The position numbers were made by a program, and so were the translations under genes. The notes below the pieces were generated by a model. The model searched no databases, was not told the DNA's origin, and was given only the letters and a program-made list of their open reading frames with translations. A stretch of 64,000 nucleotides of DNA from Vibrio tapetis subsp. tapetis (GTDB lineage: Bacteria; Pseudomonadota; Gammaproteobacteria; Enterobacterales; Vibrionaceae): the NCBI RefSeq assembly GCF_900233005.1, contig NZ_LT960612.1:1240001-1304000 (forward strand). The letters are read 5' to 3'. Positions within the stretch are counted from its first letter, which is position 1; each line of letters starts with the position of its first letter. Positions 1 to 64,000 of the stretch are shown here, piece by piece.

Positions 1-495
1 AAGCGCACAAAAGCTTTCGAGTTGGTTAGTGTCCCAGTTTCCTGGTTGGCTGTTTTCACCATCAAGATAAACGTCAATATCAAACCCGGTTGAGATTGAG
101 GATATTTCGAAGTATCCCGCGAAACGATGGCATGAAGTAAAGCCAAATAGATGGTAGCCATCTGCCTGCTCGAATACCAAGTAATTGTAGAAACGCTTCG
201 CGGCGTCATTCGGGTAGATGCGATAGCTTTCGTTGTTATCTGGGCAGCGTCCGATATCGATAAGCTGGTCAAAGGTACCGCCCGTTTGGGCTAGCATTTG
301 GAAGCCATCGCCAAGTAATTTGGCGTGATGTTCACAGGCTAAAAAAGTGCGGGCGACTAAATAGGACTCTGGAATCGCTTCATTGTGAATGCCTTGAAAC
401 TCGAGTTCGACTTCGTTACGTACAAGGGTATGGGATACATTAGGCTGAAGTAAATCTAGGTTACAGCCATTCTCTAACATCACAGATTGAATCAT
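1..495 (-). CDS. 5' part of an unidentified gene (possible GH36-like alpha-galactosidase)
   Basis: An open frame of 165 codons starts at the ATG complementary to 493-495 and runs off the left edge of the window, so the C-terminus is missing. There is no signal peptide or membrane segment. The visible part is soluble, rich in aromatic residues and has beta-like character, for example the segment around YLVFEQADGYHLFGFTSC. This recalls the N-terminal beta-sandwich of GH36-type alpha-galactosidases, but no catalytic residue lies in the window. The family call is therefore a guess; the coding call is firm because the frame is open and has a plausible start. Confidence 0.6.
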   Translation of the reverse strand, partial: MIQSVMLENGCNLDLLQPNVSHTLVRNEVELEFQGIHNEAIPESYLVARTFLACEHHAKLLGDGFQMLAQTGGTFDQLIDIGRCPDNNESYRIYPNDAAKRFYNYLVFEQADGYHLFGFTSCHRFAGYFEISSISTGFDIDVYLDGENSQPGNWDTNQLESFCAL

Positions 496-787
496 GGTTT
501 ACTCTACAATCGAAAACACATAGCGTGTTATTCGAATTACAGCATGGAGATTGGGAGCTGTCTATTTTATCAATAGTATCAAGATCACGATGTGAGATTT
601 TTTGTGACTAGATAGGGATGTGTTGATTAAGCCTAACGGCAAGTCGTCGTCAATAAATCAAAGTCACAATTAAGCATAATGCTCAATTTGTTTCATGGTT
701 TTTAGGAGTAACCCTAATTAAATCATGTGTATGGGTGATAGGATTTCTCTTTATATTTGTTTAACTGTTCTATAAGAGGTCCTTGAT

Positions 788-2677
788 ATGCAATTTAGTC
801 TAAAGAGAAAAATGGTTTTCTCTGTAGTTTTGGCGATTGCTGTTACATCTGCCATTCTCCTTTTCATGGGTTATAAGACCTTTCAAAATAACAGCTGGCG
901 GGCGATTGAGAGTGAAAGCCGTAATACACTCCAAGCACATGCAAAAGGAATTGGTGATTGGTTCTATGATAAGAAACAAGCAGTACACGGACTTAAACAG
1001 CAAGTTCAACTTAACCCTTCAATAGATATTGTTCCTCATTTACGTCAAACCCTTGTTTCTGGTGGGTTTGGACTGAGTTATTACGGGAATAAAGAAGGTG
1101 AGATGTTCCGCCATGATCCTTTACTTAATAAACCGGGCTATGACCCAAGAGTGCGAGGTTGGTATAAACAAACATTGGCTGAGAATCGTGCCATTACTAC
1201 TAAGCCCTATGTAAGTGTCACAATGCAAACCTTGGTGGTTACGCTGACTGACCCAGTCATAGAAAATGGTTCGATCATTGGTGTGGCGGCATCAAATCTA
1301 GCGTTGGACAAACTTATTCAAGATGTATTGGCAATTGAGGTTCCAGGTAATGGGCGTGCGATTCTAATTGATAAGCAAGGCACGGTCGTTGCTCATAAGA
1401 ATAAAGACTTCATTCTTAAGCAAGTCAACGAGATTGCACCTGAGCTGAGCGTCTCTGGTTTAAATAGTGCCGCACAAAACCTCAAGACAATCTTCACTCA
1501 AGTTGATGGTGCTGAACGCGTCATCATGGCAGAACCCATTAAAGGGACTGATTGGCTCCTTGTGATTGAAATGGACAAAGAGGTGTTAGAACAACCGTTG
1601 TTCGATATGCTGGTCAGTCAGATAACAACAGGTTTGATTGTATTGATCGTTATGGCGGCGGCTACGTCGTGGTTTGTGGCTCGTCAATTAGTTGAACTTG
1701 GCCGAGTGAGTGAAGCACTGGCTGATATTGCGGAAGGGGATGGTGATTTAACACAGCGTCTTCAAGTGTCGAGTAAAGATGAAGTAGGGCAACTTGCCGA
1801 TAAGTTTAATGTGTTTGTAGACCGACTCCATGGAATGATGGAAAACGTCACTCAAGTTTCAACGGCAATGAACAACGGTGCTGATCAAGCCAACAGTAGC
1901 GCATTAAAACGCAGTGAAAGTGTCAGTAGACAGCAAGATGAAATCGCTATGGTAGCGACTGCTGTGACTGAAATGGCGACAGCGACGTCTGAAATTGCGT
2001 CTAATGCGGACAACACAGCGAAAAGTGCGACTCACTCTGTGGAATTGAGTGAACAAGGTTTCCAGCAGATGGCTAAGAGCCAATCATCCATTAACGAGTT
2101 AGCAACTGAACTTACTAGCGCTGTTTCTATCATCAGTGAGTTGGAAGAGCATGGCCAACAAATTGCTTCTATCTTGGCAACTATTCGCGAAATAGCCGAG
2201 CAAACTAACTTGCTTGCGCTTAATGCGGCAATCGAAGCTGCAAGGGCGGGTGAACAAGGCCGCGGCTTTGCGGTAGTTGCCGATGAAGTTCGAGTGCTTT
2301 CTCAACGTACTCATGCTTCAACAGAAGAGATTGAAGACAAGATAAAACGCTTGCAACAAGCAACCAACGGCGCTGTCAAAGTGATGACACAAAGCCATGA
2401 TATGGCGAAAACAAGCGTACACGATGTTGATATGGCAGGAGAAAGCTTGGCTCAAATCCGCGAAGCGATTCAGATGATCAGCGATATGGCTACCCAAATA
2501 GCCTCTGCGGCAGAAGAGCAGTCATTAGTGACGGCAGAAATAAACGCAAACACAGAGTCGGTTCGTGAAGTCAGCGATGTGATGGCGCTAGATGCGACAG
2601 ATGCAGTTTCTCAGGCTGACCAACTGAGTCATTTGGCAAGTGATTTGAAACAAGAACTATCTCGATTCAAGCTTTAG
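788..2677 (+). CDS. Methyl-accepting chemotaxis protein with Cache sensor domain
   Basis: A chemoreceptor of 629 aa that passes periplasmic ligand binding to the CheA-CheW array. The order is TM1 (about residues 8-29), a dCache-type periplasmic domain (about 35-270, with the typical [11 protein letters not shown] segment and a [14 protein letters not shown] segment), TM2 (about 275-298), a HAMP domain with the [10 protein letters not shown] motif, and a C-terminal signalling coiled coil. The hairpin tip is conserved ([20 protein letters not shown], followed by [15 protein letters not shown]). The DPRVRGWYK element is common in dCache domains that bind amino acids or other small ligands, but the ligand cannot be read. 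No C-terminal CheR-tethering pentapeptide is seen. It is monocistronic with its own terminator. Confidence 0.95.
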
Positions 2678-2706
2678 TTTCGTGACCGATATTTGTTAGA
2701 ACTTAA

Positions 2707-2745
2707 AAAGAGCACAAGCGATAACAAGCTTGTGCTCTTTGATTT
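2707..2745. terminator. Rho-independent terminator after the chemoreceptor
   Basis: A perfect 13-bp stem (AAAGAGCACAAGC at 2707-2719, complement at 2728-2740) with an 8-nt loop lies 30 bp after the receptor stop and ends in TTT. Confidence 0.9.
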
Positions 2746-3140
2746 ATTATTCATAGTGCATTCTTAATGTCGTCTTTTTAATATTACTTAATTAGCAATA
2801 TCTTATTTAAAATACTAACCTACATTAATTAGCAAAAGCTAACTAATATCAATTATTTCGTTTTATATTTGGCTCATAATGCGAGTAATAAGAAAGCGTA
2901 GTAAAATAATATTTTGTTCTATTTTTATTGAAAATGAGTTAAATGCTATTTATATTAATGACTTATTGTTGAGTTTTTGCTCTATGCGGGGTTCGGGTTA
3001 GTATTTTGTTCTTGGCTCTCCGGTTAGTAGGTGGTAGTGTGCTGTTTTTCTTGCAGATACAGTCACATACACTTTGATTACTCAAGTGTATGTATAAGCT
3101 TTTCTGCCTTCGTAAGACAAACTAATAAAGGTAAACCAAG
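2746..3140. other. AT-rich intergenic region without a gene
   Basis: About 395 bp of AT-rich DNA between the chemoreceptor terminator and the EAL gene. No ORF with a credible start was found. The only clear structure is the dyad at 3065-3093. The region probably holds the promoter of the EAL gene. Confidence 0.6.
3065..3093. promoter_or_regulatory. 10-bp inverted repeat upstream of the EAL gene
   Basis: Perfect arms ACATACACTT (3065-3074) and AAGTGTATGT (3084-3093) are separated by 9 bp, 48 bp before the EAL start codon. No T-run follows, so an operator or 5'-UTR hairpin is more likely than a terminator. The binding protein is unknown. Confidence 0.55.
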
Positions 3141-4565
3141 ATGGTATTTCTAACCGTTGTGTTAGCGATGTTTCTATGTGTGTTTGTTATTGCCTATTTA
3201 AAACTATCAATAGGCTCGCTTAAACACAGTGAGAATAGAAGTACTGACTTTCGATATGGGCAAGTGTTAAATAGTGAAGAATATTTTCAATCGTTAAAAA
3301 AAGATATCTTTGGTTTCGAGTATTTTTCTTCCCTAATGAAGCAAATTGAAGCTAGGAAAATGACCGTGTATTACCACCTTTCTTTAGTTAAGATTGGGCG
3401 ATCTGAGCAGTCATTATACCGTTTGACACGAAAAGATAAGCTTCGCCAGAAACTGTATAAAGAGATAAACCAAAGTGTCTGCCCGACTTTTTTGAAAGTG
3501 TATAGTGATGAATATTTGGTTGTTGCATTCGCTGTTTATAAACCACTCGATAGTAAAGATGTAAAAGAAAAACAAAAGAAACTCATTGAACGATTACCTA
3601 ATGAATTAGTGTTTGATGGAGGCTTGGTCGCAATGGATTACGCGATTTCATCCCTGTATATGTCGAGTAAATCGGTATTGGCCGATCTCGATAAGATGGA
3701 ACGCCGACTCTCCTTTGGGATGAAAAAAGCGCTGAGCACTGTTGAAGGGTTGTACATTCACCAAGAAGAAAGCTATTGCTCTGCAATGAAGGAAAAATAC
3801 TTAACTCGAGAGCTCTATCGATCAATTTGCTATGAAGAGCAGAGTTTTCATGTGGTTTACCAACCAATTTATGATGCTTTAAGTGATGAAAAGCCTTCTG
3901 CCTACGAAGCGCTGGTACGCTGGAACAATGAGCTGAACATTGGACCTGCTGATTTTGTCCCTGTATTAGAGCAACATGAGCACCTGCATTATCAATTTAC
4001 CTTTATCGTATTGAAAAATGTCATTGGCGATCTTAAAGCTCGTTTATCGAGAAACCAGCTGATACCCCCAGTATCTGTAAATATTTCGACTAATGATCTA
4101 TGCGCGCCTAATTTTGTCTCAGATGTTCTGGCTTTAACACTAACCTGCGAACCATTGCGTGAACGGTTGATATTTGAGATTACTGAAAACAATCAACTGA
4201 TCTACAGTGATCAGTTAAAAGCCGTAGTTGAGTCGTTGACCAGTTTGGGTTTTAGGTTTTCTCTAGATGATTTTGGCAGCGGCTATGCAAATTTAGATGC
4301 GTTGAACTTACATTTTGTTTCCACCGTTAAAATTGATAAGCGTTATGTCGATGATATCGAAATAGACTCGCATAAGAAGCAAACACTGTTTCAAGTGCTT
4401 GAATTGTGTGCGCACTTTGGTCGACTTGTCGTGATTGAAGGCGTTGAAAACATTAGACAAGTTGAGATTATTAAAGCGCTTAAAAAGAGTAATATTTATA
4501 TTCAGGGTTATTATTACGCGAAACCATGCGAAAAAACCAAGGCGTTTGCTTTGCTAGGTGCGTAG
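3141..4565 (+). CDS. Membrane-anchored EAL-domain c-di-GMP phosphodiesterase
   Basis: A protein of 474 aa predicted to hydrolyse c-di-GMP to pGpG. An N-terminal membrane helix (about residues 2-22) anchors it with no sizeable periplasmic domain. Residues about 40-200 form a module resembling a degenerate GGDEF domain, with no GGDEF motif visible. The C-terminal EAL domain (about 220-470) keeps the residues expected for catalysis and metal binding: YEALVRW, NIST, EITEN, DDFGSG, KIDK, EGVE and QGYYYAKP. It is therefore likely active. It converges on a PAS-GGDEF cyclase, so the pair could set opposing c-di-GMP outputs. An AAGG ribosome site precedes the ATG. Confidence 0.92.
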   Translation: MVFLTVVLAMFLCVFVIAYLKLSIGSLKHSENRSTDFRYGQVLNSEEYFQSLKKDIFGFEYFSSLMKQIEARKMTVYYHLSLVKIGRSEQSLYRLTRKDKLRQKLYKEINQSVCPTFLKVYSDEYLVVAFAVYKPLDSKDVKEKQKKLIERLPNELVFDGGLVAMDYAISSLYMSSKSVLADLDKMERRLSFGMKKALSTVEGLYIHQEESYCSAMKEKYLTRELYRSICYEEQSFHVVYQPIYDALSDEKPSAYEALVRWNNELNIGPADFVPVLEQHEHLHYQFTFIVLKNVIGDLKARLSRNQLIPPVSVNISTNDLCAPNFVSDVLALTLTCEPLRERLIFEITENNQLIYSDQLKAVVESLTSLGFRFSLDDFGSGYANLDALNLHFVSTVKIDKRYVDDIEIDSHKKQTLFQVLELCAHFGRLVVIEGVENIRQVEIIKALKKSNIYIQGYYYAKPCEKTKAFALLGA

Positions 4566-4621
4566 TGCCAACGGCCTGGATAGATAGGTTATCGATGGGA
4601 TGACCGCTGCAATCCTATGAC

Positions 4622-5611
4622 TTAGCGAGCAGCGTGACAAAGCGTAGCGCAATCGTCATCAATATTGACCACCGCGATACTATTTTTTCCATTTTTCTTT
4701 ACTTGATACATGGCTGAATCGGCACGCTGGTAGACGTCTTCAAAGCGATGTTGATTACCTGTAAACAAGCATATACCGATACTAAATCCTAAGGTCAATG
4801 TAGCTTGCGAATGTTGGAGTGATACGGCTGAAAATGAGAGGAGTCGGTGACACAACTTCATTAGCTCAGTACGGTGCGAGTAGCTACAGAGTATGACGAA
4901 TTCGTCTCCACCTAGTCTGCCAATTCTGCAGTTTTCCATCGCATTATTTTTGAGCCAAGCTGCAATCTCGAGCAGTAGGTCGTCTCCGGCTTTGTGTCCG
5001 AGCTCGTCATTGACGGCTTTGAAGTTATCTACATCAATGAATATCAACGCAGAGCCACTATCGCGGTGTGTTGCTAAGTGGTTTTGATAGCTCTCTAACA
5101 TGGCTTTTCTGTTTAATAAGCCAGTAAGAGGATCACTGTTTGCTAAGGTTGCGAGTTGGATTTCGTAGCGCTTTTCTTGCGTAATGTCGGTATGTGTACC
5201 CATCATGCGAAGTGGCAGCCCATTGTCGTCATATTCCACAACGCGGCCACGGTCTGATACCCAGCTGTCTGTTCCGTCTTTGTGGATCATTCGGTGCATG
5301 ATTTGATAGAAATCGGTTTTGCCATTGATATGGTCTTCAAATGCTCTCACGGTAAAGTCATAATCTTCAGGGTGTAATTTGCTTTTCCACATGTCGACCG
5401 TTGCACTTAGTTCATTCGCCTGATAGCCAAGCATCTTACCCCACTCAACGTTGAATATGGTCAATGAACCACTAGGGACATGCTGCTCCCATAGACAAAG
5501 GCCAGTGCCATCTAGTGTCACGCTGAGTTTCTCTTGTAAGCGGGCGTTTTCTTGTTTTAATCGTTTATTTTCCGCTTCAAGCTGTTTGATTTTATTTAAG
5601 TATTCATCCAT
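4622..5611 (-). CDS. Cytoplasmic PAS-GGDEF diguanylate cyclase
   Basis: A protein of 329 aa predicted to make c-di-GMP from GTP. It has a short N-terminal coiled coil (about residues 2-32), one PAS domain with a PAC-like tail (about 33-150, WVSDRGRVVEYDDNGLP then MGTHTDITQEKRYE), and a GGDEF domain (about 165-320). The signature RLGGDEFVIL is intact, so it should be active. The position five residues upstream of GGDEF reads A-M-E-N and not RxxD, so the classical inhibitory I-site appears absent. There is no membrane segment. It lies tail to tail with the EAL phosphodiesterase, 56 bp apart. Confidence 0.93.
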   Translation of the reverse strand: MDEYLNKIKQLEAENKRLKQENARLQEKLSVTLDGTGLCLWEQHVPSGSLTIFNVEWGKMLGYQANELSATVDMWKSKLHPEDYDFTVRAFEDHINGKTDFYQIMHRMIHKDGTDSWVSDRGRVVEYDDNGLPLRMMGTHTDITQEKRYEIQLATLANSDPLTGLLNRKAMLESYQNHLATHRDSGSALIFIDVDNFKAVNDELGHKAGDDLLLEIAAWLKNNAMENCRIGRLGGDEFVILCSYSHRTELMKLCHRLLSFSAVSLQHSQATLTLGFSIGICLFTGNQHRFEDVYQRADSAMYQVKKNGKNSIAVVNIDDDCATLCHAAR

Positions 5612-5908
5612 GAAGTACGCCTTAAGCCCGCAGATTCCGTGCAGGATCTTTTTAATCTACGGCTAACAATAACCTAAGATTCATGCTTTATAAAATTCTG
5701 AGTGTTAAGGCGCAACAAAATAAATGATAGTGATAATTGATATCGGTGATTCGTGTTCACTTCTCGACATAAATCTAGCCCTGTATCAGAGAAAGATGTG
5801 ACGATCTTGTGAGCAAGTAGAGGTAAATGATTAGAAATAGGTTGCCAAAAATTATAACTTATATACAAATGTAATAATTCGCAGAACAGGATGTAGGAGT
5901 TCAGCAGG

Positions 5909-6700
5909 ATGCGAGCGGCAAATTCAGAATATCTATTAGCAGCACTTAGAAGTGTGATTAAAACAAAAGGGCGGACTTATCGCGATCTCGCAGATGAAGT
6001 AGGTGTGCCTCTTTCAACGTTTAAGCGTCATCTATATAGCCCCAATATTACGTTGGAGAGGTTACTCGATTATTGCCGTGAGATAGACACCACATTAGAA
6101 GAACTGCAAAAATTGGCCGTCAAGCTTCAGCATGACAATGAGAGTTTTTTTAATAACACTCAAGATGAGATCTTTTTTCAGTTTCCTCACTTGTATGATT
6201 TCTATCGAGAACTTAGGCATATTAGGCATCGCGACAGTCATGACCACATGAAAAAGAAATACGGTTTGGACGAGGCATCGACGTACGCGTACTTCAGAGC
6301 GCTTGAGTTGCTTGGATTAGTCAAGCTAACGGATGACAATAAAACGCAGCTCAATGGCCCCTTGTATTACCGCTTTTCTGAAGACTCGAAATTGAGCCTG
6401 AAGTACAAAGATATCCTTAAAGCGCAAGCACTGGAAAACCCTAACTGTGTTCGAGTGGGGTTTTCGCGTATGAATCTCAAAGAATCTCAACTTGATGCCT
6501 TGAATAAGATGCTCACTCAAGAGGTGCTTAAATATCATACGGAGAACATGAAGAAAGATGACGATGGTGAAGGCGCTCTGTGTAACGTTTTATTGTTTGT
6601 CACACCACACGAAACGTTACGGTTCTCAGAGGGAATACGAACGCTTCCCAACGATTTCTTGTCTCAAGTTCGGTCGCAAATCGCGCGGATTGAAGCTTAA
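5909..6700 (+). CDS. HTH transcriptional regulator, XRE-like
   Basis: A protein of 263 aa. Residues about 8-65 form a lambda-repressor-like helix-turn-helix (TYRDLADEVGVPLSTFKRHLYSP) followed by a helix ending near EELQKL. The remaining 190 residues are soluble with no recognised ligand domain; they include a segment (about 85-130) that looks like a second winged-helix unit. This architecture occurs in small Vibrio regulators of unknown target. It stands alone, with an 18-bp-stem terminator right after it. The target genes cannot be inferred. Confidence 0.75.
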   Translation: MRAANSEYLLAALRSVIKTKGRTYRDLADEVGVPLSTFKRHLYSPNITLERLLDYCREIDTTLEELQKLAVKLQHDNESFFNNTQDEIFFQFPHLYDFYRELRHIRHRDSHDHMKKKYGLDEASTYAYFRALELLGLVKLTDDNKTQLNGPLYYRFSEDSKLSLKYKDILKAQALENPNCVRVGFSRMNLKESQLDALNKMLTQEVLKYHTENMKKDDDGEGALCNVLLFVTPHETLRFSEGIRTLPNDFLSQVRSQIARIEA

Positions 6701-6704
6701 AAAG

Positions 6705-6745
6705 AACAATAAAAAACCAGACTTGATGTCTGGTTTTTTATTGTT
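6705..6745. terminator. Bidirectional terminator
   Basis: A perfect 18-bp stem (6705-6722 with 6728-6745) and a 5-nt loop TTGAT. A- and T-runs on both sides allow it to serve the HTH gene and the convergent ABC operon. Confidence 0.92.
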
Positions 6746-6759
6746 TTAGTTTCAGGCTA

Positions 6760-7731
6760 TTAAGTCGTTTCAATTCTGTGGCATGCGACATAATGATGGT
6801 TGTCGACGTGCTTTAACTGAGGGTAGTCGGTTTTGCACTGCTCTGTCGCAGAATGGCATCTTGATTCAAAATGACATCCTTTGGGAGGAGAGATAGGAGA
6901 GGGTACATCGCCTTTAAGCGGCTCTCGTTTTTTTCTCGATCGCGGATCGGGTAATGGGATGGCAGAGATCAACGCTTGGGTGTAAGGATGCTGCGGGCGG
7001 GCAAAAAGCGAGTCGGTATCACTCATTTCAACAATGCGGCCAAGGTACATGACCGCTATATTGTCAGAGATGTGCCTCACAACGGATAAATCATGAGCAA
7101 TGAATACTAACGCGAGGTTCATCGTCGCCTGCAGATCAAGAAGAAGATTGATGATTTGTGATTGGACGGAAACATCGAGCGCTGATACGGCTTCGTCGCA
7201 GACGATGAGTTTCGGGTTCAACGCAATAGCACGAGCGATCCCAATGCGTTGACGTTGCCCTCCAGAGAATTCATGAGGGTATCGCTCTGCCGCTGATTCT
7301 GGTAACCCAACTTTAATGAGCAATTCTTTGACCTTTTGAGTTCGCTCTACTTGGGTCCCTATTTTATGAATGTCGAAGGGCTCTTGCAAAATCCGCCCAA
7401 TGGTATGGCGGCTATTGAGGCTTTCCATCGGGTCTTGGAAAATGATTTGAATTTCTTTACGCAACGAAACCATTTGCCTAGCGGTAAAATGGGTGATGTC
7501 TTGGCCGTCGTAAATGATCTGCCCTGAGGTCGGCTCATTGAGTTTAAGCAGTGAGCGGCCAAGTGAACTTTTTCCGCACCCTGATTCGCCAACCAGCCCG
7601 AGTGTTTCCCCTGCTTTGACGGTGAATGAAACACCGTCAACCGCGTAGGTATAAACATTGTCGCTAAATAGCCCTTTGCGAATCAAATAATGTTGTTTGA
7701 GATTGCGTACTTCTAAGAGAGTGTTAGCCAT
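6760..7731 (-). CDS. Peptide ABC transporter ATPase, second half of YejF-type (OppF/DppF-like)
   Basis: A nucleotide-binding subunit of 323 aa powering uptake by the upstream Yej-type permeases. It shows Walker A (GESGCGKSS), Q-loop ([10 protein letters not shown]), signature ([14 protein letters not shown]), Walker B ([12 protein letters not shown]) and the switch His (FIAHDLS). The C-terminal oligopeptide-transporter extension has the Cys pattern C-x6-C-x6-C. Its start overlaps the stop of the preceding ATPase gene by 8 bp. In Escherichia coli the two halves are one protein, YejF; here they are two genes. It is the last gene of the run, with the bidirectional terminator behind it. Confidence 0.93.
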
Positions 7732-8737
7732 TTACGTTTCCTTCCTCTGACATAAGAAAGCAGCTGACGGAGTGATGATGACCAATAGACATCAGTTTCG
7801 GTATTCGGGTGGCACATTGCGGCATTTGGTATTGGCACCGGCTTCGAAATCGGCAGCCAGATGGCATCTCGTGCAAGCTGGGTACTGAACCCGGAATGGT
7901 GCCAAGTTGTGATTTTGGTTCGCCATCCATTCTTGGAATTGACTGAAGTAGTCCTTGCGTATATGGGTGGCGTGGAGAATCAAATAAGGTATAGACGTCG
8001 GCTTTTTCAACGACATTACCTGCGTACATAACCACCACTTCGTCACAACTTTGAGCGACGACCCCCATATCATGAGTGATCAACACAATGGCCATGTTGC
8101 TCTTGTCTTGCATCTCGCTCATCAAATCGAGTATTTGAGCCTGCACCGTAACGTCTAATGCGGTTGTTGGTTCATCGGCAATCAAGACATCAGGGTTGCA
8201 AGCTAGTGCGATCGCGATCATCACACGTTGACGCATGCCTCCTGATAGCTCGTGAGGGTAGTTATTGATTCTTTGTTCGGCGGCAGGAATGCCGACTTGT
8301 TTTAACATCTCTATCGCTGCCTGTTTTTGCTGTTTGCGCGATAGGTCAGGTTTGTGCAGTTCATACACCTCGCAAAGTTGTTTCCCGATAGTATGAACAG
8401 GGTTTAACGCCGTCATAGGATCTTGGAAAATCATCGAGATTTCATTACCACGAGTTTGGTACAGTGCTTCTGCTGGCATTTGTACAAGATCTTTGCCCTT
8501 GTAAAGAATTGAGCCCGCCGTTATTTTTCCGTATGGATGAGGGAGTAGCCCCATGATGGATGCGGCGGTCACACTTTTACCACACCCAGACTCACCAACA
8601 ATACCAATGGTTTTTCCCTTAGAGACATCAAAAGAAACCTCATTGAGAACGGTGATATCACCATCATCCGTTGTAAAGGTTGTTTCAAGGCCTTCCACTG
8701 ACAAAATACAATCATTTTTCATGCTTACAGGATCCAT
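7724..8737 (-). CDS. Peptide ABC transporter ATPase, first half of YejF-type (OppD/DppD-like)
   Basis: A nucleotide-binding subunit of 337 aa with Walker A (GESGCGKSV), Q-loop (IFQDPMTALNP), signature (SGGMRQRVMIAIAL), Walker B (VLIADEPTTALD) and H-loop (LITHDMG). The C-terminal Cys-rich extension (CRFRSRCQYQMPQC) may bind an Fe-S cluster, as found in some OppD/DppD proteins. Its ATG overlaps the native stop of the binding-protein gene (TAATG), so translation is coupled. It should form a heterodimer with the next gene product. Confidence 0.93.
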   Translation of the reverse strand: MDPVSMKNDCILSVEGLETTFTTDDGDITVLNEVSFDVSKGKTIGIVGESGCGKSVTAASIMGLLPHPYGKITAGSILYKGKDLVQMPAEALYQTRGNEISMIFQDPMTALNPVHTIGKQLCEVYELHKPDLSRKQQKQAAIEMLKQVGIPAAEQRINNYPHELSGGMRQRVMIAIALACNPDVLIADEPTTALDVTVQAQILDLMSEMQDKSNMAIVLITHDMGVVAQSCDEVVVMYAGNVVEKADVYTLFDSPRHPYTQGLLQSIPRMDGEPKSQLGTIPGSVPSLHEMPSGCRFRSRCQYQMPQCATRIPKLMSIGHHHSVSCFLMSEEGNVNG

Positions 8738-10541
8738 TACTTCTGAGCGAAACGCTTTTCTATTCGCGTTACTGAAGGATACGACTGGCCAGATTTAAGA
8801 GCTTTCATGGTGGTTTTTTTCTCTTCCAAATCTATCCAGAACAAGCCGTACTCCATGCTTTTTGCATCTAGAATATCGCGAGACAAGGCGGTACCGATGT
8901 TTTTGGAAGCTTGACGTAACGCCAATGCGCCGCTCTTGAAAATGGCACTGAATAGGTAGGAATAACACAATCGCACTGGGCTATTTTTTCTTGAATTAGA
9001 CGAGACAACGTCGCCTTCTTGTCGACGTTAAATTCAGAGTCGTATTGTTCGATTAGGCTATCCATCGCGGGATCGGCAAAGTTGGTAAAGTTGTTAGTTT
9101 GTGGCTTGGCGTTCGAAGAGTGAAAATACTGCCAATACACGGGCATTTGTGGGGCGCCCATGCCCAAAAATGCGGCTTGGTGTTTTTTCTCAAGTAATGA
9201 TTTGAAGCCTGTTGCCCCGTCTACCAACTTGAGCTCAATTTCTAGCCCCGCTTTTTTCGCTTCCTCTTTCAAAACGATCACGCGAGGTGAGTGCATTTTG
9301 GATAAATAGGTTAGCGTGATGCTCAAGCGCTCACCTGCTTGGTTTATGCGAATGCCGTCTTTGTCTAAAGCGCTGTACCCGGCCATGTCAAAGTACTTGT
9401 CTGCCAGTGCCAAGTCGAACGCTTTGGCTTGGATTTGCTTGTTGTCGTAGTCGCCAAAACCTGAACCAAAACTTTGCTGATGGGTATAGTCACCACGCAG
9501 CGCAATGTCGATCATTTTCGGTACATTCATAGAGTGGGCGATACCACGTCGTAGATCCGAATTTCCCATTTTGTCTGCATTTAGGTTAAGCCAAACGCCT
9601 GCCGCTCCTTGAGGGGATTGGTTAAAAAACCATTCTTTGACGAGAAAGCCGCGGTCGTACAAATCGCCTTTCGCTTTTTCGTGCCAGATGGAAGGGAAGA
9701 CCATGTAATAGGCATCAAGCTCGCCTTTTTCAAAGTACTTAATGGAAATGTCCGAGTCACGGATGACTTTTAGCATGATGTGGTTAACGTTGTAGCGATG
9801 CTGATAGTATTTATTGCCGTAGCCCCACCAGTTATCGACTTTCGACAGCTTAACGTACTTGCCTTTCTTGATTTTGGCGACCTCGTACGGCCCCGTTACG
9901 GGTTCTGCTTTCCAGTTGTAACGTTTGACAAAATTATTTGGGATGCCCTTAGGGTAAAAGTGAGCGGGTTTTGGCAAAATATTCAGACGCATGAGCAATT
10001 CGTCGTTAGCCAGCTCGTTGGCTGAATGCAGGGCAAAGGTATGCTTATCAAAGATGGTGATCCCTGCGATTTTATTGGTATAGAAGTCTTGATACCAAGG
10101 GGCTTTGGTGTGTTTACTTCGCATGTAATCAAACACAAAACCAAAGTCCTTGCTGGTGACGGGCTTACCATCCGTCCAGCGTGCATTTTCATCCAGTTTA
10201 AAATAGACGGTTTTGTGGTCGTCGCCTATGGCCCACTGTTTTGCAAGCGCTGGTAGGTATTGACGGGTGTTTGGATGTTGCTGAATGAGAGAAGGATTAC
10301 CATCCATAATAAACGCACGAAAGCTACCATTTGAATCTGGCCCAACGGTACGCATGGTCAGTGGAAAGCTGTTGATGTGAATACGATAAGTGCCACCTTG
10401 TTTGGCGTTGCTATCTGCGAAGGTTGGCTGTTCGTTGTTAGAAACCCAATTTAACCCTTGCGGCACAGAGTCAGCGCTCGCAATGGATGGAAAAAACGTG
10501 CCGAGTATTAACAGCAATAACGATGTAAACAGTGTTTTCAT
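8737..10541 (-). pseudogene. yejA: YejA-like peptide-binding protein with an apparent -1 frameshift near the 3' end
   Basis: An extracytoplasmic binding protein of the SBP-5 family. The ATG complementary to 10539-10541 is preferred: it follows GGAG and opens a signal peptide (MKTLFTSLLLLILGTFFPSIASA). An upstream in-frame extension to 10664 overlaps the permease gene and is unlikely. The frame stops early at 8868 (557 aa). The expected ending (GTALSRDILDAKSMEYGLFWIDL then EKRFAQK) lies in another frame and ends at 8737, overlapping the ATPase ATG. One extra base in the A5 run (minus strand, 8900-8904) would restore about 601 aa, near the usual YejA length. It could be a real mutation, a sequence error or slippage. 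The truncated form lacks about the last 40 residues. Confidence 0.85.
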
Positions 10542-10608
10542 AGTGTCTCCAAACTCTTTGTAATAGGGTGCTACCTTGCACTCTTGTTTTATTGTGTATT
10601 TGAGATAA

Positions 10609-11652
10609 TCAGACGTATCGGGTGTATTTTTTCGGGTCAAAGGCTTCTCGAACTCCTTCGCCAATAAACGTCACCATGGTTAAAACCAGAACGATGGCAC
10701 ATACGACGGAGCTTATGATCCAATAGGCGTCCAAATTAGACTTACCTTGTTGCAGCAAGTCGCCCCAACTTGGTGTCGGTGGCATCAGCCCAAGTCCGAG
10801 GTAATCTAATGCGGTTAAGGTGGTGATATTGGCGACAATGCCAAAGGGCGCGAGCGTGACAATCATGACCATGGTGTTAGGCAGAATGTGTTTGATGATC
10901 ACCCTGAACGTACCAGCGCCTTGAGCGCGCGCTGCCGTGACATATTCACGTGCTTTTTCTTTATAGGTCATGGTCCGCATATACCAGGTGATGCTGATCC
11001 AACCGAATAGAACATTGATAAAGACAAAAAGGAGAAAACTTGGCTGAATGATCGACACCATGATCATGATGACGTACAAAAACGGTACCATTGACCACAC
11101 TTCGATAAACCTCTGCATGATCAGGTCAAATCGACCGCCGAGATATCCCATAAGTGAGCCGACAAGCACCCCAATGGTGTATGAGATAGCAAGCGTTAAC
11201 ATGGCAAACCAAATGGCAATCCTAAAGCCATATACCAAACGCGCCAGAACATCTCGGCCAGATTGGTCGGTACCCAAGTAATGTTTTTCTGTCACGGATG
11301 GCGCAGTAGGAGGGTAATTCGTGCCATCGAAGTCTTGTTCGTACGGGTCCCAAGGTACGAGAGGCATTAAGACCCAATTCCCTTGATTTTGGTTTTTAAA
11401 AAGGTGTTCAAGTTCGCGATAGTCCGCCTCATATTCATAATCTTGCCCGAATGTTCGGCCACTTATTACGTGAGTGTAAGTTGGGAAATGCCATTCTCCC
11501 TGATACGAAACCATTAGCGCCTTATTGTTGACTAATAATTCAGCGACAGAAGACAGCAAAACCAAAGTGGTTAGGATAAGAAAAGAGAAATAACTGCGTT
11601 TTATCGAACGAAATCGTTTCAGTTTTTTCTTAGTTAGTGGGTCAATTTGCAT
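10609..11652 (-). CDS. yejE: Peptide ABC transporter permease YejE-like
   Basis: An inner-membrane permease of 347 aa (DppC/OppC class). It has an N-terminal membrane helix (about residues 20-42), a periplasmic stretch, then five hydrophobic segments (about 145-340). The EAA loop that contacts the ATPase is visible as EYVTAARAQGAGTFRVIIKH. The long N-terminal insert containing GQDYEYEADYRELE and NYPPTAP matches the YejE type, which is longer than OppC. It starts 3 bp after yejB, and 67 bp separate it from the binding protein. Gene order yejB-yejE-yejA differs from E. coli yejA-yejB-yejE. Confidence 0.9.
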   Translation of the reverse strand: MQIDPLTKKKLKRFRSIKRSYFSFLILTTLVLLSSVAELLVNNKALMVSYQGEWHFPTYTHVISGRTFGQDYEYEADYRELEHLFKNQNQGNWVLMPLVPWDPYEQDFDGTNYPPTAPSVTEKHYLGTDQSGRDVLARLVYGFRIAIWFAMLTLAISYTIGVLVGSLMGYLGGRFDLIMQRFIEVWSMVPFLYVIMIMVSIIQPSFLLFVFINVLFGWISITWYMRTMTYKEKAREYVTAARAQGAGTFRVIIKHILPNTMVMIVTLAPFGIVANITTLTALDYLGLGLMPPTPSWGDLLQQGKSNLDAYWIISSVVCAIVLVLTMVTFIGEGVREAFDPKKYTRYV

Positions 11653-11655
11653 ACA

Positions 11656-12678
11656 TTAATGTCCAAATTTCACTCGAGGATCGACGGCTGCAACACAGAG
11701 ATCAGATAAGATATTGCCAAACATCAGCAGTAGAGATGAAATGGTTAAGATACCCATCACAACGGGGTAATCTCGCTCGATGATGGATTCATAGCCGAGA
11801 AGCCCAATACCATCGATGTTAAATACCACTTCGATAAGAAAAGAGCCGGCCACGAATACAGAAACGACATTCCCTAGATGGCTCGCAATCGGGATCAGGC
11901 TGTTTCTTAATGCGTGCTTTCTTACCGCTTTGTTAAATGGCAAGCCCTTGGCGATGGCGGTTTTGACGTAATCCGCAGCAAGGTTCTCTAGCAAGTTATT
12001 CTTCATCGTCATGGTCAAGATGGCGAAATCCCCAATGATGTAACAAATCAAAGGCAACAAAGCGTGGGAGAAGAGGTCATAAAGCTGCTGAGAAAATTGA
12101 AGGTCTTCGAAATCGTCGCTGACGAACTCGCCCATTGGGAACCAACCTAAGTGGAAGGCAAAAAAAGAAATCAGAAAAACGCCGACAACATAGTTAGGGA
12201 GCGCATAGCCAATAAACACCATGACGGAGCTAACGTTATCAAATTTGGAACCGTGCTTAATGGCTTTGAGGATTCCCAGAGGGATTGAGACCAAGTAACT
12301 GATCACGAATGTCCAAAAGCCGAAGAACATTGAGACAGGCAGCCTTTCTTGAATCATGTCCCACACGGGTTCGTAATAACGGGTGGACTCACCAAGATCA
12401 AATTGAATCAATTTCATCAACCATTCTGAATAGGCTTCAAAAATCGGTTTATCTAACCCGTAAAAGGCATTTAACTCTGCGATCTGATCTTCAGATAAAG
12501 ACTGAGAGCCTTGCTGTTGACCGGCACTGCCACCATCTATCGATTGGCTTTGCATTTGCGAGATCATTCTTTCTACTGGGCCACCAGGCACAAACCGTGT
12601 AAGAGCAAATACCAATAAGGTAACGCCAATAAAGGTAGGAATAATCAACAACAACCGCCGACTAAAATAGGCTAACAA
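11656..12678 (-). CDS. yejB: Peptide ABC transporter permease YejB-like
   Basis: An inner-membrane permease of 340 aa (DppB/OppB class). The TTG at 12676-12678 is the likely start: a strong AAGGAG lies six bases upstream and the N-terminus MLAYFSRRLLLIIPTF matches YejB proteins. The sequence shows TM1, a periplasmic stretch including a Ser/Gln-rich segment (residues about 42-62), five further membrane helices and the EAA loop DYVKTAIAKGLPFNKAVRKH. It is the first transporter gene of the cluster, 93 bp behind the protease gene with a hairpin between. E. coli YejABEF takes up microcin C-like peptides; the substrate here is unproven. Confidence 0.9.
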   Translation of the reverse strand: MLAYFSRRLLLIIPTFIGVTLLVFALTRFVPGGPVERMISQMQSQSIDGGSAGQQQGSQSLSEDQIAELNAFYGLDKPIFEAYSEWLMKLIQFDLGESTRYYEPVWDMIQERLPVSMFFGFWTFVISYLVSIPLGILKAIKHGSKFDNVSSVMVFIGYALPNYVVGVFLISFFAFHLGWFPMGEFVSDDFEDLQFSQQLYDLFSHALLPLICYIIGDFAILTMTMKNNLLENLAADYVKTAIAKGLPFNKAVRKHALRNSLIPIASHLGNVVSVFVAGSFLIEVVFNIDGIGLLGYESIIERDYPVVMGILTISSLLLMFGNILSDLCVAAVDPRVKFGH

Positions 12679-12719
12679 TTCAAACTCCTTAATTGAATTT
12701 TATGGAAATAGAGGCAAAG

Positions 12720-12747
12720 AAAGACTGACTCGATATGAGCCAGTCTT
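12720..12747 (-). terminator. Hairpin between protease gene and peptide transporter genes
   Basis: Arms AAGACTG-A-CTC and GAG-C-CAGTCTT flank a 5-nt loop. Read on the minus strand, the hairpin is followed by a weak T-rich tail. It may be a partial terminator, so transporter expression could be reduced relative to the protease gene or independent of it. Confidence 0.6.
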
Positions 12748-12771
12748 GAGGGTTGCAACTACGTTAGGTAT

Positions 12772-15700
12772 TTATAGAACAGGCAGTTGTTCTAATGCAT
12801 AGCGATATTGGATGTATTCTCTCGAACTCCAAAGCCAAATTGATTCTGGGTTGATATCGTAAATCTCAGTGTTTTGAGGGTTACGTTTTAACTCTTCAGC
12901 AATGAGATCTTTGTATTGGTCAGCCCAATTAAGCAATGCAGTCAGATAGGTTTCGTCATCTTCATTGGCTTGCAGTGATTTCCACGCAGCATGCAAGTTG
13001 TCTTTGCTGTTACAGCGTGTTGGCTCCGCGGTAACGGTATAGCATTTTTTGTCTTTATCTAGGGTGAATTTTGCTGGTGAAAACGGTGTCGCTCTGAACA
13101 TACCTTCGAAGTAAGACGTCTTCTTCAGCAATCCAACGGCAGCCGTATCACGTAACATCACCAACTTAAAGTCATTCAGTGTTTTAACACCATTAGCTTT
13201 CAGGTTCTGTTTTGTTATGTAATTAGTGTCATCCAGTTTGAGCAAGTCATCCTGACGGCCGTTAATTAACAAGGCCTTTTCAGCCATGTTTTTTGCCAAG
13301 CCATTTCGACGCGTTACTACGTAATTTCTGGCTTTTAAGCTGAAGGTAACACTGCCCTTATCATCAACACTGTCGTTTGGACGCGTAAGCGTTATGTCGT
13401 CCAACAAGTCTTGCGAGCTGTCAGCTAGGCCGTACTCTTCGGCATACCCGAATGCCACTAAGTTATTAAGGAGCGCGGTAAACATTGGCGTAACTGTATT
13501 TTGTGATAATTGAAAAAACGATTTCAAATTGAACAAATACGGCGGTACGTCTATCGCTCTCTTAATATCTGGCTGGTAAGGCGTTACCGTTGTTGCACGT
13601 TCACCATCTTTATTGACAAAGATTGGGTCAGCAAACGAATCCATACCGTAACCTAAGTAACCAAGATAAGTTTTGATTTTTTGCGGTGTACCTTGAACAC
13701 TACTGTGGATGCTCGATACATCTAGCAGGGCGATGTTTGATTTGTCTCTTGCGCTGGAGTAATCAGTACGCTTAACAAGCATTTGCGCGGCGACTAATTT
13801 GTCTGGCCAAATACCGAATTGGTCAACGGCAGTCGAAGACGTATTGTAAGGGTTGTTAGCTCGCATGTTGGCATAAGGGCGGCCATCACGAGTTTCAGAC
13901 AATACGGTGATGTTATCACGGCTTGACGCCATTTCTGCGACCAGATCTTTATCGAAACATGATTCAGGCAAGGTGGTTTTGTCTTGTATGCCTGGTCCAT
14001 AAGAGCTCCATAAGTCAGACAGCGGCACGAAACGCGTGATCTGTCCTGAATTGGTAGACACTCTTATCTCACAGACACGATCAGGCTTACTCATTACTTC
14101 GACAAAAAAGTTTGCGGCGAGTAATGAAGCATCAAAGGTGTCGCACACCATTTTTGCACCTTCAGGTAAGCCTCTGCGGACATATGCGCGTTGACAGTTA
14201 TCGGTATAGTAATTGGCGACGCTCTTACCATAGCTGTCTTCCGAGCCTCTCAGCTTAGATAGTTGGTAATCGATATCACCAAGATCATCCACGACTGAAC
14301 GAATTTCATTGAACTCATACCAGCGAGAGTAGGCGTAGCTCTGTACTTGATACTCGTAAAATTGTTCACGGTCGTCACGTCGGTTCCTTAGGCCGTAGCT
14401 ATCCCAGTATTTTTGAATACGGAATTTAGTTTGCTCAAGGATGTTTGAACCTTCATCAAAGCGGTTACACGTGCTGTTACTTCTAACGTGTTCGTCAGTA
14501 CAGTAATCAAAGTTGGTAAACTTAGCTTCAGAATCATTTTTGAAGACGGTCTCTTTTAGCTGTTTGACTGAACCTAGTAGGTATGCCTGTTCATTTAGGT
14601 TTAACTCGGCGTCAATGTCTTTGAAGTTGGCATATTTGGTCACGTCGACTTTTTCGATAAGCCCTGTCTCTGGGTTCACCTTGTCGACTTTTGTTGTGTA
14701 TTGCAATTCGCGTCCGTAGCCGAAACGTAATGCCGCGACGTCGTATTTCCCGTAGATAGGTAATTCGTCGAAAATTGAGGCGCCGTAGTCCATTGCAGAA
14801 CTGTGGGCCGGTATTTTGGTGTAGTTAAGAGCACTAATTTCTTCTTGCGTATAGAAATTGTCTTTATCTGCCGATCCCATGAAGTTATGGCGTAAGCCTA
14901 GGTTGTGCCCAAGTTCATGAACCAAGGTTGAACGATACATGTGCTTTGAAATCTGATTACTGACGATTTTTTGTTGTTCCGCAGACAGTTTCGACCATTT
15001 TTTAAGTTTGGTGTTGACCTTGTCTTGGTAGTCGGACGCAGAAGGGTCAAGATCAGAGTTATCAAAGTAATCACCTTGTAGGTAATCAATGCCCGCGACT
15101 AACCCCTTAGAGCGAGTGCTGACCCACATGAACTCCTCTGAATACATGTTGTTCTCAGCCATTCTATCTAATTCCAATTGGCGCTGTGCGACCTGCTTAC
15201 TAAAGCTCTTTGTTGGTTGCTGCCCTGGCGTTAACCATTGTGTGTAACCGTTAGCAAAATTGGGTTCATTTGGAACGGTGAAAGGAGTCGAGTCTGACAG
15301 TGCCGTTGTTTTATTGGCGACTAAGCTGTCTTCTACGCCAGCAAAACCAGTATTGGTTGCAACATTACCTATTGTGTCTGCTGGTGGTTGAGGCGCAGGC
15401 ACAGGTGCTGGAGCGATAGGTTTATCGATTTCGCCACGGTTATAGTGCATGGTGAGTTGATTCCACATGCGACGCGAAGACGCTCGGATCACCCCGGCGT
15501 ACTGGTTCACGTGTGCATGTACTATTTCACCAGTTAGCGGGTTAGTTGCTGACGGGCCGTAACCCAGCAGACCGCTGTCTACAGGATCTGTGATCAAGTT
15601 AAGTACGTTGTAACGAAGATCACCGGTGTGGATGCCTTTAGGAGTGTCTTCGTTCACAATTTTGATTGATGGGACACCCGTTTTACCCGCTTCCAATACC

Positions 15701-16650
15701 TCGTTAATTTCTTTAATAGTTTCAAGCGTGGTTTCAAGAAATAGCTCACTGCCTTTTTCGAAATAGCTGTCGCTTAAGTAGTACTTTATTTCTTTTTTTG
15801 GATTAAAGCGGTTCAGCAAACGGAATTTTTGACCTTGTAGCCCAATTTCGCCTGTTGAGGAACGTTCGACTTTCTCATCATTAAAGAAACCGTAACGGGA
15901 AGAGTCTCTACCTGGGTAAAGTACTTTCTCGTAGTCTTTACTTGCGATGGAATCGAGTTTTACTAAGGAATAGAAGAAGCGCGTTTTGAACGATAAGTTG
16001 TCTAAGTCGTAACCAAACTTGTAGGCGTCGTCAGAGTCGGCGGTAAATGTACGCTCAACTTCAACATTGATGGTGCCAGATTTTGGATCGTACTCCCAGT
16101 GCGTAAGTCTTGGCTCTGCCGTTTCTTTAACATCGGTAGAGGTGTACCACGCATCGACGGAATCAACCGCTAGCGATTTGATTTCTGCGAAATCAGGGGT
16201 GAAATGGGAAGCGGTATTCCAAGTTGCGTCCGCGTCTTTGTTTAATTCTTCTTTGTTGGTACATTCATCGAAATCGTTTTCAGCACATCGGTATTGCTGG
16301 AATGTACCAGGAATTTTCAGAACAGGGGCTTGGTTAATGACGTCTGCGTAACGCGAACTCTTACCTGCTCGTATTGTATCGCGGTCGACTTCTTCAGCCA
16401 CAATACCATTGGCATCGTCAAAGCGAAGTTTAACCAGTTTTGGTGTTCCTTGGAAAAAGCCACGTTGGCTTGTAGCGTAACGCGGTGTTGCCCCCGTTGA
16501 AGGCATATATAACCAAAGAGATTCGGTATCTAGAGATTGTGTTGTGATTTGCTCTTGAGCGCGAGCTACAGTTTCATAGGTGCGCTCTTCTGCGCCACAC
16601 CCATAGAGAGCGATGCTCACCACAGATGCAATGGCCAGTTGCTTAAACAT
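12772..16650 (-). CDS. Large lipoprotein zinc metalloprotease (metzincin-like)
   Basis: A protein of 1292 aa. The ATG at 16648-16650 is preferred because AAGG sits eight bases upstream; an in-frame GTG at 16659 overlaps that ribosome site. A lipoprotein signal (FKQLAIASVVSIALYGCGAE) ends in the lipobox LYGC. The catalytic motif HELGHNLGLRHN near residue 577 is the long metzincin form HExxHxxGxxH, and a downstream AHSSAMDY may supply the Met-turn. A Pro/Ala-rich linker lies at about 410-430. The length and layout resemble the zinc-dependent proteases annotated with DUF5117/DUF4953 domains. It follows an outer-membrane protein and precedes a peptide importer, which suggests extracellular protein digestion coupled to peptide uptake. 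Confidence 0.87.
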   Translation of the reverse strand: MFKQLAIASVVSIALYGCGAEERTYETVARAQEQITTQSLDTESLWLYMPSTGATPRYATSQRGFFQGTPKLVKLRFDDANGIVAEEVDRDTIRAGKSSRYADVINQAPVLKIPGTFQQYRCAENDFDECTNKEELNKDADATWNTASHFTPDFAEIKSLAVDSVDAWYTSTDVKETAEPRLTHWEYDPKSGTINVEVERTFTADSDDAYKFGYDLDNLSFKTRFFYSLVKLDSIASKDYEKVLYPGRDSSRYGFFNDEKVERSSTGEIGLQGQKFRLLNRFNPKKEIKYYLSDSYFEKGSELFLETTLETIKEINEVLEAGKTGVPSIKIVNEDTPKGIHTGDLRYNVLNLITDPVDSGLLGYGPSATNPLTGEIVHAHVNQYAGVIRASSRRMWNQLTMHYNRGEIDKPIAPAPVPAPQPPADTIGNVATNTGFAGVEDSLVANKTTALSDSTPFTVPNEPNFANGYTQWLTPGQQPTKSFSKQVAQRQLELDRMAENNMYSEEFMWVSTRSKGLVAGIDYLQGDYFDNSDLDPSASDYQDKVNTKLKKWSKLSAEQQKIVSNQISKHMYRSTLVHELGHNLGLRHNFMGSADKDNFYTQEEISALNYTKIPAHSSAMDYGASIFDELPIYGKYDVAALRFGYGRELQYTTKVDKVNPETGLIEKVDVTKYANFKDIDAELNLNEQAYLLGSVKQLKETVFKNDSEAKFTNFDYCTDEHVRSNSTCNRFDEGSNILEQTKFRIQKYWDSYGLRNRRDDREQFYEYQVQSYAYSRWYEFNEIRSVVDDLGDIDYQLSKLRGSEDSYGKSVANYYTDNCQRAYVRRGLPEGAKMVCDTFDASLLAANFFVEVMSKPDRVCEIRVSTNSGQITRFVPLSDLWSSYGPGIQDKTTLPESCFDKDLVAEMASSRDNITVLSETRDGRPYANMRANNPYNTSSTAVDQFGIWPDKLVAAQMLVKRTDYSSARDKSNIALLDVSSIHSSVQGTPQKIKTYLGYLGYGMDSFADPIFVNKDGERATTVTPYQPDIKRAIDVPPYLFNLKSFFQLSQNTVTPMFTALLNNLVAFGYAEEYGLADSSQDLLDDITLTRPNDSVDDKGSVTFSLKARNYVVTRRNGLAKNMAEKALLINGRQDDLLKLDDTNYITKQNLKANGVKTLNDFKLVMLRDTAAVGLLKKTSYFEGMFRATPFSPAKFTLDKDKKCYTVTAEPTRCNSKDNLHAAWKSLQANEDDETYLTALLNWADQYKDLIAEELKRNPQNTEIYDINPESIWLWSSREYIQYRYALEQLPVL

Positions 16651-16671
16651 ATTATTCACCTTGCAATATGA

Positions 16672-17499
16672 TTAGTAGTTATAATTTAGTGTGATGTAAT
16701 AGGTTGGTTTTTTTAGATCAAACAATGTACTTAGCGGGCTAGGGCCTCTATCAGGATCGTAATAAGTTGCGCTGTTGGTCATGCCAATAGCCGAACTGAA
16801 CTGATCGGTGAATTGATACCCTATTTCTTCTGCGTGAGTGAGTTTTGGCGAATAGCTTGTGCCCCTATAACTCCAAGAAGTGGAACTATCAAACATGATA
16901 TTGAAGAACCACTTGTTTGGTTTATAGTTAATGGACAGTGCATTGCTAAGCCTATACTCCTCTAAAGGTAAGGTGCCGACTGTAGTATATTTATGGAAGT
17001 TCTTACGTAATCGAGCGGCATCGATTATATTAAGTCCTTCTAAAATACCACCCAAATCGAAGGCCAAAATAACGTCACCTCGAATGGCGGATTGCAGATC
17101 TGTTTTTTTGGAAAGTTCTGAAACCGGAATAAGAGCACGTGCTCCAACAGACATCGCTATATAATCTGTTGGGTTCCATAGATCTTTCTTATTCGCTGTT
17201 AGCCAAACATCTTCCCAATAATCCCCTAGAAAAGCATCGTAACTGTGGTATCCGGAAAAGTTAGCTGTAAAGTTAATATCGGAACTGTAGTTATATATAA
17301 TCGATGCCTTGGCAGACAAATTTCGTTCAGCAAGGTGGTGGCTATCTTTATAACCATTTCTGCTGTAATCCAGACCCAGCGAGAGTCCCCAAGTTTTTAC
17401 TTGTTCGCTCGACGTGTCCGGTGCTGGTGTTTCTTCTGCTTGAAGGGGGGCTGACATTAATGCAAATGCAATAATGCAACTAATTGTACTGAGTTTCAT
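16672..17499 (-). CDS. Outer-membrane beta-barrel protein of unknown function
   Basis: A protein of 275 aa. The ATG at 17497-17499 opens a signal peptide (KLSTISCIIAFALMSAPLQA). The mature part alternates hydrophobic and polar residues, is rich in Tyr, Ser and Asn, and ends in YYITLNYNY with a terminal aromatic residue, the mark recognised by the BAM complex. The predicted strand number fits a barrel of about 10-14 strands. It is 22 bp upstream of the metalloprotease gene, so the two are probably cotranscribed. It may help secrete or anchor the protease, or act as a channel; the role is inferred only from context. Confidence 0.75.
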   Translation of the reverse strand: MKLSTISCIIAFALMSAPLQAEETPAPDTSSEQVKTWGLSLGLDYSRNGYKDSHHLAERNLSAKASIIYNYSSDINFTANFSGYHSYDAFLGDYWEDVWLTANKKDLWNPTDYIAMSVGARALIPVSELSKKTDLQSAIRGDVILAFDLGGILEGLNIIDAARLRKNFHKYTTVGTLPLEEYRLSNALSINYKPNKWFFNIMFDSSTSWSYRGTSYSPKLTHAEEIGYQFTDQFSSAIGMTNSATYYDPDRGPSPLSTLFDLKKPTYYITLNYNY

Positions 17500-18156
17500 G
17501 ATATGCCCATTCCCTGTGTGGATCTTACTGTTCGTTTCCGCTCCATGCGTCACGAAGTGTTGGTATTACTATTCTAATTAGACTTATCAATAATAATCGA
17601 CATGCGCTTTACAAGGTATTCCTATTTATAAAGTACCGTTTGGTTGAGCTTATGGTCTTATTAGATGAAACCAGTTAAAAGGACCTGATATTTTTAATAC
17701 TTTGATATTCTTCTCTATATTGGGTTTAAGTTCTTATTTGCATGTAGTTTAGGGTCATATATGTTGGGTTTTGTTTATCATTTGGCGTATATGCCTAGTT
17801 TTGATGTGTGAGGCTATGACTGCAACACAAACGTTTTCGTCTGTGCAAATAATACGAATAGTATCAGTGAATTTATTTCAAAACATATTAGTCTGCCGTT
17901 ACATTAGCCCATTCTAAATATGTAACCTGTTTAAAGTTTAATATCGGAGTTAGAACATATGAGCGTATGAATATGACTAAATAATAGGATTGCATCTTTC
18001 TAGTATATTTCAGTGATTTTCATCACTGGCATTTAAATCGATGACTGTAAAGCGGTCATGATCTAAACCATTGTTTTAGTGGATCCAGTACCACGGGAGC
18101 AAAGGGTTCAGGTGAGTGTCAGAATAGATTGAGAACATCCAAGCATGGTAATCAAT
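17500..18156. other. Intergenic region between two divergent units
   Basis: About 660 bp of AT-rich DNA with no credible gene. It should hold the promoter of the outer-membrane protein-protease unit on the minus strand and, at its right end, the Fur-like sites of the superoxide dismutase gene. A dyad CAGTGAT-TTTC-ATCACTG (18011-18028) is the only other clear symmetry. Confidence 0.5.
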
Positions 18157-18195
18157 TGATAGCAATTATCGTTTGCAAATGATAATCAATTGCAA
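18157..18195. promoter_or_regulatory. Two tandem Fur-like boxes before the superoxide dismutase gene
   Basis: TGATAGCAATTATCG (18157-18171) matches 11 of 14 defined positions of the 7-1-7 Fur core TGATAATnATTATCA. AATGATAATCAATTGCAAT (18178-18196) matches the Vibrio Fur consensus at 14 of 17 positions by eye. The sites lie 33-72 bp before the start codon, where a repressor would block the promoter. Confidence 0.75.
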
Positions 18196-18228
18196 TAATG
18201 TTGGTGTCGACATAAAAAGGAGAAAGTC

Positions 18229-18834
18229 ATGTCTCATCAATTTCCAGAATTACCCTATGGATATAGTGCCTTAGAACCATACATCGATGCTAAAACGATG
18301 GAAGTTCATTACAGTAAACACCACCGCACTTATTTCGATAAGTTTACGGCGGCTATCGCTGGCAGCGAGCTAGAAAGTCAATCTTTAACCGATATTTTTG
18401 CCAACATCAGTAAGCATTCTCCCGCGGTCAGAAATAATGGAGGCGGCTATTACAATCACATTCTATATTGGAACTGTATGTCTGCTTCGCCTCAATCTGA
18501 ACCATCTGGCAAGTTGGCGTCTGAGATTGAGCGTACCTTTGGTGAGCTTGAAGCATTTAAACGACAGTTTAGCGATGCCGCAATCAATACCTTTGGCTCT
18601 GGGTTTGCTTGGTTAGTCGTTGTTGACGGCGAGTTACAAATCACTTCAACAAGCAACCAAGATAATCCTTTGATGGACGTTGCGGCCGTTAAGGGTACGC
18701 CTATTCTCGCGTTGGATGTGTGGGAGCATGCTTACTACATTAGCTACCAAAACCGCCGTCCTGACTATATAAACGCGTGGTGGCAAGTGGTGGACTGGAA
18801 AGCGGTCGAAGCGCACTATCAAGCAGCGCTATAA
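18229..18834 (+). CDS. sodA: Superoxide dismutase, Mn-type (or cambialistic)
   Basis: A cytoplasmic superoxide dismutase of 201 aa converting superoxide to hydrogen peroxide and oxygen. Metal ligands are visible: His27 in VHYSKHH, His in NNGGGYYNHILYWN, and Asp and His in ALDVWEHAYY. Metal-selectivity positions look Mn-like: Gly in NNGGGYYNH where Fe enzymes carry Gln, and Gln in TSNQDNPLM where Fe enzymes carry Ala. The YWNCMS segment is Fe-like, so dual metal use is possible. Tandem Fur-like sites upstream fit induction under iron limitation, when an Mn enzyme would replace the Fe enzyme. It has a strong ribosome site (AAGGAG) and a terminator. Confidence 0.92.
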   Translation: MSHQFPELPYGYSALEPYIDAKTMEVHYSKHHRTYFDKFTAAIAGSELESQSLTDIFANISKHSPAVRNNGGGYYNHILYWNCMSASPQSEPSGKLASEIERTFGELEAFKRQFSDAAINTFGSGFAWLVVVDGELQITSTSNQDNPLMDVAAVKGTPILALDVWEHAYYISYQNRRPDYINAWWQVVDWKAVEAHYQAAL

Positions 18835-18843
18835 TTGAATAGT

Positions 18844-18877
18844 AAAATGGCTGAATGCATAAGCAATCAGCCATTTT
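18844..18877 (+). terminator. Terminator after the superoxide dismutase gene
   Basis: An 11-bp stem (AAAATGGCTGA at 18844-18854, complement at 18867-18877) and a 12-nt loop end in TTTTT, 10 bp after the stop codon. Confidence 0.88.
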
Positions 18878-18914
18878 TATATCGAAGCGGAGACGTTGGA
18901 ACCACTCGTTCAGG

Positions 18915-20543
18915 TTAAGCCACAACCTCTGTTGGCTCGCTTAGTGCTTCTAAATCGAAAGAAGCATTAATGAGTTTTTTGGTGTAGTCATGCTTAGGAA
19001 AGCGGAAGATGTTTTCGGCAGTACCTTCTTCCATTACTTGTCCTTTTTGCATCACCATAACTCGGTCAGATAGGGCCTTTACGACACTGAGATCATGACT
19101 GATAAACAAAAAGCCAATTTGACGGCGTTTTTGAATGTCCTTTAGAAGATCGATAACCGTCAATTGCACAGAACGATCTAACGCTGAGGTTGGCTCATCT
19201 AATAGCATAAAAGAGGGCTCAAGGATTAACGCGCGCGCAATGGCAATACGTTGACGTTGGCCGCCTGAAAACTCATGAGGGTATCGGTTGATAGAACTCG
19301 GCTCTAAACGCACTTCTTCTAACGCGACACGTGCTCTTTGTAGTCTTTCCTGTTTACTCAGGTGAGGTTGATGAACAGTGAGACCTTCAGTAATGATATC
19401 GCCTACGGTCATTCTTGGTGAAAGGGAACCATAAGGGTCTTGAAACACCATTTGTATGTCTTTTTTAAGGGTAAACCGCTCTTTATTCGACAAAGTAGCC
19501 AGGTCTTGCCCTTTAAACTGGATGTTGCCACTGGATGGCAATAAGCCGATTAACGCTCGACCCAGTGTGGATTTCCCAGAGCCAGATTCACCGACAATAC
19601 CCAAAGTTTCACCTTGTTTTAAGTCGAGTGAAATGCCTTTTACGGCCTCAAAGTGTACGGCTTTTTTGTGCAAAAATGCAGGCTTGATTAAGAACTTAAC
19701 GCGAATGTCCTGTGCGGATAATAACGGTTTGTCAGTAGTGACTGCAGGGTCTTTACCGCCTTTCGGAATTGAGTTAATCAACATCTCAGTATATTCATGC
19801 TGAGGGGCCGAGAATAGAGCTTGAGTCTCCCCGGTTTCCACTACATCGCCTTTACACATAACGATGACGCGGTCGGCAAAGTGTTTTACCACACTTAAGT
19901 CATGAGTGATAAATAGAATGGCCATGCCCATTTTTTGTTGTATTTCTTTGATGAGATTGAGAACCTCACCTTGTACCGTTACGTCTAACGCCGTAGTCGG
20001 TTCGTCAGCGACCAGAATATCGGGTTCATTCATTAACGCCATGGCGATCATGATACGTTGCAACTGGCCGCCAGAAAATTCATGCGGGTATTTCGTATAG
20101 GCTTGTTCAGGTTCCGGTAAATGCACTAAATCAAACAATTCAAGCACGCGTTTTTTTGCTTGTGAATTAGACACTTTTTTATGACAAGTTAATGCTTCAG
20201 CAACTTGAACACCAACGCGCATATAGGGATTCAATGACGTCATCGGTTCTTGGAATATCATACCAATGCGATTGCCACGAAAATCTCGCATTTTGTTCTC
20301 AGGAAGATCAAGCAAAGAGGTGTCGTTAAAGTGAACTGACGAGCGCTCGGATACGATGGCATTATGCGGTAACAGACGCATTACCGCACTGGTAGAGACT
20401 GATTTACCTGACCCCGATTCACCAACAATTGCCAGTGTTTCGCCTTTATTCAGAGTGAAATTAACGTTTTTTACAGCATCAACTTGTCCATCGTTGGTAG
20501 AAAACGAAATCGACAAATCCTTTACAGTCAATATAGGAGACAT
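18915..20543 (-). CDS. Fused double-ATPase of a peptide-type ABC transporter (YejF-like)
   Basis: A protein of 542 aa with two complete nucleotide-binding domains in tandem. Domain 1 (about 1-265) has GESGSGKSVS, SGGQLQRIMIAMAL and ILVADEPTTALD; domain 2 (about 275-530) has [25 protein letters not shown] and FMLLDEPTSALD. The spacer carries the family's short extension. This is the YejF architecture, but no permease gene adjoins it: the only neighbour is a TPR gene 15 bp upstream, and the Yej-type permeases 8 kb away have their own split ATPases. It may serve permeases elsewhere. The shared upstream Fur-like box suggests iron-dependent expression. Confidence 0.92.
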   Translation of the reverse strand: MSPILTVKDLSISFSTNDGQVDAVKNVNFTLNKGETLAIVGESGSGKSVSTSAVMRLLPHNAIVSERSSVHFNDTSLLDLPENKMRDFRGNRIGMIFQEPMTSLNPYMRVGVQVAEALTCHKKVSNSQAKKRVLELFDLVHLPEPEQAYTKYPHEFSGGQLQRIMIAMALMNEPDILVADEPTTALDVTVQGEVLNLIKEIQQKMGMAILFITHDLSVVKHFADRVIVMCKGDVVETGETQALFSAPQHEYTEMLINSIPKGGKDPAVTTDKPLLSAQDIRVKFLIKPAFLHKKAVHFEAVKGISLDLKQGETLGIVGESGSGKSTLGRALIGLLPSSGNIQFKGQDLATLSNKERFTLKKDIQMVFQDPYGSLSPRMTVGDIITEGLTVHQPHLSKQERLQRARVALEEVRLEPSSINRYPHEFSGGQRQRIAIARALILEPSFMLLDEPTSALDRSVQLTVIDLLKDIQKRRQIGFLFISHDLSVVKALSDRVMVMQKGQVMEEGTAENIFRFPKHDYTKKLINASFDLEALSEPTEVVA

Positions 20544-20558
20544 GAATAACCTTATGAA

Positions 20559-21050
20559 TTAGTTGAGTCTAAGAGACGGCTCAATGGGGCTGGTGTGTTG
20601 TAATTGATAAAAATGGTGGTGTGCTTTTTGAATGTTTTCCATTTCAAGCATCCAACTTGCCGATCTTTGTGCGGCGCAGAAGGCGGCAAGATGACGGAAA
20701 AGATCTTCGCAGTGTTTGTGCAGTACGTTTTGGAGTGCTTTTAGTAAGTCTGCTGATTCTAACGTCAGAAATTGGAAGTACGCATAGGTTTGGTTGAGCA
20801 GTTCGAATGCTTCCTTGCGTTTGCCTAGATTGTTTAGGATTTCTGACTGATTCACTGTCGCCGTCCGAAAACCATCTAACAAACAGGCTAGCTGACAGGG
20901 TTTTGTGTTGTTACACATAACGGCGATTTGAATATTATCGGGTAGGCTGGATAGCACATCATCATACAGGTGATAAGCTTCAGGCCAGTGGCCTTGTTGG
21001 TTAAGCTCTTCCGCTTTTAAGTAATGAGACCAGCACTGTTCGATATCCAT
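20559..21050 (-). CDS. Small TPR-like soluble protein
   Basis: A helical protein of 163 aa with no signal or membrane segment. Residues about 5-50 (AEELNQQGHWPEAYHLYDDVLSSLP) and 65-100 (NNLGKRKEAFELLNQTYAYF) resemble two tetratricopeptide units. It contains several Cys and His residues (CNNTKPC, HKHCEDL, HHHFY) that could bind metal, though this is not established. Its start lies 54 bp from a Fur-like box and it is probably cotranscribed with the fused ATPase gene. The function is unknown. Confidence 0.7.
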   Translation of the reverse strand: MDIEQCWSHYLKAEELNQQGHWPEAYHLYDDVLSSLPDNIQIAVMCNNTKPCQLACLLDGFRTATVNQSEILNNLGKRKEAFELLNQTYAYFQFLTLESADLLKALQNVLHKHCEDLFRHLAAFCAAQRSASWMLEMENIQKAHHHFYQLQHTSPIEPSLRLN

Positions 21051-21103
21051 TTAAACTACCTGTTCGTTCGAAGAATACGTAATTTAAATGAAATAGACTA
21101 TCA

Positions 21104-21122
21104 ATTGCAAATAATTATCATT
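21104..21122. promoter_or_regulatory. Fur-like box before the TPR-ATPase unit
   Basis: On the minus strand AATGATAATTATTTGCAAT matches the Vibrio Fur consensus AATGAnAATnATTnTCATT at 15 of 17 defined positions by eye. It directly abuts the stop codon of the sigma-54 regulator gene and lies 54 bp before the TPR gene. Confidence 0.8.
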
Positions 21123-22474
21123 TATATTTGTGTTTTTTGAGCAATTTCATCCTGCCTTTCCAAAATTCGCTGTAGTTTAGGTCTACTAATCTTAAGAATT
21201 TCACAGGCTTTGCCTTTGTGGCCATCTACATTTTTGAGGACGCTATTAACATGATTGTATTCAATGTCTTGTAAGCTTAGGTTTGAAGCATCAGCATTTG
21301 AGTTTAATGGCTCTTTCTCTTCTATTCGTAAAGAATCAAATAGCTCAGCTGTTAATGTATCGCCAGGGCATAAAGCAACGGCTTTGGTGAGTGTATTTTC
21401 AAGCTCTCGTACGTTACCTGGCCAGTGATAATCGCAGAGCTTTTTCATGGCGTCTAATGAGACTTTAGATACTTGTGTCCCCAGCTCTTTGTTTGCACGA
21501 GAAAGCAGTGCAGGAATTAAGTCTTCTAGATCTTCTTTACGTTCTCTAAGTGGAGGAATATGAACCTGAACCACCTGAAGACGGTAAAATAAATCTTCTC
21601 GAAAAGCTTTGTCTACAATGGCTTGCTCTAGATTGACGTTGGTAGCCGAAATGATGCGAGCACTGGATGTATGTGGGATTTTACTTCCAAGGGGTGTGAA
21701 TTCCTTTTCCTGCAATACTCGCAATAATTTGGCTTGGATTTGCGGTGCAAGCTCTCCGACTTCGTCTAGAAATAAAGTGCCATCGCTGGCTAACTCAAAT
21801 TTTCCTACTTGATCAGAGAGGGCGCCAGTAAACGCTCCTTTCTTGTGACCGAACATTTCAGATTCAAGTAAGTTTTCTACCAGCGCGGCACAGTTAATCG
21901 CAACAAATGGTGCGGTTTTAGGTCGGCCTGCGTTATGAATGGCGCGAGCGACCATTTCTTTACCTGTGCCAGATTCACCAGTGATCATAATGGACGCGTT
22001 AGTCAGTGCAACTCGGCCAATCGTTTTGTAAATCTCTTTCATCGCATGGGAAGACCCGACCATGGAGTGGCCAAAAGTATCGGGAATTGAAATGCCTTCT
22101 TGCGCATTGGTTGCTTGATATTCCAATGCAGTGTTGACCGCATCGTCTAGCTCGTCAATGTCGATCGGTTTATGGATGTATTCATCCGCCCCTTGTTGCA
22201 TTGCGGCGATGGTGCTATCCATGTCATGAAAAGCGGTGATCATGATAATGCGGCAATCCTTACAGCATTGTTTAAACTCAGGAATGCCTTCCAAACCAGA
22301 TTTTCCTTCCATACGGATGTCTAAGATGATGACATCTGGTTGAAAATTACGGGCGAGTTCAACACCATCATCTACGCAATTTGCAACTTCAACTTGATGA
22401 GACATTGATTGAAAGTGCAATTGCAAAGTACGGCTGATGCCATGATCGTCATCTACGATTAACAACTTGCTCAT
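21122..22474 (-). CDS. Sigma-54-dependent response regulator (NtrC family)
   Basis: A protein of 450 aa. A receiver domain (1-120) carries the acidic pocket VDDD and the phosphoacceptor Asp52 in VIILDIRM. The AAA+ domain (about 145-370) has Walker A GESGTGKE and an intact GAFTGA loop, which contacts sigma-54. A Fis-type helix-turn-helix ends the protein (GKACEILKISRPKLQRIL). It overlaps the kinase gene by 4 bp, so the two are partners. The likely target is the divergent iodate-reductase-like operon, which has a sigma-54-type promoter and an upstream dyad. It lies at the end of a HEAT-kinase-regulator run. Confidence 0.95.
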   Translation of the reverse strand: MSKLLIVDDDHGISRTLQLHFQSMSHQVEVANCVDDGVELARNFQPDVIILDIRMEGKSGLEGIPEFKQCCKDCRIIMITAFHDMDSTIAAMQQGADEYIHKPIDIDELDDAVNTALEYQATNAQEGISIPDTFGHSMVGSSHAMKEIYKTIGRVALTNASIMITGESGTGKEMVARAIHNAGRPKTAPFVAINCAALVENLLESEMFGHKKGAFTGALSDQVGKFELASDGTLFLDEVGELAPQIQAKLLRVLQEKEFTPLGSKIPHTSSARIISATNVNLEQAIVDKAFREDLFYRLQVVQVHIPPLRERKEDLEDLIPALLSRANKELGTQVSKVSLDAMKKLCDYHWPGNVRELENTLTKAVALCPGDTLTAELFDSLRIEEKEPLNSNADASNLSLQDIEYNHVNSVLKNVDGHKGKACEILKISRPKLQRILERQDEIAQKTQI

Positions 22475-24969
22475 AGAGAAATAACTTCCTGTTTTTCTGT
22501 GTGCGCATGAGGCGCAGTGGGGATACGGATTTTTGCCAATGTGCCATCTGGTAGGGAGTGCAGTTGAATCTGTCCATGGTGAGAATCAATAATCCGTTTC
22601 ACGATGGCCAACCCTAATCCGGTGCCCTTAGCCTTAGTGGTAAAAAATGGTTCGAAGACTTTATTAGTTAAACATGGATCAATAGATTTGCCGTTATTTT
22701 CAATCTCAATAAGAAGTTCGGTGTTGGAATCTGTGATCATGATGTTTGAAGCGATGGATACGCGAGCTAGCGACGTGTCTTTCGTGTTTGCTGCTTGCAT
22801 GGCATTGTGCAGTATATTTTGCAGCGCTTGACGTAACTTGACTGGGTCCGCGTAGACAGTAGGCAAGTTAGGCTGCATAGCCGTAACTAATTGAATGCCT
22901 TCTTTGTTCGCCACTTTTTGTTGGCTTGCGATAATCGTTTCCAAGAGTTTGTTAATGTCGAGCCACTCAGGTTGAAAGAGTTCAGGTTTTGAGTATGACA
23001 ATAGGTCCTCCATGATGGCTTCCATATAACGCACTTGTTCTAACGAAATGGCAAACATCTCATCATCGGATTTTCTAGCGTTGATTTGTAATACCATTTT
23101 TATCGAACTTAGTGGGTTTCGTAAGTCGTGAGCAATCATGTTTACAACCTTACCTACCGCCGCTAACTTTTCATGTTGCAAGCGCCGTTGAGTTTGTTTA
23201 TCTACTTCTTTTAATAGGCGTTTTTCTTCACTGATATCTTGTTTAACTGCGACATAATATAAGGTGTTGTTTTCCGAATCTTTTACCGGGGAAATATGAG
23301 CTCGTTCCCAATAGAGCTGACCATTTTTTTTTCGGTTATGAAACTCGCCTCGCCACTCCTTGCCTTGTTCCAGGTTATGCCACAACTTCTGGTATTCATT
23401 TTCGTCCATTTCACCGGACTGAAGAAATTTAGGAGTAAGCCCCATCACTTCTTGATGGCTATAGCCTGTCAGCTGGCAAAAAACTGGGTTTACATAAACA
23501 ATCTTGCCACTAAGGTCGGTGATCATGACGGAGTTTTGGCTTTGTTCCACCGCATGACTGAGCTGCTGAAGTTGATCTTGAGCCATTTTTTGTTCGGTAA
23601 CGTCTTGGCCAAGTAAGGTTAGATTGATTACGTTATCGTTCGATTCAGTGAAGGTTGATGTCCAAGAAACAAGGTGGATTTCGCCAGACTTGCTGACGAC
23701 AACACTTTCACTATGAGGTTGATGAGTTTGTCTTTTTATTGCCTCGCTTAGTGCTTCTGATGCTTGAACTTGCAGTTCTTTAGGAATAAATCGCTCTATC
23801 CAGTTGTGGCCAATGACTTCATGACGTTCGAAGCCAACCATTTGAAGGAAAAAGTCGTTACAAAAAGTGATCGTGCTGTCTGTATTTATGCTCACGGCAG
23901 CCAAGTGGATGTTTTCTAGTGTATGTCTAAATTGTTGTTCATAGCGCCGTTGCTGGCGCAGCACGCGGGTTTGTACTCTGTAACGACTAAACACGGTTGC
24001 TGCGATAGAAATGAAAATTAACAAGGTGATGTAAAACCACGTGTATTTTTTTGAAAATGCCAATCGAGAGAGGTTAAAACGATCAATTGGAAAGGTCGAA
24101 ATTACGATCCATTCGCCATTGTTGGGTGCGTTTACTTTCGTAAAAGTGTAGTAATTATCGCCTCGTAGGAATTGCCCATCATGGCTGGCTTTAATGGTTG
24201 ATAAACTGCCAGAGTCGATCTCTTGGTTGGTCGTAAACTGAAAATCGGAATTGATGTTATCTGATGGATGAATGACAGCCAAACCCTGAGGGTTAATTAG
24301 GTAGAGGTGGTTGATAAAGCTCGGTGCAATTGTGAATAACTTATTGATTAATTGGCGGCCTTTATAGTTGAGGATGATCGCACCTGTTAGCTTGCCAGTG
24401 CCACTGAACACAGGTGTCCCAACACGAATGGTTGGATTAAGCGGCTGCTCAACAATACCGCCTTCGATATTCAAGTCCATCGGTGATATGTACACCATAC
24501 CGTCTTCGAGATTTTTGGTGCGCTGCCAATAATAACGGTGAGATTTATTCTGCAATTGACTTTGTTCCACAACAGACACGTTTCCGTTGATGTTGTTAAT
24601 ACGTAAACGTTCCATGCCATGGGCATCAATGTATCTAATTTGATCGTAGCTCGCGTTGTTTTCGCTCAGTTGCTTAAAGTACGCAACCAGCGAGTGGGGA
24701 GAGTCACCATGTAGTTCCTGAATTTGTCGCGTAACATAGGATAAGTTCTTTGCATCAGATGACATGCGAGTAAGTGTTTCACCTAGTACTTCTTCGATTA
24801 AATTGACGATGACTTGCTCATTCCTCAAGGCGAACTGCTGATCGTTTTGCACACTGAGCAGATAGTGGCCCGTGATGATAATCGCTAGAGCAATATAGGC
24901 AGGAAGAAGCCAAAGTAAAAGCTCGTTAATATATACTCTTGCCGTAGGTTTATGTGTTTTTGCACTCAT
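22471..24969 (-). CDS. Membrane sensor histidine kinase with periplasmic Cache and two PAS domains
   Basis: A kinase of 832 aa from the ATG at 24967-24969. An in-frame TTG at 25011 is possible but has no better ribosome site. The order is TM1 (about residues 16-40), a periplasmic dCache-like domain (about 45-310), TM2 (about 318-340), PAS (about 355-465), PAS (about 475-590, with LSGKIVYVNPVFCQLTGYS), HisKA with the phosphoacceptor His in MIAHDLRNPLSSIK, and HATPase_c with GTGLGLAIVKRI. It resembles DctB/NtrB-type kinases that detect periplasmic ligands. Partner: the overlapping regulator gene. The signal is unknown; its neighbours suggest an oxyanion or a related periplasmic redox compound. 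Confidence 0.93.
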   Translation of the reverse strand: MSAKTHKPTARVYINELLLWLLPAYIALAIIITGHYLLSVQNDQQFALRNEQVIVNLIEEVLGETLTRMSSDAKNLSYVTRQIQELHGDSPHSLVAYFKQLSENNASYDQIRYIDAHGMERLRINNINGNVSVVEQSQLQNKSHRYYWQRTKNLEDGMVYISPMDLNIEGGIVEQPLNPTIRVGTPVFSGTGKLTGAIILNYKGRQLINKLFTIAPSFINHLYLINPQGLAVIHPSDNINSDFQFTTNQEIDSGSLSTIKASHDGQFLRGDNYYTFTKVNAPNNGEWIVISTFPIDRFNLSRLAFSKKYTWFYITLLIFISIAATVFSRYRVQTRVLRQQRRYEQQFRHTLENIHLAAVSINTDSTITFCNDFFLQMVGFERHEVIGHNWIERFIPKELQVQASEALSEAIKRQTHQPHSESVVVSKSGEIHLVSWTSTFTESNDNVINLTLLGQDVTEQKMAQDQLQQLSHAVEQSQNSVMITDLSGKIVYVNPVFCQLTGYSHQEVMGLTPKFLQSGEMDENEYQKLWHNLEQGKEWRGEFHNRKKNGQLYWERAHISPVKDSENNTLYYVAVKQDISEEKRLLKEVDKQTQRRLQHEKLAAVGKVVNMIAHDLRNPLSSIKMVLQINARKSDDEMFAISLEQVRYMEAIMEDLLSYSKPELFQPEWLDINKLLETIIASQQKVANKEGIQLVTAMQPNLPTVYADPVKLRQALQNILHNAMQAANTKDTSLARVSIASNIMITDSNTELLIEIENNGKSIDPCLTNKVFEPFFTTKAKGTGLGLAIVKRIIDSHHGQIQLHSLPDGTLAKIRIPTAPHAHTEKQEVISL

Positions 24970-25097
24970 GCGCTTACCATATTGCTCGTATTCCTTGCTG
25001 CTTTGTAGCAACGCTTATGGTTCGATTGTTAGTGTAACGAAAATCGCGGCGACCGTTTGTGCCACCGCAAGGGTTATGAGAAGTTCGAATAAAGCAA

Positions 25098-27515
25098 CTA
25101 AAGTACTGCTCCTATGAGGCGTAATGCAAAAGGTTGATTGTGCTCACTTAAGTTACTGAGCTTGGGCGCAAGATAGCTCAATATTTGAGAGCGAAATGGT
25201 TTTAATACTTGGCTGGCGAGTACGTTGCATTCGTCGTCATCTATGGCAAGTTTAATTAAGGTGTTTATGTCATTTTCGTTGTAAGAGTTGAGATTGATTT
25301 TGGTTAGTAATAGTAAAGCCTGGCGACGCACGCCTCCCGCGGTGTCCAGCAACGACGTAAGTGCGCATTCTCGTATTATGTGTATTTTTTCTGCACTTCT
25401 AATTCCTTTATTTAACAGAGTCTCAAGGGCCGATAAACAGCAATAACGAACGTGTTCGTTAGGATCTGTTACGCCCAATGTTAGCATTGGAACGGCTTTG
25501 TTTACTGGCATATGAGCGAGAAAGTGGGCTGCGGCTTGTTTTGCTAGGTCATCACCGTAGTGCATGGCATTTCCAGCTGCTCCTATGCCATTATTTGGCG
25601 ATTTAAGTTTAGGATGGCGAGCTTTCAATTGGGTGAGTGCTTGGAAAATCTCTCGTATTTCGTGATGACTCGCGCCGAGTAAACCTTCAATGAGTAAGTC
25701 GGCATTGTTTTCTTCATCTCCTTTTCCTAATGCTCTGATTGCTAGCGTTTTATTACTCGCTTGAGGCAGGCGAGCAATTTTTTTCCGATTCAAGTTGAGG
25801 TTGTCGGCACTCTCAAAATTGGCTTTTACCATGTCACCATAAGACTGTAGTTGTTCATCCATGCCTTCTACCATTTCCATGATACTTGTGGATGGGTCAT
25901 CTTGCTGAGGTTGAGTGCCACCTTGTAGCATGGCTTCAATATTCGCTTTAGATATTGCGCCTAGCGTTGAGGTTTGTATTTGTGTCTCGGTAATTTCCAG
26001 TTCATTAGGCTCAGAATCTAAGATGATATGGTCGCTATTTGGCTGCGTGATAGCATCAGTGTCGTAGTTTGCTAAGATATTCGCCAAATCGTCTTGGCTG
26101 TTTACTTCATCGGTATGTTCTTCAAGAGTGTTGCGTGGTTGGGCGTTGTCTTGAGGTGAATTAAGCTGAGTAACCTCTATCTGATTTGAAAAGGCTTGTT
26201 TACCAAGCAGCAAACGACGAAATATCTGTTGAAAGCTTTGATGCTTAGTATGAGCAATGACCTCTAGGCAGGCTTGTCTCAAGCTTGGGTCTTGTTCTAG
26301 TTTTCGGTCTGCTTGATCATACGATTCCACAATGGATTGAAGCATCGACAAAGACACTTGATGATGCAATGGGAAACGAGGAAGAAGCCTGATGGCGTCG
26401 CATCGGGTTAGTAACGGCGTAGTCCGCTTTTTTGCTCGATTTATCAAGACTTCAATGACGTCGAGTTGGTTATGGGGTTCCAAGTTTAGCTTTGATAATA
26501 AAGTCATAGCGGCAATGGCACTCTCGTGGTGTTCACCAGAGCAGAGGTCGATGAGCCATTGAAGGTCGTTTGCTGGCAGTAACTCTGCCAAGGGTAACAG
26601 TAATTGAATGATGGCTGGTTTGGCGGTTTCTGGCGCTTGCTTTGCCAATTGAACGAGACGTTGATAATCAAGTGACGATGAACAGTTTAACGCTTCAATG
26701 GCAGTCAATGCTTGTTTTTGTACGCTTGGGTGAGGATCCGTTAAGCATTGGATGATATCCCATAGATATTCTTTCGCATTTTTATTTGCGAGATTTTCGA
26801 TGGCTATTTTCTTGAGCTCTGAATCATCGGATTTCAATTGTTTAAATAAGAATGCACGGGCCATTTGGCTATCGTTGTGAGCGAGTGATTTAACTAATTT
26901 ACGCTTAGTGACCAAACCAACTTGAGGCAGTTTGTCAACAATCCAGTTTACATCTATTCGAGCAATCCCATTATAAATAAGTGAAGTGAGCTCAGGTTCA
27001 GGATCTTGCTCCAGAATGGTGAGTAACAAGGGAAGGTTGTTAATGTCAGAAGTCGTCACAAGTACTTCTACGGCTTTCAACTGAATGTCCCACCATTCGT
27101 CCCAGTCAGAGCTTAACCCCCAATCATCTTCTTGTCGGCCAAGCGCTAATTCCCTAAATAGAGTTGCGACGCGAGGATTTGAAATCCGATCCGATAATGC
27201 AGTCAAGGCTGCCAGTCTTGCATCACCGTCTGGGTGGTGACGCGCTACTTCTTCCAATTGCTCAATGTGTGAATGTTCTATTTTCCCTAACGCACTCGCG
27301 GAATCGATAACGACATCGGGATCAGGATGATACAGGTTGTCGGCCAAAGCTTGGTGGGCCGTAGACAACTGAGACGACGTTATTGTTTGAGCACTGTAGC
27401 AGCGCTGTGCTTCATCACCTTGTTTAAGGAGATTAATGAGTTGCTGCTCTATTTTTTGTTCGGCCTCATGTTGGGGCAGAGGGTTGAATGTTGTGGTCTT
27501 GTCGAGTTCCAGCAT
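25098..27515 (-). CDS. HEAT-repeat protein
   Basis: A soluble protein of 805 aa without signal peptide. Residues about 50-420 and 590-800 are helical HEAT/PBS-type repeats (for example DPDVVIDSASALGKI, DPHPSVQKQALTAIEAL, DPNEHVRYCCLSALETLL). A polar, Gln/Asp/Asn-rich linker of about 150 residues separates them. HEAT solenoids are protein-binding scaffolds; the partner cannot be read. The gene is first in the HEAT-kinase-regulator run and divergent from the iodate-reductase-like operon. A role in sensing, or in assembly of the molybdoenzyme or its c-type haem partners, is a guess from position. A GGAG site precedes the ATG. Confidence 0.85.
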   Translation of the reverse strand: MLELDKTTTFNPLPQHEAEQKIEQQLINLLKQGDEAQRCYSAQTITSSQLSTAHQALADNLYHPDPDVVIDSASALGKIEHSHIEQLEEVARHHPDGDARLAALTALSDRISNPRVATLFRELALGRQEDDWGLSSDWDEWWDIQLKAVEVLVTTSDINNLPLLLTILEQDPEPELTSLIYNGIARIDVNWIVDKLPQVGLVTKRKLVKSLAHNDSQMARAFLFKQLKSDDSELKKIAIENLANKNAKEYLWDIIQCLTDPHPSVQKQALTAIEALNCSSSLDYQRLVQLAKQAPETAKPAIIQLLLPLAELLPANDLQWLIDLCSGEHHESAIAAMTLLSKLNLEPHNQLDVIEVLINRAKKRTTPLLTRCDAIRLLPRFPLHHQVSLSMLQSIVESYDQADRKLEQDPSLRQACLEVIAHTKHQSFQQIFRRLLLGKQAFSNQIEVTQLNSPQDNAQPRNTLEEHTDEVNSQDDLANILANYDTDAITQPNSDHIILDSEPNELEITETQIQTSTLGAISKANIEAMLQGGTQPQQDDPSTSIMEMVEGMDEQLQSYGDMVKANFESADNLNLNRKKIARLPQASNKTLAIRALGKGDEENNADLLIEGLLGASHHEIREIFQALTQLKARHPKLKSPNNGIGAAGNAMHYGDDLAKQAAAHFLAHMPVNKAVPMLTLGVTDPNEHVRYCCLSALETLLNKGIRSAEKIHIIRECALTSLLDTAGGVRRQALLLLTKINLNSYNENDINTLIKLAIDDDECNVLASQVLKPFRSQILSYLAPKLSNLSEHNQPFALRLIGAVL

Positions 27516-27561
27516 GACGGCTCCATATCATTTAATAAGTACGTTTAGCACGCATAGATTA

Positions 27562-27588
27562 TGAGTAAGCATTTTTTGTGCCTACTCA
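27562..27588. promoter_or_regulatory. Dyad upstream of the HEAT-kinase-regulator run
   Basis: TGAGTAAGCA (27562-27571) and TGCCTACTCA (27579-27588) pair at 9 of 10 positions around a T-rich 7-nt centre, 46 bp before the HEAT gene start. It may be an operator; the factor is unknown. Confidence 0.5.
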
Positions 27589-27673
27589 GATCACATTGCG
27601 AAGCTTAATAAAATCAATGAGATACGAATAAGTTCCTAATGGTAGGGGAAAGGTTCAGTGCAAGATTTAATGT

Positions 27674-27706
27674 ATTGTTCAATCGAAAATCTCGAAATTG
27701 AACGAT
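27674..27706. promoter_or_regulatory. Candidate enhancer (upstream activator) site
   Basis: ATTGTTCAAT (27674-27683) and ATTGAACGAT (27697-27706) pair at 9 of 10 positions around 13 bp. The centre is about 100 bp upstream of the sigma-54-type -24 element, the usual place for an NtrC-family activator. The adjacent NtrC-type regulator is the obvious candidate. Confidence 0.6.
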
Positions 27707-27787
27707 ACGTTAAAAATTTGATGATTTGATCGAGTTCACATTAATCTTAACCTATTGTATTTATTTGATTATTTTTAGTTTTTAAAG

Positions 27788-27804
27788 TTGGCTCAATTTA
27801 TGCT
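27788..27804 (+). promoter_or_regulatory. Sigma-54-type promoter of the iodate-reductase-like operon
   Basis: TTGGCTCAATTTATGCT has the invariant GG (27790-27791) and GC (27802-27803) exactly 10 bp apart and otherwise resembles TTGGCACG-N4-TTGCT with about three mismatches. Transcription would start near 27815, giving a leader of about 80 nt. Confidence 0.72.
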
Positions 27805-27897
27805 CAGAGGGAGGTGGGAACAAATATAAAACACCTTGTATTCGCTGCGATTGACAAGCAGCAATGCAACATTAGCTGGAAGCTAAGGAGCATAACA

Positions 27898-28989
27898 ATG
27901 AGAACAATGTTGATCCTTGCTGCGACAGTGGGGCTTTCATTTTCAGTCATGAGCCAAGCGGACGAGAACCAATTCGGCCCGCTACCTGACGTGAAAATTA
28001 ACGCCGCAAAAGCAGAACTGGGAAAACGTCTATTTTTTGATACTCGTTTATCGGGTAATACGGCGCTGTCATGCGCCTCGTGCCATATGCCTGAAAATGG
28101 ATATTCGTATCCAGAAGCGTTAGGACCTGCATATACAGGCAGTAAAGGCTTTAGAAACGTTCCAACATTAATCAATACGGTTTATAAGAAAGTGTGGTTT
28201 CACGACGGCCGTATTGGGACTAATTTGAATGACGTCACTCGTGAAAATATTACTGAAGATTGGTTGATGAATATGGATATGCGCTTAATGCAAGAGCGCC
28301 TAAAACAAGATCCTATTTACGTTGCTATGTTCAAAGAGGCAGGGTACGGAGAACCTTCGAATGGTTCAGTTAGAAAAGCCATCCCTGAGTATTTAAAAAC
28401 ACTTACTTCCAATCAAACTCCTTTCGATAAAGATGAGTTAAACGCAGCGCAACAACAAGGTTTTGATCTATTTAAAGGCAAGGCGGGTTGCTCTTCTTGC
28501 CACAATGGGCCTTTGTTTAGTGATGGTAAACCATACAACACCGGTGTGCCGGAGAACCTCGACATATTTCGTGATCCTATGCGCCACCAAACCTTTATCG
28601 CGTTCAATATGTTCATGGGTAATGAAAATTACATGAACCTCAAGCGTGATGTTGGTGCGCATGTACAAACCCATAAAGCAGACGGTACCGACAGGGGGAA
28701 ATTTATTACGCCAACCTTGCGCGAACTTAATCAAACGGCCCCTTATATGCACAACGGTATGATTTCGACGTTAACTGATGTAGTGGCTTTTTATAATCAA
28801 GGCGGTGGCGAAGACTCCAACAAAGATGAGCGCATTACGCCGTTAAATCTTACTTGGCAGGAGCAGAAAGCGCTGGTGGCATTCTTAGAATCGCTGTCTA
28901 GCCAACCGTTGACTTCAGAGCAGCACGTTTGGAAGAAGTCTGATTACAACTATGAGCTGATTTCTGATTGGCGCAATGCGAAAAACTAA
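27898..28989 (+). CDS. idrP1: Periplasmic di-haem cytochrome c peroxidase-like protein (IdrP-type)
   Basis: A protein of 363 aa from the ATG at 27898, chosen because AAGGAG precedes it and the next residues form a signal peptide (RTMLILAATVGLSFSVMSQA). There are two CxxCH haem sites, CASCH at residues 59-63 and CSSCH near 197, in the order of the bacterial CCP/MauG family. In known iodate-reductase clusters two such proteins (IdrP1, IdrP2) accompany the molybdoenzyme and are proposed to remove hydrogen peroxide or reactive iodine intermediates. It is first in an operon, behind a sigma-54-type promoter. The P1/P2 numbering here follows position only. Confidence 0.85.
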   Translation: MRTMLILAATVGLSFSVMSQADENQFGPLPDVKINAAKAELGKRLFFDTRLSGNTALSCASCHMPENGYSYPEALGPAYTGSKGFRNVPTLINTVYKKVWFHDGRIGTNLNDVTRENITEDWLMNMDMRLMQERLKQDPIYVAMFKEAGYGEPSNGSVRKAIPEYLKTLTSNQTPFDKDELNAAQQQGFDLFKGKAGCSSCHNGPLFSDGKPYNTGVPENLDIFRDPMRHQTFIAFNMFMGNENYMNLKRDVGAHVQTHKADGTDRGKFITPTLRELNQTAPYMHNGMISTLTDVVAFYNQGGGEDSNKDERITPLNLTWQEQKALVAFLESLSSQPLTSEQHVWKKSDYNYELISDWRNAKN

Positions 28990-28999
28990 GGAGGGCGAG

Positions 29000-30238
29000 A
29001 TGAATATTAAAGCAATCAACTTGTCTGCAATAGCGGCGATGGTCGTAACACTTACCGCACTGCCAGCTTGCGCGAAACAAGAAGATAAGAACGTTGAAAT
29101 CAATGCTAAAGAAGTGGCTGAAGCACTAGCGCCGATAGAGTTAAACGGTGTGTTTTACCCAGCACTCGCTCCTTTAGGTGATGTACCGACGCCAGCAGAT
29201 AACCCGACTACGCCTGAAAAAGTGGCGTTAGGTAAGCAGTTATTCTTTGATGGCCGACTAGGAGGAGATACGTCAACACCTTGCAGTGCTTGTCACAACC
29301 CTGCATTGGGTTGGGATTTTCCTGCGGATCTTTCGCTAGGTTACCCGGGAACGGTTCACTGGCGAAATAGCCAGACCATTATCAATTCAGCCTATTACCA
29401 AAAACTGTTCTGGGCAGGTTCCTCTAAATCTTTAGAAGGTCAGGCAAAAAGCGCTGCAAAAGGAGGAGTTGCGGGTAATGGTGAAGATGATTTGATGGAA
29501 GCTCGTTTGGCCTTGGTACCTGAATATGTCGAGCAGTTTAATTCGATATTTGGAGATAACTATCCAAAAGTGAGCAATGCATGGAAAGCCATAGCGGCGT
29601 TTGAACGAACCTTAGTGCAAAAGGATACGCCATTAGATAAGTATTTGTTGGGAGATAAAACTGCGTTAACCGAGCAACAGTTAAAAGGTAAGACTCTATT
29701 TGAAGGTAAGGCGAATTGTATTGCTTGTCACAATGGAGCATTAGCGTCAGATCAGAAAAACTACAACGTAGGAGTACCAACAAATTTACGTTGGGAGAAT
29801 GATCCACTTGCTCAAATTACGTTTCGTTATGAGCTGTACGCAAAAGGTTCAAACGAGAAAATGTACAGAGCCACCAAAGCCGATCTTGGCGTGTATTTCC
29901 GTGGTAAACGTAAAGAGATGAAAGGTAAGTTCCGCACGCCAAGTATTCGTTACACCAAATATACCGCTCCTTACATGCATAACGGAACCATCGCAACACT
30001 GGCCGACGTGGTGGACTTCTATGACCGTGGTGGTGTAGCCAAAGATGGGCGAACAACAGGCTTCCCACAGACGAAAAGCCCGATGGTTAAGCCGCTAGGG
30101 TTAACCGCTGATGAGAAAGCCAATTTGCTTGCTTTCTTAGATGCGTTTACGGGCGAAAAAATGATGATGGATTATCCAAAAATACCAGAGTACCAACGCC
30201 TATTTAGTGAAGAAGAGCTTGCGGAGGTGAAAAAATGA
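29000..30238 (+). CDS. idrP2: Di-haem cytochrome c peroxidase-like lipoprotein (IdrP-type)
   Basis: A protein of 412 aa from the ATG at 29000, ten bases after the previous stop and behind a strong AAGGAGG. The signal ends in LPAC (Cys24), a lipobox, so this copy is probably membrane-anchored, unlike its neighbour. Haem sites are CSACH near residue 95 and CIACH near 240. It is related to but clearly diverged from the upstream copy, with extra segments (YPGTVHWRNSQT, RGKRKEMKGKFRTPSIRYT). It is predicted to be a peroxidase working beside the molybdoenzyme. Its stop overlaps the Rieske gene start (ATGA). Confidence 0.85.
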   Translation: MNIKAINLSAIAAMVVTLTALPACAKQEDKNVEINAKEVAEALAPIELNGVFYPALAPLGDVPTPADNPTTPEKVALGKQLFFDGRLGGDTSTPCSACHNPALGWDFPADLSLGYPGTVHWRNSQTIINSAYYQKLFWAGSSKSLEGQAKSAAKGGVAGNGEDDLMEARLALVPEYVEQFNSIFGDNYPKVSNAWKAIAAFERTLVQKDTPLDKYLLGDKTALTEQQLKGKTLFEGKANCIACHNGALASDQKNYNVGVPTNLRWENDPLAQITFRYELYAKGSNEKMYRATKADLGVYFRGKRKEMKGKFRTPSIRYTKYTAPYMHNGTIATLADVVDFYDRGGVAKDGRTTGFPQTKSPMVKPLGLTADEKANLLAFLDAFTGEKMMMDYPKIPEYQRLFSEEELAEVKK

Positions 30239-30855
30239 TTGTCGATAATAATAAGCGCCAGCCTGAACAGTCAAAAAGTGACAAAAAAGAAAGCGCTCAG
30301 GAACATCGTAAATGCATGATGTCGCGTCGTAATTTCTTGATGTACTCAGGTGCAACGGTTGGGGCGGCGAGCGTAATGTCAGTAACCCTATTTCCTGGTA
30401 CCGCGCAAGCCAAACAAACTCAAGCTCGAGTTGTGGGCTATCCGCGCAAGCTTCTTGGTAAGTTGAGTGAATTAAAACTCAATGATCCGCTTTATTTTAA
30501 CTACCCAGATGATGGGCCAAATTCACAAGGTTTGCTGGTAAGAATGGGTGTTCCAGCTGGAGGTGGTTTGGGGCCAAAACAAGATGTAGTTGGATTTTCC
30601 TTGATGTGTACGCATCAAGGCGGACCATTAAATGGCCAATATAAGGTGGTCGATGAGCATCGTGTGTTGGGGCAATGTCCATTCCATTTGTCGACGTTTG
30701 ATATGCGCCGCCACGGTATTATTGTCTCAGGTCAGGCGTATGAAAGCTTACCACAAGTGTTGCTTGAATTGGATGGCGACGAGATCTACGCGGTGGGCAT
30801 TATGGGCTTACTATTTGGTCGAACCGATAACGTGATCGCGATGCAGGAGGCATAA
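30235..30855 (+). CDS. idrB: Tat-exported Rieske [2Fe-2S] subunit (IdrB/AioB-like)
   Basis: A protein of 206 aa. A twin-arginine motif SRRNFLM at residues 30-36 precedes a hydrophobic stretch ending in AQAKQ, so it is exported folded by Tat. Rieske cluster ligands are CTH (about residue 125) and CPFH (about 148). The extra Cys pair that forms a disulphide in many Rieske proteins is missing (CTHQGG, CPFH). In the arsenite oxidase family the small subunit's Tat signal carries the large subunit along, and the large subunit here indeed lacks a signal. Good GGAGG site; 4-bp overlap upstream, 2-bp gap downstream. Confidence 0.92.
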   Translation: MIVDNNKRQPEQSKSDKKESAQEHRKCMMSRRNFLMYSGATVGAASVMSVTLFPGTAQAKQTQARVVGYPRKLLGKLSELKLNDPLYFNYPDDGPNSQGLLVRMGVPAGGGLGPKQDVVGFSLMCTHQGGPLNGQYKVVDEHRVLGQCPFHLSTFDMRRHGIIVSGQAYESLPQVLLELDGDEIYAVGIMGLLFGRTDNVIAMQEA

Positions 30856-30857
30856 TC

Positions 30858-33554
30858 ATGACAACCAATTTCTATATTCCCGAAGATAATGCGCCATTGC
30901 CGCCAACTAATGCAGAGATGATCACCACAGCTTGTGACTACTGTATTGTTGCATGTGGTTATAAGGTCTATCGTTGGCCACTTGAGCAGGCTAATGGTGG
31001 CATGAAAGCACATGAGAATGCCTTTGGAATTAATTTCCCCAGTGCACCTTTACAAGCGTGGGTCGCACCATCACAACATAACGTGATCATGCATAAAGGC
31101 AAGCCTCATAATGTCATCGTTGTGCCAGACAAAGATGCAAAATCGGTCAACAAAATGGGCGATTCATCCATGCGTGGTGGCTTGCTTGCTCAGAAACTCT
31201 ATAACCCATCAAAAGGAACGCGTGACCGTTTAACACAGCCATTGGTTCGTATTGGTGGTAGTTTACAACCGGTGCCGTGGGACTTCGCATTAGATATTGC
31301 AGCGGAGGTGGGGCGTCATGTTATTGATACTCATGGTACCAACGCATATGGCGTAAAAACGTATTCTTATCAATATATTGAAAATACCTATGCCATTACG
31401 AAGTACGCGCTTCGTCATGTTAATACAGCTAACTTCTCATTTCATGATACGCCATCCGATGTGACGTCAACACCAGGATTTAGAGACGCAGGTTTTGATA
31501 ATTTTGGCCCGAGTTACGATGATTGGGGGGCGGCCGATACGTTAATGATTTGTGGTACAGATCCGTATGAAACCAAAACTATTATTTTCACTCAATACAT
31601 TATGCCAGCAGTTCAACGTGGGATGAAGACCGTCATGTTGAACCCTCGTGAAACTGCGGGTATAGCTTGGTTAAAGAAACAGGGAGGTTTACATATCGAT
31701 CTCAATCCGGGATCAGATAACTTAGTCGTTGGGGCGATCATCCGAGTTATTTTGGAAAACGGATGGGAAGACAGCGAGTGGATTCAAAATTGGGTTAATA
31801 ACAAATGGGAATCTAGCTCTGGCTTTGGTCAAGGAACACGTAACACACCTTGGCAGTGGCGTACAACGTGGGGCAAGTTCCAAACAGACGGTTTTGAAGG
31901 CTATAAAAAATGGAACATGGAGCAAAAAGAGTACGCTCCAGACTACGCAGCAAAACTTGCCGGTATTGATGTAAAGAAAATCTATCAAGCTGCAGAAATG
32001 TTAGCGAAACCAGTGGATGGTAAACGACCTAAAACGTCGATAGGTATTGAAAAAGGCTTCTATTGGTCGAATAACACCGGTAACACTAATGCCATTTCGT
32101 CACTTGCAACCATTGTTGGGGCGGGTGGCCGAGAAGGGCAGGTTGTCGGACGTTTTGGGGGGCACCAGCGTGGGGGCCAATCTGGTGGTAAATTACCTCG
32201 AAATAAATCGCCAGAGAAAGTGCCTGGCCGCCGTCGTAGAGCAATAGATACTGACCGCTACCTGTACTCCGGTCACACACGAATGGCTCATGTTATCGGT
32301 ACTACGTGGATTCAAGCTATGTGTGGTAGTCAAGGTTTACAGAAGAAATTCTGGGAGCTAGTAACGGCAAACCCACACCAAGTGTATAGCTACGATAAGC
32401 AAGATATTATCAATACGCTTAAAAAACGGGCCGATTCTGGTGGCATGGTGGTCATCAATCAAGACATCTATTTACGAGATCCAATCGGAGCAAAATTTGC
32501 TGATATTGTCTTCCCGGCGGCAACATGGGGGGAAGTGGATTTCATGCGAGCCAATGGTGAGCGTCGATTGCGTCTGTACCAAAAATTTGCCGATGCTCCA
32601 GGGCATGCACAACCGGATTGGTGGATCATTTCCCAACTGGCTAAGCGTATGGGGTACGACGGATTTGATTGGCAAAATTCTAATGAAGTCGCAGAAGAGG
32701 CTTCGCGTTTTAGCCGTGGTAGTCGTAAAGACTTCAATATGATCAAAGTAGCCGCTCATGCCGAGGGTAAAACTTTACATGAAAAACTGCGTGAATATGG
32801 GACAGAAGGGATTCAAGGCCCCGTTTTCTACAACTATGATACTAAGCAACTTGTCGGCACTAAGCGTCTACATGACACGGAAATGACGTTAGAAACGTTG
32901 GCTGAAAAAGGACTTACAGATGGACCGCAAGGGGCGAATGTACTTAAGAAGCAATTGACTGCGTTTAACAGCCAAACGGGTAAGGTCAATATTCAGAAGC
33001 ACCCATGGGATTTGTTCAGTGATTTCTATGAGTGGCTGCAGCCAAAAGATGACGAACTTTGGTTCTCTAATGGTCGTATCAATGAAATCTGGCAATCAGG
33101 TTTTGATGATGTTGAGCGTAGAGCTTATGTAATCCAACGTTGGCCTGAGAATTGGGTAGAAATTAACCCAGAAGATGCTAAAAAACGCGGCATTGAATCG
33201 GGTGATCAAGTCATGATGTATTCAGATCGAGTCGCGAACTTTAAAGACACGATTTTGGGTATTCACGGAGATGATTTTCAGTTCAGTAAGTTAATGGAAA
33301 ACGGCCATATCAAGTTGGATAAAGCGGCGGTGACTGCAGTTGCCATTGTGACACCGGCGGTTAAAAAGGGTGCGTTATACGCAAATATGATTGATATGCG
33401 TCAGCCATCTAATGCTTTGACGACAAGGGTTGTCGATCAAATTAGTGGAAACTACAACTACAAAATGGGCGTTGCTAACATTAAGAAAATTGGAGAATCA
33501 AAATATAAGAACGAGTTTAGAGCGTTCTCATTTGCTCCGAGAAATATCGTTTAA
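30858..33554 (+). CDS. idrA: Molybdopterin oxidoreductase, iodate reductase-like large subunit (AioA relative)
   Basis: A catalytic subunit of 898 aa in the DMSO reductase superfamily, AioA/IdrA branch. The N-terminal CDYCIVACGY (Cys26, Cys29, Cys33) fits the [3Fe-4S] site of this branch, with no fourth Cys seen in the LYNPSKGTRDRL region. No signal peptide: export with the Rieske partner. Arg and His equivalents of the arsenite pocket are retained in GRFGGHQRGG, but from remembered AioA sequence the other pocket residues (His195, Glu203) align with Pro and Asn in STPGFRDAGFDNFGP. Together with two adjacent di-haem peroxidases this favours iodate reduction (iodate to iodide) over arsenite oxidation. 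Substrate unproven. Confidence 0.88.
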   Translation: MTTNFYIPEDNAPLPPTNAEMITTACDYCIVACGYKVYRWPLEQANGGMKAHENAFGINFPSAPLQAWVAPSQHNVIMHKGKPHNVIVVPDKDAKSVNKMGDSSMRGGLLAQKLYNPSKGTRDRLTQPLVRIGGSLQPVPWDFALDIAAEVGRHVIDTHGTNAYGVKTYSYQYIENTYAITKYALRHVNTANFSFHDTPSDVTSTPGFRDAGFDNFGPSYDDWGAADTLMICGTDPYETKTIIFTQYIMPAVQRGMKTVMLNPRETAGIAWLKKQGGLHIDLNPGSDNLVVGAIIRVILENGWEDSEWIQNWVNNKWESSSGFGQGTRNTPWQWRTTWGKFQTDGFEGYKKWNMEQKEYAPDYAAKLAGIDVKKIYQAAEMLAKPVDGKRPKTSIGIEKGFYWSNNTGNTNAISSLATIVGAGGREGQVVGRFGGHQRGGQSGGKLPRNKSPEKVPGRRRRAIDTDRYLYSGHTRMAHVIGTTWIQAMCGSQGLQKKFWELVTANPHQVYSYDKQDIINTLKKRADSGGMVVINQDIYLRDPIGAKFADIVFPAATWGEVDFMRANGERRLRLYQKFADAPGHAQPDWWIISQLAKRMGYDGFDWQNSNEVAEEASRFSRGSRKDFNMIKVAAHAEGKTLHEKLREYGTEGIQGPVFYNYDTKQLVGTKRLHDTEMTLETLAEKGLTDGPQGANVLKKQLTAFNSQTGKVNIQKHPWDLFSDFYEWLQPKDDELWFSNGRINEIWQSGFDDVERRAYVIQRWPENWVEINPEDAKKRGIESGDQVMMYSDRVANFKDTILGIHGDDFQFSKLMENGHIKLDKAAVTAVAIVTPAVKKGALYANMIDMRQPSNALTTRVVDQISGNYNYKMGVANIKKIGESKYKNEFRAFSFAPRNIV

Positions 33555-33563
33555 CTCGGGTTG

Positions 33564-33590
33564 TGGAGCCTTTATTGGCTCCATTTTTTA
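33564..33590 (+). terminator. Terminator after the large subunit gene
   Basis: TGGAGCC-TTTATT-GGCTCCA followed by TTTTTTA, 10 bp after the stop. It may be partial, with read-through into the cytochrome c gene. Confidence 0.88.
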
Positions 33591-33639
33591 TGCCTGATAA
33601 ACAAAAGAACGAGTAAAACTGACGAATAAAGGAGTTGAG

Positions 33640-33948
33640 ATGAATAAAAATCTTTGGGTATTAGCGGTATCAGCGTTGAGTGTCTTTGGTGCAAGTTCGG
33701 TATTAGCTGCCGATGTGGCCGCAGGAAAAGCAAAAACCATGACGTGTGTAGCTTGTCATGGCGCTAATGGTGTGTCCATGGTGGATTTGTACCCGAACTT
33801 AGCAGGGCAAAAGGCTGCGTATTTAGTTAAGCAGATGAAAGCGTTTAAAGACGGAGATAGAAAAGATCCAACCATGGGCGCGATGGTTATGCCATTGTCG
33901 CCACAAGATATGGAAAACATTGCAGCGTATTACGCCAGTTTGAAATAG
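33640..33948 (+). CDS. Small periplasmic cytochrome c (c553/c4-like)
   Basis: A mono-haem cytochrome of 102 aa with a signal peptide (KNLWVLAVSALSVFGASSVLA), a single CVACH site at residues 36-40 and candidate axial Met residues in MGAMVMPLSP. The GANGVS and YPNLAGQKAAYLVKQMKAF segments are typical of class I cytochromes c4/c553. It likely carries electrons from the quinol-oxidising chain to the Rieske subunit, or back, for the adjacent oxidoreductase. It is preceded by a terminator but has a good AAGGAG site. Confidence 0.9.
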   Translation: MNKNLWVLAVSALSVFGASSVLAADVAAGKAKTMTCVACHGANGVSMVDLYPNLAGQKAAYLVKQMKAFKDGDRKDPTMGAMVMPLSPQDMENIAAYYASLK

Positions 33949-33984
33949 CGTATTAACAGTAAAATTTACCCTCCCTCGGGGTAT

Positions 33985-34011
33985 GGCAGCTCACTGAGAG
34001 CTGCCTTTTTT
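33985..34011 (+). terminator. Terminator after the cytochrome c gene (intron target)
   Basis: GGCAGCTC-ACTGA-GAGCTGCC (33985-34005) followed by a run of T. The group II intron begins directly behind the T-run, as class C introns do. Confidence 0.92.
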
Positions 34012-34752
34012 GTTTGCCCAGCGAAGCTGGCAAACCCATTAGGCTGAAAGAAGCCTAAATCACCCTGATTGAGGGGAAGATAATCCGAATCGCAAGGGCG
34101 TTGCTGGCCAACGGCAGGGTTTGAAGGAAGCGATAGGAAGTTAACACGTACACAACGAAAGTGAACCTGATTCGGCAATTTAGGTGGGTAAGCGTGCAAA
34201 ATAGCGTGAAGCCCGATACTCAATCAGACCTAGATTGTGCTTGAGGGTGGCATTGTTAACAGGGAGCCAGTGCAGTAACTGGGGAAGCCTGACATCACAT
34301 CCGAGCAAACGTCGGAAGCATAAACTCAAGGCGAGAGCCAAGATCTATGTTGGTGCGAGGTGGCAGATGAATCCGTAGTAGTGAGTAAAGCTCGGCCGGT
34401 GAAGCCCAGTAATGGTGTGGAGGATAAAACTGAGCTGACCATCAGTAACACGTCTGATGGGACAACATTTTGCCAAAAGCAATCTGGTGTTGCGAAGGGA
34501 TGAAGTACATTTTAAGTCTGTGATGAGCAGATGTTTTTTTTTTTCAGTGGTATACAAGTTGATTAGCTATCGAGGTATTCCGTCTCGGTCTTTGTGAAAG
34601 CAAAGCACTGAAGCGAGAAACCGTACAAGGGAGTAACTCTGACTCACTCTAGTAAATTGCCATTGAGCTAGAAGGCTAGAGAGTGGAGTGAAATACACCA
34701 ACACTGTGAGAGAGCATTTGTCCCCACACGGCACACAATCTAAAGGAAAAAG

Positions 34753-36036
34753 TTGAGAGTTTACTACAGTTTATATGGTCACTTGCTCCACAAAGAGCGA
34801 CTCTATAAAGGATTTAAAAAAGTGTGGAAAGCGAAAGGCGCGGCCGGAATAGATAGGCAGAGCCTAAGCGATTACGCCCAAAATCTGAGTGATAACCTAG
34901 ATCAACTTCTTCTGGAACTCAAAACCAAGCGATACACCCCTCAACCCGTCAGACGGGTAGAAATACCGAAAGATGATGGTGGGGTGCGATTACTTGGGAT
35001 CCCAACAGTACGGGATAGAGTTGTCCAACAAGCTCTAAATGATCTATTAACCCCAATCTTCGAAGAGCAGTTTCACCCATCCAGCTTTGGGTATAGACTG
35101 AATCGAAGTTGTCACGATGCTATAAACAAAGCGACGATGTTCATCCGTCGATACGGAATGCAACACGTCGTAGATATGGACTTATCGAAGTGCTTCGATA
35201 AGCTCGATCATGAGCTTATTCTAAAAAGCATTAAGAAACGAGTCACAGACAGTAGCGTACTGGAGCTCATCAAACAGTTCCTGAAAAGTGGCGTAATGGT
35301 TGATGGAGAGTGGCAGCATACCGAGATAGGTAGTCCGCAAGGTGGAGTAATAAGCCCACTGATAGCGAACATCTATCTGGATGCGTTTGATCAAGAGATG
35401 CGAAAGCGAGGACATCGAATAGTCCGTTATGCCGACGACATACTGATCTTCTGTCGCAGCCGTAAAGGTGCAGAAAATGCGCAAGTACAGGCAACGAAGG
35501 TCCTGGAAAAACAGCTCAAGTTAACGGTGAACGAAACCAAATCACACATAGCGCACAGCGGCGAAGGTGTGAAATTCCTTGGAATAGAAATCGGTAGCCA
35601 TTATAGCCGTATTCAGCCAAAGAAAATGTCGACGTTCAAAGGAAAGTTGAAGCGAGTGACAAGACGCAATGGCGGTAAGCCATTGTTAGAAGTCATTAAA
35701 CAACTGAATCCACTTCTGAGAGGGTTCAGCCAGTACTTTCGAATAGCGAATGCCAACAGGGAGTTTAAGAAACTGGCCGCGTGGTTAAGGCGAAGACTTC
35801 GCAGCGTCCAATTACGATTATGGAAAAAACCGACCCGACTCCACCGCAGGCTAAGACAGCTAGGTTACGAAGGGTCATTCAGGTATATCTGTATGGATAG
35901 TTGGAGAAATGCTGCGAGTCCATTAGCCAGTTACTCGATGCCAAATCAATGGTTTAACGACCTTGGATTAGTGAATCTTGAACACGTTAGGACAGGATAT
36001 GTGTTCAGCCATTATGCTGAATGGAAATGTGCATGA
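34753..36036 (+). CDS. ltrA: Group II intron reverse transcriptase/maturase
   Basis: A protein of 427 aa encoded in intron domain IV. It starts at TTG (34753) behind AAAGGAAAAA; the N-terminus MRVYYSLYGHLL matches this family. Reverse transcriptase blocks are intact: VRLLGIPTVRDRVVQQAL, the FGYR block, DMDLSKCFDKLDH, GSPQGGVISPLIANIYLD and the catalytic YADDILI. A maturase domain X follows (about 290-370), basic and with a GFSQYFRIAN segment. There is no HNH endonuclease domain, as expected for class C. The reading frame is uninterrupted, so the intron may still be mobile. Confidence 0.95.
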   Translation: MRVYYSLYGHLLHKERLYKGFKKVWKAKGAAGIDRQSLSDYAQNLSDNLDQLLLELKTKRYTPQPVRRVEIPKDDGGVRLLGIPTVRDRVVQQALNDLLTPIFEEQFHPSSFGYRLNRSCHDAINKATMFIRRYGMQHVVDMDLSKCFDKLDHELILKSIKKRVTDSSVLELIKQFLKSGVMVDGEWQHTEIGSPQGGVISPLIANIYLDAFDQEMRKRGHRIVRYADDILIFCRSRKGAENAQVQATKVLEKQLKLTVNETKSHIAHSGEGVKFLGIEIGSHYSRIQPKKMSTFKGKLKRVTRRNGGKPLLEVIKQLNPLLRGFSQYFRIANANREFKKLAAWLRRRLRSVQLRLWKKPTRLHRRLRQLGYEGSFRYICMDSWRNAASPLASYSMPNQWFNDLGLVNLEHVRTGYVFSHYAEWKCA

Positions 36037-36105
36037 GCCGTATACGAGGTCCGTACGTACGGTTCTGTGAGAGGGATGAGGCGGAGACGCCTCACCCTAC
36101 TCGAT
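36035..36105 (+). ncRNA. Group II intron domains V and VI
   Basis: Domain V: arms GAGCCGTA (36035-36042) and TACGGTTC (36058-36065). Domain VI: TGAGGCG-GAGA-CGCCTCA (36077-36094), followed by the 3' end CCCTACTCGAT. Domain V starts inside the maturase stop codon. Confidence 0.85.
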
Positions 36106-36109
36106 GATT

Positions 36110-36757
36110 CTATTTTTTGAAATGTGTAGGCGTCAATGGAAGGGTGATTTTCATTTCTTTAGACGGTTCTTCGGCCATTGCTTGTTGTTCACCATGAACC
36201 CAATACGTAACCTCTACTGAGTTCGTTACATCAAAAGGTTCGTAGGGTATGACGGTTACATTCTTTAAGCGATCACCTAGGAAGAACGTATCGAGTTGTT
36301 GGATGCGTTGTTCATCTTGGTAGACCTCAAACAATCCAAGGTAGTGGAAAGTTCCTGAACCTTGGTTACTCACCGTATAAGGCGCAACATAAATCATGTT
36401 ATCTGTTGGTTCATGAAAATTGAGCATGGCCGTTTGGAAGAAGTCGTAAGCTAATTCACCACGCTCTGCGTCATGATTAAATTCCCCAACCGCCCGACGA
36501 TTCGTGCCACTGCCGACAAAGTGTGTTAACGCCACCGTTAGATTGCTGTCTGGGAGAATGAGCTTGAGAGGTTTGCCGTTTTTATATGAGAAAAGGTTGA
36601 GCATTACTTCATCAGGTTTAATGGTTATCCAGCCCTGTTTTTGGCCGATTTCTTCGTCCGTCATACTAAAGCGGTAGACTCCTGCAATAATCACAATGGC
36701 GAGTAATACAATCGGAATCAGTAAGATCAATGGAATGGGTAAGCGGCGCTTAGACAT
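36110..36757 (-). CDS. Membrane-anchored protein of unknown function
   Basis: A protein of 215 aa with one N-terminal membrane helix (about residues 7-28, uncleaved) and a C-terminal periplasmic domain of beta character (about 35-205, with FFQTAMLNFHEPTDNMIYVAPYTVSNQGSG). No catalytic motif or Cys pair is visible. I do not recognise the family. Its stop codon lies only about 5 bp from the presumed intron end, so the intron may have displaced its original downstream sequence. Confidence 0.7.
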   Translation of the reverse strand: MSKRRLPIPLILLIPIVLLAIVIIAGVYRFSMTDEEIGQKQGWITIKPDEVMLNLFSYKNGKPLKLILPDSNLTVALTHFVGSGTNRRAVGEFNHDAERGELAYDFFQTAMLNFHEPTDNMIYVAPYTVSNQGSGTFHYLGLFEVYQDEQRIQQLDTFFLGDRLKNVTVIPYEPFDVTNSVEVTYWVHGEQQAMAEEPSKEMKITLPLTPTHFKK

Positions 36758-36927
36758 GAATTTCTCGGTAGCATTTAGGTTTGGCTAAAGTGTATCGAAG
36801 GCGCATTCATTTTAATAGCCGAATTGTGTCATTTTGTGTGACGCAAGCCTCTGCTTTATAGGGAATTACAAACGTACTTTGAATGAAAGAAGTGAGCATC
36901 CTTGCCACGTTAAACGATGAATGATTG

Positions 36928-37593
36928 TTAATTTCGGTTAATGGTAATGTCGGAAACATAACCATGCTCCGTGCTTGTTAGGGCGCTTTTTAGCATACTT
37001 GCTGCTTCGTCTGCCGTCATAAATTCAGAGCTATCCAAATCTTTACCGCTCGTCGACCAAAAGTCCGTTGCCATTCCGCCTGGGTAAACGGCGATTAACT
37101 TCATTGGGTAACCTTTAAGCTCTAGTCGCGTAGATTCGAGTAAGCCTTTCACTCCCCACTTGACCGCGCAATAGGTAGTTTCACCTGCCTTGGCCGACTG
37201 CGCAGCGGTAGACATCACAATGGCAACCGTGGTGTTACAGTGCTTGTATCTTGCGACGAGCTGCTTTAATAGGTACATGGTTGATATCAGGTTATTTTCC
37301 ACTAGGCGAGCCATGGCGTCAGGATCCTGATCTTCAAGCGGACCAAAGTAACCACTTCCCGCACAATGGATGACCAAAGACGGTGGAGAAGTGAACTGTT
37401 CGAATAGCTGCTCAACGTGCTGGTGGTTAGAAAGCGAAGCTGCAATGGTGTTGACATGCTCACCGCAATCAAGGGCAACATCATGTAGCCTTTGTTTATT
37501 ACGTCCCGTCAAAGTCATTGGGTGTTTTTCTTTACCGTAAAGTCGCCCAAGTGCTGCGCCTAAACCACTGCTTGCGCCAGTTATTAATATCAT
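36928..37593 (-). CDS. Short-chain dehydrogenase/reductase
   Basis: A Rossmann-fold oxidoreductase of 221 aa. The cofactor-binding motif is TGASSGLG at residues 5-12, followed by TGRN, which suggests NADP(H). The catalytic Tyr-Lys pair is YCAVK, with Ser in VMSTAAQSAK. The length is short for the family (typically about 250) and the substrate is unknown. It is monocistronic on the minus strand, 170 bp from the divergent DUF3820 gene. Confidence 0.9.
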   Translation of the reverse strand: MILITGASSGLGAALGRLYGKEKHPMTLTGRNKQRLHDVALDCGEHVNTIAASLSNHQHVEQLFEQFTSPPSLVIHCAGSGYFGPLEDQDPDAMARLVENNLISTMYLLKQLVARYKHCNTTVAIVMSTAAQSAKAGETTYCAVKWGVKGLLESTRLELKGYPMKLIAVYPGGMATDFWSTSGKDLDSSEFMTADEAASMLKSALTSTEHGYVSDITINRN

Positions 37594-37763
37594 TGTTGTG
37601 CCTTCACTGTATTAAGATCTTCGGAATCATAACGATGAAACACCCGAATGGATGTGACTTGTAAAACAAAAATAGCACGCCAAGTGAATTTCAAATCGGT
37701 GAGTACAAATTCTGTTTAAACCGATAAACTAACGGCAAATCCAATTAACGATTAAGAAATAAG

Positions 37764-37979
37764 ATGCTAGAACCAGAAAATATGATCAAATTGGCCAATA
37801 TGAAAATGCCCTTTGGAAAATATGCGGGACGTTGCTTGATAGATCTACCGGAAGAGTACCTATTGTGGTTCGATAAGAAAGGCTTCCCTAAAGGAGAGTT
37901 AGGTAAGTTATTACAACTTTGCTTAGCGTTGAAAGTGGAAGGTTTAGAAGAAGTCATCAGGCCGCTGAAGAGAATGTAA
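37764..37979 (+). CDS. DUF3820 family small protein
   Basis: A protein of 71 aa with the conserved core MPFGKYAGRCLIDLPEEYLLWFDKKGFPKGELGKLL, which is the DUF3820 signature. It is soluble, and the family has no established function; the fold has been compared to nucleic-acid-related small domains, but that is not firm. Weak ribosome site. It stands alone between the SDR gene and the peptidase gene. Confidence 0.85.
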   Translation: MLEPENMIKLANMKMPFGKYAGRCLIDLPEEYLLWFDKKGFPKGELGKLLQLCLALKVEGLEEVIRPLKRM

Positions 37980-38106
37980 ATTATATTTGCCATAACCTGT
38001 ACAAATCTAAGTAAACTTAATTTTATGAAATAGTGATAACAGCTTGAAAATATTAATGGTTATTATTACCGTATTGGCCATTAATTGTTAGTAGTAAGGG
38101 ATATCA

Positions 38107-39336
38107 ATGAGTACGGAAATCAATGAAGGACATTCAGTAAAAGCTTGGAAGGCACCGATGCCTAAAGCTCAGTTTGAATTCATGTCAGCAGTATTGGCGT
38201 CACCGTCACCAATTGGGTTTGAAGCGGCAATGAGCTACGGTGTGATCAAGCCAGAGTTTGAATCCTTCATGCCTGAAGGTTGGGGCGTTCATCAGTTTAA
38301 AGCCAATGCGAGCTTGGTGTTTGACTCTCATCCTGGTCGTGATGACCTTACTAGTGTCATGATTGTTGGCCATGCAGATAAAATTCGCATGCAAGTTCGC
38401 AAGATAGATGAAGACGGAAAAGTATGGATTAACACGGATTCGTTCCTGCCAACAACGCTGATTGGTCACGAAGTTCAAGTATTCTGCCAAGATCCAGAAA
38501 AAGTCGGCGCTTATAAAGTGATTCAAGGTTGTACAGTGGAAGCATTGGGTGCCATTCACTTCTCGACGCCGGGCCAACGTTCAGGTGAGCAGGGCATTAA
38601 ACCTGAATCTATTTATCTAGAACTTCACATGCATGGCGATGAGCGAAAAGCTCAGGTTGAGGCGTTAGGCTTGCGTGCAGGTGATCCAATCTTACTTGAT
38701 CGCCCCATTAAACGCGGCGTTGCACCAGATACCTTTTATGGCGCGTATTTAGACAACGGGTTAGGTTGTTTCTCGGTGACTGAAATTGCTCGCACGCTTG
38801 CAAATGAAGGTCTTGATAATGTACGCGTGCTTTATACGATTGCCACTCACGAAGAGATTGGCCGTTTTGGCTCAACTCAAGTTGTGGGTGAGCTAAAACC
38901 TGACGTGCTTATTGCAACGGACGTTAATCATGATTACGAAGCGGCTCCGGGTATCGGTAGCAGAAATATGAACCCGCTTAAAATGGGCGACGGTTTTACC
39001 ATTGGTCGCGGCTCTGTTGCGTCTGAATACCTGGTTCAAACGCTGGTGAATCTATGCGCTGAAAAAGAGATACCACATCAGTTGGACTTCTCTGGCCGTG
39101 ATATGGGCACCGACGGAATGGCAGCAGCGCTTGCTGGTGTTGATAGTGCCGCAATTACTATTGGTTACCCAATTCGTAATATGCATACGTCATCGGAATC
39201 CGCTCATACTGGTGACCTATTGGCTTCTATTGAAGCGATCACGGAACTATTGCGTCATTTCAACAGCTTCAATGATGGTGCGGGTATTAAGCGAGATGAT
39301 CTTAAAAACAGTCATATTCGTCTAGATAATTTGTAA
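38107..39336 (+). CDS. M42-like metallopeptidase (aminopeptidase family)
   Basis: A cytoplasmic protein of 409 aa with the metal-ligand order of M42/M20-type peptidases: HAD in VGHADKIRM, Asp in YLDNGLGCF, the Glu-Glu pair in THEEIGRFGS, Asp in ATDVNHDY and a C-terminal His in MHTSSESAHTGDL. It differs at several usual M42 positions, so it may form a subfamily with an unusual substrate. No signal peptide. Monocistronic with a strong terminator. Confidence 0.85.
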   Translation: MSTEINEGHSVKAWKAPMPKAQFEFMSAVLASPSPIGFEAAMSYGVIKPEFESFMPEGWGVHQFKANASLVFDSHPGRDDLTSVMIVGHADKIRMQVRKIDEDGKVWINTDSFLPTTLIGHEVQVFCQDPEKVGAYKVIQGCTVEALGAIHFSTPGQRSGEQGIKPESIYLELHMHGDERKAQVEALGLRAGDPILLDRPIKRGVAPDTFYGAYLDNGLGCFSVTEIARTLANEGLDNVRVLYTIATHEEIGRFGSTQVVGELKPDVLIATDVNHDYEAAPGIGSRNMNPLKMGDGFTIGRGSVASEYLVQTLVNLCAEKEIPHQLDFSGRDMGTDGMAAALAGVDSAAITIGYPIRNMHTSSESAHTGDLLASIEAITELLRHFNSFNDGAGIKRDDLKNSHIRLDNL

Positions 39337-39364
39337 TCAGACGTTTTCGGTTTTATTGAGACAT

Positions 39365-39397
39365 AGAGCACTCAGTTAGAATGAGTGCTCTTTTTTA
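39365..39397. terminator. Terminator after the peptidase gene
   Basis: AGAGCACTCA (39365-39374) pairs with TGAGTGCTCT (39382-39391), followed by TTTTTT. Confidence 0.93.
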
Positions 39398-39406
39398 TCG
39401 GCTTCT

Positions 39407-40600
39407 CTATTTTGTTTTATTTTCATTAAGCGCTAAGATCTGGTGTTTTATCTGCCAGTGTTTGATTCCATAGCAGGCCAATCCTAAGCACAATCCCCAA
39501 AATGCACTCCCGATACCAATGAAGTTGATGCCAGAAGCCGTCAATAAAAAGGTTAAAAGAGCCGCTTCTCTATGAGTTTCATCCACAAGGGCGTTGTGGA
39601 GACTGTTCGCGAGTGTAGGCAGTAATGCCAGCCCCGCAATCGTAATGATGACTGCCTGTGGGACCGAAGCGAATAAAGAAACGAAAGTTGTGCCTAATAA
39701 CCCGGCGAGTAAATAAAAACCACCCATGGCGATTGCGGCTCGATATCGATTATCTGGGTTTGGATCGGCATTCGGGCTCATGCAGATAGCCCCTGTTAGC
39801 GCCGCTAAATTGAAAGCGAAGCCACCAAAAGGGGCTAACAATAAACCAGTAACCCCCGTCGCGGTGATAATACGAGATGCTGGCGGGTGATAGCCATTTG
39901 CTTTCAAAATGGCAAATCCGGGTAAGTTTTGGGAAGCCATGGTAACTACAAACAGAGGAATACCAACACTTAGCATCGAGGCAAGGTCAAATTCTGGGGT
40001 GATAAAAAGCGGCAGAGTGAGCGTTAAACTAACGGCGGACAGATCTAATTTTCCGGCTAGGCCACTCATTAAAACTGCAAGCATTAAAATAATAGGGATG
40101 AGAAAATTACCAAGCTTAGGTTTGGCGATGACAAACGCAGCCAACATGGTCGCGATAATGATGCCCTCTTGTTCGAGTGACGTAAAAATACCGATACCAA
40201 ATGACCATAGCACGCCAGCCAGCATGGCCGAAGCAATGGATGTTGGGATCATCTTTAACAGTCTATCGAACAGTCCGGTTAGGCCAACAATGGTAATTAA
40301 CAGCGAGCTAAACAAAAATACCGCGATGGCTTGATGTACGTTTAGACCCTCAAGTGACGTTATGAGTAGCGCAGCACCAGGTGTAGACCACGCTGTGACA
40401 ATAGGCTGTCTATAGCGCCAAGAGAGCACAATGGTAGACAACCCCATGCCGATTCCAAGCGCCCAAAACCAAGAAGCAATTTGTTGTTCGCTTGCACCAG
40501 TGTTACTGGCCGCTTGATAGATAATGGCCGCAGCACTGGCATAGCCAATGAATACGGCAATAAAACCGGTACTGATGTGAGAAAGTTTTACGTTGGTCAT
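39407..40600 (-). CDS. BenE-family transporter (benzoate/H+ symporter-like)
   Basis: An inner-membrane protein of 397 aa with about 11-12 hydrophobic helices. It carries the BenE-type N-terminal segment (FIAVFIGYASAAAIIYQAA) and the TAWSTPGAALL and GGFAFNLAALTGAICMSPNADPNP elements. BenE proteins import benzoate with protons, but no benzoate catabolic gene is near, so the substrate may differ. It is divergent from an XRE-cupin regulator with two operators between them, which very likely controls it. Confidence 0.9.
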   Translation of the reverse strand: MTNVKLSHISTGFIAVFIGYASAAAIIYQAASNTGASEQQIASWFWALGIGMGLSTIVLSWRYRQPIVTAWSTPGAALLITSLEGLNVHQAIAVFLFSSLLITIVGLTGLFDRLLKMIPTSIASAMLAGVLWSFGIGIFTSLEQEGIIIATMLAAFVIAKPKLGNFLIPIILMLAVLMSGLAGKLDLSAVSLTLTLPLFITPEFDLASMLSVGIPLFVVTMASQNLPGFAILKANGYHPPASRIITATGVTGLLLAPFGGFAFNLAALTGAICMSPNADPNPDNRYRAAIAMGGFYLLAGLLGTTFVSLFASVPQAVIITIAGLALLPTLANSLHNALVDETHREAALLTFLLTASGINFIGIGSAFWGLCLGLACYGIKHWQIKHQILALNENKTK

Positions 40601-40615
40601 GTTAGTTACTCTTCT

Positions 40616-40633
40616 TGTGCGTTATAACATACA
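40616..40633. promoter_or_regulatory. Operator 1 between BenE gene and XRE-cupin regulator
   Basis: TGTGCGTTATAACATACA is an 18-bp imperfect palindrome sharing TGTGCGTTATA with operator 2; the two centres are 37 bp apart. Confidence 0.75.
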
Positions 40634-40652
40634 TTGAATTTAACTTATCACC

Positions 40653-40670
40653 TGTGCGTTATAGCGCACA
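40653..40670. promoter_or_regulatory. Operator 2 before the XRE-cupin regulator
   Basis: TGTGCGTTATAGCGCACA is an 18-bp palindrome with one mismatched pair. It lies 21-38 bp before the regulator ATG, a position fitting autoregulation. Confidence 0.78.
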
Positions 40671-40690
40671 AGGGTTTTTGTAGAAATAAT

Positions 40691-41263
40691 ATGCAAAAAG
40701 AACTAAAAGTAAGCGAAAACTTAAAACGCTTTCGGAAGGAAAAAGGCTGGAGCTTAGATAAAACCGCTCTGATGACGGGGGTCAGTAAGGCAATGTTAGG
40801 CCAGATTGAGCGTGGGGAGTCGAGCCCGACAGTGGCCAAATTATGGCAAATAGCGACAGGGCTCGAGGTGTCATTTTCCAGCCTAATTTCGGAACATACT
40901 GATTCAGATCTAGTGAGTTTATTTCGAGATGCCAATACGCTTCGTGACGAAAGCTTGAATGAGGGCTTTTCCGTGAGTGTGGTATTCCCCTTTGAGCCCT
41001 CACTCGGTTTTGAGGTTTATGAACTGGGTCTAGCGGAGCATTATCAACACCTTTCTGAACCGCATAACTTAGGTGTAATGGAACACATATTGTGTATTTC
41101 TGGCCAAATGGCCGTGTTGTTTGATGGTCGTTGGCATGAATTGACCCAAGGGCAGGCTGTTCGTTTCAATGCTGCTCAGCCTCATGGTTATAAGAATATC
41201 GGCAGCGAAAAAGCCGTGTTTCACGACATCATCCACTACCCAGAAAAGTGGCAAAGATCGTAA
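40691..41263 (+). CDS. XRE-family regulator with C-terminal cupin domain
   Basis: A protein of 190 aa from the ATG at 40691; an in-frame upstream extension covers the operator DNA and is unlikely. An N-terminal helix-turn-helix (about 8-62, LDKTALMTGVSKAMLGQIERGESSPTVAKLW) is joined to a C-terminal cupin (about 105-185, EHILCISGQMAVLFDGRWHELTQGQAVRFNAAQPHGYKN). Such proteins sense a small molecule in the cupin pocket. It probably controls itself and the divergent BenE transporter gene through the two TGTGCGTTATA dyads. Confidence 0.92.
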   Translation: MQKELKVSENLKRFRKEKGWSLDKTALMTGVSKAMLGQIERGESSPTVAKLWQIATGLEVSFSSLISEHTDSDLVSLFRDANTLRDESLNEGFSVSVVFPFEPSLGFEVYELGLAEHYQHLSEPHNLGVMEHILCISGQMAVLFDGRWHELTQGQAVRFNAAQPHGYKNIGSEKAVFHDIIHYPEKWQRS

Positions 41264-41346
41264 AGAACGATAAAACAGGCCTTGGCTAGTGAACACATTG
41301 TCTTAGTCGCACTACTTAGGCCTAACAGAAGCATAGAGACTCGCTG

Positions 41347-41802
41347 CTATCGGTAAATTGGCAGTGATTTTTTCGTGACCACTTGTCTTACCGATAGGTG
41401 GGTACGAATGTCTTTGAGGCTTGTAATTTTGTGGAGTTTTCTAGTAAAGGCTTCATATTCCGCTAAGTTTGGGCTGACAACTTCTAATAAGTAATCATAA
41501 CCACCTGAAACGATGTGGCCGTTGATGACTTCTTTCATTTCCGACAACGCTTGTTCAAAATTCGCAATCGATTCTTCTTGGTGGTTATTAAGGCTCACTT
41601 CAACAAAAAATGTCATCGCGATGCCGGCTCGTTCTTTACTCAAATTCGCTTGATAATCTTCAATGTAGTTTTCGTCTTCAAGACGTTTTAAGCGTCTTGC
41701 GCAAGGCGACGGCGATAATCCCACTCGTTCAGACAAGTCAGCCGTGGAAATGCGTCCCTCTTTTTGAAGAACCTCTAGAATACGACGATCTATGTTATCC
41801 AT
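41347..41802 (-). CDS. Lrp/AsnC family regulator
   Basis: A protein of 151 aa from the ATG at 41800-41802, behind AAGGAAG. N-terminal winged helix (MDNIDRRILEVLQKEGRISTADLSERVGLSPSPCARRLKRLE) and a C-terminal RAM domain (about 65-140, with HIVSGGYDYLLEV). Members respond to amino acids as octamers. It is divergent from an EamA-type exporter, its probable target; the two starts are 149 bp apart. Confidence 0.95.
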   Translation of the reverse strand: MDNIDRRILEVLQKEGRISTADLSERVGLSPSPCARRLKRLEDENYIEDYQANLSKERAGIAMTFFVEVSLNNHQEESIANFEQALSEMKEVINGHIVSGGYDYLLEVVSPNLAEYEAFTRKLHKITSLKDIRTHLSVRQVVTKKSLPIYR

Positions 41803-41951
41803 AACTTCCTTTTGGCGATTTCCGTTAAATAATACTAAAAAGTTAATCTTTTCCACTGCCAATTGCAAGTAATGGCGTTAATTTTGCCAGCTAAATGCGC
41901 CTGTATTGATGAATAATATTAGATAGGATAGAAGGCATAGGAAGTCATTAG

Positions 41952-42911
41952 ATGGAAAAGACAAGTAAAGCGCTCACAACTAACGTGCTCACAACTAACG
42001 TGCTCACAACTAACGTGCTCACAACTAAAGTGAATCGAAGTGCGATAACCCCTTTGATGAATGGGTATATGGTAATGGCGGCCGTTTTGCTCGTTTGGTC
42101 TGGTTTTGCTCTTTCTGTGCGCGCCATCGGTTCTTCGCCGCTTGCAATCGCAGACGTAGCGTTAATTCGCTTTTCTGTGCCTATGATTCTCTTAACGCCT
42201 TTTGTTTTCGCCAACATCCATGAATTAAAGAGAGTTCGTGTATCTGATGCGTTATTGCTTTTAGTGGGTGGGGTTCCATTTTTATTTTTAGCTTCGCTAG
42301 GGGCAAAAAGTGCGCCTACCGCCTATGTAGGCACAATATTAGCGGGCACACCGCCGCTGTTTGTCGCAATGATCGGCCATTTCTTTTTGAGTCAGAAAGT
42401 TTCTAAAAAACGGGCCTTCACTTTGTCGCTGATATTACTTGGTGTTGTAACTATGGTGATAGGTAACTCGAGCGATGGATCTGCGGAAATGCTCACTGGT
42501 GTTGGCTTATTGCTCAGTGCGAGCGTTCTATGGGCTATTTATACGGTAGGGATCAAACGAGCGGGAATAAGTGCATTTTCGGTTGCTATTATCCTGTCGT
42601 ACTCATCTTTTTTTATCACATTAGCATTAATCTTGACTGATACCGTGGCGACTCATTGGGGAAGCTTCTCGGTACAAGAAGCGATGCCATTTGTTTTAGT
42701 TCAGGGTGTGGGGGTTGGTGTGCTGGCAACGATTGGATATTCCTATGCGGTGGGTCTACTCGGATCAGCACGCGCTTCAATTATGGGGTCTATTTCTCCG
42801 TGTCTTACGGCGATGTTAGCGATTCCGGTTTTTGATGAACCTCTATCGATTGCCATTGTGTGCGGAGTGAGCCTAACCATTACAGGGGTTATTTGGTCAA
42901 ATAAAACATGA
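41952..42911 (+). CDS. EamA/DMT family exporter
   Basis: An inner-membrane protein of 319 aa with about ten membrane helices in two EamA halves (about 35-165 and 175-310). A hydrophilic cytoplasmic N-terminal extension of about 30 residues contains four copies of the pentapeptide LTTNV, encoded by a 15-bp tandem repeat. That extension is not part of the usual family. Export of an amino acid or related metabolite is likely, under control of the divergent Lrp-type regulator. Confidence 0.92.
   Translation: MEKTSKALTTNVLTTNVLTTNVLTTKVNRSAITPLMNGYMVMAAVLLVWSGFALSVRAIGSSPLAIADVALIRFSVPMILLTPFVFANIHELKRVRVSDALLLLVGGVPFLFLASLGAKSAPTAYVGTILAGTPPLFVAMIGHFFLSQKVSKKRAFTLSLILLGVVTMVIGNSSDGSAEMLTGVGLLLSASVLWAIYTVGIKRAGISAFSVAIILSYSSFFITLALILTDTVATHWGSFSVQEAMPFVLVQGVGVGVLATIGYSYAVGLLGSARASIMGSISPCLTAMLAIPVFDEPLSIAIVCGVSLTITGVIWSNKT
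41973..42032 (+). repeat. In-frame 15-bp tandem repeat (four copies)
   Basis: CTCACAACTAACGTG is repeated at 41973, 41988 and 42003 exactly; the fourth copy at 42018 has one change (C to A). Each unit encodes LTTNV, so copy number changes would keep the reading frame. Confidence 0.95.
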
Positions 42912-43068
42912 CGTGTCATTCATGAGGCGCTTGTATTTTGATATCAATGTCATGTCTGTGAGTAAAATGACTTAAAATTAGAATGTCACCTCTTTTGGTG
43001 TGGTTACAAAACGATATACTCGGCTTTACGATTATGTTTTGTATGACTCTAACCTCAAGAAGTGAATC

Positions 43069-43632
43069 ATGAACGAAAAACAAAAAATGTTGGCTGGCCT
43101 AAACTATGACCCTTCGGATTGCACTCTTAGTGCCGATAGATCAAGTGCGGAAAGTGCGTGCTATGAGTTAAACCAGAGCCACCCAATAAACAGCAATCGC
43201 GGAGCGATAATAAGCCGATTGCTGGGATACGAGACCAATGCCAGCCTAAACGTGCCTTTTTATTGTGATTATGGCTACAACATTCATTTAGGTCAGAACT
43301 TTTATGCCAATCACGGCTGTACGTTTTTAGACTGCAATACCATCTCCATTGGTGATAATTGTCTATTAGGCCCAGGAGTCGTGATAGCAACCGCCACTCA
43401 CCCGTTAGATCCTACGGAGCGCTCTAGTGGGCTTGAGTCCGCATTACCGATCCGCTTAGGTCATGATGTTTGGCTGGGCGCGAATGTCACTGTGTGTCCC
43501 GGTGTCACCATTGGTGATAATGTCGTAGTAGGGGCAGGAAGCGTTGTCGTTAAAGATTTACCATCCAATACCATTTGCGTAGGAAACCCGGCTAAGGTCT
43601 TACGCGAGAACCCGCCTAAAACCTCTAAATAG
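43069..43632 (+). CDS. Hexapeptide-repeat O-acetyltransferase (maltose/galactoside type)
   Basis: An acyltransferase of 187 aa. An N-terminal Mac domain (about 1-55, EKQKMLAGLNYDPSD) precedes left-handed beta-helix repeats (about 60-180) with the catalytic His in ATATHPLDP and the C-terminal cap NVVVGAGSVVVKDLPSNTICVGNPAK. It transfers acetyl from acetyl-CoA to a sugar, and is cytoplasmic. Its 3' part is duplicated at 45671-45765, on the far side of an inserted module. Confidence 0.93.
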   Translation: MNEKQKMLAGLNYDPSDCTLSADRSSAESACYELNQSHPINSNRGAIISRLLGYETNASLNVPFYCDYGYNIHLGQNFYANHGCTFLDCNTISIGDNCLLGPGVVIATATHPLDPTERSSGLESALPIRLGHDVWLGANVTVCPGVTIGDNVVVGAGSVVVKDLPSNTICVGNPAKVLRENPPKTSK

Positions 43633-43800
43633 TGAGTTTGGCCATTCTCTATGTTTGGCCTTCGCTATGTTTGCATGCTGACTAGGTTTGACTGATGAAA
43701 CGCAGAAAACTGCTGAATAAACCATTCTAGCTTTGGTGATTTTGACAAGGTTCTGTGCCAGTAAAGCATCAATTGGTAATTAGGTACTTGCAAAGGCAGT
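43538..43800. repeat. 263-bp direct repeat, left copy
   Basis: It contains the 3' end of the acetyltransferase gene, the intergenic sequence and the last part of the convergent LysR gene. It matches 45671-45933 over its whole length with about eight mismatches by eye (about 97% identity), offset exactly 2133 bp. Confidence 0.95.
43665..43800 (-). pseudogene. Truncated 3' remnant of a LysR regulator gene
   Basis: The last 45 codons of the LysR gene whose full copy is at 45798-46721, including its TAG stop (43665-43667). No start; cut off at the left border of the inserted module. Non-functional. Confidence 0.88.
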
Positions 43801-43904
43801 GCGACGTGACTCTAAAGATATTCAACCATATGATTATCTTTCTTTACCTTTAGCCAGTAGACGGTATTTTCATCACTGAATAGTATTATTGGGTGGATGA
43901 AAGA

Positions 43905-44342
43905 ATGAAAATTGTATTTAGTATTGGAAATGGCAAATTGTCTTTAGTTACACCTTGTTTGTCTATTGTTGTTAATGCGACAAGTGGGCGTGGTGAATGT
44001 TTGGGTAAGGGTTCGAAAGCTTGTCAGGCTAAGTCATTTGAAGGGCCTCTTCCGATAGGAGTATACTACATCAAACCGGAAGAAGTGAGTGACCCGAACT
44101 TGATTGGTGATTTGGCGAGGCGTTCGAAAGGAGATTGGGGGGATTGGCGTGTACGACTTCATCCCAAACCAGCAACTAAAACGTATGGAAGGGACAACTT
44201 TTTCTTGCATGGTGGCGATATGAAAGGTTCTGCAGGCTGTATCGACATCGGGGGAGGAGTTTTTGGTAACACGCAAACTGATAAAATACTTAGCTATATT
44301 AAGTCTAGTCAAATCAAAATTGAATTGGAAGTAGTGGAATGA
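43905..44342 (+). CDS. DUF2778/Tlde1-like L,D-transpeptidase, candidate antibacterial effector
   Basis: A protein of 145 aa from the ATG at 43905; an in-frame GTG at 43893 adds four residues. The N-terminal half (GNGKLSL, SGRGECLGKGSKAC, EGPLPIGVYYI) fits the DUF2778 pattern, and the C-terminal LHGGDMKGSAGCIDIG supplies His and a nucleophilic Cys ten residues apart, as in Tlde1 effectors of type VI secretion, which attack or modify peptidoglycan tetrapeptides. No signal peptide, as expected for a T6SS cargo. It is followed by an overlapping small membrane protein, and lies in a module framed by 263-bp direct repeats. T6SS delivery is inferred. Confidence 0.78.
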   Translation: MKIVFSIGNGKLSLVTPCLSIVVNATSGRGECLGKGSKACQAKSFEGPLPIGVYYIKPEEVSDPNLIGDLARRSKGDWGDWRVRLHPKPATKTYGRDNFFLHGGDMKGSAGCIDIGGGVFGNTQTDKILSYIKSSQIKIELEVVE

Positions 44343-44686
44343 GGGAGGTTATCTGTCTTTTGTTAGTTATCGTTCCCAGTATTTGTCATGCAGAAATGGC
44401 GGATAAGATCCCATCATATGGGAACTTTTGGATCACGAGTATCGTCATTGGTTTAGTTTTTTTTCTTCTTTCATATAAAGTCCGTTTTATTAATTATATT
44501 AGTTTGATTGTTGCTTTGTTTATGGCTTTTGGGGTTTACGACATGTATTCAGATCCATCTTTTAGGGGTGGAGTAATAGATGAAAAAGGAGAGGGATATT
44601 TTTATCATGGATTTTTTTCATCACTTCTTATTTTTGTTCTTTCGGTCATTGGTAGTTGGTTGAGACATTTTAAAGCCAAACAATAG
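44339..44686 (+). CDS. Small membrane protein, candidate immunity partner
   Basis: A protein of 115 aa starting inside the stop of the toxin-like gene (ATGA overlap). It has a signal-like N-terminus (REVICLLLVIVPSICHA) followed by three hydrophobic segments (about 28-50, 52-68 and 90-108) with short loops. Position, overlap and size fit an immunity protein that protects the producer's envelope from the upstream transpeptidase. No family is recognised, and the assignment is from context only. Confidence 0.65.
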   Translation: MREVICLLLVIVPSICHAEMADKIPSYGNFWITSIVIGLVFFLLSYKVRFINYISLIVALFMAFGVYDMYSDPSFRGGVIDEKGEGYFYHGFFSSLLIFVLSVIGSWLRHFKAKQ

Positions 44687-44924
44687 CTAAGTGGGAGTAC
44701 TTTACAAGTCGCATACAACAAAAACATCAAGTTGATGTGTTTACTCAATATTTTTGTATAGCTTGCTGAAATATCTGAAGATAGCACGTCGCTTGTCTAT
44801 TTGATTGGAGTGAGTATTTGGTGATATCTGTCGTGGAGGTTAAGATTGCATAGGACTTCTGTTTTATTTGTGGCTAAGCTCAGTTTATTATTAAATTGTC
44901 TTAATTTTGGTCGGTAATATAACG

Positions 44925-45098
44925 ATGAGGAAATGCCCAGCGATAGGGAGTGTTACGTTTTGTAAAGAAATCTCAAAGGGAATCAGGCAGATCCAAGATA
45001 CTGTAGGTATAAATGTAATAGAAGCACTTAAACAAGTAGTAAAGTATCAAGGTAGTCCAAAAGAATACACATTCTGTAAATCGATATATATGGGGTGA
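44925..45098 (+). CDS. Short ORF of unknown function in the inserted module
   Basis: A frame of 57 aa from the ATG at 44925 (an in-frame TTG lies at 44907) with a weak ribosome site. It is basic, with Cys residues (RKCPAIGSVTFCK, TFCKSIYMG) and a central helix. Its stop is 5 bp before the ATG of the next gene. It might be a remnant of a larger toxin gene whose immunity gene follows. The coding call is uncertain. Confidence 0.35.
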   Translation: MRKCPAIGSVTFCKEISKGIRQIQDTVGINVIEALKQVVKYQGSPKEYTFCKSIYMG

Positions 45099-45103
45099 AA
45101 AAT

Positions 45104-45595
45104 ATGATGAGGTTGATATTTTTTATTATCACTTGCTTTTCATTTTTTGTCTCTTTACCAACATTGAGCTCTGATGATTTCCATTTTACGTACTTAAATG
45201 AAAAAATAGTAACGTACTCAGAAAAAATTACTATTTGTAATAGCAAAAAAGAGATGCCTTTACTTTCAGGAAAGGATCTAAAGCACTTAAAGGAGATTCT
45301 GGGTAGAAAACCCTTGATATTATCATATTTGAGTATGAAGTCTTTCAATAACTGTTTGCAGCCTGAGAGAGGCGAGTTAGCTGAATTACTATTATCATAT
45401 GATTATGTGGATATTTCTTCATATACAAGGAAATTAGCTAATTCAACTAAAAAACTAGTTTTTTTAAGTGATTTTGACGAGTTAGCAGAATACACATCAC
45501 TGAACCATGAGGAAAAAAGAGTCATTAGCACTATAGAAGAACTTAAAGCGCCATTTGATGAGCTCGGTACATTTGAATTCATCATGGAAATGTAG
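45104..45595 (+). CDS. Secreted small protein, candidate orphan immunity protein
   Basis: A protein of 163 aa from the ATG at 45104, with GGGG eight bases upstream. Signal peptide (MRLIFFIITCFSFFVSLPTLSS), then a lysine- and glutamate-rich soluble domain with two Cys (TICNSKKEMP, NNCLQP). It is AT-rich compared with neighbouring genes. Sitting in the same repeat-bounded module as a toxin-like gene, it could be a periplasmic immunity protein for a lost or degraded effector. No family is recognised. Confidence 0.6.
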   Translation: MMRLIFFIITCFSFFVSLPTLSSDDFHFTYLNEKIVTYSEKITICNSKKEMPLLSGKDLKHLKEILGRKPLILSYLSMKSFNNCLQPERGELAELLLSYDYVDISSYTRKLANSTKKLVFLSDFDELAEYTSLNHEEKRVISTIEELKAPFDELGTFEFIMEM

Positions 45596-45670
45596 GCCGG
45601 CAGTGGAGGGTATCTAACTCTCAGGCCTACACCCCTCAGGTAATTGGAACAGGCATCCCAAGTGACTTGA

Positions 45671-45765
45671 GAAGCGTTGTAGTTAAAGATTTACCATCCA
45701 ATACCATTTGCGTAGGAAACCCGGCTAAGGTCTTACGCGAGAACCCGCCTAAAACCTTGAAATAG
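45671..45765 (+). pseudogene. 3' remnant of the acetyltransferase gene
   Basis: The last 31 codons plus stop of the acetyltransferase encoded intact at 43069-43632 (SVVVKDLPSNTICVGNPAK region). No start codon. A by-product of the 263-bp duplication. Confidence 0.9.
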
Positions 45766-45933
45766 CGAGTTTGGCCATTCTCTATGTTTGGCCTTCGCTA
45801 TGTTTGCATGCTGACTAGGTTTGACTGATGAAACGCAGAAAACTGCTGAATAAACCATTCTAGCTTTGGTGACTTTGACAAGGTTCTGTGCCAGTAAAGC
45901 ATCAATTGGTAGTTAGGTACTGGTAAAGGCAGT
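45671..45933. repeat. 263-bp direct repeat, right copy
   Basis: Partner of 43538-43800. It overlaps the 3' part of the intact LysR gene and carries the orphan 3' end of the acetyltransferase gene. Confidence 0.95.
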
Positions 45934-46721
45934 ACATCAGTAATCAGTGGCAGTGTTTGGCAAACGTGATCTGCGTATCGGCTCGGTATCGATAATAAAT
46001 TAGGGGTATCAATGACGAAATGAGGAGCGGCTAATACGCTGGCTGTTTTGAGTCCGATACGTCGTTTCTTTTTTATCTGAGCCAATGAAAAGTCAATGAT
46101 GCCACGGGGCTCATTCCATGGCGTAATCAAAACGTGCGGGAAAACTAAAAACTGCTCTAACGTTAGTGCATCTTGAACTGGGTGTTGCTGACAGCGAACA
46201 TTTACGTATTTATCCTCAAACCAAATGAGATGCTCTAACGCTTCGTTCGATTCTTCTTGATGAGAGAAACCACACACCAAATCAATATCACCTTGCTTTA
46301 ATTCCTCTACGGGCAAGCGTTGCTCTAGCTGAAGAAACTCAATATCAATGTTCGGGTAATGTTGGCTTATTGACGAGAGAAAGGGTTGCATACACCACGA
46401 TGTGTAATCCGTGGCGGCAATTCGAAATACGTGTCTGTCTTGAGCACAAAACGGCCGTGAAGATTCGAGCCCTTGGTTGAGTTGAACCAAGGCTGGCAAA
46501 ATATTTGGAGCTAGATGACGAGCATACTCGGTCGGCAGCATTTTATTTTCCACTCGAATGAACAGCTCATCATTTAGTCGCTCTCTTAATCGGGTGAGAG
46601 CATGGCTGCAAGCGGACTGACTTAGGTTTAGTTGATCTGCGCTTTGCGTAACCGAGCCTGTTTGATAGATAGCAGCAAAGACTTTAAGTAAGTTAAGGTC
46701 GAGATTATTAAAACTACCCAT
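45798..46721 (-). CDS. LysR-family transcriptional regulator
   Basis: A protein of 307 aa with the N-terminal winged helix (DLNLLKVFAAIYQTGSVTQSADQLNLSQSACSHALTRLRERL) and the two-lobed effector domain (about 90-300). It is divergent from a GNAT gene 96 bp away, a possible target. The 3' end overlaps the right 263-bp repeat and is intact. The effector is unknown. Confidence 0.94.
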   Translation of the reverse strand: MGSFNNLDLNLLKVFAAIYQTGSVTQSADQLNLSQSACSHALTRLRERLNDELFIRVENKMLPTEYARHLAPNILPALVQLNQGLESSRPFCAQDRHVFRIAATDYTSWCMQPFLSSISQHYPNIDIEFLQLEQRLPVEELKQGDIDLVCGFSHQEESNEALEHLIWFEDKYVNVRCQQHPVQDALTLEQFLVFPHVLITPWNEPRGIIDFSLAQIKKKRRIGLKTASVLAAPHFVIDTPNLLSIPSRYADHVCQTLPLITDVLPLPVPNYQLMLYWHRTLSKSPKLEWFIQQFSAFHQSNLVSMQT

Positions 46722-46817
46722 GCATCACCTTCATTTAGCACTTCAATACAATGCATTTCATTCATTAGTTTATTCAGCTTACACTGGACGCTCAATCAGT
46801 CAAGAACAGAGGGAAAT

Positions 46818-47297
46818 ATGACGATTAAGATTCGCGGCGCTGTAAAGGCGGATGCAAGCGCTATTCTACAGTTTATTAATGATTTGGCCGTGTATGAAAA
46901 AGAACCTGATGCCGTACTTAATAGTGTTAAAGAAATAGAAGATAAGCTGTTTGGTGAAGAAACTCACGCCGAGGCGCTGATTTGTGAGCATGATGGTGAA
47001 GCCATCGGATTTGCAGTCTACTTTTTTAACTACTCTACATGGTTGGGTAAATATGGCTTATACCTAGAAGATCTGTATGTGGCTGAAAACAAACGTGGGG
47101 TAGGGGCAGGAAAAGCAATCATGAAGCACTTAGCCAAAATAGCGGTAGCACGTGATTGTGGAAGATTTGAATGGACGGTGCTTGATTGGAATCAGAAGTC
47201 GATTGAGTTTTATGAATCGATCGGTGCCAAAGCGCAAAGCGAATGGATTATCTACCGAATGACTGGAGATGAACTTCAGCAGTTTGCACAAAGTTGA
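46818..47297 (+). CDS. GNAT N-acetyltransferase (diamine acetyltransferase-like)
   Basis: A protein of 159 aa. The acetyl-CoA site is GVGAGKAIMKHLAKIA; the C-terminal WTVLDWNQKSIEFYESIGA is typical of the SAT/thialysine acetyltransferase group, which acetylates polyamines or lysine analogues. It is divergent from the LysR gene. The substrate is inferred from similarity only. Confidence 0.9.
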   Translation: MTIKIRGAVKADASAILQFINDLAVYEKEPDAVLNSVKEIEDKLFGEETHAEALICEHDGEAIGFAVYFFNYSTWLGKYGLYLEDLYVAENKRGVGAGKAIMKHLAKIAVARDCGRFEWTVLDWNQKSIEFYESIGAKAQSEWIIYRMTGDELQQFAQS

Positions 47298-47369
47298 TGT
47301 TTGGCTAACAGAGGGGCGGGATGCCTCTCTTTGCTGATTTTATCCACTCAATGTCAATAAGGAAGAGAC

Positions 47370-47993
47370 ATGACATTTAGCGTAATGATTGCCCTAGGCA
47401 GCGCGATGGCCATATCCGCATTTATCCCAGGCCCCAGTGTGTTTGCTGTGACCTCGCGCTCAATACTTTTAGGCGCTAAACATGGTTTGCTGACCACTTT
47501 TGGTGTGTTATTCGCGGATTATGTATTTATCCTGTTTGCGATTTCCGGTTTGGCAATGGTGTCTTCAATGATCGGCCAAGGGTCGGTTGCTCTTAGGTAT
47601 GCAGGTGTCGCCTATTTGTTTTGGATGGCATATAAAGCGTGGCAGCAACCCATCACTAAAGGTGAAAAAGCCAATTCTACACAAGGGGCGTGGTCATCCA
47701 GTTTGTTAATGGGGTTCGCTATTGCTATTGCCAACCCGAAAGCCATTTTGTTCTACATGGTGTTCTTTCCAATTTTTATTGATGTGCCTTCACTCAGCCA
47801 GTCGGATGTCATGTTGGTTATTCTGACTTCAACGGTGTCCGTCGGCGGGGTGCTGGCGATGTACGCTATCTTAGGCGCAAAAATAGGCCGAGTCGTGACC
47901 AGTAAAAATGCGAGCCGAAGATTCAACCAATTCTCCAGCGTGTTACTTGCCTGTTTTGGTATTTTACTCGCTTTTGGTGGGAGTGTTGGTTGA
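47370..47993 (+). CDS. LysE/RhtB family amino-acid exporter
   Basis: An inner-membrane protein of 207 aa with about six helices. The LysE/RhtB hallmarks are present: ISAFIPGPSVFAVTSRSILLGAKHGL at the N-terminus and GFAIAIANPKAILFYMVFFPIF in the middle. It likely exports an amino acid or derivative. It may be cotranscribed with the GNAT gene, 72 bp upstream. A terminator follows at once. Confidence 0.93.
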   Translation: MTFSVMIALGSAMAISAFIPGPSVFAVTSRSILLGAKHGLLTTFGVLFADYVFILFAISGLAMVSSMIGQGSVALRYAGVAYLFWMAYKAWQQPITKGEKANSTQGAWSSSLLMGFAIAIANPKAILFYMVFFPIFIDVPSLSQSDVMLVILTSTVSVGGVLAMYAILGAKIGRVVTSKNASRRFNQFSSVLLACFGILLAFGGSVG

Positions 47994-47996
47994 TAG

Positions 47997-48029
47997 AAAA
48001 GTAAGCTCACAATGTTCGAGCTTACTTTT
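47997..48029. terminator. Bidirectional terminator
   Basis: AAAAGTAAGCTC (47997-48008) and GAGCTTACTTTT (48018-48029) form a 12-bp stem with a 9-nt loop, between the exporter and the convergent phosphatase-like gene. Confidence 0.93.
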
Positions 48030-48055
48030 TGCGAGCTTACCATATTAGGCGGATA

Positions 48056-50974
48056 CTAATTTCTGGAGTGAGGAATATCCAACTTATCAAGCAGAGAGGG
48101 GAAGCCCCATCCGTTTTCTCCGGAGATGACGGTTTCTCCTGTTAGGTACTCAAACAGTGTCGGTGCTAGTGAACCGTTTTCTTCTATGGTTAGCGGTGTT
48201 GAATTAACGCCAATCGGTGCTCCCCAGAACCCTAAGAATGCATCTTTTTCTAAATAATCTTCCCCAGCGTGACGCCCTGGCACCTTGGTATTAAAACCTA
48301 TGCCTGCTTTGGGAAATAGATTGACCGTACCGGCACGATCTTCCAAATAAATATTGGCCAGCTGATTGACGGAGTCAGGTCTTGGCGTTAACCGAGTGAC
48401 TTGTTTCCATTCCTGAGTACTACACCAAGAGTAGATATCGGACTTGGTCGCGCGGTTAATGCACTTATCGATCAGAGCTGAGTATTGTGCAAAATCTGCA
48501 TCGCTTGGTTTGGGTAAGTAAGGGTTAAGCTGTTGTAGGCTGAGTAGCTCAGTGTGTTGGTTATTTTGAGCCGATTCATAGAACAACTTATCACCGTTTC
48601 GTGTGATCAGTTCATCGATACGTTGGGTATCGCGGTTACCAATAATTCGTACTTCACAATTGTCGGCGTCACAGCGACTTTCCCTTACGACCATGTAATC
48701 CAGTGAATCGGGCAAACGAGCGCTGATTTGGTCAATAATATCGATACGTTGACCTTCAGGTGCCGCGATAGGAGACCAATTTGTTAACTCGTGATACACA
48801 GGTTGAACTTTCCAGCCGCTTTCAGAATTAAAGAAATCCATCATAAAGTTACCACCTGCCGTTGAAGCGACAACCACGTCTACGTGTTTTAAACTTGGGT
48901 AGTCTAACGCGTTGGTGATTTTAGGGCCTTCTCCTTCATCAGATGAAATTTTTTGTACCACGATTGGATAATCTAGCTCCGCTTGAAGTTGGGTGAGCAC
49001 TTCTTTTTCTGGATTAAGGGCATAGAACACGGGAGTTAACCCATGATCTCCGGCCATTCCCCACAGAGTTGTATTGTATACACCCGCATCGCGATAGGTT
49101 TGCTCTATTTGCGTTAGCCAGTAATCGAGCCGATTAAGTTCACCGGTTGGCATTAATATCTCATCGCTAAATGGCCCTGTAAAATGCGCAAAATGGTCAG
49201 GCCAAGGATTGTAGATTAAAGTGAAGTCTGGCATGCCATGGCCATCTCGCTCGGCATAGCGCTTAATAGATTGTTCAATTTCTGCTTTTTTAGCGAATTT
49301 AGTGAACAGATCGAACCCAGAAATAGACTGATAGGTTTGAATGTCACTGATTAATGCAGAGCGCATTTGCTTCAATGCTTGTTCAACTTTAGCCCGTTGC
49401 TGTAGTTCTTTAACACAGCGCTTCTCACCATAGTCTCGCAGCGACTCTCCAAGCCCTAGATTGACCAAGCCATCATAAGTGGTGTGCGCATTCCAGTCGT
49501 ATTGTCCGTTACAGTTCAGCGTTTTTAGATAATCCAATCGTTCAAACATAGTTTGGACTTGGTTATCAGCCATTAATACATCGAGCTGCAGGGCATCGTT
49601 GCCGAAGAAATAGTAAGCGCGGTCAATTTCACGGTCGACAAAGTGGAAGTTAGGAATGCCAGTGCCCCCTTTGCCAGACACGTTTGCTCCTGTCTTAATT
49701 ATGGGTAGGTTGCGCACGCTAATGGTTGGCGTTGATGAAATTCCAACGCGAGAAATGTTGGCTTTGTGGTCACGGTAAAGGCGTTTCAAATAGGGTAAAT
49801 AGTGTGGGTCGTTATACGTTTGCTCCGCTAAAATTCCCATGAAGCGAACTTGCTGTTCATGTTGAGGTTCGATGACGTTCTCGTGTTTTGGTTTGGTGTT
49901 ATGCCTTTGCTGATGATTCTGATTTGCCAGCGATATAAAAGGTGCGCTTGGATCAACCAGACCTTCGATGAGACCCTGCTGTAGACCATCGACGGTTATC
50001 TGCACCGCAAAACGTCTGTTTTGTTGAGAGCGTAAAAACCCAACAAGGGTGTCTGGTGTCTCGTCAAAAGCATCTTGCATCCATTGGTTAAGCGCAGTTT
50101 CTCGCTCATCTTGGAATACGAATTGGCGATAGGCCTTTAGCAAGTTTAATCGAACGAAGTCAATTAAGGTGACCGTTAGCGCTTGCGCTTTGTTATTCGG
50201 TTTGTTGGCGTTTTCCTTTTTGCCGTCTTCGGCAATGGCAAGAAGGGCATGCTTCATGTCCCCCTCATCCATACTCTGAGCCTGTTTATTGATGAGCCCG
50301 ACAATAATAGGTTGAATCTTGTTAATGATGTCAAGGTCGTGAGGGCTAGTGGTCAAGTAGGTATAGGACTCGGGTAAGGCATCCATATCTTGCCAAACAC
50401 CAATTTCAAACAACGCATCGTAGATCACCACCATATTAGCGATAAACTGCTGATCAACCTGGATGCCCTCATGGTGGCCTTTGGCTTCGTTTGGATGCTC
50501 AGGCTTTGACGCCTTTTCACCAAATTGATACAGGCTATGTTCAAAGCCTTTTAATGCTTGCTCGTCATAGACCGTTGATAGGTATTGTTTGAAGACGTCT
50601 TCACTGCCTAAGCCGCTATAACGATCGTAATAGTGATATAGAAAGTACCCTAAAGGAATGGAATATGTGGGGTTAGATAATTGAGCGATCACACGCGCTT
50701 TGGTTTTGACGTCAAGAGGCAAAGACAGAATGTAAGTGTCTAGCGTCACGCCTGCGAGGGTAAATAGGGTGGCATCACGGCTTAAGGTCGTTGAGTAATT
50801 GAGTGACGATAACACTTGGTTTTTGAGCACATTACTCGAACTGAATACGCCGCCGATGATAGGGGTGGACGAGATGTCGGCAGAAACGGAGGTGCTGGTG
50901 AAACAAGATGCTAAAACGCTACCGATTAGCCAATAAATTGGTTTGGTAGGTATTCCCTTAAAATGCATAGCCAT
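48056..50974 (-). CDS. Large alkaline-phosphatase-superfamily hydrolase
   Basis: A protein of 972 aa from the ATG at 50972-50974; TTG at 50986 and ATG at 50968 are alternatives. The signal peptide (KPIYWLIGSVLASCFTSTSVSA) points to the periplasm or outside. An N-terminal helical region (about 40-370) of no known family is followed by the catalytic part (about 380-970): GKGGTGIPNFHFVDR, YNPWPDHFAHF, GMAGDHGLTP and a distal GRHAGEDYLEKDAFLGFWG, in the order of metal ligands of type I phosphodiesterase/nucleotide pyrophosphatase enzymes. The substrate is unknown; a phosphoester, sulfate ester or phosphonate is possible. Monocistronic. Confidence 0.82.
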   Translation of the reverse strand: MAMHFKGIPTKPIYWLIGSVLASCFTSTSVSADISSTPIIGGVFSSSNVLKNQVLSSLNYSTTLSRDATLFTLAGVTLDTYILSLPLDVKTKARVIAQLSNPTYSIPLGYFLYHYYDRYSGLGSEDVFKQYLSTVYDEQALKGFEHSLYQFGEKASKPEHPNEAKGHHEGIQVDQQFIANMVVIYDALFEIGVWQDMDALPESYTYLTTSPHDLDIINKIQPIIVGLINKQAQSMDEGDMKHALLAIAEDGKKENANKPNNKAQALTVTLIDFVRLNLLKAYRQFVFQDERETALNQWMQDAFDETPDTLVGFLRSQQNRRFAVQITVDGLQQGLIEGLVDPSAPFISLANQNHQQRHNTKPKHENVIEPQHEQQVRFMGILAEQTYNDPHYLPYLKRLYRDHKANISRVGISSTPTISVRNLPIIKTGANVSGKGGTGIPNFHFVDREIDRAYYFFGNDALQLDVLMADNQVQTMFERLDYLKTLNCNGQYDWNAHTTYDGLVNLGLGESLRDYGEKRCVKELQQRAKVEQALKQMRSALISDIQTYQSISGFDLFTKFAKKAEIEQSIKRYAERDGHGMPDFTLIYNPWPDHFAHFTGPFSDEILMPTGELNRLDYWLTQIEQTYRDAGVYNTTLWGMAGDHGLTPVFYALNPEKEVLTQLQAELDYPIVVQKISSDEGEGPKITNALDYPSLKHVDVVVASTAGGNFMMDFFNSESGWKVQPVYHELTNWSPIAAPEGQRIDIIDQISARLPDSLDYMVVRESRCDADNCEVRIIGNRDTQRIDELITRNGDKLFYESAQNNQHTELLSLQQLNPYLPKPSDADFAQYSALIDKCINRATKSDIYSWCSTQEWKQVTRLTPRPDSVNQLANIYLEDRAGTVNLFPKAGIGFNTKVPGRHAGEDYLEKDAFLGFWGAPIGVNSTPLTIEENGSLAPTLFEYLTGETVISGENGWGFPSLLDKLDIPHSRN

Positions 50975-51063
50975 ACTTAAGCTCAATGTATCAATTTTTC
51001 TTATTGTTTCAGTTTATGCGTTTTAGTCAATGCTCGCTGTGTTTAGGTTTAAGAAAGCAATAA

Positions 51064-51078
51064 TGATATTGATTATCA
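51064..51078. promoter_or_regulatory. Fur box before the ferric-chelate transporter operon
   Basis: TGATATTGATTATCA matches the 7-1-7 Fur core TGATAATnATTATCA at 13 of 14 defined positions. It lies 58 bp before the start codon of the binding protein. Confidence 0.88.
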
Positions 51079-51135
51079 TTTACTTTAAATGTATGGTCTG
51101 CATCTATAATTTGTTACATTTTAAGGTGCTTGGTT

Positions 51136-52047
51136 ATGTTTTCAAAGGGATTGAAATTCAATCTGGTTGCTGCGGCGTATATTAGTTTGTGTGTGGTTTT
51201 TGCATCGGCGTCATTTGCTGGCGCTCGTACAGTAAAAGATGAGTTAGGAACATTAACGATAGAAGGCACGCCAACACGTGTGGTCGCCCTTGAATATTCA
51301 TTTGTTGATGCCTTGGCGTCGGTCGGCGTGTCGCCTGTTGGAATCGCCGATGACAAAAAATCGGAACGAGTGATACCTGCAGTACGCAAGATCATTAATG
51401 AGTGGCAATCTGTCGGTATGCGATCGCAGCCAAGTTTAGAAGCCATTGCTCAATTAAAGCCAGATCTCATCATTGCAGATGCAGAGCGTCATAGCGCGGT
51501 ATATGAAGATTTAAAAGCCATTGCACCGACATTGATTTTAAAAAGCCGTGGCGAAACCTACCTAGAGAATTTAGAAGCAGCGCAAATCATTGGCGTCGCA
51601 CTGAACAAAGAAGCGCAAATGAAAGTTCGAATTGCGCAACATAAATCCAAAATGGCGACGTATAAAGCGCTGTTCTCCAGTAAAGATTCAATCCAATTTG
51701 CGGTTGTGACAGACAAAGGGATGTGGATGCATGGCCCGGCTTCTTATGCTGGTGGGGTAATTTCTACACTGGGTCTTGCGAGTCCTATTCCTGGGCAAAC
51801 AGAAAAGGCCTATATTCCAACGAGCTTCGAACAACTACTTAAAGTCAATCCAGATTGGTTATTACTCGGCCCTTACAAAGACCACACCGTGGTTGATGAT
51901 TGGAAAACGAACCCACTGTACGACATGTTAAAAGCGGCGAAAACGGAACAAACGGTTTATGTGTCACCAGAATTATGGTCGCTGAATCGCGGAATGATGG
52001 CAGCAGAGGGCATAGCGCAAAATCTCGAACAATTGCTCATTAAGTAA
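51136..52047 (+). CDS. Ferric-chelate (siderophore/dicitrate) binding protein, FecB-like
   Basis: A periplasmic binding protein of 303 aa. The ATG at 51136 is preferred over an in-frame TTG at 51130, since AAGG lies nine bases upstream. The signal peptide ([23 protein letters not shown]) has no lipobox. The two-lobe fold shows [26 protein letters not shown] and [19 protein letters not shown], typical of FecB/FhuD-class proteins. First of a four-gene Fur-controlled operon. The chelate is not known; no outer-membrane receptor gene lies in the window. Confidence 0.93.
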
Positions 52048-52054
52048 AACATCC

Positions 52055-53056
52055 ATGAGTTATCAATTAAAAACACAACTGGCTGTGACGATCACAGCCA
52101 GTTTAATGTTTGCTGGTTTTATCTCCTCAATGATTGCTTGGTCAAGCTTCGAGTTAACCGTTGATCACCTGTATCAATTCTATTTTTCTTTTGATTCATC
52201 CAGTATGGAACAGCAAATCATTGGCACTCTAAGAGCGCCAAGGGTTTATAGCGCGATGTTAATTGGTGCGAACTTAGCGGTGGCCGGCTTGCTGATGCAA
52301 AAGTTGACTTCAAATGCATTGGCTTCACCATCCATACTCGGATTAAACGCGGGCGCTGCGTGTTTTATGGCATTAAGCAGTGTTGGGTTTCCTGTTTTGG
52401 CTTCGCTGCCAACCCTGACGGTCGCGGCGCTTGGCGCGGTCTCTAGTGGGTTCCTTGTGTTGTTATTAGGTGGTTTTTTTTCTAAAAAACCATTACCTCT
52501 TAAGTTGGTTTTAGCTGGCATTGCAATTAATGCTTTGTTGGTTGGCCTAACACGAGCGTCGGTGATCCTTGCGGATGACATGGCGTACAGCGTTATACAA
52601 TGGCTCGCAGGTTCAGTTTCATCGATCGATGCTCAACAGTGGCATAAGTTGTGGCCGATCAGTGTTGTTGGGTTCGCGTTAGCTTTGTTTAACGCAAGAT
52701 CCCTCAATTTGTTTTCGCTTGGGTCTGATGTTGCAATAAGTTTAGGGATCAATGTAAAGCGCACACAGTTACTGACGTGCGTTGCCATCATATTACTCAC
52801 CGCTTCCAGTGTATCTATCGCGGGGCCGATTGCGTTTGTTGGGCTCATTGTTCCGCATATCGCCGCGCCTCTTATCGGTCAGAATTTACATGTATCCATT
52901 CCTTTCAACGCTTTACTTGGCGCAACACTGTTGAGTTGGTCAGATACGATTTCTAGAGGCGTGGCATTTCCTGCTGAAACTCCGGTTGGGGTGATAACAG
53001 CACTGATTGGTACGCCGATTTTTATTTTCTTGGCTGCGCGGAATAAAAAAATATGA
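52055..53056 (+). CDS. Iron-chelate ABC permease, FecC-like
   Basis: An inner-membrane permease of 333 aa (BtuC/FecCD class) with about nine to ten helices. Family marks: RAPRVYSAMLIGANLAVAGLLMQKLTSNALASPSILGLNAGA and SIAGPIAFVGLIVPHIAAPLIG. It overlaps the next permease gene by 4 bp. It pairs with the second permease as a heterodimer. Confidence 0.94.
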   Translation: MSYQLKTQLAVTITASLMFAGFISSMIAWSSFELTVDHLYQFYFSFDSSSMEQQIIGTLRAPRVYSAMLIGANLAVAGLLMQKLTSNALASPSILGLNAGAACFMALSSVGFPVLASLPTLTVAALGAVSSGFLVLLLGGFFSKKPLPLKLVLAGIAINALLVGLTRASVILADDMAYSVIQWLAGSVSSIDAQQWHKLWPISVVGFALALFNARSLNLFSLGSDVAISLGINVKRTQLLTCVAIILLTASSVSIAGPIAFVGLIVPHIAAPLIGQNLHVSIPFNALLGATLLSWSDTISRGVAFPAETPVGVITALIGTPIFIFLAARNKKI

Positions 53057-54021
53057 GGCGATATCCGTTTTTGATATTACTTGGCTCTTTGATCGTCGTT
53101 GCGGTTGCGAGTCTATTTATAGGCGCAGCGAACCTGACGTATTCTGAGGTTGTAACGACGCTTTTAGATGGCGGTGAACATGACTTTATCGTCAATCAAT
53201 ACCGGTTGCCTAGGCTGATACTGGCGGTTTTAGTTGGTGCAGGCCTTGGTTTGTCGGGTGCGATTGTACAAGGGGTGATACGTAATCCGCTTGCGTCACC
53301 AGATTTGATGGGGATAAGTGCCGGTGCCGGGCTGTTTGCTACGGGTCTATTGGTTGTTATGCCTGATGCTCCTGATAGCTACTTGCCGTTAGCGGCGGTG
53401 AGTGGAGGAGTGTTTGCTGCTCTTGTTATCTGGTTTATTACTCGTTTGTCTAAACCAACACCGGCTCGCTTAGCGTTAATTGGAATTTCAATCAGTGCTT
53501 TTCTTGGCAGCATGATCGATTTCTTGTTGGTTGTGCATCCCATTGAAATCAATACCGCCATGATCTGGCTAACGGGCAGTTTATGGGGACGTAATTGGGA
53601 GCAAGTTCCTTACATCATGGTAGCGCTCACGGTTCTTGTGCCCGCCGCATGGTGGCTAGCATGGAAGCTCAACGTGATGTCTCTAGGTGAAGACAACGCG
53701 ACGTCATTAGGTGTTACACCGAAACGAGTTCAAGTCACGGCGTTAAGTGTTGCGGTGGTTTTGTCCAGCGTCAGTGTTTCTATTTGCGGAACCATCAGTT
53801 TTGTTGGCCTATTGGCTCCTCATCTTTCTAGGCTCATTGTTGGCCATGATCACAAGCGCTTGCTGCCTTGTGCTGCGATGGTCGGCGGTTTATTGGTGTT
53901 AATCTCAGATGGTTTAGCTCGGGGCATTCAACCACCTGTTGAATTGCCAGCAGGGGTACTGACTTCTCTTATCGGTGCTCCTTATTTCATTTTCTTATTG
54001 CGTAGATATAAGGGCTGGTAA
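53053..54021 (+). CDS. Iron-chelate ABC permease, FecD-like
   Basis: An inner-membrane permease of 322 aa of the BtuC/FecCD class: RLPRLILAVLVGAGLGLSGAIVQGVIRNPLASPDLMGISAGAGL and ICGTISFVGLLAPHLSRLIVG are the family marks. It overlaps its neighbours by 4 bp and 1 bp (TAATG), so translation is coupled. Confidence 0.94.
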   Translation: MRRYPFLILLGSLIVVAVASLFIGAANLTYSEVVTTLLDGGEHDFIVNQYRLPRLILAVLVGAGLGLSGAIVQGVIRNPLASPDLMGISAGAGLFATGLLVVMPDAPDSYLPLAAVSGGVFAALVIWFITRLSKPTPARLALIGISISAFLGSMIDFLLVVHPIEINTAMIWLTGSLWGRNWEQVPYIMVALTVLVPAAWWLAWKLNVMSLGEDNATSLGVTPKRVQVTALSVAVVLSSVSVSICGTISFVGLLAPHLSRLIVGHDHKRLLPCAAMVGGLLVLISDGLARGIQPPVELPAGVLTSLIGAPYFIFLLRRYKGW

Positions 54022-54785
54022 TGCTGAACGTAAATAATGTCTCCATCAAGTACGATCAAACAACCATTATCGACGGTTTGTCTTTGGCTATTCCAGAAAA
54101 CAAAATTACCGCATTGATTGGCCCAAATGGTTGCGGGAAATCGACATTACTCAAAGCACTATGCCGAATTAATCCGTTAAGTCAGGGTTCTATCGAATTA
54201 GAAGGGAGGGCACTCGCACATTACCCTGATGCTCAGTTAGCCACCAAGATTGCGCTATTGCCGCAAATCTTAGAATGCCCGGAAGGGATAACCGTTAAGC
54301 AATTGGTGGAATTTGGACGCTCTCCACACATATCGCGATGGGTAGGGCTTAAAGATGAAGACCATCAACATGTGGCCAAAGCAATGGAGCAAACTGGCGT
54401 GCTGGAATTTGCGCATCGTCCAGTGGATTCGCTTTCAGGAGGGCAGAGGCAGCGAGCTTGGATAGCAATGGTTGTCGCTCAAAATACGGACATTGTCATG
54501 CTAGATGAGCCCACTACGTATTTGGATTTGTCTCATCAGGTGGAATTGATGAATTTAATGCAAGAACTGAATCGATTGGGGAAAACGATCATCGTGGTGC
54601 TACATGATCTCAATCAGGCGTGTCGGTACAGCGATCATTTGGTGGTACTGAAAAGCGGTGAATTGATCACTCAGGGGAAACCGGATGAAGTGTTTAATGA
54701 GAAACTGTTGTTAGAGGTTTTTGATTTGGAAGCTAAAATCATGAAAGATCCCGTATCTAACTCACCTATGTGTATTCCGATCTAA
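54021..54785 (+). CDS. Iron-chelate ABC ATPase, FecE-like
   Basis: An ATPase of 254 aa with Walker A GPNGCGKSTLL, signature LSGGQRQRAWIAMVVAQ, Walker B IVMLDEPTTYLDLSHQ and H-loop VVLHDLNQACRYSD, the FecE/FhuC/BtuD pattern. Last gene of the operon; a terminator follows 69 bp downstream. Confidence 0.95.
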   Translation: MLNVNNVSIKYDQTTIIDGLSLAIPENKITALIGPNGCGKSTLLKALCRINPLSQGSIELEGRALAHYPDAQLATKIALLPQILECPEGITVKQLVEFGRSPHISRWVGLKDEDHQHVAKAMEQTGVLEFAHRPVDSLSGGQRQRAWIAMVVAQNTDIVMLDEPTTYLDLSHQVELMNLMQELNRLGKTIIVVLHDLNQACRYSDHLVVLKSGELITQGKPDEVFNEKLLLEVFDLEAKIMKDPVSNSPMCIPI

Positions 54786-54853
54786 GTTCCTTGTTCCATA
54801 GTAAGTTATTCCGTTAGCGAGTGCGAATGTAGGATTGACTGTTTGATAGGAAA

Positions 54854-54890
54854 ACAACAAAACCTCAATGGGTGAGTGAGGTTTTGTTGT
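54854..54890. terminator. Bidirectional terminator after the ferric-chelate operon
   Basis: ACAACAAAACCTCA (54854-54867) and TGAGGTTTTGTTGT (54877-54890) form a perfect 14-bp stem with a 9-nt loop. It can serve the operon and the convergent small CCGSCS gene. Confidence 0.93.
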
Positions 54891-54908
54891 GCAGTTTCTT
54901 GCATCCCA

Positions 54909-55073
54909 TTAAGAACAAGAGCCGCAACATACACCGGGTTCGCCATGTTTTTTCGCTTCTTTTACTTTCTCTTCAGAAGATGCCTCTTCATTTGATACTG
55001 GGTTTTGTACCAGTTTTTCTTCCGCTTTTTTGTCGTCTGTTTTTTTGAAAATATTGGTGAAAGAAAGTGCCAT
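54909..55073 (-). CDS. CCGSCS-motif small protein
   Basis: A peptide of 54 aa, too short for usual ORF cut-offs. It starts at the ATG complementary to 55071-55073 behind AGAGGA and ends in VCCGSCS, the terminal motif that names this small family of marine gammaproteobacteria. The rest is Lys/Glu-rich and probably disordered. Three clustered Cys suggest metal or redox binding, but no function is established. It is convergent with the ferric-chelate operon across the shared terminator. Confidence 0.82.
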   Translation of the reverse strand: MALSFTNIFKKTDDKKAEEKLVQNPVSNEEASSEEKVKEAKKHGEPGVCCGSCS

Positions 55074-55352
55074 GAGTAAGTCCTCTTATGGTTATTTAAT
55101 GATACATGTTTAAAGTTGTATTTTAAATGCATCTTAAGGTTAAACTGATCGAGAGTCAACAAATAGCCTTAGAGGGAAGGCCTGACATGGTCAAGATACC
55201 GCTGTTAACCGCAAAGACTTTCCTTCAATGAGATGAGGTTCACTTGTTGCGATTAGACATAAGTGTCAATATTTAGCTGGCTTAGATTGTTTTTGTGAAT
55301 GTTTGAATTTGCAATTTCAGTCTTTTCGTTAAGTTATCTTCAGGAGCAGAGT

Positions 55353-55766
55353 ATGGAATATCAAGTGGAAGGCTCGTGTCAGTGTGGACAATTGACGTAC
55401 ACACTACGAGAGAAACCTAAAATGGTGATCGCATGCCATTGCCAAGAATGCCAAAAGCTTGCGACCGCCCCATTTAGCGTAACGGCCTTGGTGTCTGCTG
55501 ATGCCATTGAGTTTCGTGGAGAGCTAAAGGAGTGGTCTCGCAGTTCTGATAGCGGAAATACAAATGGCGCGAAATTTTGTCCAGGTTGCGGAAATCGTGT
55601 TTACCATTTTAATCCTGATGATTTATCAGTACTGAAGCTAAAATTAAAGCCTGTTGGCCTAGAAGATCAGACTCTGTTTGAACCAAGCGCACACGTTTGG
55701 GTCAGTGAAAAGCAAGATTGGTACACGATTCCTGATGGGGTAAAGGTGTTTGATAAGCAGCCTTAA
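55353..55766 (+). CDS. GFA/CENP-V family Cys-rich protein (copy 1)
   Basis: A protein of 137 aa from the ATG at 55353 behind CAGGAG; an upstream in-frame start at 55299 is unlikely. The zinc-binding Cys pattern of the glutathione-dependent formaldehyde-activating-like family is present: GSCQCG, CHCQECQ and FCPGCGN. Most members have unknown activity. A second, different member lies 1.1 kb downstream. Confidence 0.92.
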   Translation: MEYQVEGSCQCGQLTYTLREKPKMVIACHCQECQKLATAPFSVTALVSADAIEFRGELKEWSRSSDSGNTNGAKFCPGCGNRVYHFNPDDLSVLKLKLKPVGLEDQTLFEPSAHVWVSEKQDWYTIPDGVKVFDKQP

Positions 55767-55820
55767 TGGCGTGACCCATTAGCCCACAAATTTGTTGGTG
55801 AATCAGTTTTCGGAGATGAA

Positions 55821-56270
55821 ATGTCCACTCAATTAGAGTTTAGAACAGTGGCTCAAGATGAATGGCTTCAGTTATTCACGGTTGTTAAAGCTGGGTTATA
55901 TCATCATGTTGATGCCGTATTCGGATGGGACGATGATTTTCAAAAACAACGACTCATTGATGACTATCAGCCAGAGTGGTTTTTTTGGGTGTATCAAGAC
56001 GGAGTGAAAGTAGGGCTGGTCTGTTATAAGCCCTATGAAGATGCTTTTCATGTTCACTTGCTGATCATCTTGAAAGAACATCAGGGTAAAGCGATAGGGG
56101 GTCGCGTCATGGCGAAAATTGAAACGCAAGCCCACGCCGAAAACAAAAAGCGAATCACCTTATCGAGCTTTAGGCGTAACCGCGGTGCAATAAAGTTCTA
56201 CCAAAATCTAGGTTATCAACGGGTTAATGATGAGGCGGATTTTGTAACACTTAGCTTATCTGTTTCATAA
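55821..56270 (+). CDS. GNAT N-acetyltransferase
   Basis: A protein of 149 aa. The acetyl-CoA motif region reads LLIILKEHQGKAIGGRVMAKIETQA, with the C-terminal IKFYQNLGYQRVNDEADF. The substrate is unknown. Part of a run of four small genes (GFA, GNAT, GNAT, GFA) in the same direction. Confidence 0.9.
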   Translation: MSTQLEFRTVAQDEWLQLFTVVKAGLYHHVDAVFGWDDDFQKQRLIDDYQPEWFFWVYQDGVKVGLVCYKPYEDAFHVHLLIILKEHQGKAIGGRVMAKIETQAHAENKKRITLSSFRRNRGAIKFYQNLGYQRVNDEADFVTLSLSVS

Positions 56271-56326
56271 CAATAAGAGCCTTATCGGACTTGCGGCAGA
56301 GTATCATTAGGGAGTAGTAGGTTTAG

Positions 56327-56797
56327 ATGGTTATTATTGAAAAATTGACGCAAGCCCTGCGAGCAGAAGCGTGTGCGTTGAGTGTGAAAGAACAACAAGC
56401 GCAATTTACGGTAGACAATATCGGCGAGTTCTTACCAACACTGCCTGACACGAAAATGCCACACCTGATCTTAGAGAATGATGTTGTGGTGGGCTTTTTT
56501 GTGTTTGATGCCGCTTATTCCGATGAGTACGAGTTTTGTCCTGAAAACGTTTTAGGCGTGCGAGCACTGCTCATTGATCACCACTACCAAGGGCGAGGCA
56601 TTGCGGGTAAGGCGATAAGCCAAATGGGCGATTTTGCCAAAACGCATTACCCTGAATTTGTTGCGCTCTATCTAACCGTAAATTGTAGGAACACGCCTGC
56701 ATTTGAATGCTACAGAAAATACGGTTTTGAAGATACAAACGAGTTATATGAAGGTGGCCCAGTAGGCCCTCAGCATATCATGAGACAGTTTTTATAG
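56327..56797 (+). CDS. GNAT N-acetyltransferase
   Basis: A protein of 156 aa. Motif A is RALLIDHHYQGRGIAGKAISQMGDFA, and the C-terminus has NTPAFECYRKYGFEDTNELYEGG. It is unlike the preceding GNAT in sequence, so not a recent duplicate. The substrate is unknown. Confidence 0.9.
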   Translation: MVIIEKLTQALRAEACALSVKEQQAQFTVDNIGEFLPTLPDTKMPHLILENDVVVGFFVFDAAYSDEYEFCPENVLGVRALLIDHHYQGRGIAGKAISQMGDFAKTHYPEFVALYLTVNCRNTPAFECYRKYGFEDTNELYEGGPVGPQHIMRQFL

Positions 56798-56851
56798 ACT
56801 CGGACTCTATCAAGCCTATTGATAACCATTCCGACGGATAAGGAAAATAAT

Positions 56852-57241
56852 ATGATCACCGGTGAGTGTTTTTGTGGAGAAATCCAATACGAAGTTGACG
56901 GTAAACTGAAAGACGCACGTTCGTGTCATTGTTCGCGGTGTCGTAAAGCATTCAGTGCTCAAGCTTCAGCTTATGCACTCGTTGAAGCCAGTGAGTTCAA
57001 GTGGGTATCAGGAGAGTCATTACTCACGGCTTACATTGGCAAACATGGCTTTGGTTTAAAGTTTTGCAGTCAATGCGGCTCTACGTTGGTTGGCGTTTAT
57101 CAGGATGAAGTGCATGGCGTTACGTTAGGTTGTGTTAATGGCAACCCTGAAATAGAACTCGCGAGGCATATTTACGTCGGGTCTAAAGCCTCATGGGAAG
57201 TCATTGCTAAAGGCGTGCCGCAGTACAATACGGTTCCGTAG
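56852..57241 (+). CDS. GFA/CENP-V family Cys-rich protein (copy 2)
   Basis: A protein of 129 aa from the ATG at 56852, with AAGGAAAA upstream. Zinc-ligand pattern ECFCGE, CHCSRCRKA and FCSQCGST, as in copy 1 but diverged elsewhere. Function unknown. A bidirectional hairpin follows. Confidence 0.92.
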   Translation: MITGECFCGEIQYEVDGKLKDARSCHCSRCRKAFSAQASAYALVEASEFKWVSGESLLTAYIGKHGFGLKFCSQCGSTLVGVYQDEVHGVTLGCVNGNPEIELARHIYVGSKASWEVIAKGVPQYNTVP

Positions 57242-57273
57242 TACAGCGTATAGATGTAGATAGAGAAAGAAAA

Positions 57274-57302
57274 AGAGCGAGAACCGGATGGGTGCTCGCT
57301 CT
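57274..57302. terminator. Hairpin between GFA gene and SNF transporter gene
   Basis: AGAGCGAG (57274-57281) pairs with CTCGCTCT (57295-57302) around a 13-nt loop, with A-rich sequence on the left and T-rich on the right; serves convergent genes. Confidence 0.8.
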
Positions 57303-57373
57303 ATATTTTGGGCTTCAGGTCTATGTTAACTGACTAAATTGATTGGACCTTTTAAGTATTCGTTCTGGTTTGC

Positions 57374-58807
57374 TTATAGTTTCTTAGAAGCAAAGCCACC
57401 CAGTGCGATGATACCAATACCCAGTAGCATGATTTCGCCTTTGCCACTGTCGAAGCCAGCCTTAATACCAGCAATTGCAACGATTGCGATAGCAAATGGA
57501 ATCACGTATTTAACCAAGTTGTACCAAAGGCCAAACAGTGGGAATGACACTTCACCATCGTTTGTGATTTCTTTTTCTAGTTCTTCGCGGTTTAGACGCC
57601 AGCCAGCGAAGATACAAAGTAGTAAACCACCCACAGCTAGGAAGATCTTATCCGTCAGCAAGTCGAAGATATCAAACGCACCCGTACCGAATAGCGTTGG
57701 ACCGATACCACCAAGAGAAAGAGACGCGAACACACAAAGTGTCGCCATCACCGCACTCGCTGAGAATACAGCGGTAGGGCGCTTCATGCCTTTTTCATCA
57801 ATTAAGTAAGAAACAACCACTTCTAGTAAAGAGATAGAAGAAGTTAATGCTGCAACGCTGAGTCCAATAAAGAACAACAGTGCGAATAGAAGGCCAATCA
57901 TGCCACCCATTTCAGCAAATAGCTGAGGTACTACAACGAATACCAAGCCAGGGCCTGCAGCAGGCTCCATGCCGAATGCAAACATTGCTGGGAACATTGC
58001 AACACCCGCAAGAATCGCGACACCCGTGTCCATTGCGGTAACCATTGCCGTAGTTTGAACTAGGTTTTCTTTCTTCTTCAGGTAGCTACCGTATGTGATC
58101 ATACAACCCATACCTAAGCTTAGAGAGAAGAATGCTTGACCTAGTGCGGCTAAAACAACGCTGCTGTCTACTTTAGAGAAGTCAGGGCTGAATAGGAACT
58201 CAAGACCAGCGCTTGCACCTGGTAGGCTCATCCCTTTAATCGCAACAACGACAAGGATGATGAATAGCAGAGGCATTAAAATCTTGCCCGCTTTCTCGAT
58301 ACCACCAGAAATACCACGGATAACCACCACGATATTTAGCAGTAGGTAAAGTCCCATCCACATGAGTGGTTCAATTGGGTTTGAGATAAAGCTACCAAAG
58401 CTATCGCCAATAGCATCAGGCGTACTGAGTAAGCCCGTTGCGATTTTGTAGATGTATGCGATAGACCAACCGCCAACCACAGGGTAGAAACCCATGATGA
58501 GCAAGCCGCTGACTACGCCAATAACGCCAATGAAACTCCAACGGCGATCTTTAGACTTAAAGGCACCTACAGCGGATAAACCTGTTTTTCGGCCAACTGC
58601 AAACTCAGTTAGCATGACACTAAAACCAATAGTGATAACGAAAAGCAGATAAATGGCAACAAACGCGCCACCGCCACTTTCACCTGCGGTATAAGGGAAT
58701 TTCCAAATATTACCAAGACCAACAGCAGAACCTGCTGCAGCCATAACGAATCCTAATTTAGAGCCCCATTTATCACGGGGCTTAGTGCTTGTAGTACTAG
58801 TAGCCAC
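57374..58807 (-). CDS. Sodium-dependent transporter of the SNF (neurotransmitter symporter) family
   Basis: An inner-membrane protein of 477 aa. The GTG at 58805-58807 is the likely start: GGAG lies upstream and the family's first helix begins soon after (DKWGSKLGFVMAAAGSAVGLGNIWKFPYTAGESGGGAF). About eleven to twelve helices. The AVGLGNIWKFPY and LSLGMGCMITYGSY elements are the sodium- and substrate-site marks of the LeuT fold. It likely imports an amino acid or osmolyte with Na+. Confidence 0.94.
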   Translation of the reverse strand: MATSTTSTKPRDKWGSKLGFVMAAAGSAVGLGNIWKFPYTAGESGGGAFVAIYLLFVITIGFSVMLTEFAVGRKTGLSAVGAFKSKDRRWSFIGVIGVVSGLLIMGFYPVVGGWSIAYIYKIATGLLSTPDAIGDSFGSFISNPIEPLMWMGLYLLLNIVVVIRGISGGIEKAGKILMPLLFIILVVVAIKGMSLPGASAGLEFLFSPDFSKVDSSVVLAALGQAFFSLSLGMGCMITYGSYLKKKENLVQTTAMVTAMDTGVAILAGVAMFPAMFAFGMEPAAGPGLVFVVVPQLFAEMGGMIGLLFALLFFIGLSVAALTSSISLLEVVVSYLIDEKGMKRPTAVFSASAVMATLCVFASLSLGGIGPTLFGTGAFDIFDLLTDKIFLAVGGLLLCIFAGWRLNREELEKEITNDGEVSFPLFGLWYNLVKYVIPFAIAIVAIAGIKAGFDSGKGEIMLLGIGIIALGGFASKKL

Positions 58808-59159
58808 GGTATCTCCATATATTGTGTTGTGTGCATCTGTACTCAGAGTCTTAAAAAAGGATGTACATACATCGATACGCACTTTCGTCCATAAATGTGT
58901 ACAGTTATTAGAATTATCAATGACACCTGAGTAGTGACAAGTAAACCAGTTCATGGTTACAGATGAAAGCCCCCAAAGTGTAATAATCTGACATTTGTCG
59001 TGTTTATGTTGCTAACTGCTGATTATTTGTTCGATACATCGCCAAATTGCCGAAATTTTGCCTATATGCAATTGTTTGTAATAAGGGGGGAAGCTTACCT
59101 ATTATGAGAAAATAGAAGTGATACTGGAAAATAAATAGGGTGGAAAAGGAGCCGAAAAG
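58808..59159. other. Intergenic region without a gene
   Basis: About 350 bp, AT-rich, holding the promoter of the SNF gene. Nothing else was recognised. Confidence 0.5.
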
Positions 59160-59198
59160 GTTTGATGGCTTAGCTGAAATCGCCTAAAACCATCAAAC
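59160..59198 (-). terminator. Terminator of the metal/peptide ABC operon
   Basis: GTTTGATGG (59160-59168) pairs with CCATCAAAC (59190-59198), with inner pairing TTAG/CTAA. Read on the minus strand it is followed by CTTTT. Confidence 0.72.
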
Positions 59199-59223
59199 TT
59201 AGGTATCTAAAAATTAATTAAAG

Positions 59224-60606
59224 CTAGAGTGTAATGATGCGATGACATGTCTTCGACAGAACTTGAGGCTCATGACTGATCAAGACCAACGCACACCCTA
59301 TTTCTTGAGTGAGTTCGACAATCAACTGCAAGGTATTCGCTGCGGTTATTGGGTCTAGGCGTGACGTTGGTTCGTCTGCAATTAATAGTGCTGGCTTCAT
59401 CAGTAACGCTCTTAAAATAGCGAACCGCTGTAACTCGCCCCCTGAAACTTGAGTGGCCGGGCGGGCGAGCAGTTTTTTAGACAATTTTAACCGCGTAAGT
59501 AGCGGATCTATTTCATCAATCGAAATTTGATGACGTGAACAGAGATCGTGAAGCAACACTTGCAGGGAGACGCTTTTCGCCATCGCACTAGGAGGGTCCT
59601 GATACAACTTGAGAGCTTGGCCTACGCGAAGCTCGCGATGACGTTTAACAACGCCTTGGTTGGCGGGGAGTAACCCAAGTAATGCATCGGCAAGGCTTGA
59701 TTTACCGCTCCCACTGTCGCCACTAATACCCAGAATTTCTCCCTCAGACAAAGTGAACGAGAGATCAGAAAACAGCATTTTACTCCCCCGCGTAATACTC
59801 AGGCCTTTTACACTGAGAAGGGGTTCATTCAGATGCGATTTTTGCAGGGTATTCCAATTTTGGGGATCAGCCTGAATGAGCGCTTTGGTGTAATCGGATT
59901 TAGGGGCGTTCAGTACAGCATCACTTGAGCCACGCTCTTGTATTTGTCCTTGTTTCATTACAATGATTTCACCACCAAGACGACGAGCCACTTCGACATC
60001 ATGGGTGATCGTTATCACCGAGGCGGTTTCTTTTTGACGGAGTAACTGTTCAATGATGTCGTCTCTACGGGATATGTCTAACCCTTTTGTTGGCTCATCC
60101 GCGATTAAGATTTGTGTATTGCTTTGAGTGGCGCATAGGTAGGAAACGCGTTGTGCCATTCCACCTGAAAGTTGATGCGGGTACTTATCTATGTCTGCAG
60201 AAAGCCCTACACCTGCAAATGCTTGTTTGGTTAAGCTTTCTGCGTTTTGGTTATCGTTGCGAACCAATTGATGTACTTCGCTCACTTGTTCTTTGGAATT
60301 CATCACGGGGTTCAGTGCATACCAAGGCTCTTGTGGTAATACGGCTAAGTCTCTTCCCCACAGGGCTTCAATATCCGATTTGGTTCGTTTGCTGTGCTCT
60401 TTGTCAAACAGCACGATATTGCCTTGCGACTGAAGTGCATCAGGTAATGTACCTATGATGGCATGGGCCAGTAGGCTTTTACCTGAGCCCGTTTCACCTA
60501 AAATAGTGACCGCTTGATGTTGGCTCAATTGAAACGACAAATCACTGACTAATGCCGTATCTTGATCGAAGATGGAAAGCGATTGCACATCTAATAATAC
60601 GCTCAT
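59224..60606 (-). CDS. Fused double-ATPase of nickel/peptide-type ABC transporter
   Basis: A protein of 460 aa from the ATG at 60604-60606, which overlaps the permease stop by 4 bp. Two nucleotide-binding domains: domain 1 (about 1-235, GETGSGKSLLA, LSGGMAQRVSYL, ILIADEPTKGLD) and domain 2 (about 245-455, GDSGSGKSSLA, VSGGELQRFAILRAL, LLIADEPTSRLD). Domain 2 is shortened, ending in LISHEPQVLSKTCHRIITL, and lacks the usual OppF extension. In nickel and nickel-metallophore transporters these domains are normally separate. Last gene of the operon. Confidence 0.92.
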   Translation of the reverse strand: MSVLLDVQSLSIFDQDTALVSDLSFQLSQHQAVTILGETGSGKSLLAHAIIGTLPDALQSQGNIVLFDKEHSKRTKSDIEALWGRDLAVLPQEPWYALNPVMNSKEQVSEVHQLVRNDNQNAESLTKQAFAGVGLSADIDKYPHQLSGGMAQRVSYLCATQSNTQILIADEPTKGLDISRRDDIIEQLLRQKETASVITITHDVEVARRLGGEIIVMKQGQIQERGSSDAVLNAPKSDYTKALIQADPQNWNTLQKSHLNEPLLSVKGLSITRGSKMLFSDLSFTLSEGEILGISGDSGSGKSSLADALLGLLPANQGVVKRHRELRVGQALKLYQDPPSAMAKSVSLQVLLHDLCSRHQISIDEIDPLLTRLKLSKKLLARPATQVSGGELQRFAILRALLMKPALLIADEPTSRLDPITAANTLQLIVELTQEIGCALVLISHEPQVLSKTCHRIITL

Positions 60607-61397
60607 GCCTCTTTCCCTTTTGCAAGAAGATGAAAACTGAGTACCAATAAAAACACAACCAAAACAGGTTGAATCAGTACCCACGGAGCTTGGTGGTAGT
60701 AACGAAATAGCTCGACCATCATGAGGCCCAGCTCTGCTTGTGGTGGTTTAAGCCCAACATAAAGAAACCCGATGGAAGCAAGAGCTAAAATGGCATTACC
60801 CGCCCCGAAGCAACCTAGCGTAAAGAGGTCATACTTAAGTGATGGCCATAAGTGACGTTTAAAGAGATAAACCATGCTAAAGCCATATAGCTTTGAAGCT
60901 TCCACTTCTGGCGATTCAAGTAAACTCAAGGTTCGGCTTCTCACAACCCTAAAATATTCGACCCAGAGCATGAGAGAAATCGCAAAATAGAGCACCATAA
61001 ACGATCCGGGGATCATGGCACCAAACAGCAGTACCAAGATCAAACCTGGCAATGCTAACAGCATGTTAACCAACCAAGACAAAGACTTATCCCACCATCC
61101 GCCTTTCCAAGCCGCAATCACGCCCGTAATTAAGCCAAGTACGGCGGAAGTGGTGACACTGATCAGCGCCATGCTGATCGATGTGCCAATGGCGCTCGTT
61201 AGGCGGCTAAAGTTGCTTCTTCCGTATTGATCGCGGCCAAAAGGTTCGGCCCAAGTTGGGCTTTCAAAAGCTAGATTTAAGTGTTGTTTGGCAATGTCAC
61301 CTTGGAAAAATAACTTCTCTGCCACGACTAAGAGAAACAACATGACTAGAATGGATAACCCTACGCGTTGAGAGCGAGAGAAAGTAAGCTTGTTCAC
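60603..61397 (-). CDS. Nickel/peptide-type ABC permease (NikC/DppC-like)
   Basis: An inner-membrane permease of 264 aa with one helix near the N-terminus (about 10-28) and five further helices. The EAA loop is EVEASKLYGFSMVYLFKRHLWPSL. It overlaps both neighbours by 4 bp, so all genes of the operon are tightly coupled. Confidence 0.92.
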   Translation of the reverse strand: MNKLTFSRSQRVGLSILVMLFLLVVAEKLFFQGDIAKQHLNLAFESPTWAEPFGRDQYGRSNFSRLTSAIGTSISMALISVTTSAVLGLITGVIAAWKGGWWDKSLSWLVNMLLALPGLILVLLFGAMIPGSFMVLYFAISLMLWVEYFRVVRSRTLSLLESPEVEASKLYGFSMVYLFKRHLWPSLKYDLFTLGCFGAGNAILALASIGFLYVGLKPPQAELGLMMVELFRYYHQAPWVLIQPVLVVFLLVLSFHLLAKGKEA

Positions 61398-62371
61398 GCC
61401 GCGACCTCCTTAGATTTGCGGTTATTTTCAGGTTTGTTTGATTGCTTTAGCCTTGGGTCTAACCAATATTGAAGCAAATCAATCAGAGTATTAATGAAGA
61501 CAAACATTAACCCCATAATCAGAGCCGATCCTTGGATCATCGGAATGTCTCTTCTGAAGATCGCGTGAGAAAGGGCATGACCAATACCGGGCCATGAAAA
61601 TAGCGATTCAATCATGATGATACCTTCGATCAAACTGACCGCTTGAATTGCGATGAAAGCAATCACGGGCAAAGCGATATTTAAAGGCGCATGACGTTGA
61701 AAAGCTTGTTCCTGACTGAGCCCTTTTAGACGAGCGAATTGAAAGTAGGGTGAGCGCAGTACATTCAAAGTAGAGTTTCTGATCATTCGATTAGACATGG
61801 CAGCCAAACTCAGCGCTAACGCAAATGCAGGAAGAACAATAAACTTGGCTTCACCAAATCCAGTAACTGGCAACCATCGTAGGTGTAATGAAAATACAAT
61901 CACCAGAACCAAACCAATCAAGAACACAGGCTGAGCTTTCAAGGCGATAGAGGTAAACAGGCCAAATTGGTCGCCAAATTTATTGGCACGCTGACCACAA
62001 TAAATGCCAATAGGAATGGCAATGAGTAGGGAGATGAAAGTTGCAACGGCGGCGAGTAGCAGCGAGTGACCCAGTTGATGAGCAATGTCATTGATGACAG
62101 GCTCGCCACTGACCAGTGAATTACCTAGATTGAAATGAACAAGATCCCATAACCATTGGAAGTACATTTCAAAGCCAGACCTATCCAAGCCTAATTCGTC
62201 ACGTACGGACGCCGCGGCGTCTGCGGTAACGTAATCGTAGCCATAACGACCTGCCGCAATGCGGTAGGCCATGTCTCCGGGGATAAGTCGCATCAGTATA
62301 AAAGTGACCGTGCCGACAGACCAAGCGACAAACATCGCTTGGTACAGGCGCTGCAGTAAGATTTTAGTCAT
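61394..62371 (-). CDS. Nickel/peptide-type ABC permease (NikB/DppB-like)
   Basis: An inner-membrane permease of 325 aa with N-terminal TM1 (RLYQAMFVAWSVGTVTFILMRLIPGD) and five more helices. The EAA-type loop is SPYFQFARLKGLSQEQAFQRHAPLN. It overlaps the binding-protein gene by 8 bp and the second permease gene by 4 bp. Confidence 0.92.
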   Translation of the reverse strand: MTKILLQRLYQAMFVAWSVGTVTFILMRLIPGDMAYRIAAGRYGYDYVTADAAASVRDELGLDRSGFEMYFQWLWDLVHFNLGNSLVSGEPVINDIAHQLGHSLLLAAVATFISLLIAIPIGIYCGQRANKFGDQFGLFTSIALKAQPVFLIGLVLVIVFSLHLRWLPVTGFGEAKFIVLPAFALALSLAAMSNRMIRNSTLNVLRSPYFQFARLKGLSQEQAFQRHAPLNIALPVIAFIAIQAVSLIEGIIMIESLFSWPGIGHALSHAIFRRDIPMIQGSALIMGLMFVFINTLIDLLQYWLDPRLKQSNKPENNRKSKEVAA

Positions 62372-63890
62372 CTAACTGCATCTCCGAAATGCGGTAGTTA
62401 ATCTCGAAAGGGTCGAAAGTAAAGTCGCTTACCCGTTTGTTTACGGCAACTAATTGGCGATAATAAGTCACAGGGATGAGTGGCATTTCATTGGCTAACA
62501 GTCGCGCAGCTTTAGTTGAAAGCTCGCGGTAGTGCTCTTGATCCATTTCAGAAGAAAGTTGGTTAAGGATCTGGCTAAACTCTGCGGATTCCCAGTTTGT
62601 CGGGCCCCAGCCAGAACCTTTTTTGGTCGCGAAATCGCGCATTAACAATGGTAGCGGGTCTGCAAGTGTTCCGAAGTTACGGGCAATCAGGGCCATCTCT
62701 AGCGTACCATCATGATGTTTTGCCGGTACAGCGCTCGAGTTATCGATTGAGATTTGCATGTCGACACCGAGTTCACGAAGTTGCGCTTGTAGCGCCGTCG
62801 CGATCAGCGGTAATTCAGGACGGTCAGAATACGTAATCAACTGAATTTTGAATGTCTCGCCATTTTTCTCCAGCAGTTGCTCCGAGTTAAGAGCCCAACC
62901 TTGCGAGAGCATGAGTCTTTTTGCTTCAGCTAACTCTCTTTGGTTTGTTGGAAGTTTGTCGGCATGCCACGCACCAAGTGCGGGTGAAAACAACTGATAG
63001 GCTTGTGAACCAGGAAGCCTAAGTACTGAGTTAGCGATGCCATCACGATCGATAGCTAGGCTAATCGCTTTACGAATGTCTGCGTGATTGAGGAATTTAT
63101 GCTCATTGTTCAGTTTGATAAGAACGGTGCGAGGCATTGATTCCACATGCAGATTTAAGTTTTCGGCTTGTTGTAAGTTCGTCATACTGACCGGGTCAAC
63201 CGTGTATACGATATCTGCTTGGCCACTTTGTGCTAGTAAGGTACGGCTTTCAGTCCTGTGACCTGCAAGGTAGCTTACTTGGCCTATCTTGGCTTTCTCT
63301 TTCCAGTATCCGTCGTTACGTGAAACCGTGGCTTTGTGCGGAGGTGTGAGTTCTTTCAACTGATAAGGGCCAGTACCGGCTATTTTTATACCCGTTTCAT
63401 CTTGTTCTATATCAGTAACAATCGCCGTGGTGTAATGAGCGAGCACCGATGGAAGTGGTCGGTAAGGCTTCGTTAACGAAATCACCACGTCACCATTTTC
63501 TGCAGCGATGGATTGGACCGGTACATGTCGCATGACCCCAGGTTTGCTTTTGGCGTTATTTAAGGACTCAACGACGGATTCCGATGTTAGTGGCGTTCCG
63601 TTATGAAAATTGACGTTATCACGAATGGTAAATCGCCAAGTTAGCCCATCTTCCGACTGGGTCCAGCTCTTAGCCAATAGCGGAAAAGGTTCGGCGTTTT
63701 CATTAATGCCGACAAGCGCTTCGACAACTTGTAGCCGTGAAAATAAGAATCCATCTTTAGACATATCTTGGCTGTTGAATTCAAAAGGTCCCGAAATCGC
63801 AAGTGTCGTCGGCTTTGAATTAGGTTGAATAAACCAAGTTGCGGCTGCTGCAACGGTGAGCAGTAATAAAAGTATCCATTTTTTATTCAT
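62364..63890 (-). CDS. Extracytoplasmic binding protein of nickel/peptide-type ABC transporter
   Basis: An SBP-5 family protein of 508 aa with an N-terminal hydrophobic signal or anchor (KKWILLLLLTVAAAATWF); no lipobox Cys. The domain contains KSWTQSEDGLTWRFTIRDNVNFHNGTPL and NHADIRKAISLAIDRDGIANSVLR, as in NikA, DppA and CntA. First gene of a four-gene operon. Upstream lie a Zur-like box and another Fur-family dyad, so expression should rise when zinc (or another metal) is scarce. The best-fitting substrate is a zinc or nickel complex with a small metallophore or histidine, but this rests on regulation and family alone. Confidence 0.9.
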   Translation of the reverse strand: MNKKWILLLLLTVAAAATWFIQPNSKPTTLAISGPFEFNSQDMSKDGFLFSRLQVVEALVGINENAEPFPLLAKSWTQSEDGLTWRFTIRDNVNFHNGTPLTSESVVESLNNAKSKPGVMRHVPVQSIAAENGDVVISLTKPYRPLPSVLAHYTTAIVTDIEQDETGIKIAGTGPYQLKELTPPHKATVSRNDGYWKEKAKIGQVSYLAGHRTESRTLLAQSGQADIVYTVDPVSMTNLQQAENLNLHVESMPRTVLIKLNNEHKFLNHADIRKAISLAIDRDGIANSVLRLPGSQAYQLFSPALGAWHADKLPTNQRELAEAKRLMLSQGWALNSEQLLEKNGETFKIQLITYSDRPELPLIATALQAQLRELGVDMQISIDNSSAVPAKHHDGTLEMALIARNFGTLADPLPLLMRDFATKKGSGWGPTNWESAEFSQILNQLSSEMDQEHYRELSTKAARLLANEMPLIPVTYYRQLVAVNKRVSDFTFDPFEINYRISEMQLDD

Positions 63891-63912
63891 CGTAGTCTCG
63901 TATTGATTGTAA

Positions 63913-63927
63913 TGTTATATCATAACA
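63913..63927. promoter_or_regulatory. Zur-like box before the binding-protein operon
   Basis: TGTTATATCATAACA has 6-bp arms around ATC. It agrees with the gammaproteobacterial Zur core TGTTATAnTATAACA except at two central positions, and the preceding AA extends the match. It lies 23-37 bp before the start codon, in promoter range. Confidence 0.82.
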
Positions 63928-63939
63928 ATCAATACTGAT

Positions 63940-63954
63940 TGATAACGGTTATCA
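63940..63954. promoter_or_regulatory. Second Fur-family dyad (Fur-like 7-1-7)
   Basis: TGATAACGGTTATCA is a perfect 7-1-7 palindrome, matching the Fur core TGATAATnATTATCA at 12 of 14 defined positions. It is 12 bp beyond the Zur-like box, so the promoter may answer to two metal sensors or to one sensor at two sites. Confidence 0.65.
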
Positions 63955-64000
63955 TGTCCAGTACAAAAGGAATAATTTATAGAATCAAAAATTGACGTAT

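Follow-up and report, generated by a model that had tools for sequence, protein, structure and literature searches.

A probable marine-type idr operon in the window

We interpret with good confidence a locus in the window (the whole stretch of 64,000 nucleotides of Vibrio tapetis subsp. tapetis DNA analysed) as a marine-type iodate reductase (Idr) operon that has a regulatory system of its own and, as an accessory gene not described before, one coding for a HEAT-repeat protein. Judged from its sequence, the locus would very probably reduce iodate to iodide, which is the best reading we have. Conversion of sea-water iodate to iodide matters for sea-surface ozone loss and for iodine cycling, and knowledge of the enzymes comes from few strains.

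The plus-strand genes between 27898 and 33948 (Table 1) match the idr order P2, P1, B, A given in the accessible part of the literature, all on one strand, and are followed by a cytochrome c gene. The same order was observed in 66 of 67 loci with 3.2 kb or more of sequence before idrA, drawn from the best 80 IdrA-relative loci; in the exception, L048, the best P2 and B matches lie elsewhere in the locus. Since the domain matches are full, the idr frames are not due to chance. Pattern matching recovered two CxxCH motifs each in IdrP2 and IdrP1, CxxCxxxC at IdrA residue 26 as the 3Fe-4S motif, and the Rieske motif and Tat signal of IdrB; the same 3Fe-4S, Rieske and Tat motifs are given for IdrA/IdrB in the accessible part of PMC10149662. 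IdrP1 and IdrP2 may carry Sec-type signals, as judged by eye from their translations. A preliminary description had proposed two di-haem proteins, a Tat Rieske subunit, an AioA-like molybdoenzyme and a cytochrome c in this order, which ORFs, domain matches and the published order confirmed. It had placed the cluster start at 27788, which is not a gene start and lies one base before the idrP2-directed promoter. A relative of the cytochrome c was found near idrA in seven of the 16 type I loci used to define regulatory motifs (see below) and in six of the seven held-out ones. A group II intron was considered as a disruptor of the cluster and rejected, the intron sitting behind the terminator-like hairpin.

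Table 1. Features of the idr locus (positions in the window)
Feature	Position	Strand	Evidence
Sigma-54-dependent response regulator	21122..22474	-	Sigma54_activat, Response_reg
Sensor histidine kinase, periplasmic-type sensor domain and PAS domains	22471..25011	-	PF21623, PAS, HisKA, HATPase_c; dCache_1 match below the dCache_1 cut-off
HEAT-repeat protein, 805 aa, divergent from the idr operon	25098..27515	-	HEAT_2; family profile
Sigma-54-like -24/-12 promoter towards the HEAT gene, AGGCACAAAAAATGCT	27568..27583	-	Motif match
Palindrome pair (27666-27682, 27698-27714) to which the regulator may bind	27666..27714	.	Motif conservation
Sigma-54-like -24/-12 promoter towards idrP2, TGGCTCAATTTATGCT	27789..27804	+	Motif match
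idrP2, predicted periplasmic di-haem CCP/MauG-family protein	27898..28989	+	ORF 27814-28989, likelier start 27898 behind AAGGAG (read from sequence); first in published idr order
idrP1, second di-haem CCP/MauG-family protein, lipobox-like LPAC	29000..30238	+	ORF 28976-30238, likelier start 29000
idrB, predicted Tat-exported Rieske [2Fe-2S] subunit	30235..30855	+	TIGR02694, 119.3 bits (cut-off 95.65); SRRNFL; CxH...CxxH
idrA, molybdopterin [3Fe-4S] large subunit, 898 aa, marine IdrA branch	30858..33554	+	TIGR02693, 395.3 bits (cut-off 359.05); tree; pocket
Mono-haem cytochrome c, likely electron donor	33640..33948	+	One CxxCH
Terminator-like hairpin with T run, following the cytochrome c gene	33985..34013	+	Read from sequence

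The idrABP1P2 island, as described in the accessible parts of the literature for Pseudomonas sp. SCT, Denitromonas sp. IR-12, Azoarcus sp. DN11 and Aromatoleum sp. TC-10 (and putatively for Vibrio, Moritella and others), has the same four-gene order. It shares with our locus a Tat Rieske subunit, a 3Fe-4S molybdoenzyme without a signal of its own, two di-haem proteins, and a kinase, sigma-54 regulator and cytochrome c nearby; the two-component system formed by this kinase and regulator is likewise published beside idr of other carriers. Vibrio spp. and Moritella spp. are named as island carriers in the part of PMC8692401 available to us, and an idr cluster in Vibrio is thus not new but already in print. 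Compared with the published island, the Vibrio locus adds the HEAT-repeat gene alongside, and its genome has a second cluster. These two features, a HEAT partner and a pair of enzymes, are what looks new, the rest being a known kind of system.

In favour of iodate as substrate, relatives of IdrA occur in Roseobacteraceae, including a Roseovarius sp., and Roseovarius azorensis is reported to reduce iodate, with an IdrA found in its activity band (PMC11445184, accessible part). The marine alphaproteobacterial idr of Roseovarius azorensis, Notoacmeibacter marinus and Aliiroseovarius sediminilitoris (PMC11445184, accessible part) probably belongs to the same marine IdrA branch, as judged from related genera: Ruegeria, Roseibium and the Roseovarius sp. 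fall in that branch with Thr and Ser at the two variable pocket positions described below (T-S pockets) and, where read, have the HEAT gene behind idrA. In these Alphaproteobacteria the HEAT gene lies downstream on the same strand, whereas it is divergent in Vibrio, and the type I two-component system was not seen at comparable identity.

A HEAT-repeat gene accompanies idr

In 227 genomes of the same genus, a family profile detected the HEAT family in all 23 genomes with IdrA, always beside idr, and in none of the 204 genomes without it; in a sample of the order, 11 of 12 IdrA-carrying genomes had it. In type I loci, the group to which our operon belongs, the gene has the regulator genes on one side and the idr operon on the other. 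No mention of HEAT repeats was found in the iodate literature searched, and a literature search linking HEAT repeats with a molybdoenzyme and maturation returned nothing. The 50 matches listed by a fold search with the HEAT model were generic HEAT solenoids (CAND1, SF3B1, importins, PP2A) with TMq of 0.20-0.39.

Such a gene might be a passenger of the island without any role in iodate reduction. Islands do carry passengers, 8 of 53 well-flanked marine-branch loci lack the gene, and one of the two copies in our genome is split over two frames. However, both Alpha- and Gammaproteobacteria have kept it, at low identity and in two gene orders, it is retained in 13 of 13 type II loci fetched from other genomes, all of them without the two-component system, and a HEAT-directed sigma-54-like site is present in 13/16 defining and 7/7 held-out type I loci (with a looser pattern, counted without a shuffle control of its own). 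We consequently regard the passenger reading as unlikely, and propose, as our own interpretation, that the HEAT protein is an assembly factor for IdrA. As a second marker, the gene could also help to recognise marine Idr, whose members bear arsenite-derived names in databases.

IdrA tree, active-site pocket and a second cluster

In the tree, IdrA lies inside the IdrA clade and outside the eight AioA, which stand beyond a 100% branch; a check of AioA monophyly carried no information, being rooted on that group and returning the whole tree. Tree and first pocket count comprise 63 of 80 loci (the best 80 relatives; 98 further relatives were counted outside this set). L029, L034 and L042 were dropped from the tree, being at a locus end, and 14 loci were not selected: 11 from Ruegeria or other Alphaproteobacteria with similar IdrA, L076 (matching residues 97-898 only), L086 (short) and L070. 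L089-L097 and L128 also stand outside the tree, as do the proven IdrA of SCT and IR-12. The IdrA of SCT, IR-12 and R. azorensis were not named among the matches listed (best 80, 120, 120), and molecular weights failed to discriminate when placing them.

The arsenite pocket of AioA, which we take to consist of five residues, was H-R-E-R-H in all eight AioA; a literature search for a paper confirming these residues found none. In IdrA the pocket reads His196, Thr198, Ser204, Arg432 and His436 (H-T-S-R-H), with Thr198 in place of Arg and Ser204 in place of Glu. The preliminary description had the Arg-His pair kept and two other residues replaced: for a five-residue pocket both replacements hold, but the second histidine, also kept, had gone unmentioned. 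Among 205 marine-branch rows, position 198 is Thr in 200, Ala in 4 and Asn in 1, and position 204 is Ser in 188 and Ala in 17. The Vibrio Thr/Ser contrasts with Lys/Asp in the Azonexus-like branch, to which our IdrA is only about 48-49% identical, the proven published enzymes standing outside this comparison; an Azonexus-like plasmid cluster has the closest likeness to the surroundings of proven iodate respirers, as far as the published texts are accessible, and this counts against the iodate reductase reading.

The second idr cluster of the genome, on another contig, encodes an IdrA 80% identical to the first and belongs to a derived 'type II'. It has no two-component system nearby, a copper-protein gene in place of the cytochrome c gene, Ala instead of the pocket Ser, and the HEAT gene that is split over two frames. 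In the tree the type II stem is long (0.16), and 16 of 17 type II rows carry Ala at position 204; because L023/L121 and L024/L123 are identical in IdrA, the 17 rows represent 15 distinct ones.

This variation bears on the substrate. Iodate could be a side substrate, either of a reductase for another oxyanion (bromate or chlorate, for example) or of a periplasmic reductase that detoxifies oxidants in general, and type II especially may have shifted: the branches have different pockets (T-S, T-A and K-D), and type II combines its long stem with the nearly uniform Ala. Against this, iodate reduction and induction of idr by iodate are reported for a marine alphaproteobacterium with idrABP1P2 (PMC11445184, accessible part). 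We therefore hold another main substrate to be improbable and keep iodate as the preferred one.

Putative regulatory sites of type I loci

Type I loci share an idrP2-directed promoter (13/16 defining and 7/7 held-out loci) and a palindrome pair (16/16 and 7/7), counts to be read knowing that both motifs were derived from those 16 loci themselves and that the held-out loci are close relatives of these. Neither was found in the 17 type II loci; in 50 other loci the promoter occurred in 10 and the pair in 5. The palindrome is not enriched genome-wide in our genome, with 58 matches against 79 in the reversed control. Allowing up to one mismatch, no palindrome match was obtained near the second cluster, and control of that cluster by the same regulator was rejected, the idrP2-directed promoter and palindrome pair being absent there. 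An unrelated-looking HEAT-directed sigma-54-like site was seen in three of the 17 type II loci, that of our genome included. The preliminary description had mentioned neither the HEAT gene nor the regulatory system nor the second cluster.

The place of the HEAT gene between regulator genes and operon in type I loci would also suit a signalling scaffold of the two-component system rather than an enzyme partner. Its persistence in the 13 type II loci without such a system, and its position directly behind idrA in Alphaproteobacteria, make this quite unlikely.

Relation to arsenite oxidase

AioAB (NT-26, Thermus HB8 and others) shares with the locus the fold and subunit plan, the Rieske small subunit and the His/Arg/His of the pocket. 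IdrA and IdrB pass the curated arsenite-oxidase cut-offs (TIGR02693/TIGR02694) and are therefore named arsenite oxidase in databases; as named Idr-like matches also bear arsenite or arsenate names, these models do not separate Idr from Aio. An arsenite oxidase with unusual neighbours, oxidising As(III) in the periplasm and passing electrons on to cytochrome c, was rejected on clade and pocket and is very improbable. In its favour, both subunits exceed those cut-offs, the nearest solved structures are arsenite oxidases, three of five pocket residues (His196, Arg432, His436) are kept, and the aio genes of NT-26 likewise have a cytochrome c and a two-component system with sigma-54 regulator next to them. 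Against it, IdrA is only 29-31% identical to AioA across the 100% branch, pocket Arg and Glu are replaced, no AioX-like binding-protein gene is among the adjacent genes read, and paired di-haem genes, present here, are annotated in none of the eight AioA loci (seven with only 1.5 kb flanks). The large subunit was not found inside AioA with all arsenite-pocket residues, and the idr-like identity first suggested for the locus draws support from the 100% branch and the Thr/Ser pocket.

Proposed function

In the iodate reductase model, the kinase would read a periplasmic signal, most likely iodate, and the sigma-54 regulator would bind the two palindromes and activate transcription in both directions, of idr and of the HEAT gene. 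IdrA would gain its Mo-cofactor and 3Fe-4S cluster in the cytoplasm with help from the HEAT protein, and be exported on the Tat signal of IdrB. Electrons in the periplasm would then pass from cytochrome c through the Rieske centre to Mo, which would reduce iodate towards hypoiodous acid. More tentatively, and with somewhat less than even confidence, marine Idr may form an enzyme type of its own, served by a cytoplasmic HEAT-solenoid assembly factor that is dedicated to it and unnamed in the idr literature searched. Two such enzymes would be present here. Type I would be governed by the sigma-54 two-component switch and receive electrons from cytochrome c; type II would escape this switch, combine a changed pocket with a pseudoazurin-like donor, and perhaps act at another iodate level or on another oxidant. 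Vibrio are usually fast-growing and open to genetics, so that with two idr clusters and a switch that can be read, such a strain would allow direct tests of the inducer, the donor and the accessory proteins.

IdrP1/P2 may clear oxidants formed on the way. They have the CCP_MauG domain in common with MauG/MbnH di-haem enzymes and bacterial cytochrome c peroxidases. Their best NCBIfam models were MbnH (TIGR04039; 162.4 and 217.7 bits, well under the cut-off of 362.85), then MauG (TIGR03791; 160.3 and 185.6 bits, well under 443.85), and solved peroxidases score close to 6e1c against both proteins. A Tyr in both IdrP1 and IdrP2 aligns with the Tyr of 6e1c, and in IdrP2 also with a Met of 1eb7; this Tyr may stand in place of the axial Met ligand of bacterial cytochrome c peroxidases.

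The idr operon and its large subunit

ORF and family searches of the window returned a pair of di-haem proteins of the CCP/MauG family, followed by a Rieske protein with Tat signal, a molybdoenzyme of 898 aa and a small c-type cytochrome, confirming the gene cluster of the preliminary description; the order idrP2, P1, B, A is identical to that of Idr clusters in print (PMC10989891, available portion). The same order was found in 66/67 fetched relatives whose sequence extends 3.2 kb or more upstream of idrA.

Coordinates of the features discussed (L008, the fetched locus of the second idr cluster in the same genome)
Feature	Sequence	Position	Strand	Remark
Fe/Mn superoxide dismutase	window	18229-18834	+	few genes past the idr regulator
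HEAT-repeat protein	window	25098-27515		805 aa, divergent from the idr operon
idr operon	window	27814-33948	+	likelier di-haem gene starts 27898 and 29000
Group II intron	window	34101-36105	+	directly behind the operon's terminator-like hairpin
Intron maturase	window	34753-36036		intact-looking
Second idr cluster	C1	993887-996550		L008
Methyltransferase	L008	9217-9819	-	small, SAM-dependent
Split type II HEAT gene	L008	15525-17556	+	overlapping ORFs of 150 and 561 aa, different frames

The intron maturase scored above the TIGR04416 cut-off, with no endonuclease domain listed.

The large subunit exceeded the NCBI arsenite-oxidase cut-off and its nearest solved structures were arsenite oxidases. 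Branching apart from AioA (the arsenite oxidase large subunit) was recovered in a quick IQ-TREE of 95 rows with SH-aLRT values, for which the program warned of long AioA and Azonexus branches: 8 AioA were separate at 100%, followed by Azonexus and Thiothrix plasmid proteins and then by 85 marine IdrA including that of the window. The window IdrA shares 47.8-49.2% identity with three Azonexus-like proteins; with two AioA the figure is 29.0-31.3%. Five columns, which we take to form the arsenite pocket (His196, Thr198, Ser204, Arg432 and His436 in the window IdrA), differed by clade: H-R-E-R-H in AioA (8/8), H-K-D-R-H in Azonexus-like proteins (122/122) and H-T-S/A-R-H in 205 marine-branch rows (Thr 200, Ala 4, Asn 1; Ser 188, Ala 17). 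At the level of sequence, the first reading as an iodate reductase cluster is supported, and the window cluster is of a kind already known.

The marine branch includes Ruegeria, Roseibium and a Roseovarius sp. In the accessible text of PMC11445184, Roseovarius azorensis is reported to reduce iodate and to induce idr in response to it, with an IdrA present in the activity band; we infer that this IdrA falls within the marine branch. The Azonexus plasmid cluster (kinase, sigma-54 regulator, cytochrome c, moaA) resembles the idr surroundings published, in the parts available, for several proven respirers, a likeness of neighbour genes. IdrA-like genes of this other branch, with the H-K-D-R-H pocket, are plasmid-borne in Azonexus hydrophilus (L099), which has a complete P2-P1-B-A cluster with regulators and moaA, and in Thiothrix subterranea (L100). 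Sedimenticola hydrogenitrophicus SN1189 carries two marine-branch IdrA on separate contigs (L047, L051) and the species additionally an Azonexus-like IdrA (P0106); multiple Idr per species are thus not limited to Vibrio.

IdrP1 and IdrP2 are termed cytochrome c peroxidases in print. Both carry a Tyr aligned with the Tyr of di-haem enzyme 6e1c, and in IdrP2 the same Tyr aligned with a Met of peroxidase 1eb7. From MauG work, this Tyr could mean chemistry beyond plain peroxide removal; since both proteins score under the MauG and MbnH cut-offs, we treat MauG-like chemistry as a lead only.

A HEAT-repeat protein accompanies idrA

A HEAT-family open frame was found in 55/86 sources examined, and the family in 56/83 marine-branch sources (L085 counted by tblastn match). 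Among the 53 of these whose idrA is flanked by 6 kb or more upstream and 2.5 kb or more downstream, it was present in 45 and absent from 8, namely seven gammaproteobacterial loci (L028, L032, L035, L038, L040, L048, L057) and one from SAR324 (L064). The gene lies divergently upstream in most Gammaproteobacteria; in Alphaproteobacteria it is located downstream and on the same strand as idrA. In 32 aligned HEAT proteins, Trp138 was invariant, within a WD[DE]W-D-[IL]Q stretch, and S-x-L-x-x-I (516-521), in a linker, nearly so. The AlphaFold model (mean pLDDT 83.4) showed two solenoid blocks joined by a linker of low confidence, and a fold search gave generic HEAT proteins only among the 50 matches listed.

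With the HEAT profile (E <= 1e-10), 23/227 genus genomes matched, the same 23 that carry IdrA, and all 26 listed matches had an idrA no more than about 6 kb away. Among 345 genomes sampled from the order, HEAT stood beside idr in 11/12 IdrA-bearing genomes, the IdrA of the twelfth being at 52%; weak partial matches near 1e-11 occurred in two genomes without IdrA. Given same-genus kinship, and since linkage by itself yields co-occurrence, this represents a tight bond rather than many independent events.

No signal peptide was seen by eye. In literature searches covering few subscription papers and not the first Idr paper, 'iodate' and 'HEAT repeat' came together only in eye-disease work. As its most likely role we infer assembly of IdrAB, the protein being apparently cytoplasmic, apparently co-regulated and retained where the two-component system is absent.

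A conserved putative regulatory region

Adjoining the HEAT gene are genes for a sigma-54 response regulator and for a kinase whose bacterial sensor domain (PF21623) is accompanied by PAS domains. Motifs were defined on 16 loci having relatives of both, located downstream in L021 and L022. By strict pattern, a sigma-54-like promoter directed at idrP2 was present in 13/16 defining loci, 7/7 held-out type I loci (window-like clusters with a two-component system, closely related to the defining ones), 0/17 type II (the second kind, with a copper-protein gene) and 10/50 others, against a chance rate of 3.2% by shuffling. A palindrome pair, likewise by strict pattern, was found in 16/16, 7/7, 0/17 and 5/50, respectively; genome-wide, the palindrome was unenriched (at most one mismatch: 58 matches, reversed control 79). 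The HEAT-directed site (13/16, 7/7 and 3/17 type II) follows a looser pattern, to which the shuffling figure does not apply.

In the available portions of earlier work, Vibrio and Moritella spp. are named as island carriers and the genes surrounding idrABP1P2 as poorly conserved (PMC8692401), a linked two-component system is proposed as iodate sensor and cytochrome c551 and moaA are regarded as optional rather than fixed companions (PMC8801600), and Azoarcus DN11 has a kinase and sigma-54 regulator upstream of idr (PMC10149662).

Two types of idr cluster in one genome

The IdrA of the second cluster is 80% identical to that of the window. The genome comprises three contigs, and with the window on C2 and this cluster on C1, the two probably lie on different chromosomes. 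Of the 23 IdrA-bearing genus genomes, no others besides G187 and the present one contain two clusters.

Twenty more Vibrio-genus loci comprised 7 of type I, each carrying the two-component system and a long HEAT protein, and 13 of type II. Every one of the 13 encodes a less similar HEAT protein and has a pseudoazurin-like gene; within the stretch read, the two-component system was found in none of them. Cytochrome c was near idrA in 7/16 and 6/7 type I loci and 0/17 type II, and a copper-protein gene in 3/23 and 17/17, respectively, so that the types tend to differ in donor. In the IdrA tree type II formed a single clade (100%, stem 0.16) nested near Vibrionaceae type I, and position 204 was Ala in 16/17 type II rows (L114 has Ser) versus Ser in type I. 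Type II appears to be a derived enzyme that is run separately. Its HEAT gene, a single 702-aa open frame in the nearest relative (G127), is perhaps decaying in the window's genome, where it is split. The HEAT partner, conserved switch and two-enzyme set-up make this a variant worth testing.

In L008, the methyltransferase gene is situated between that second idr cluster and the gene for the copper protein; that its product could methylate iodide is pure guesswork.
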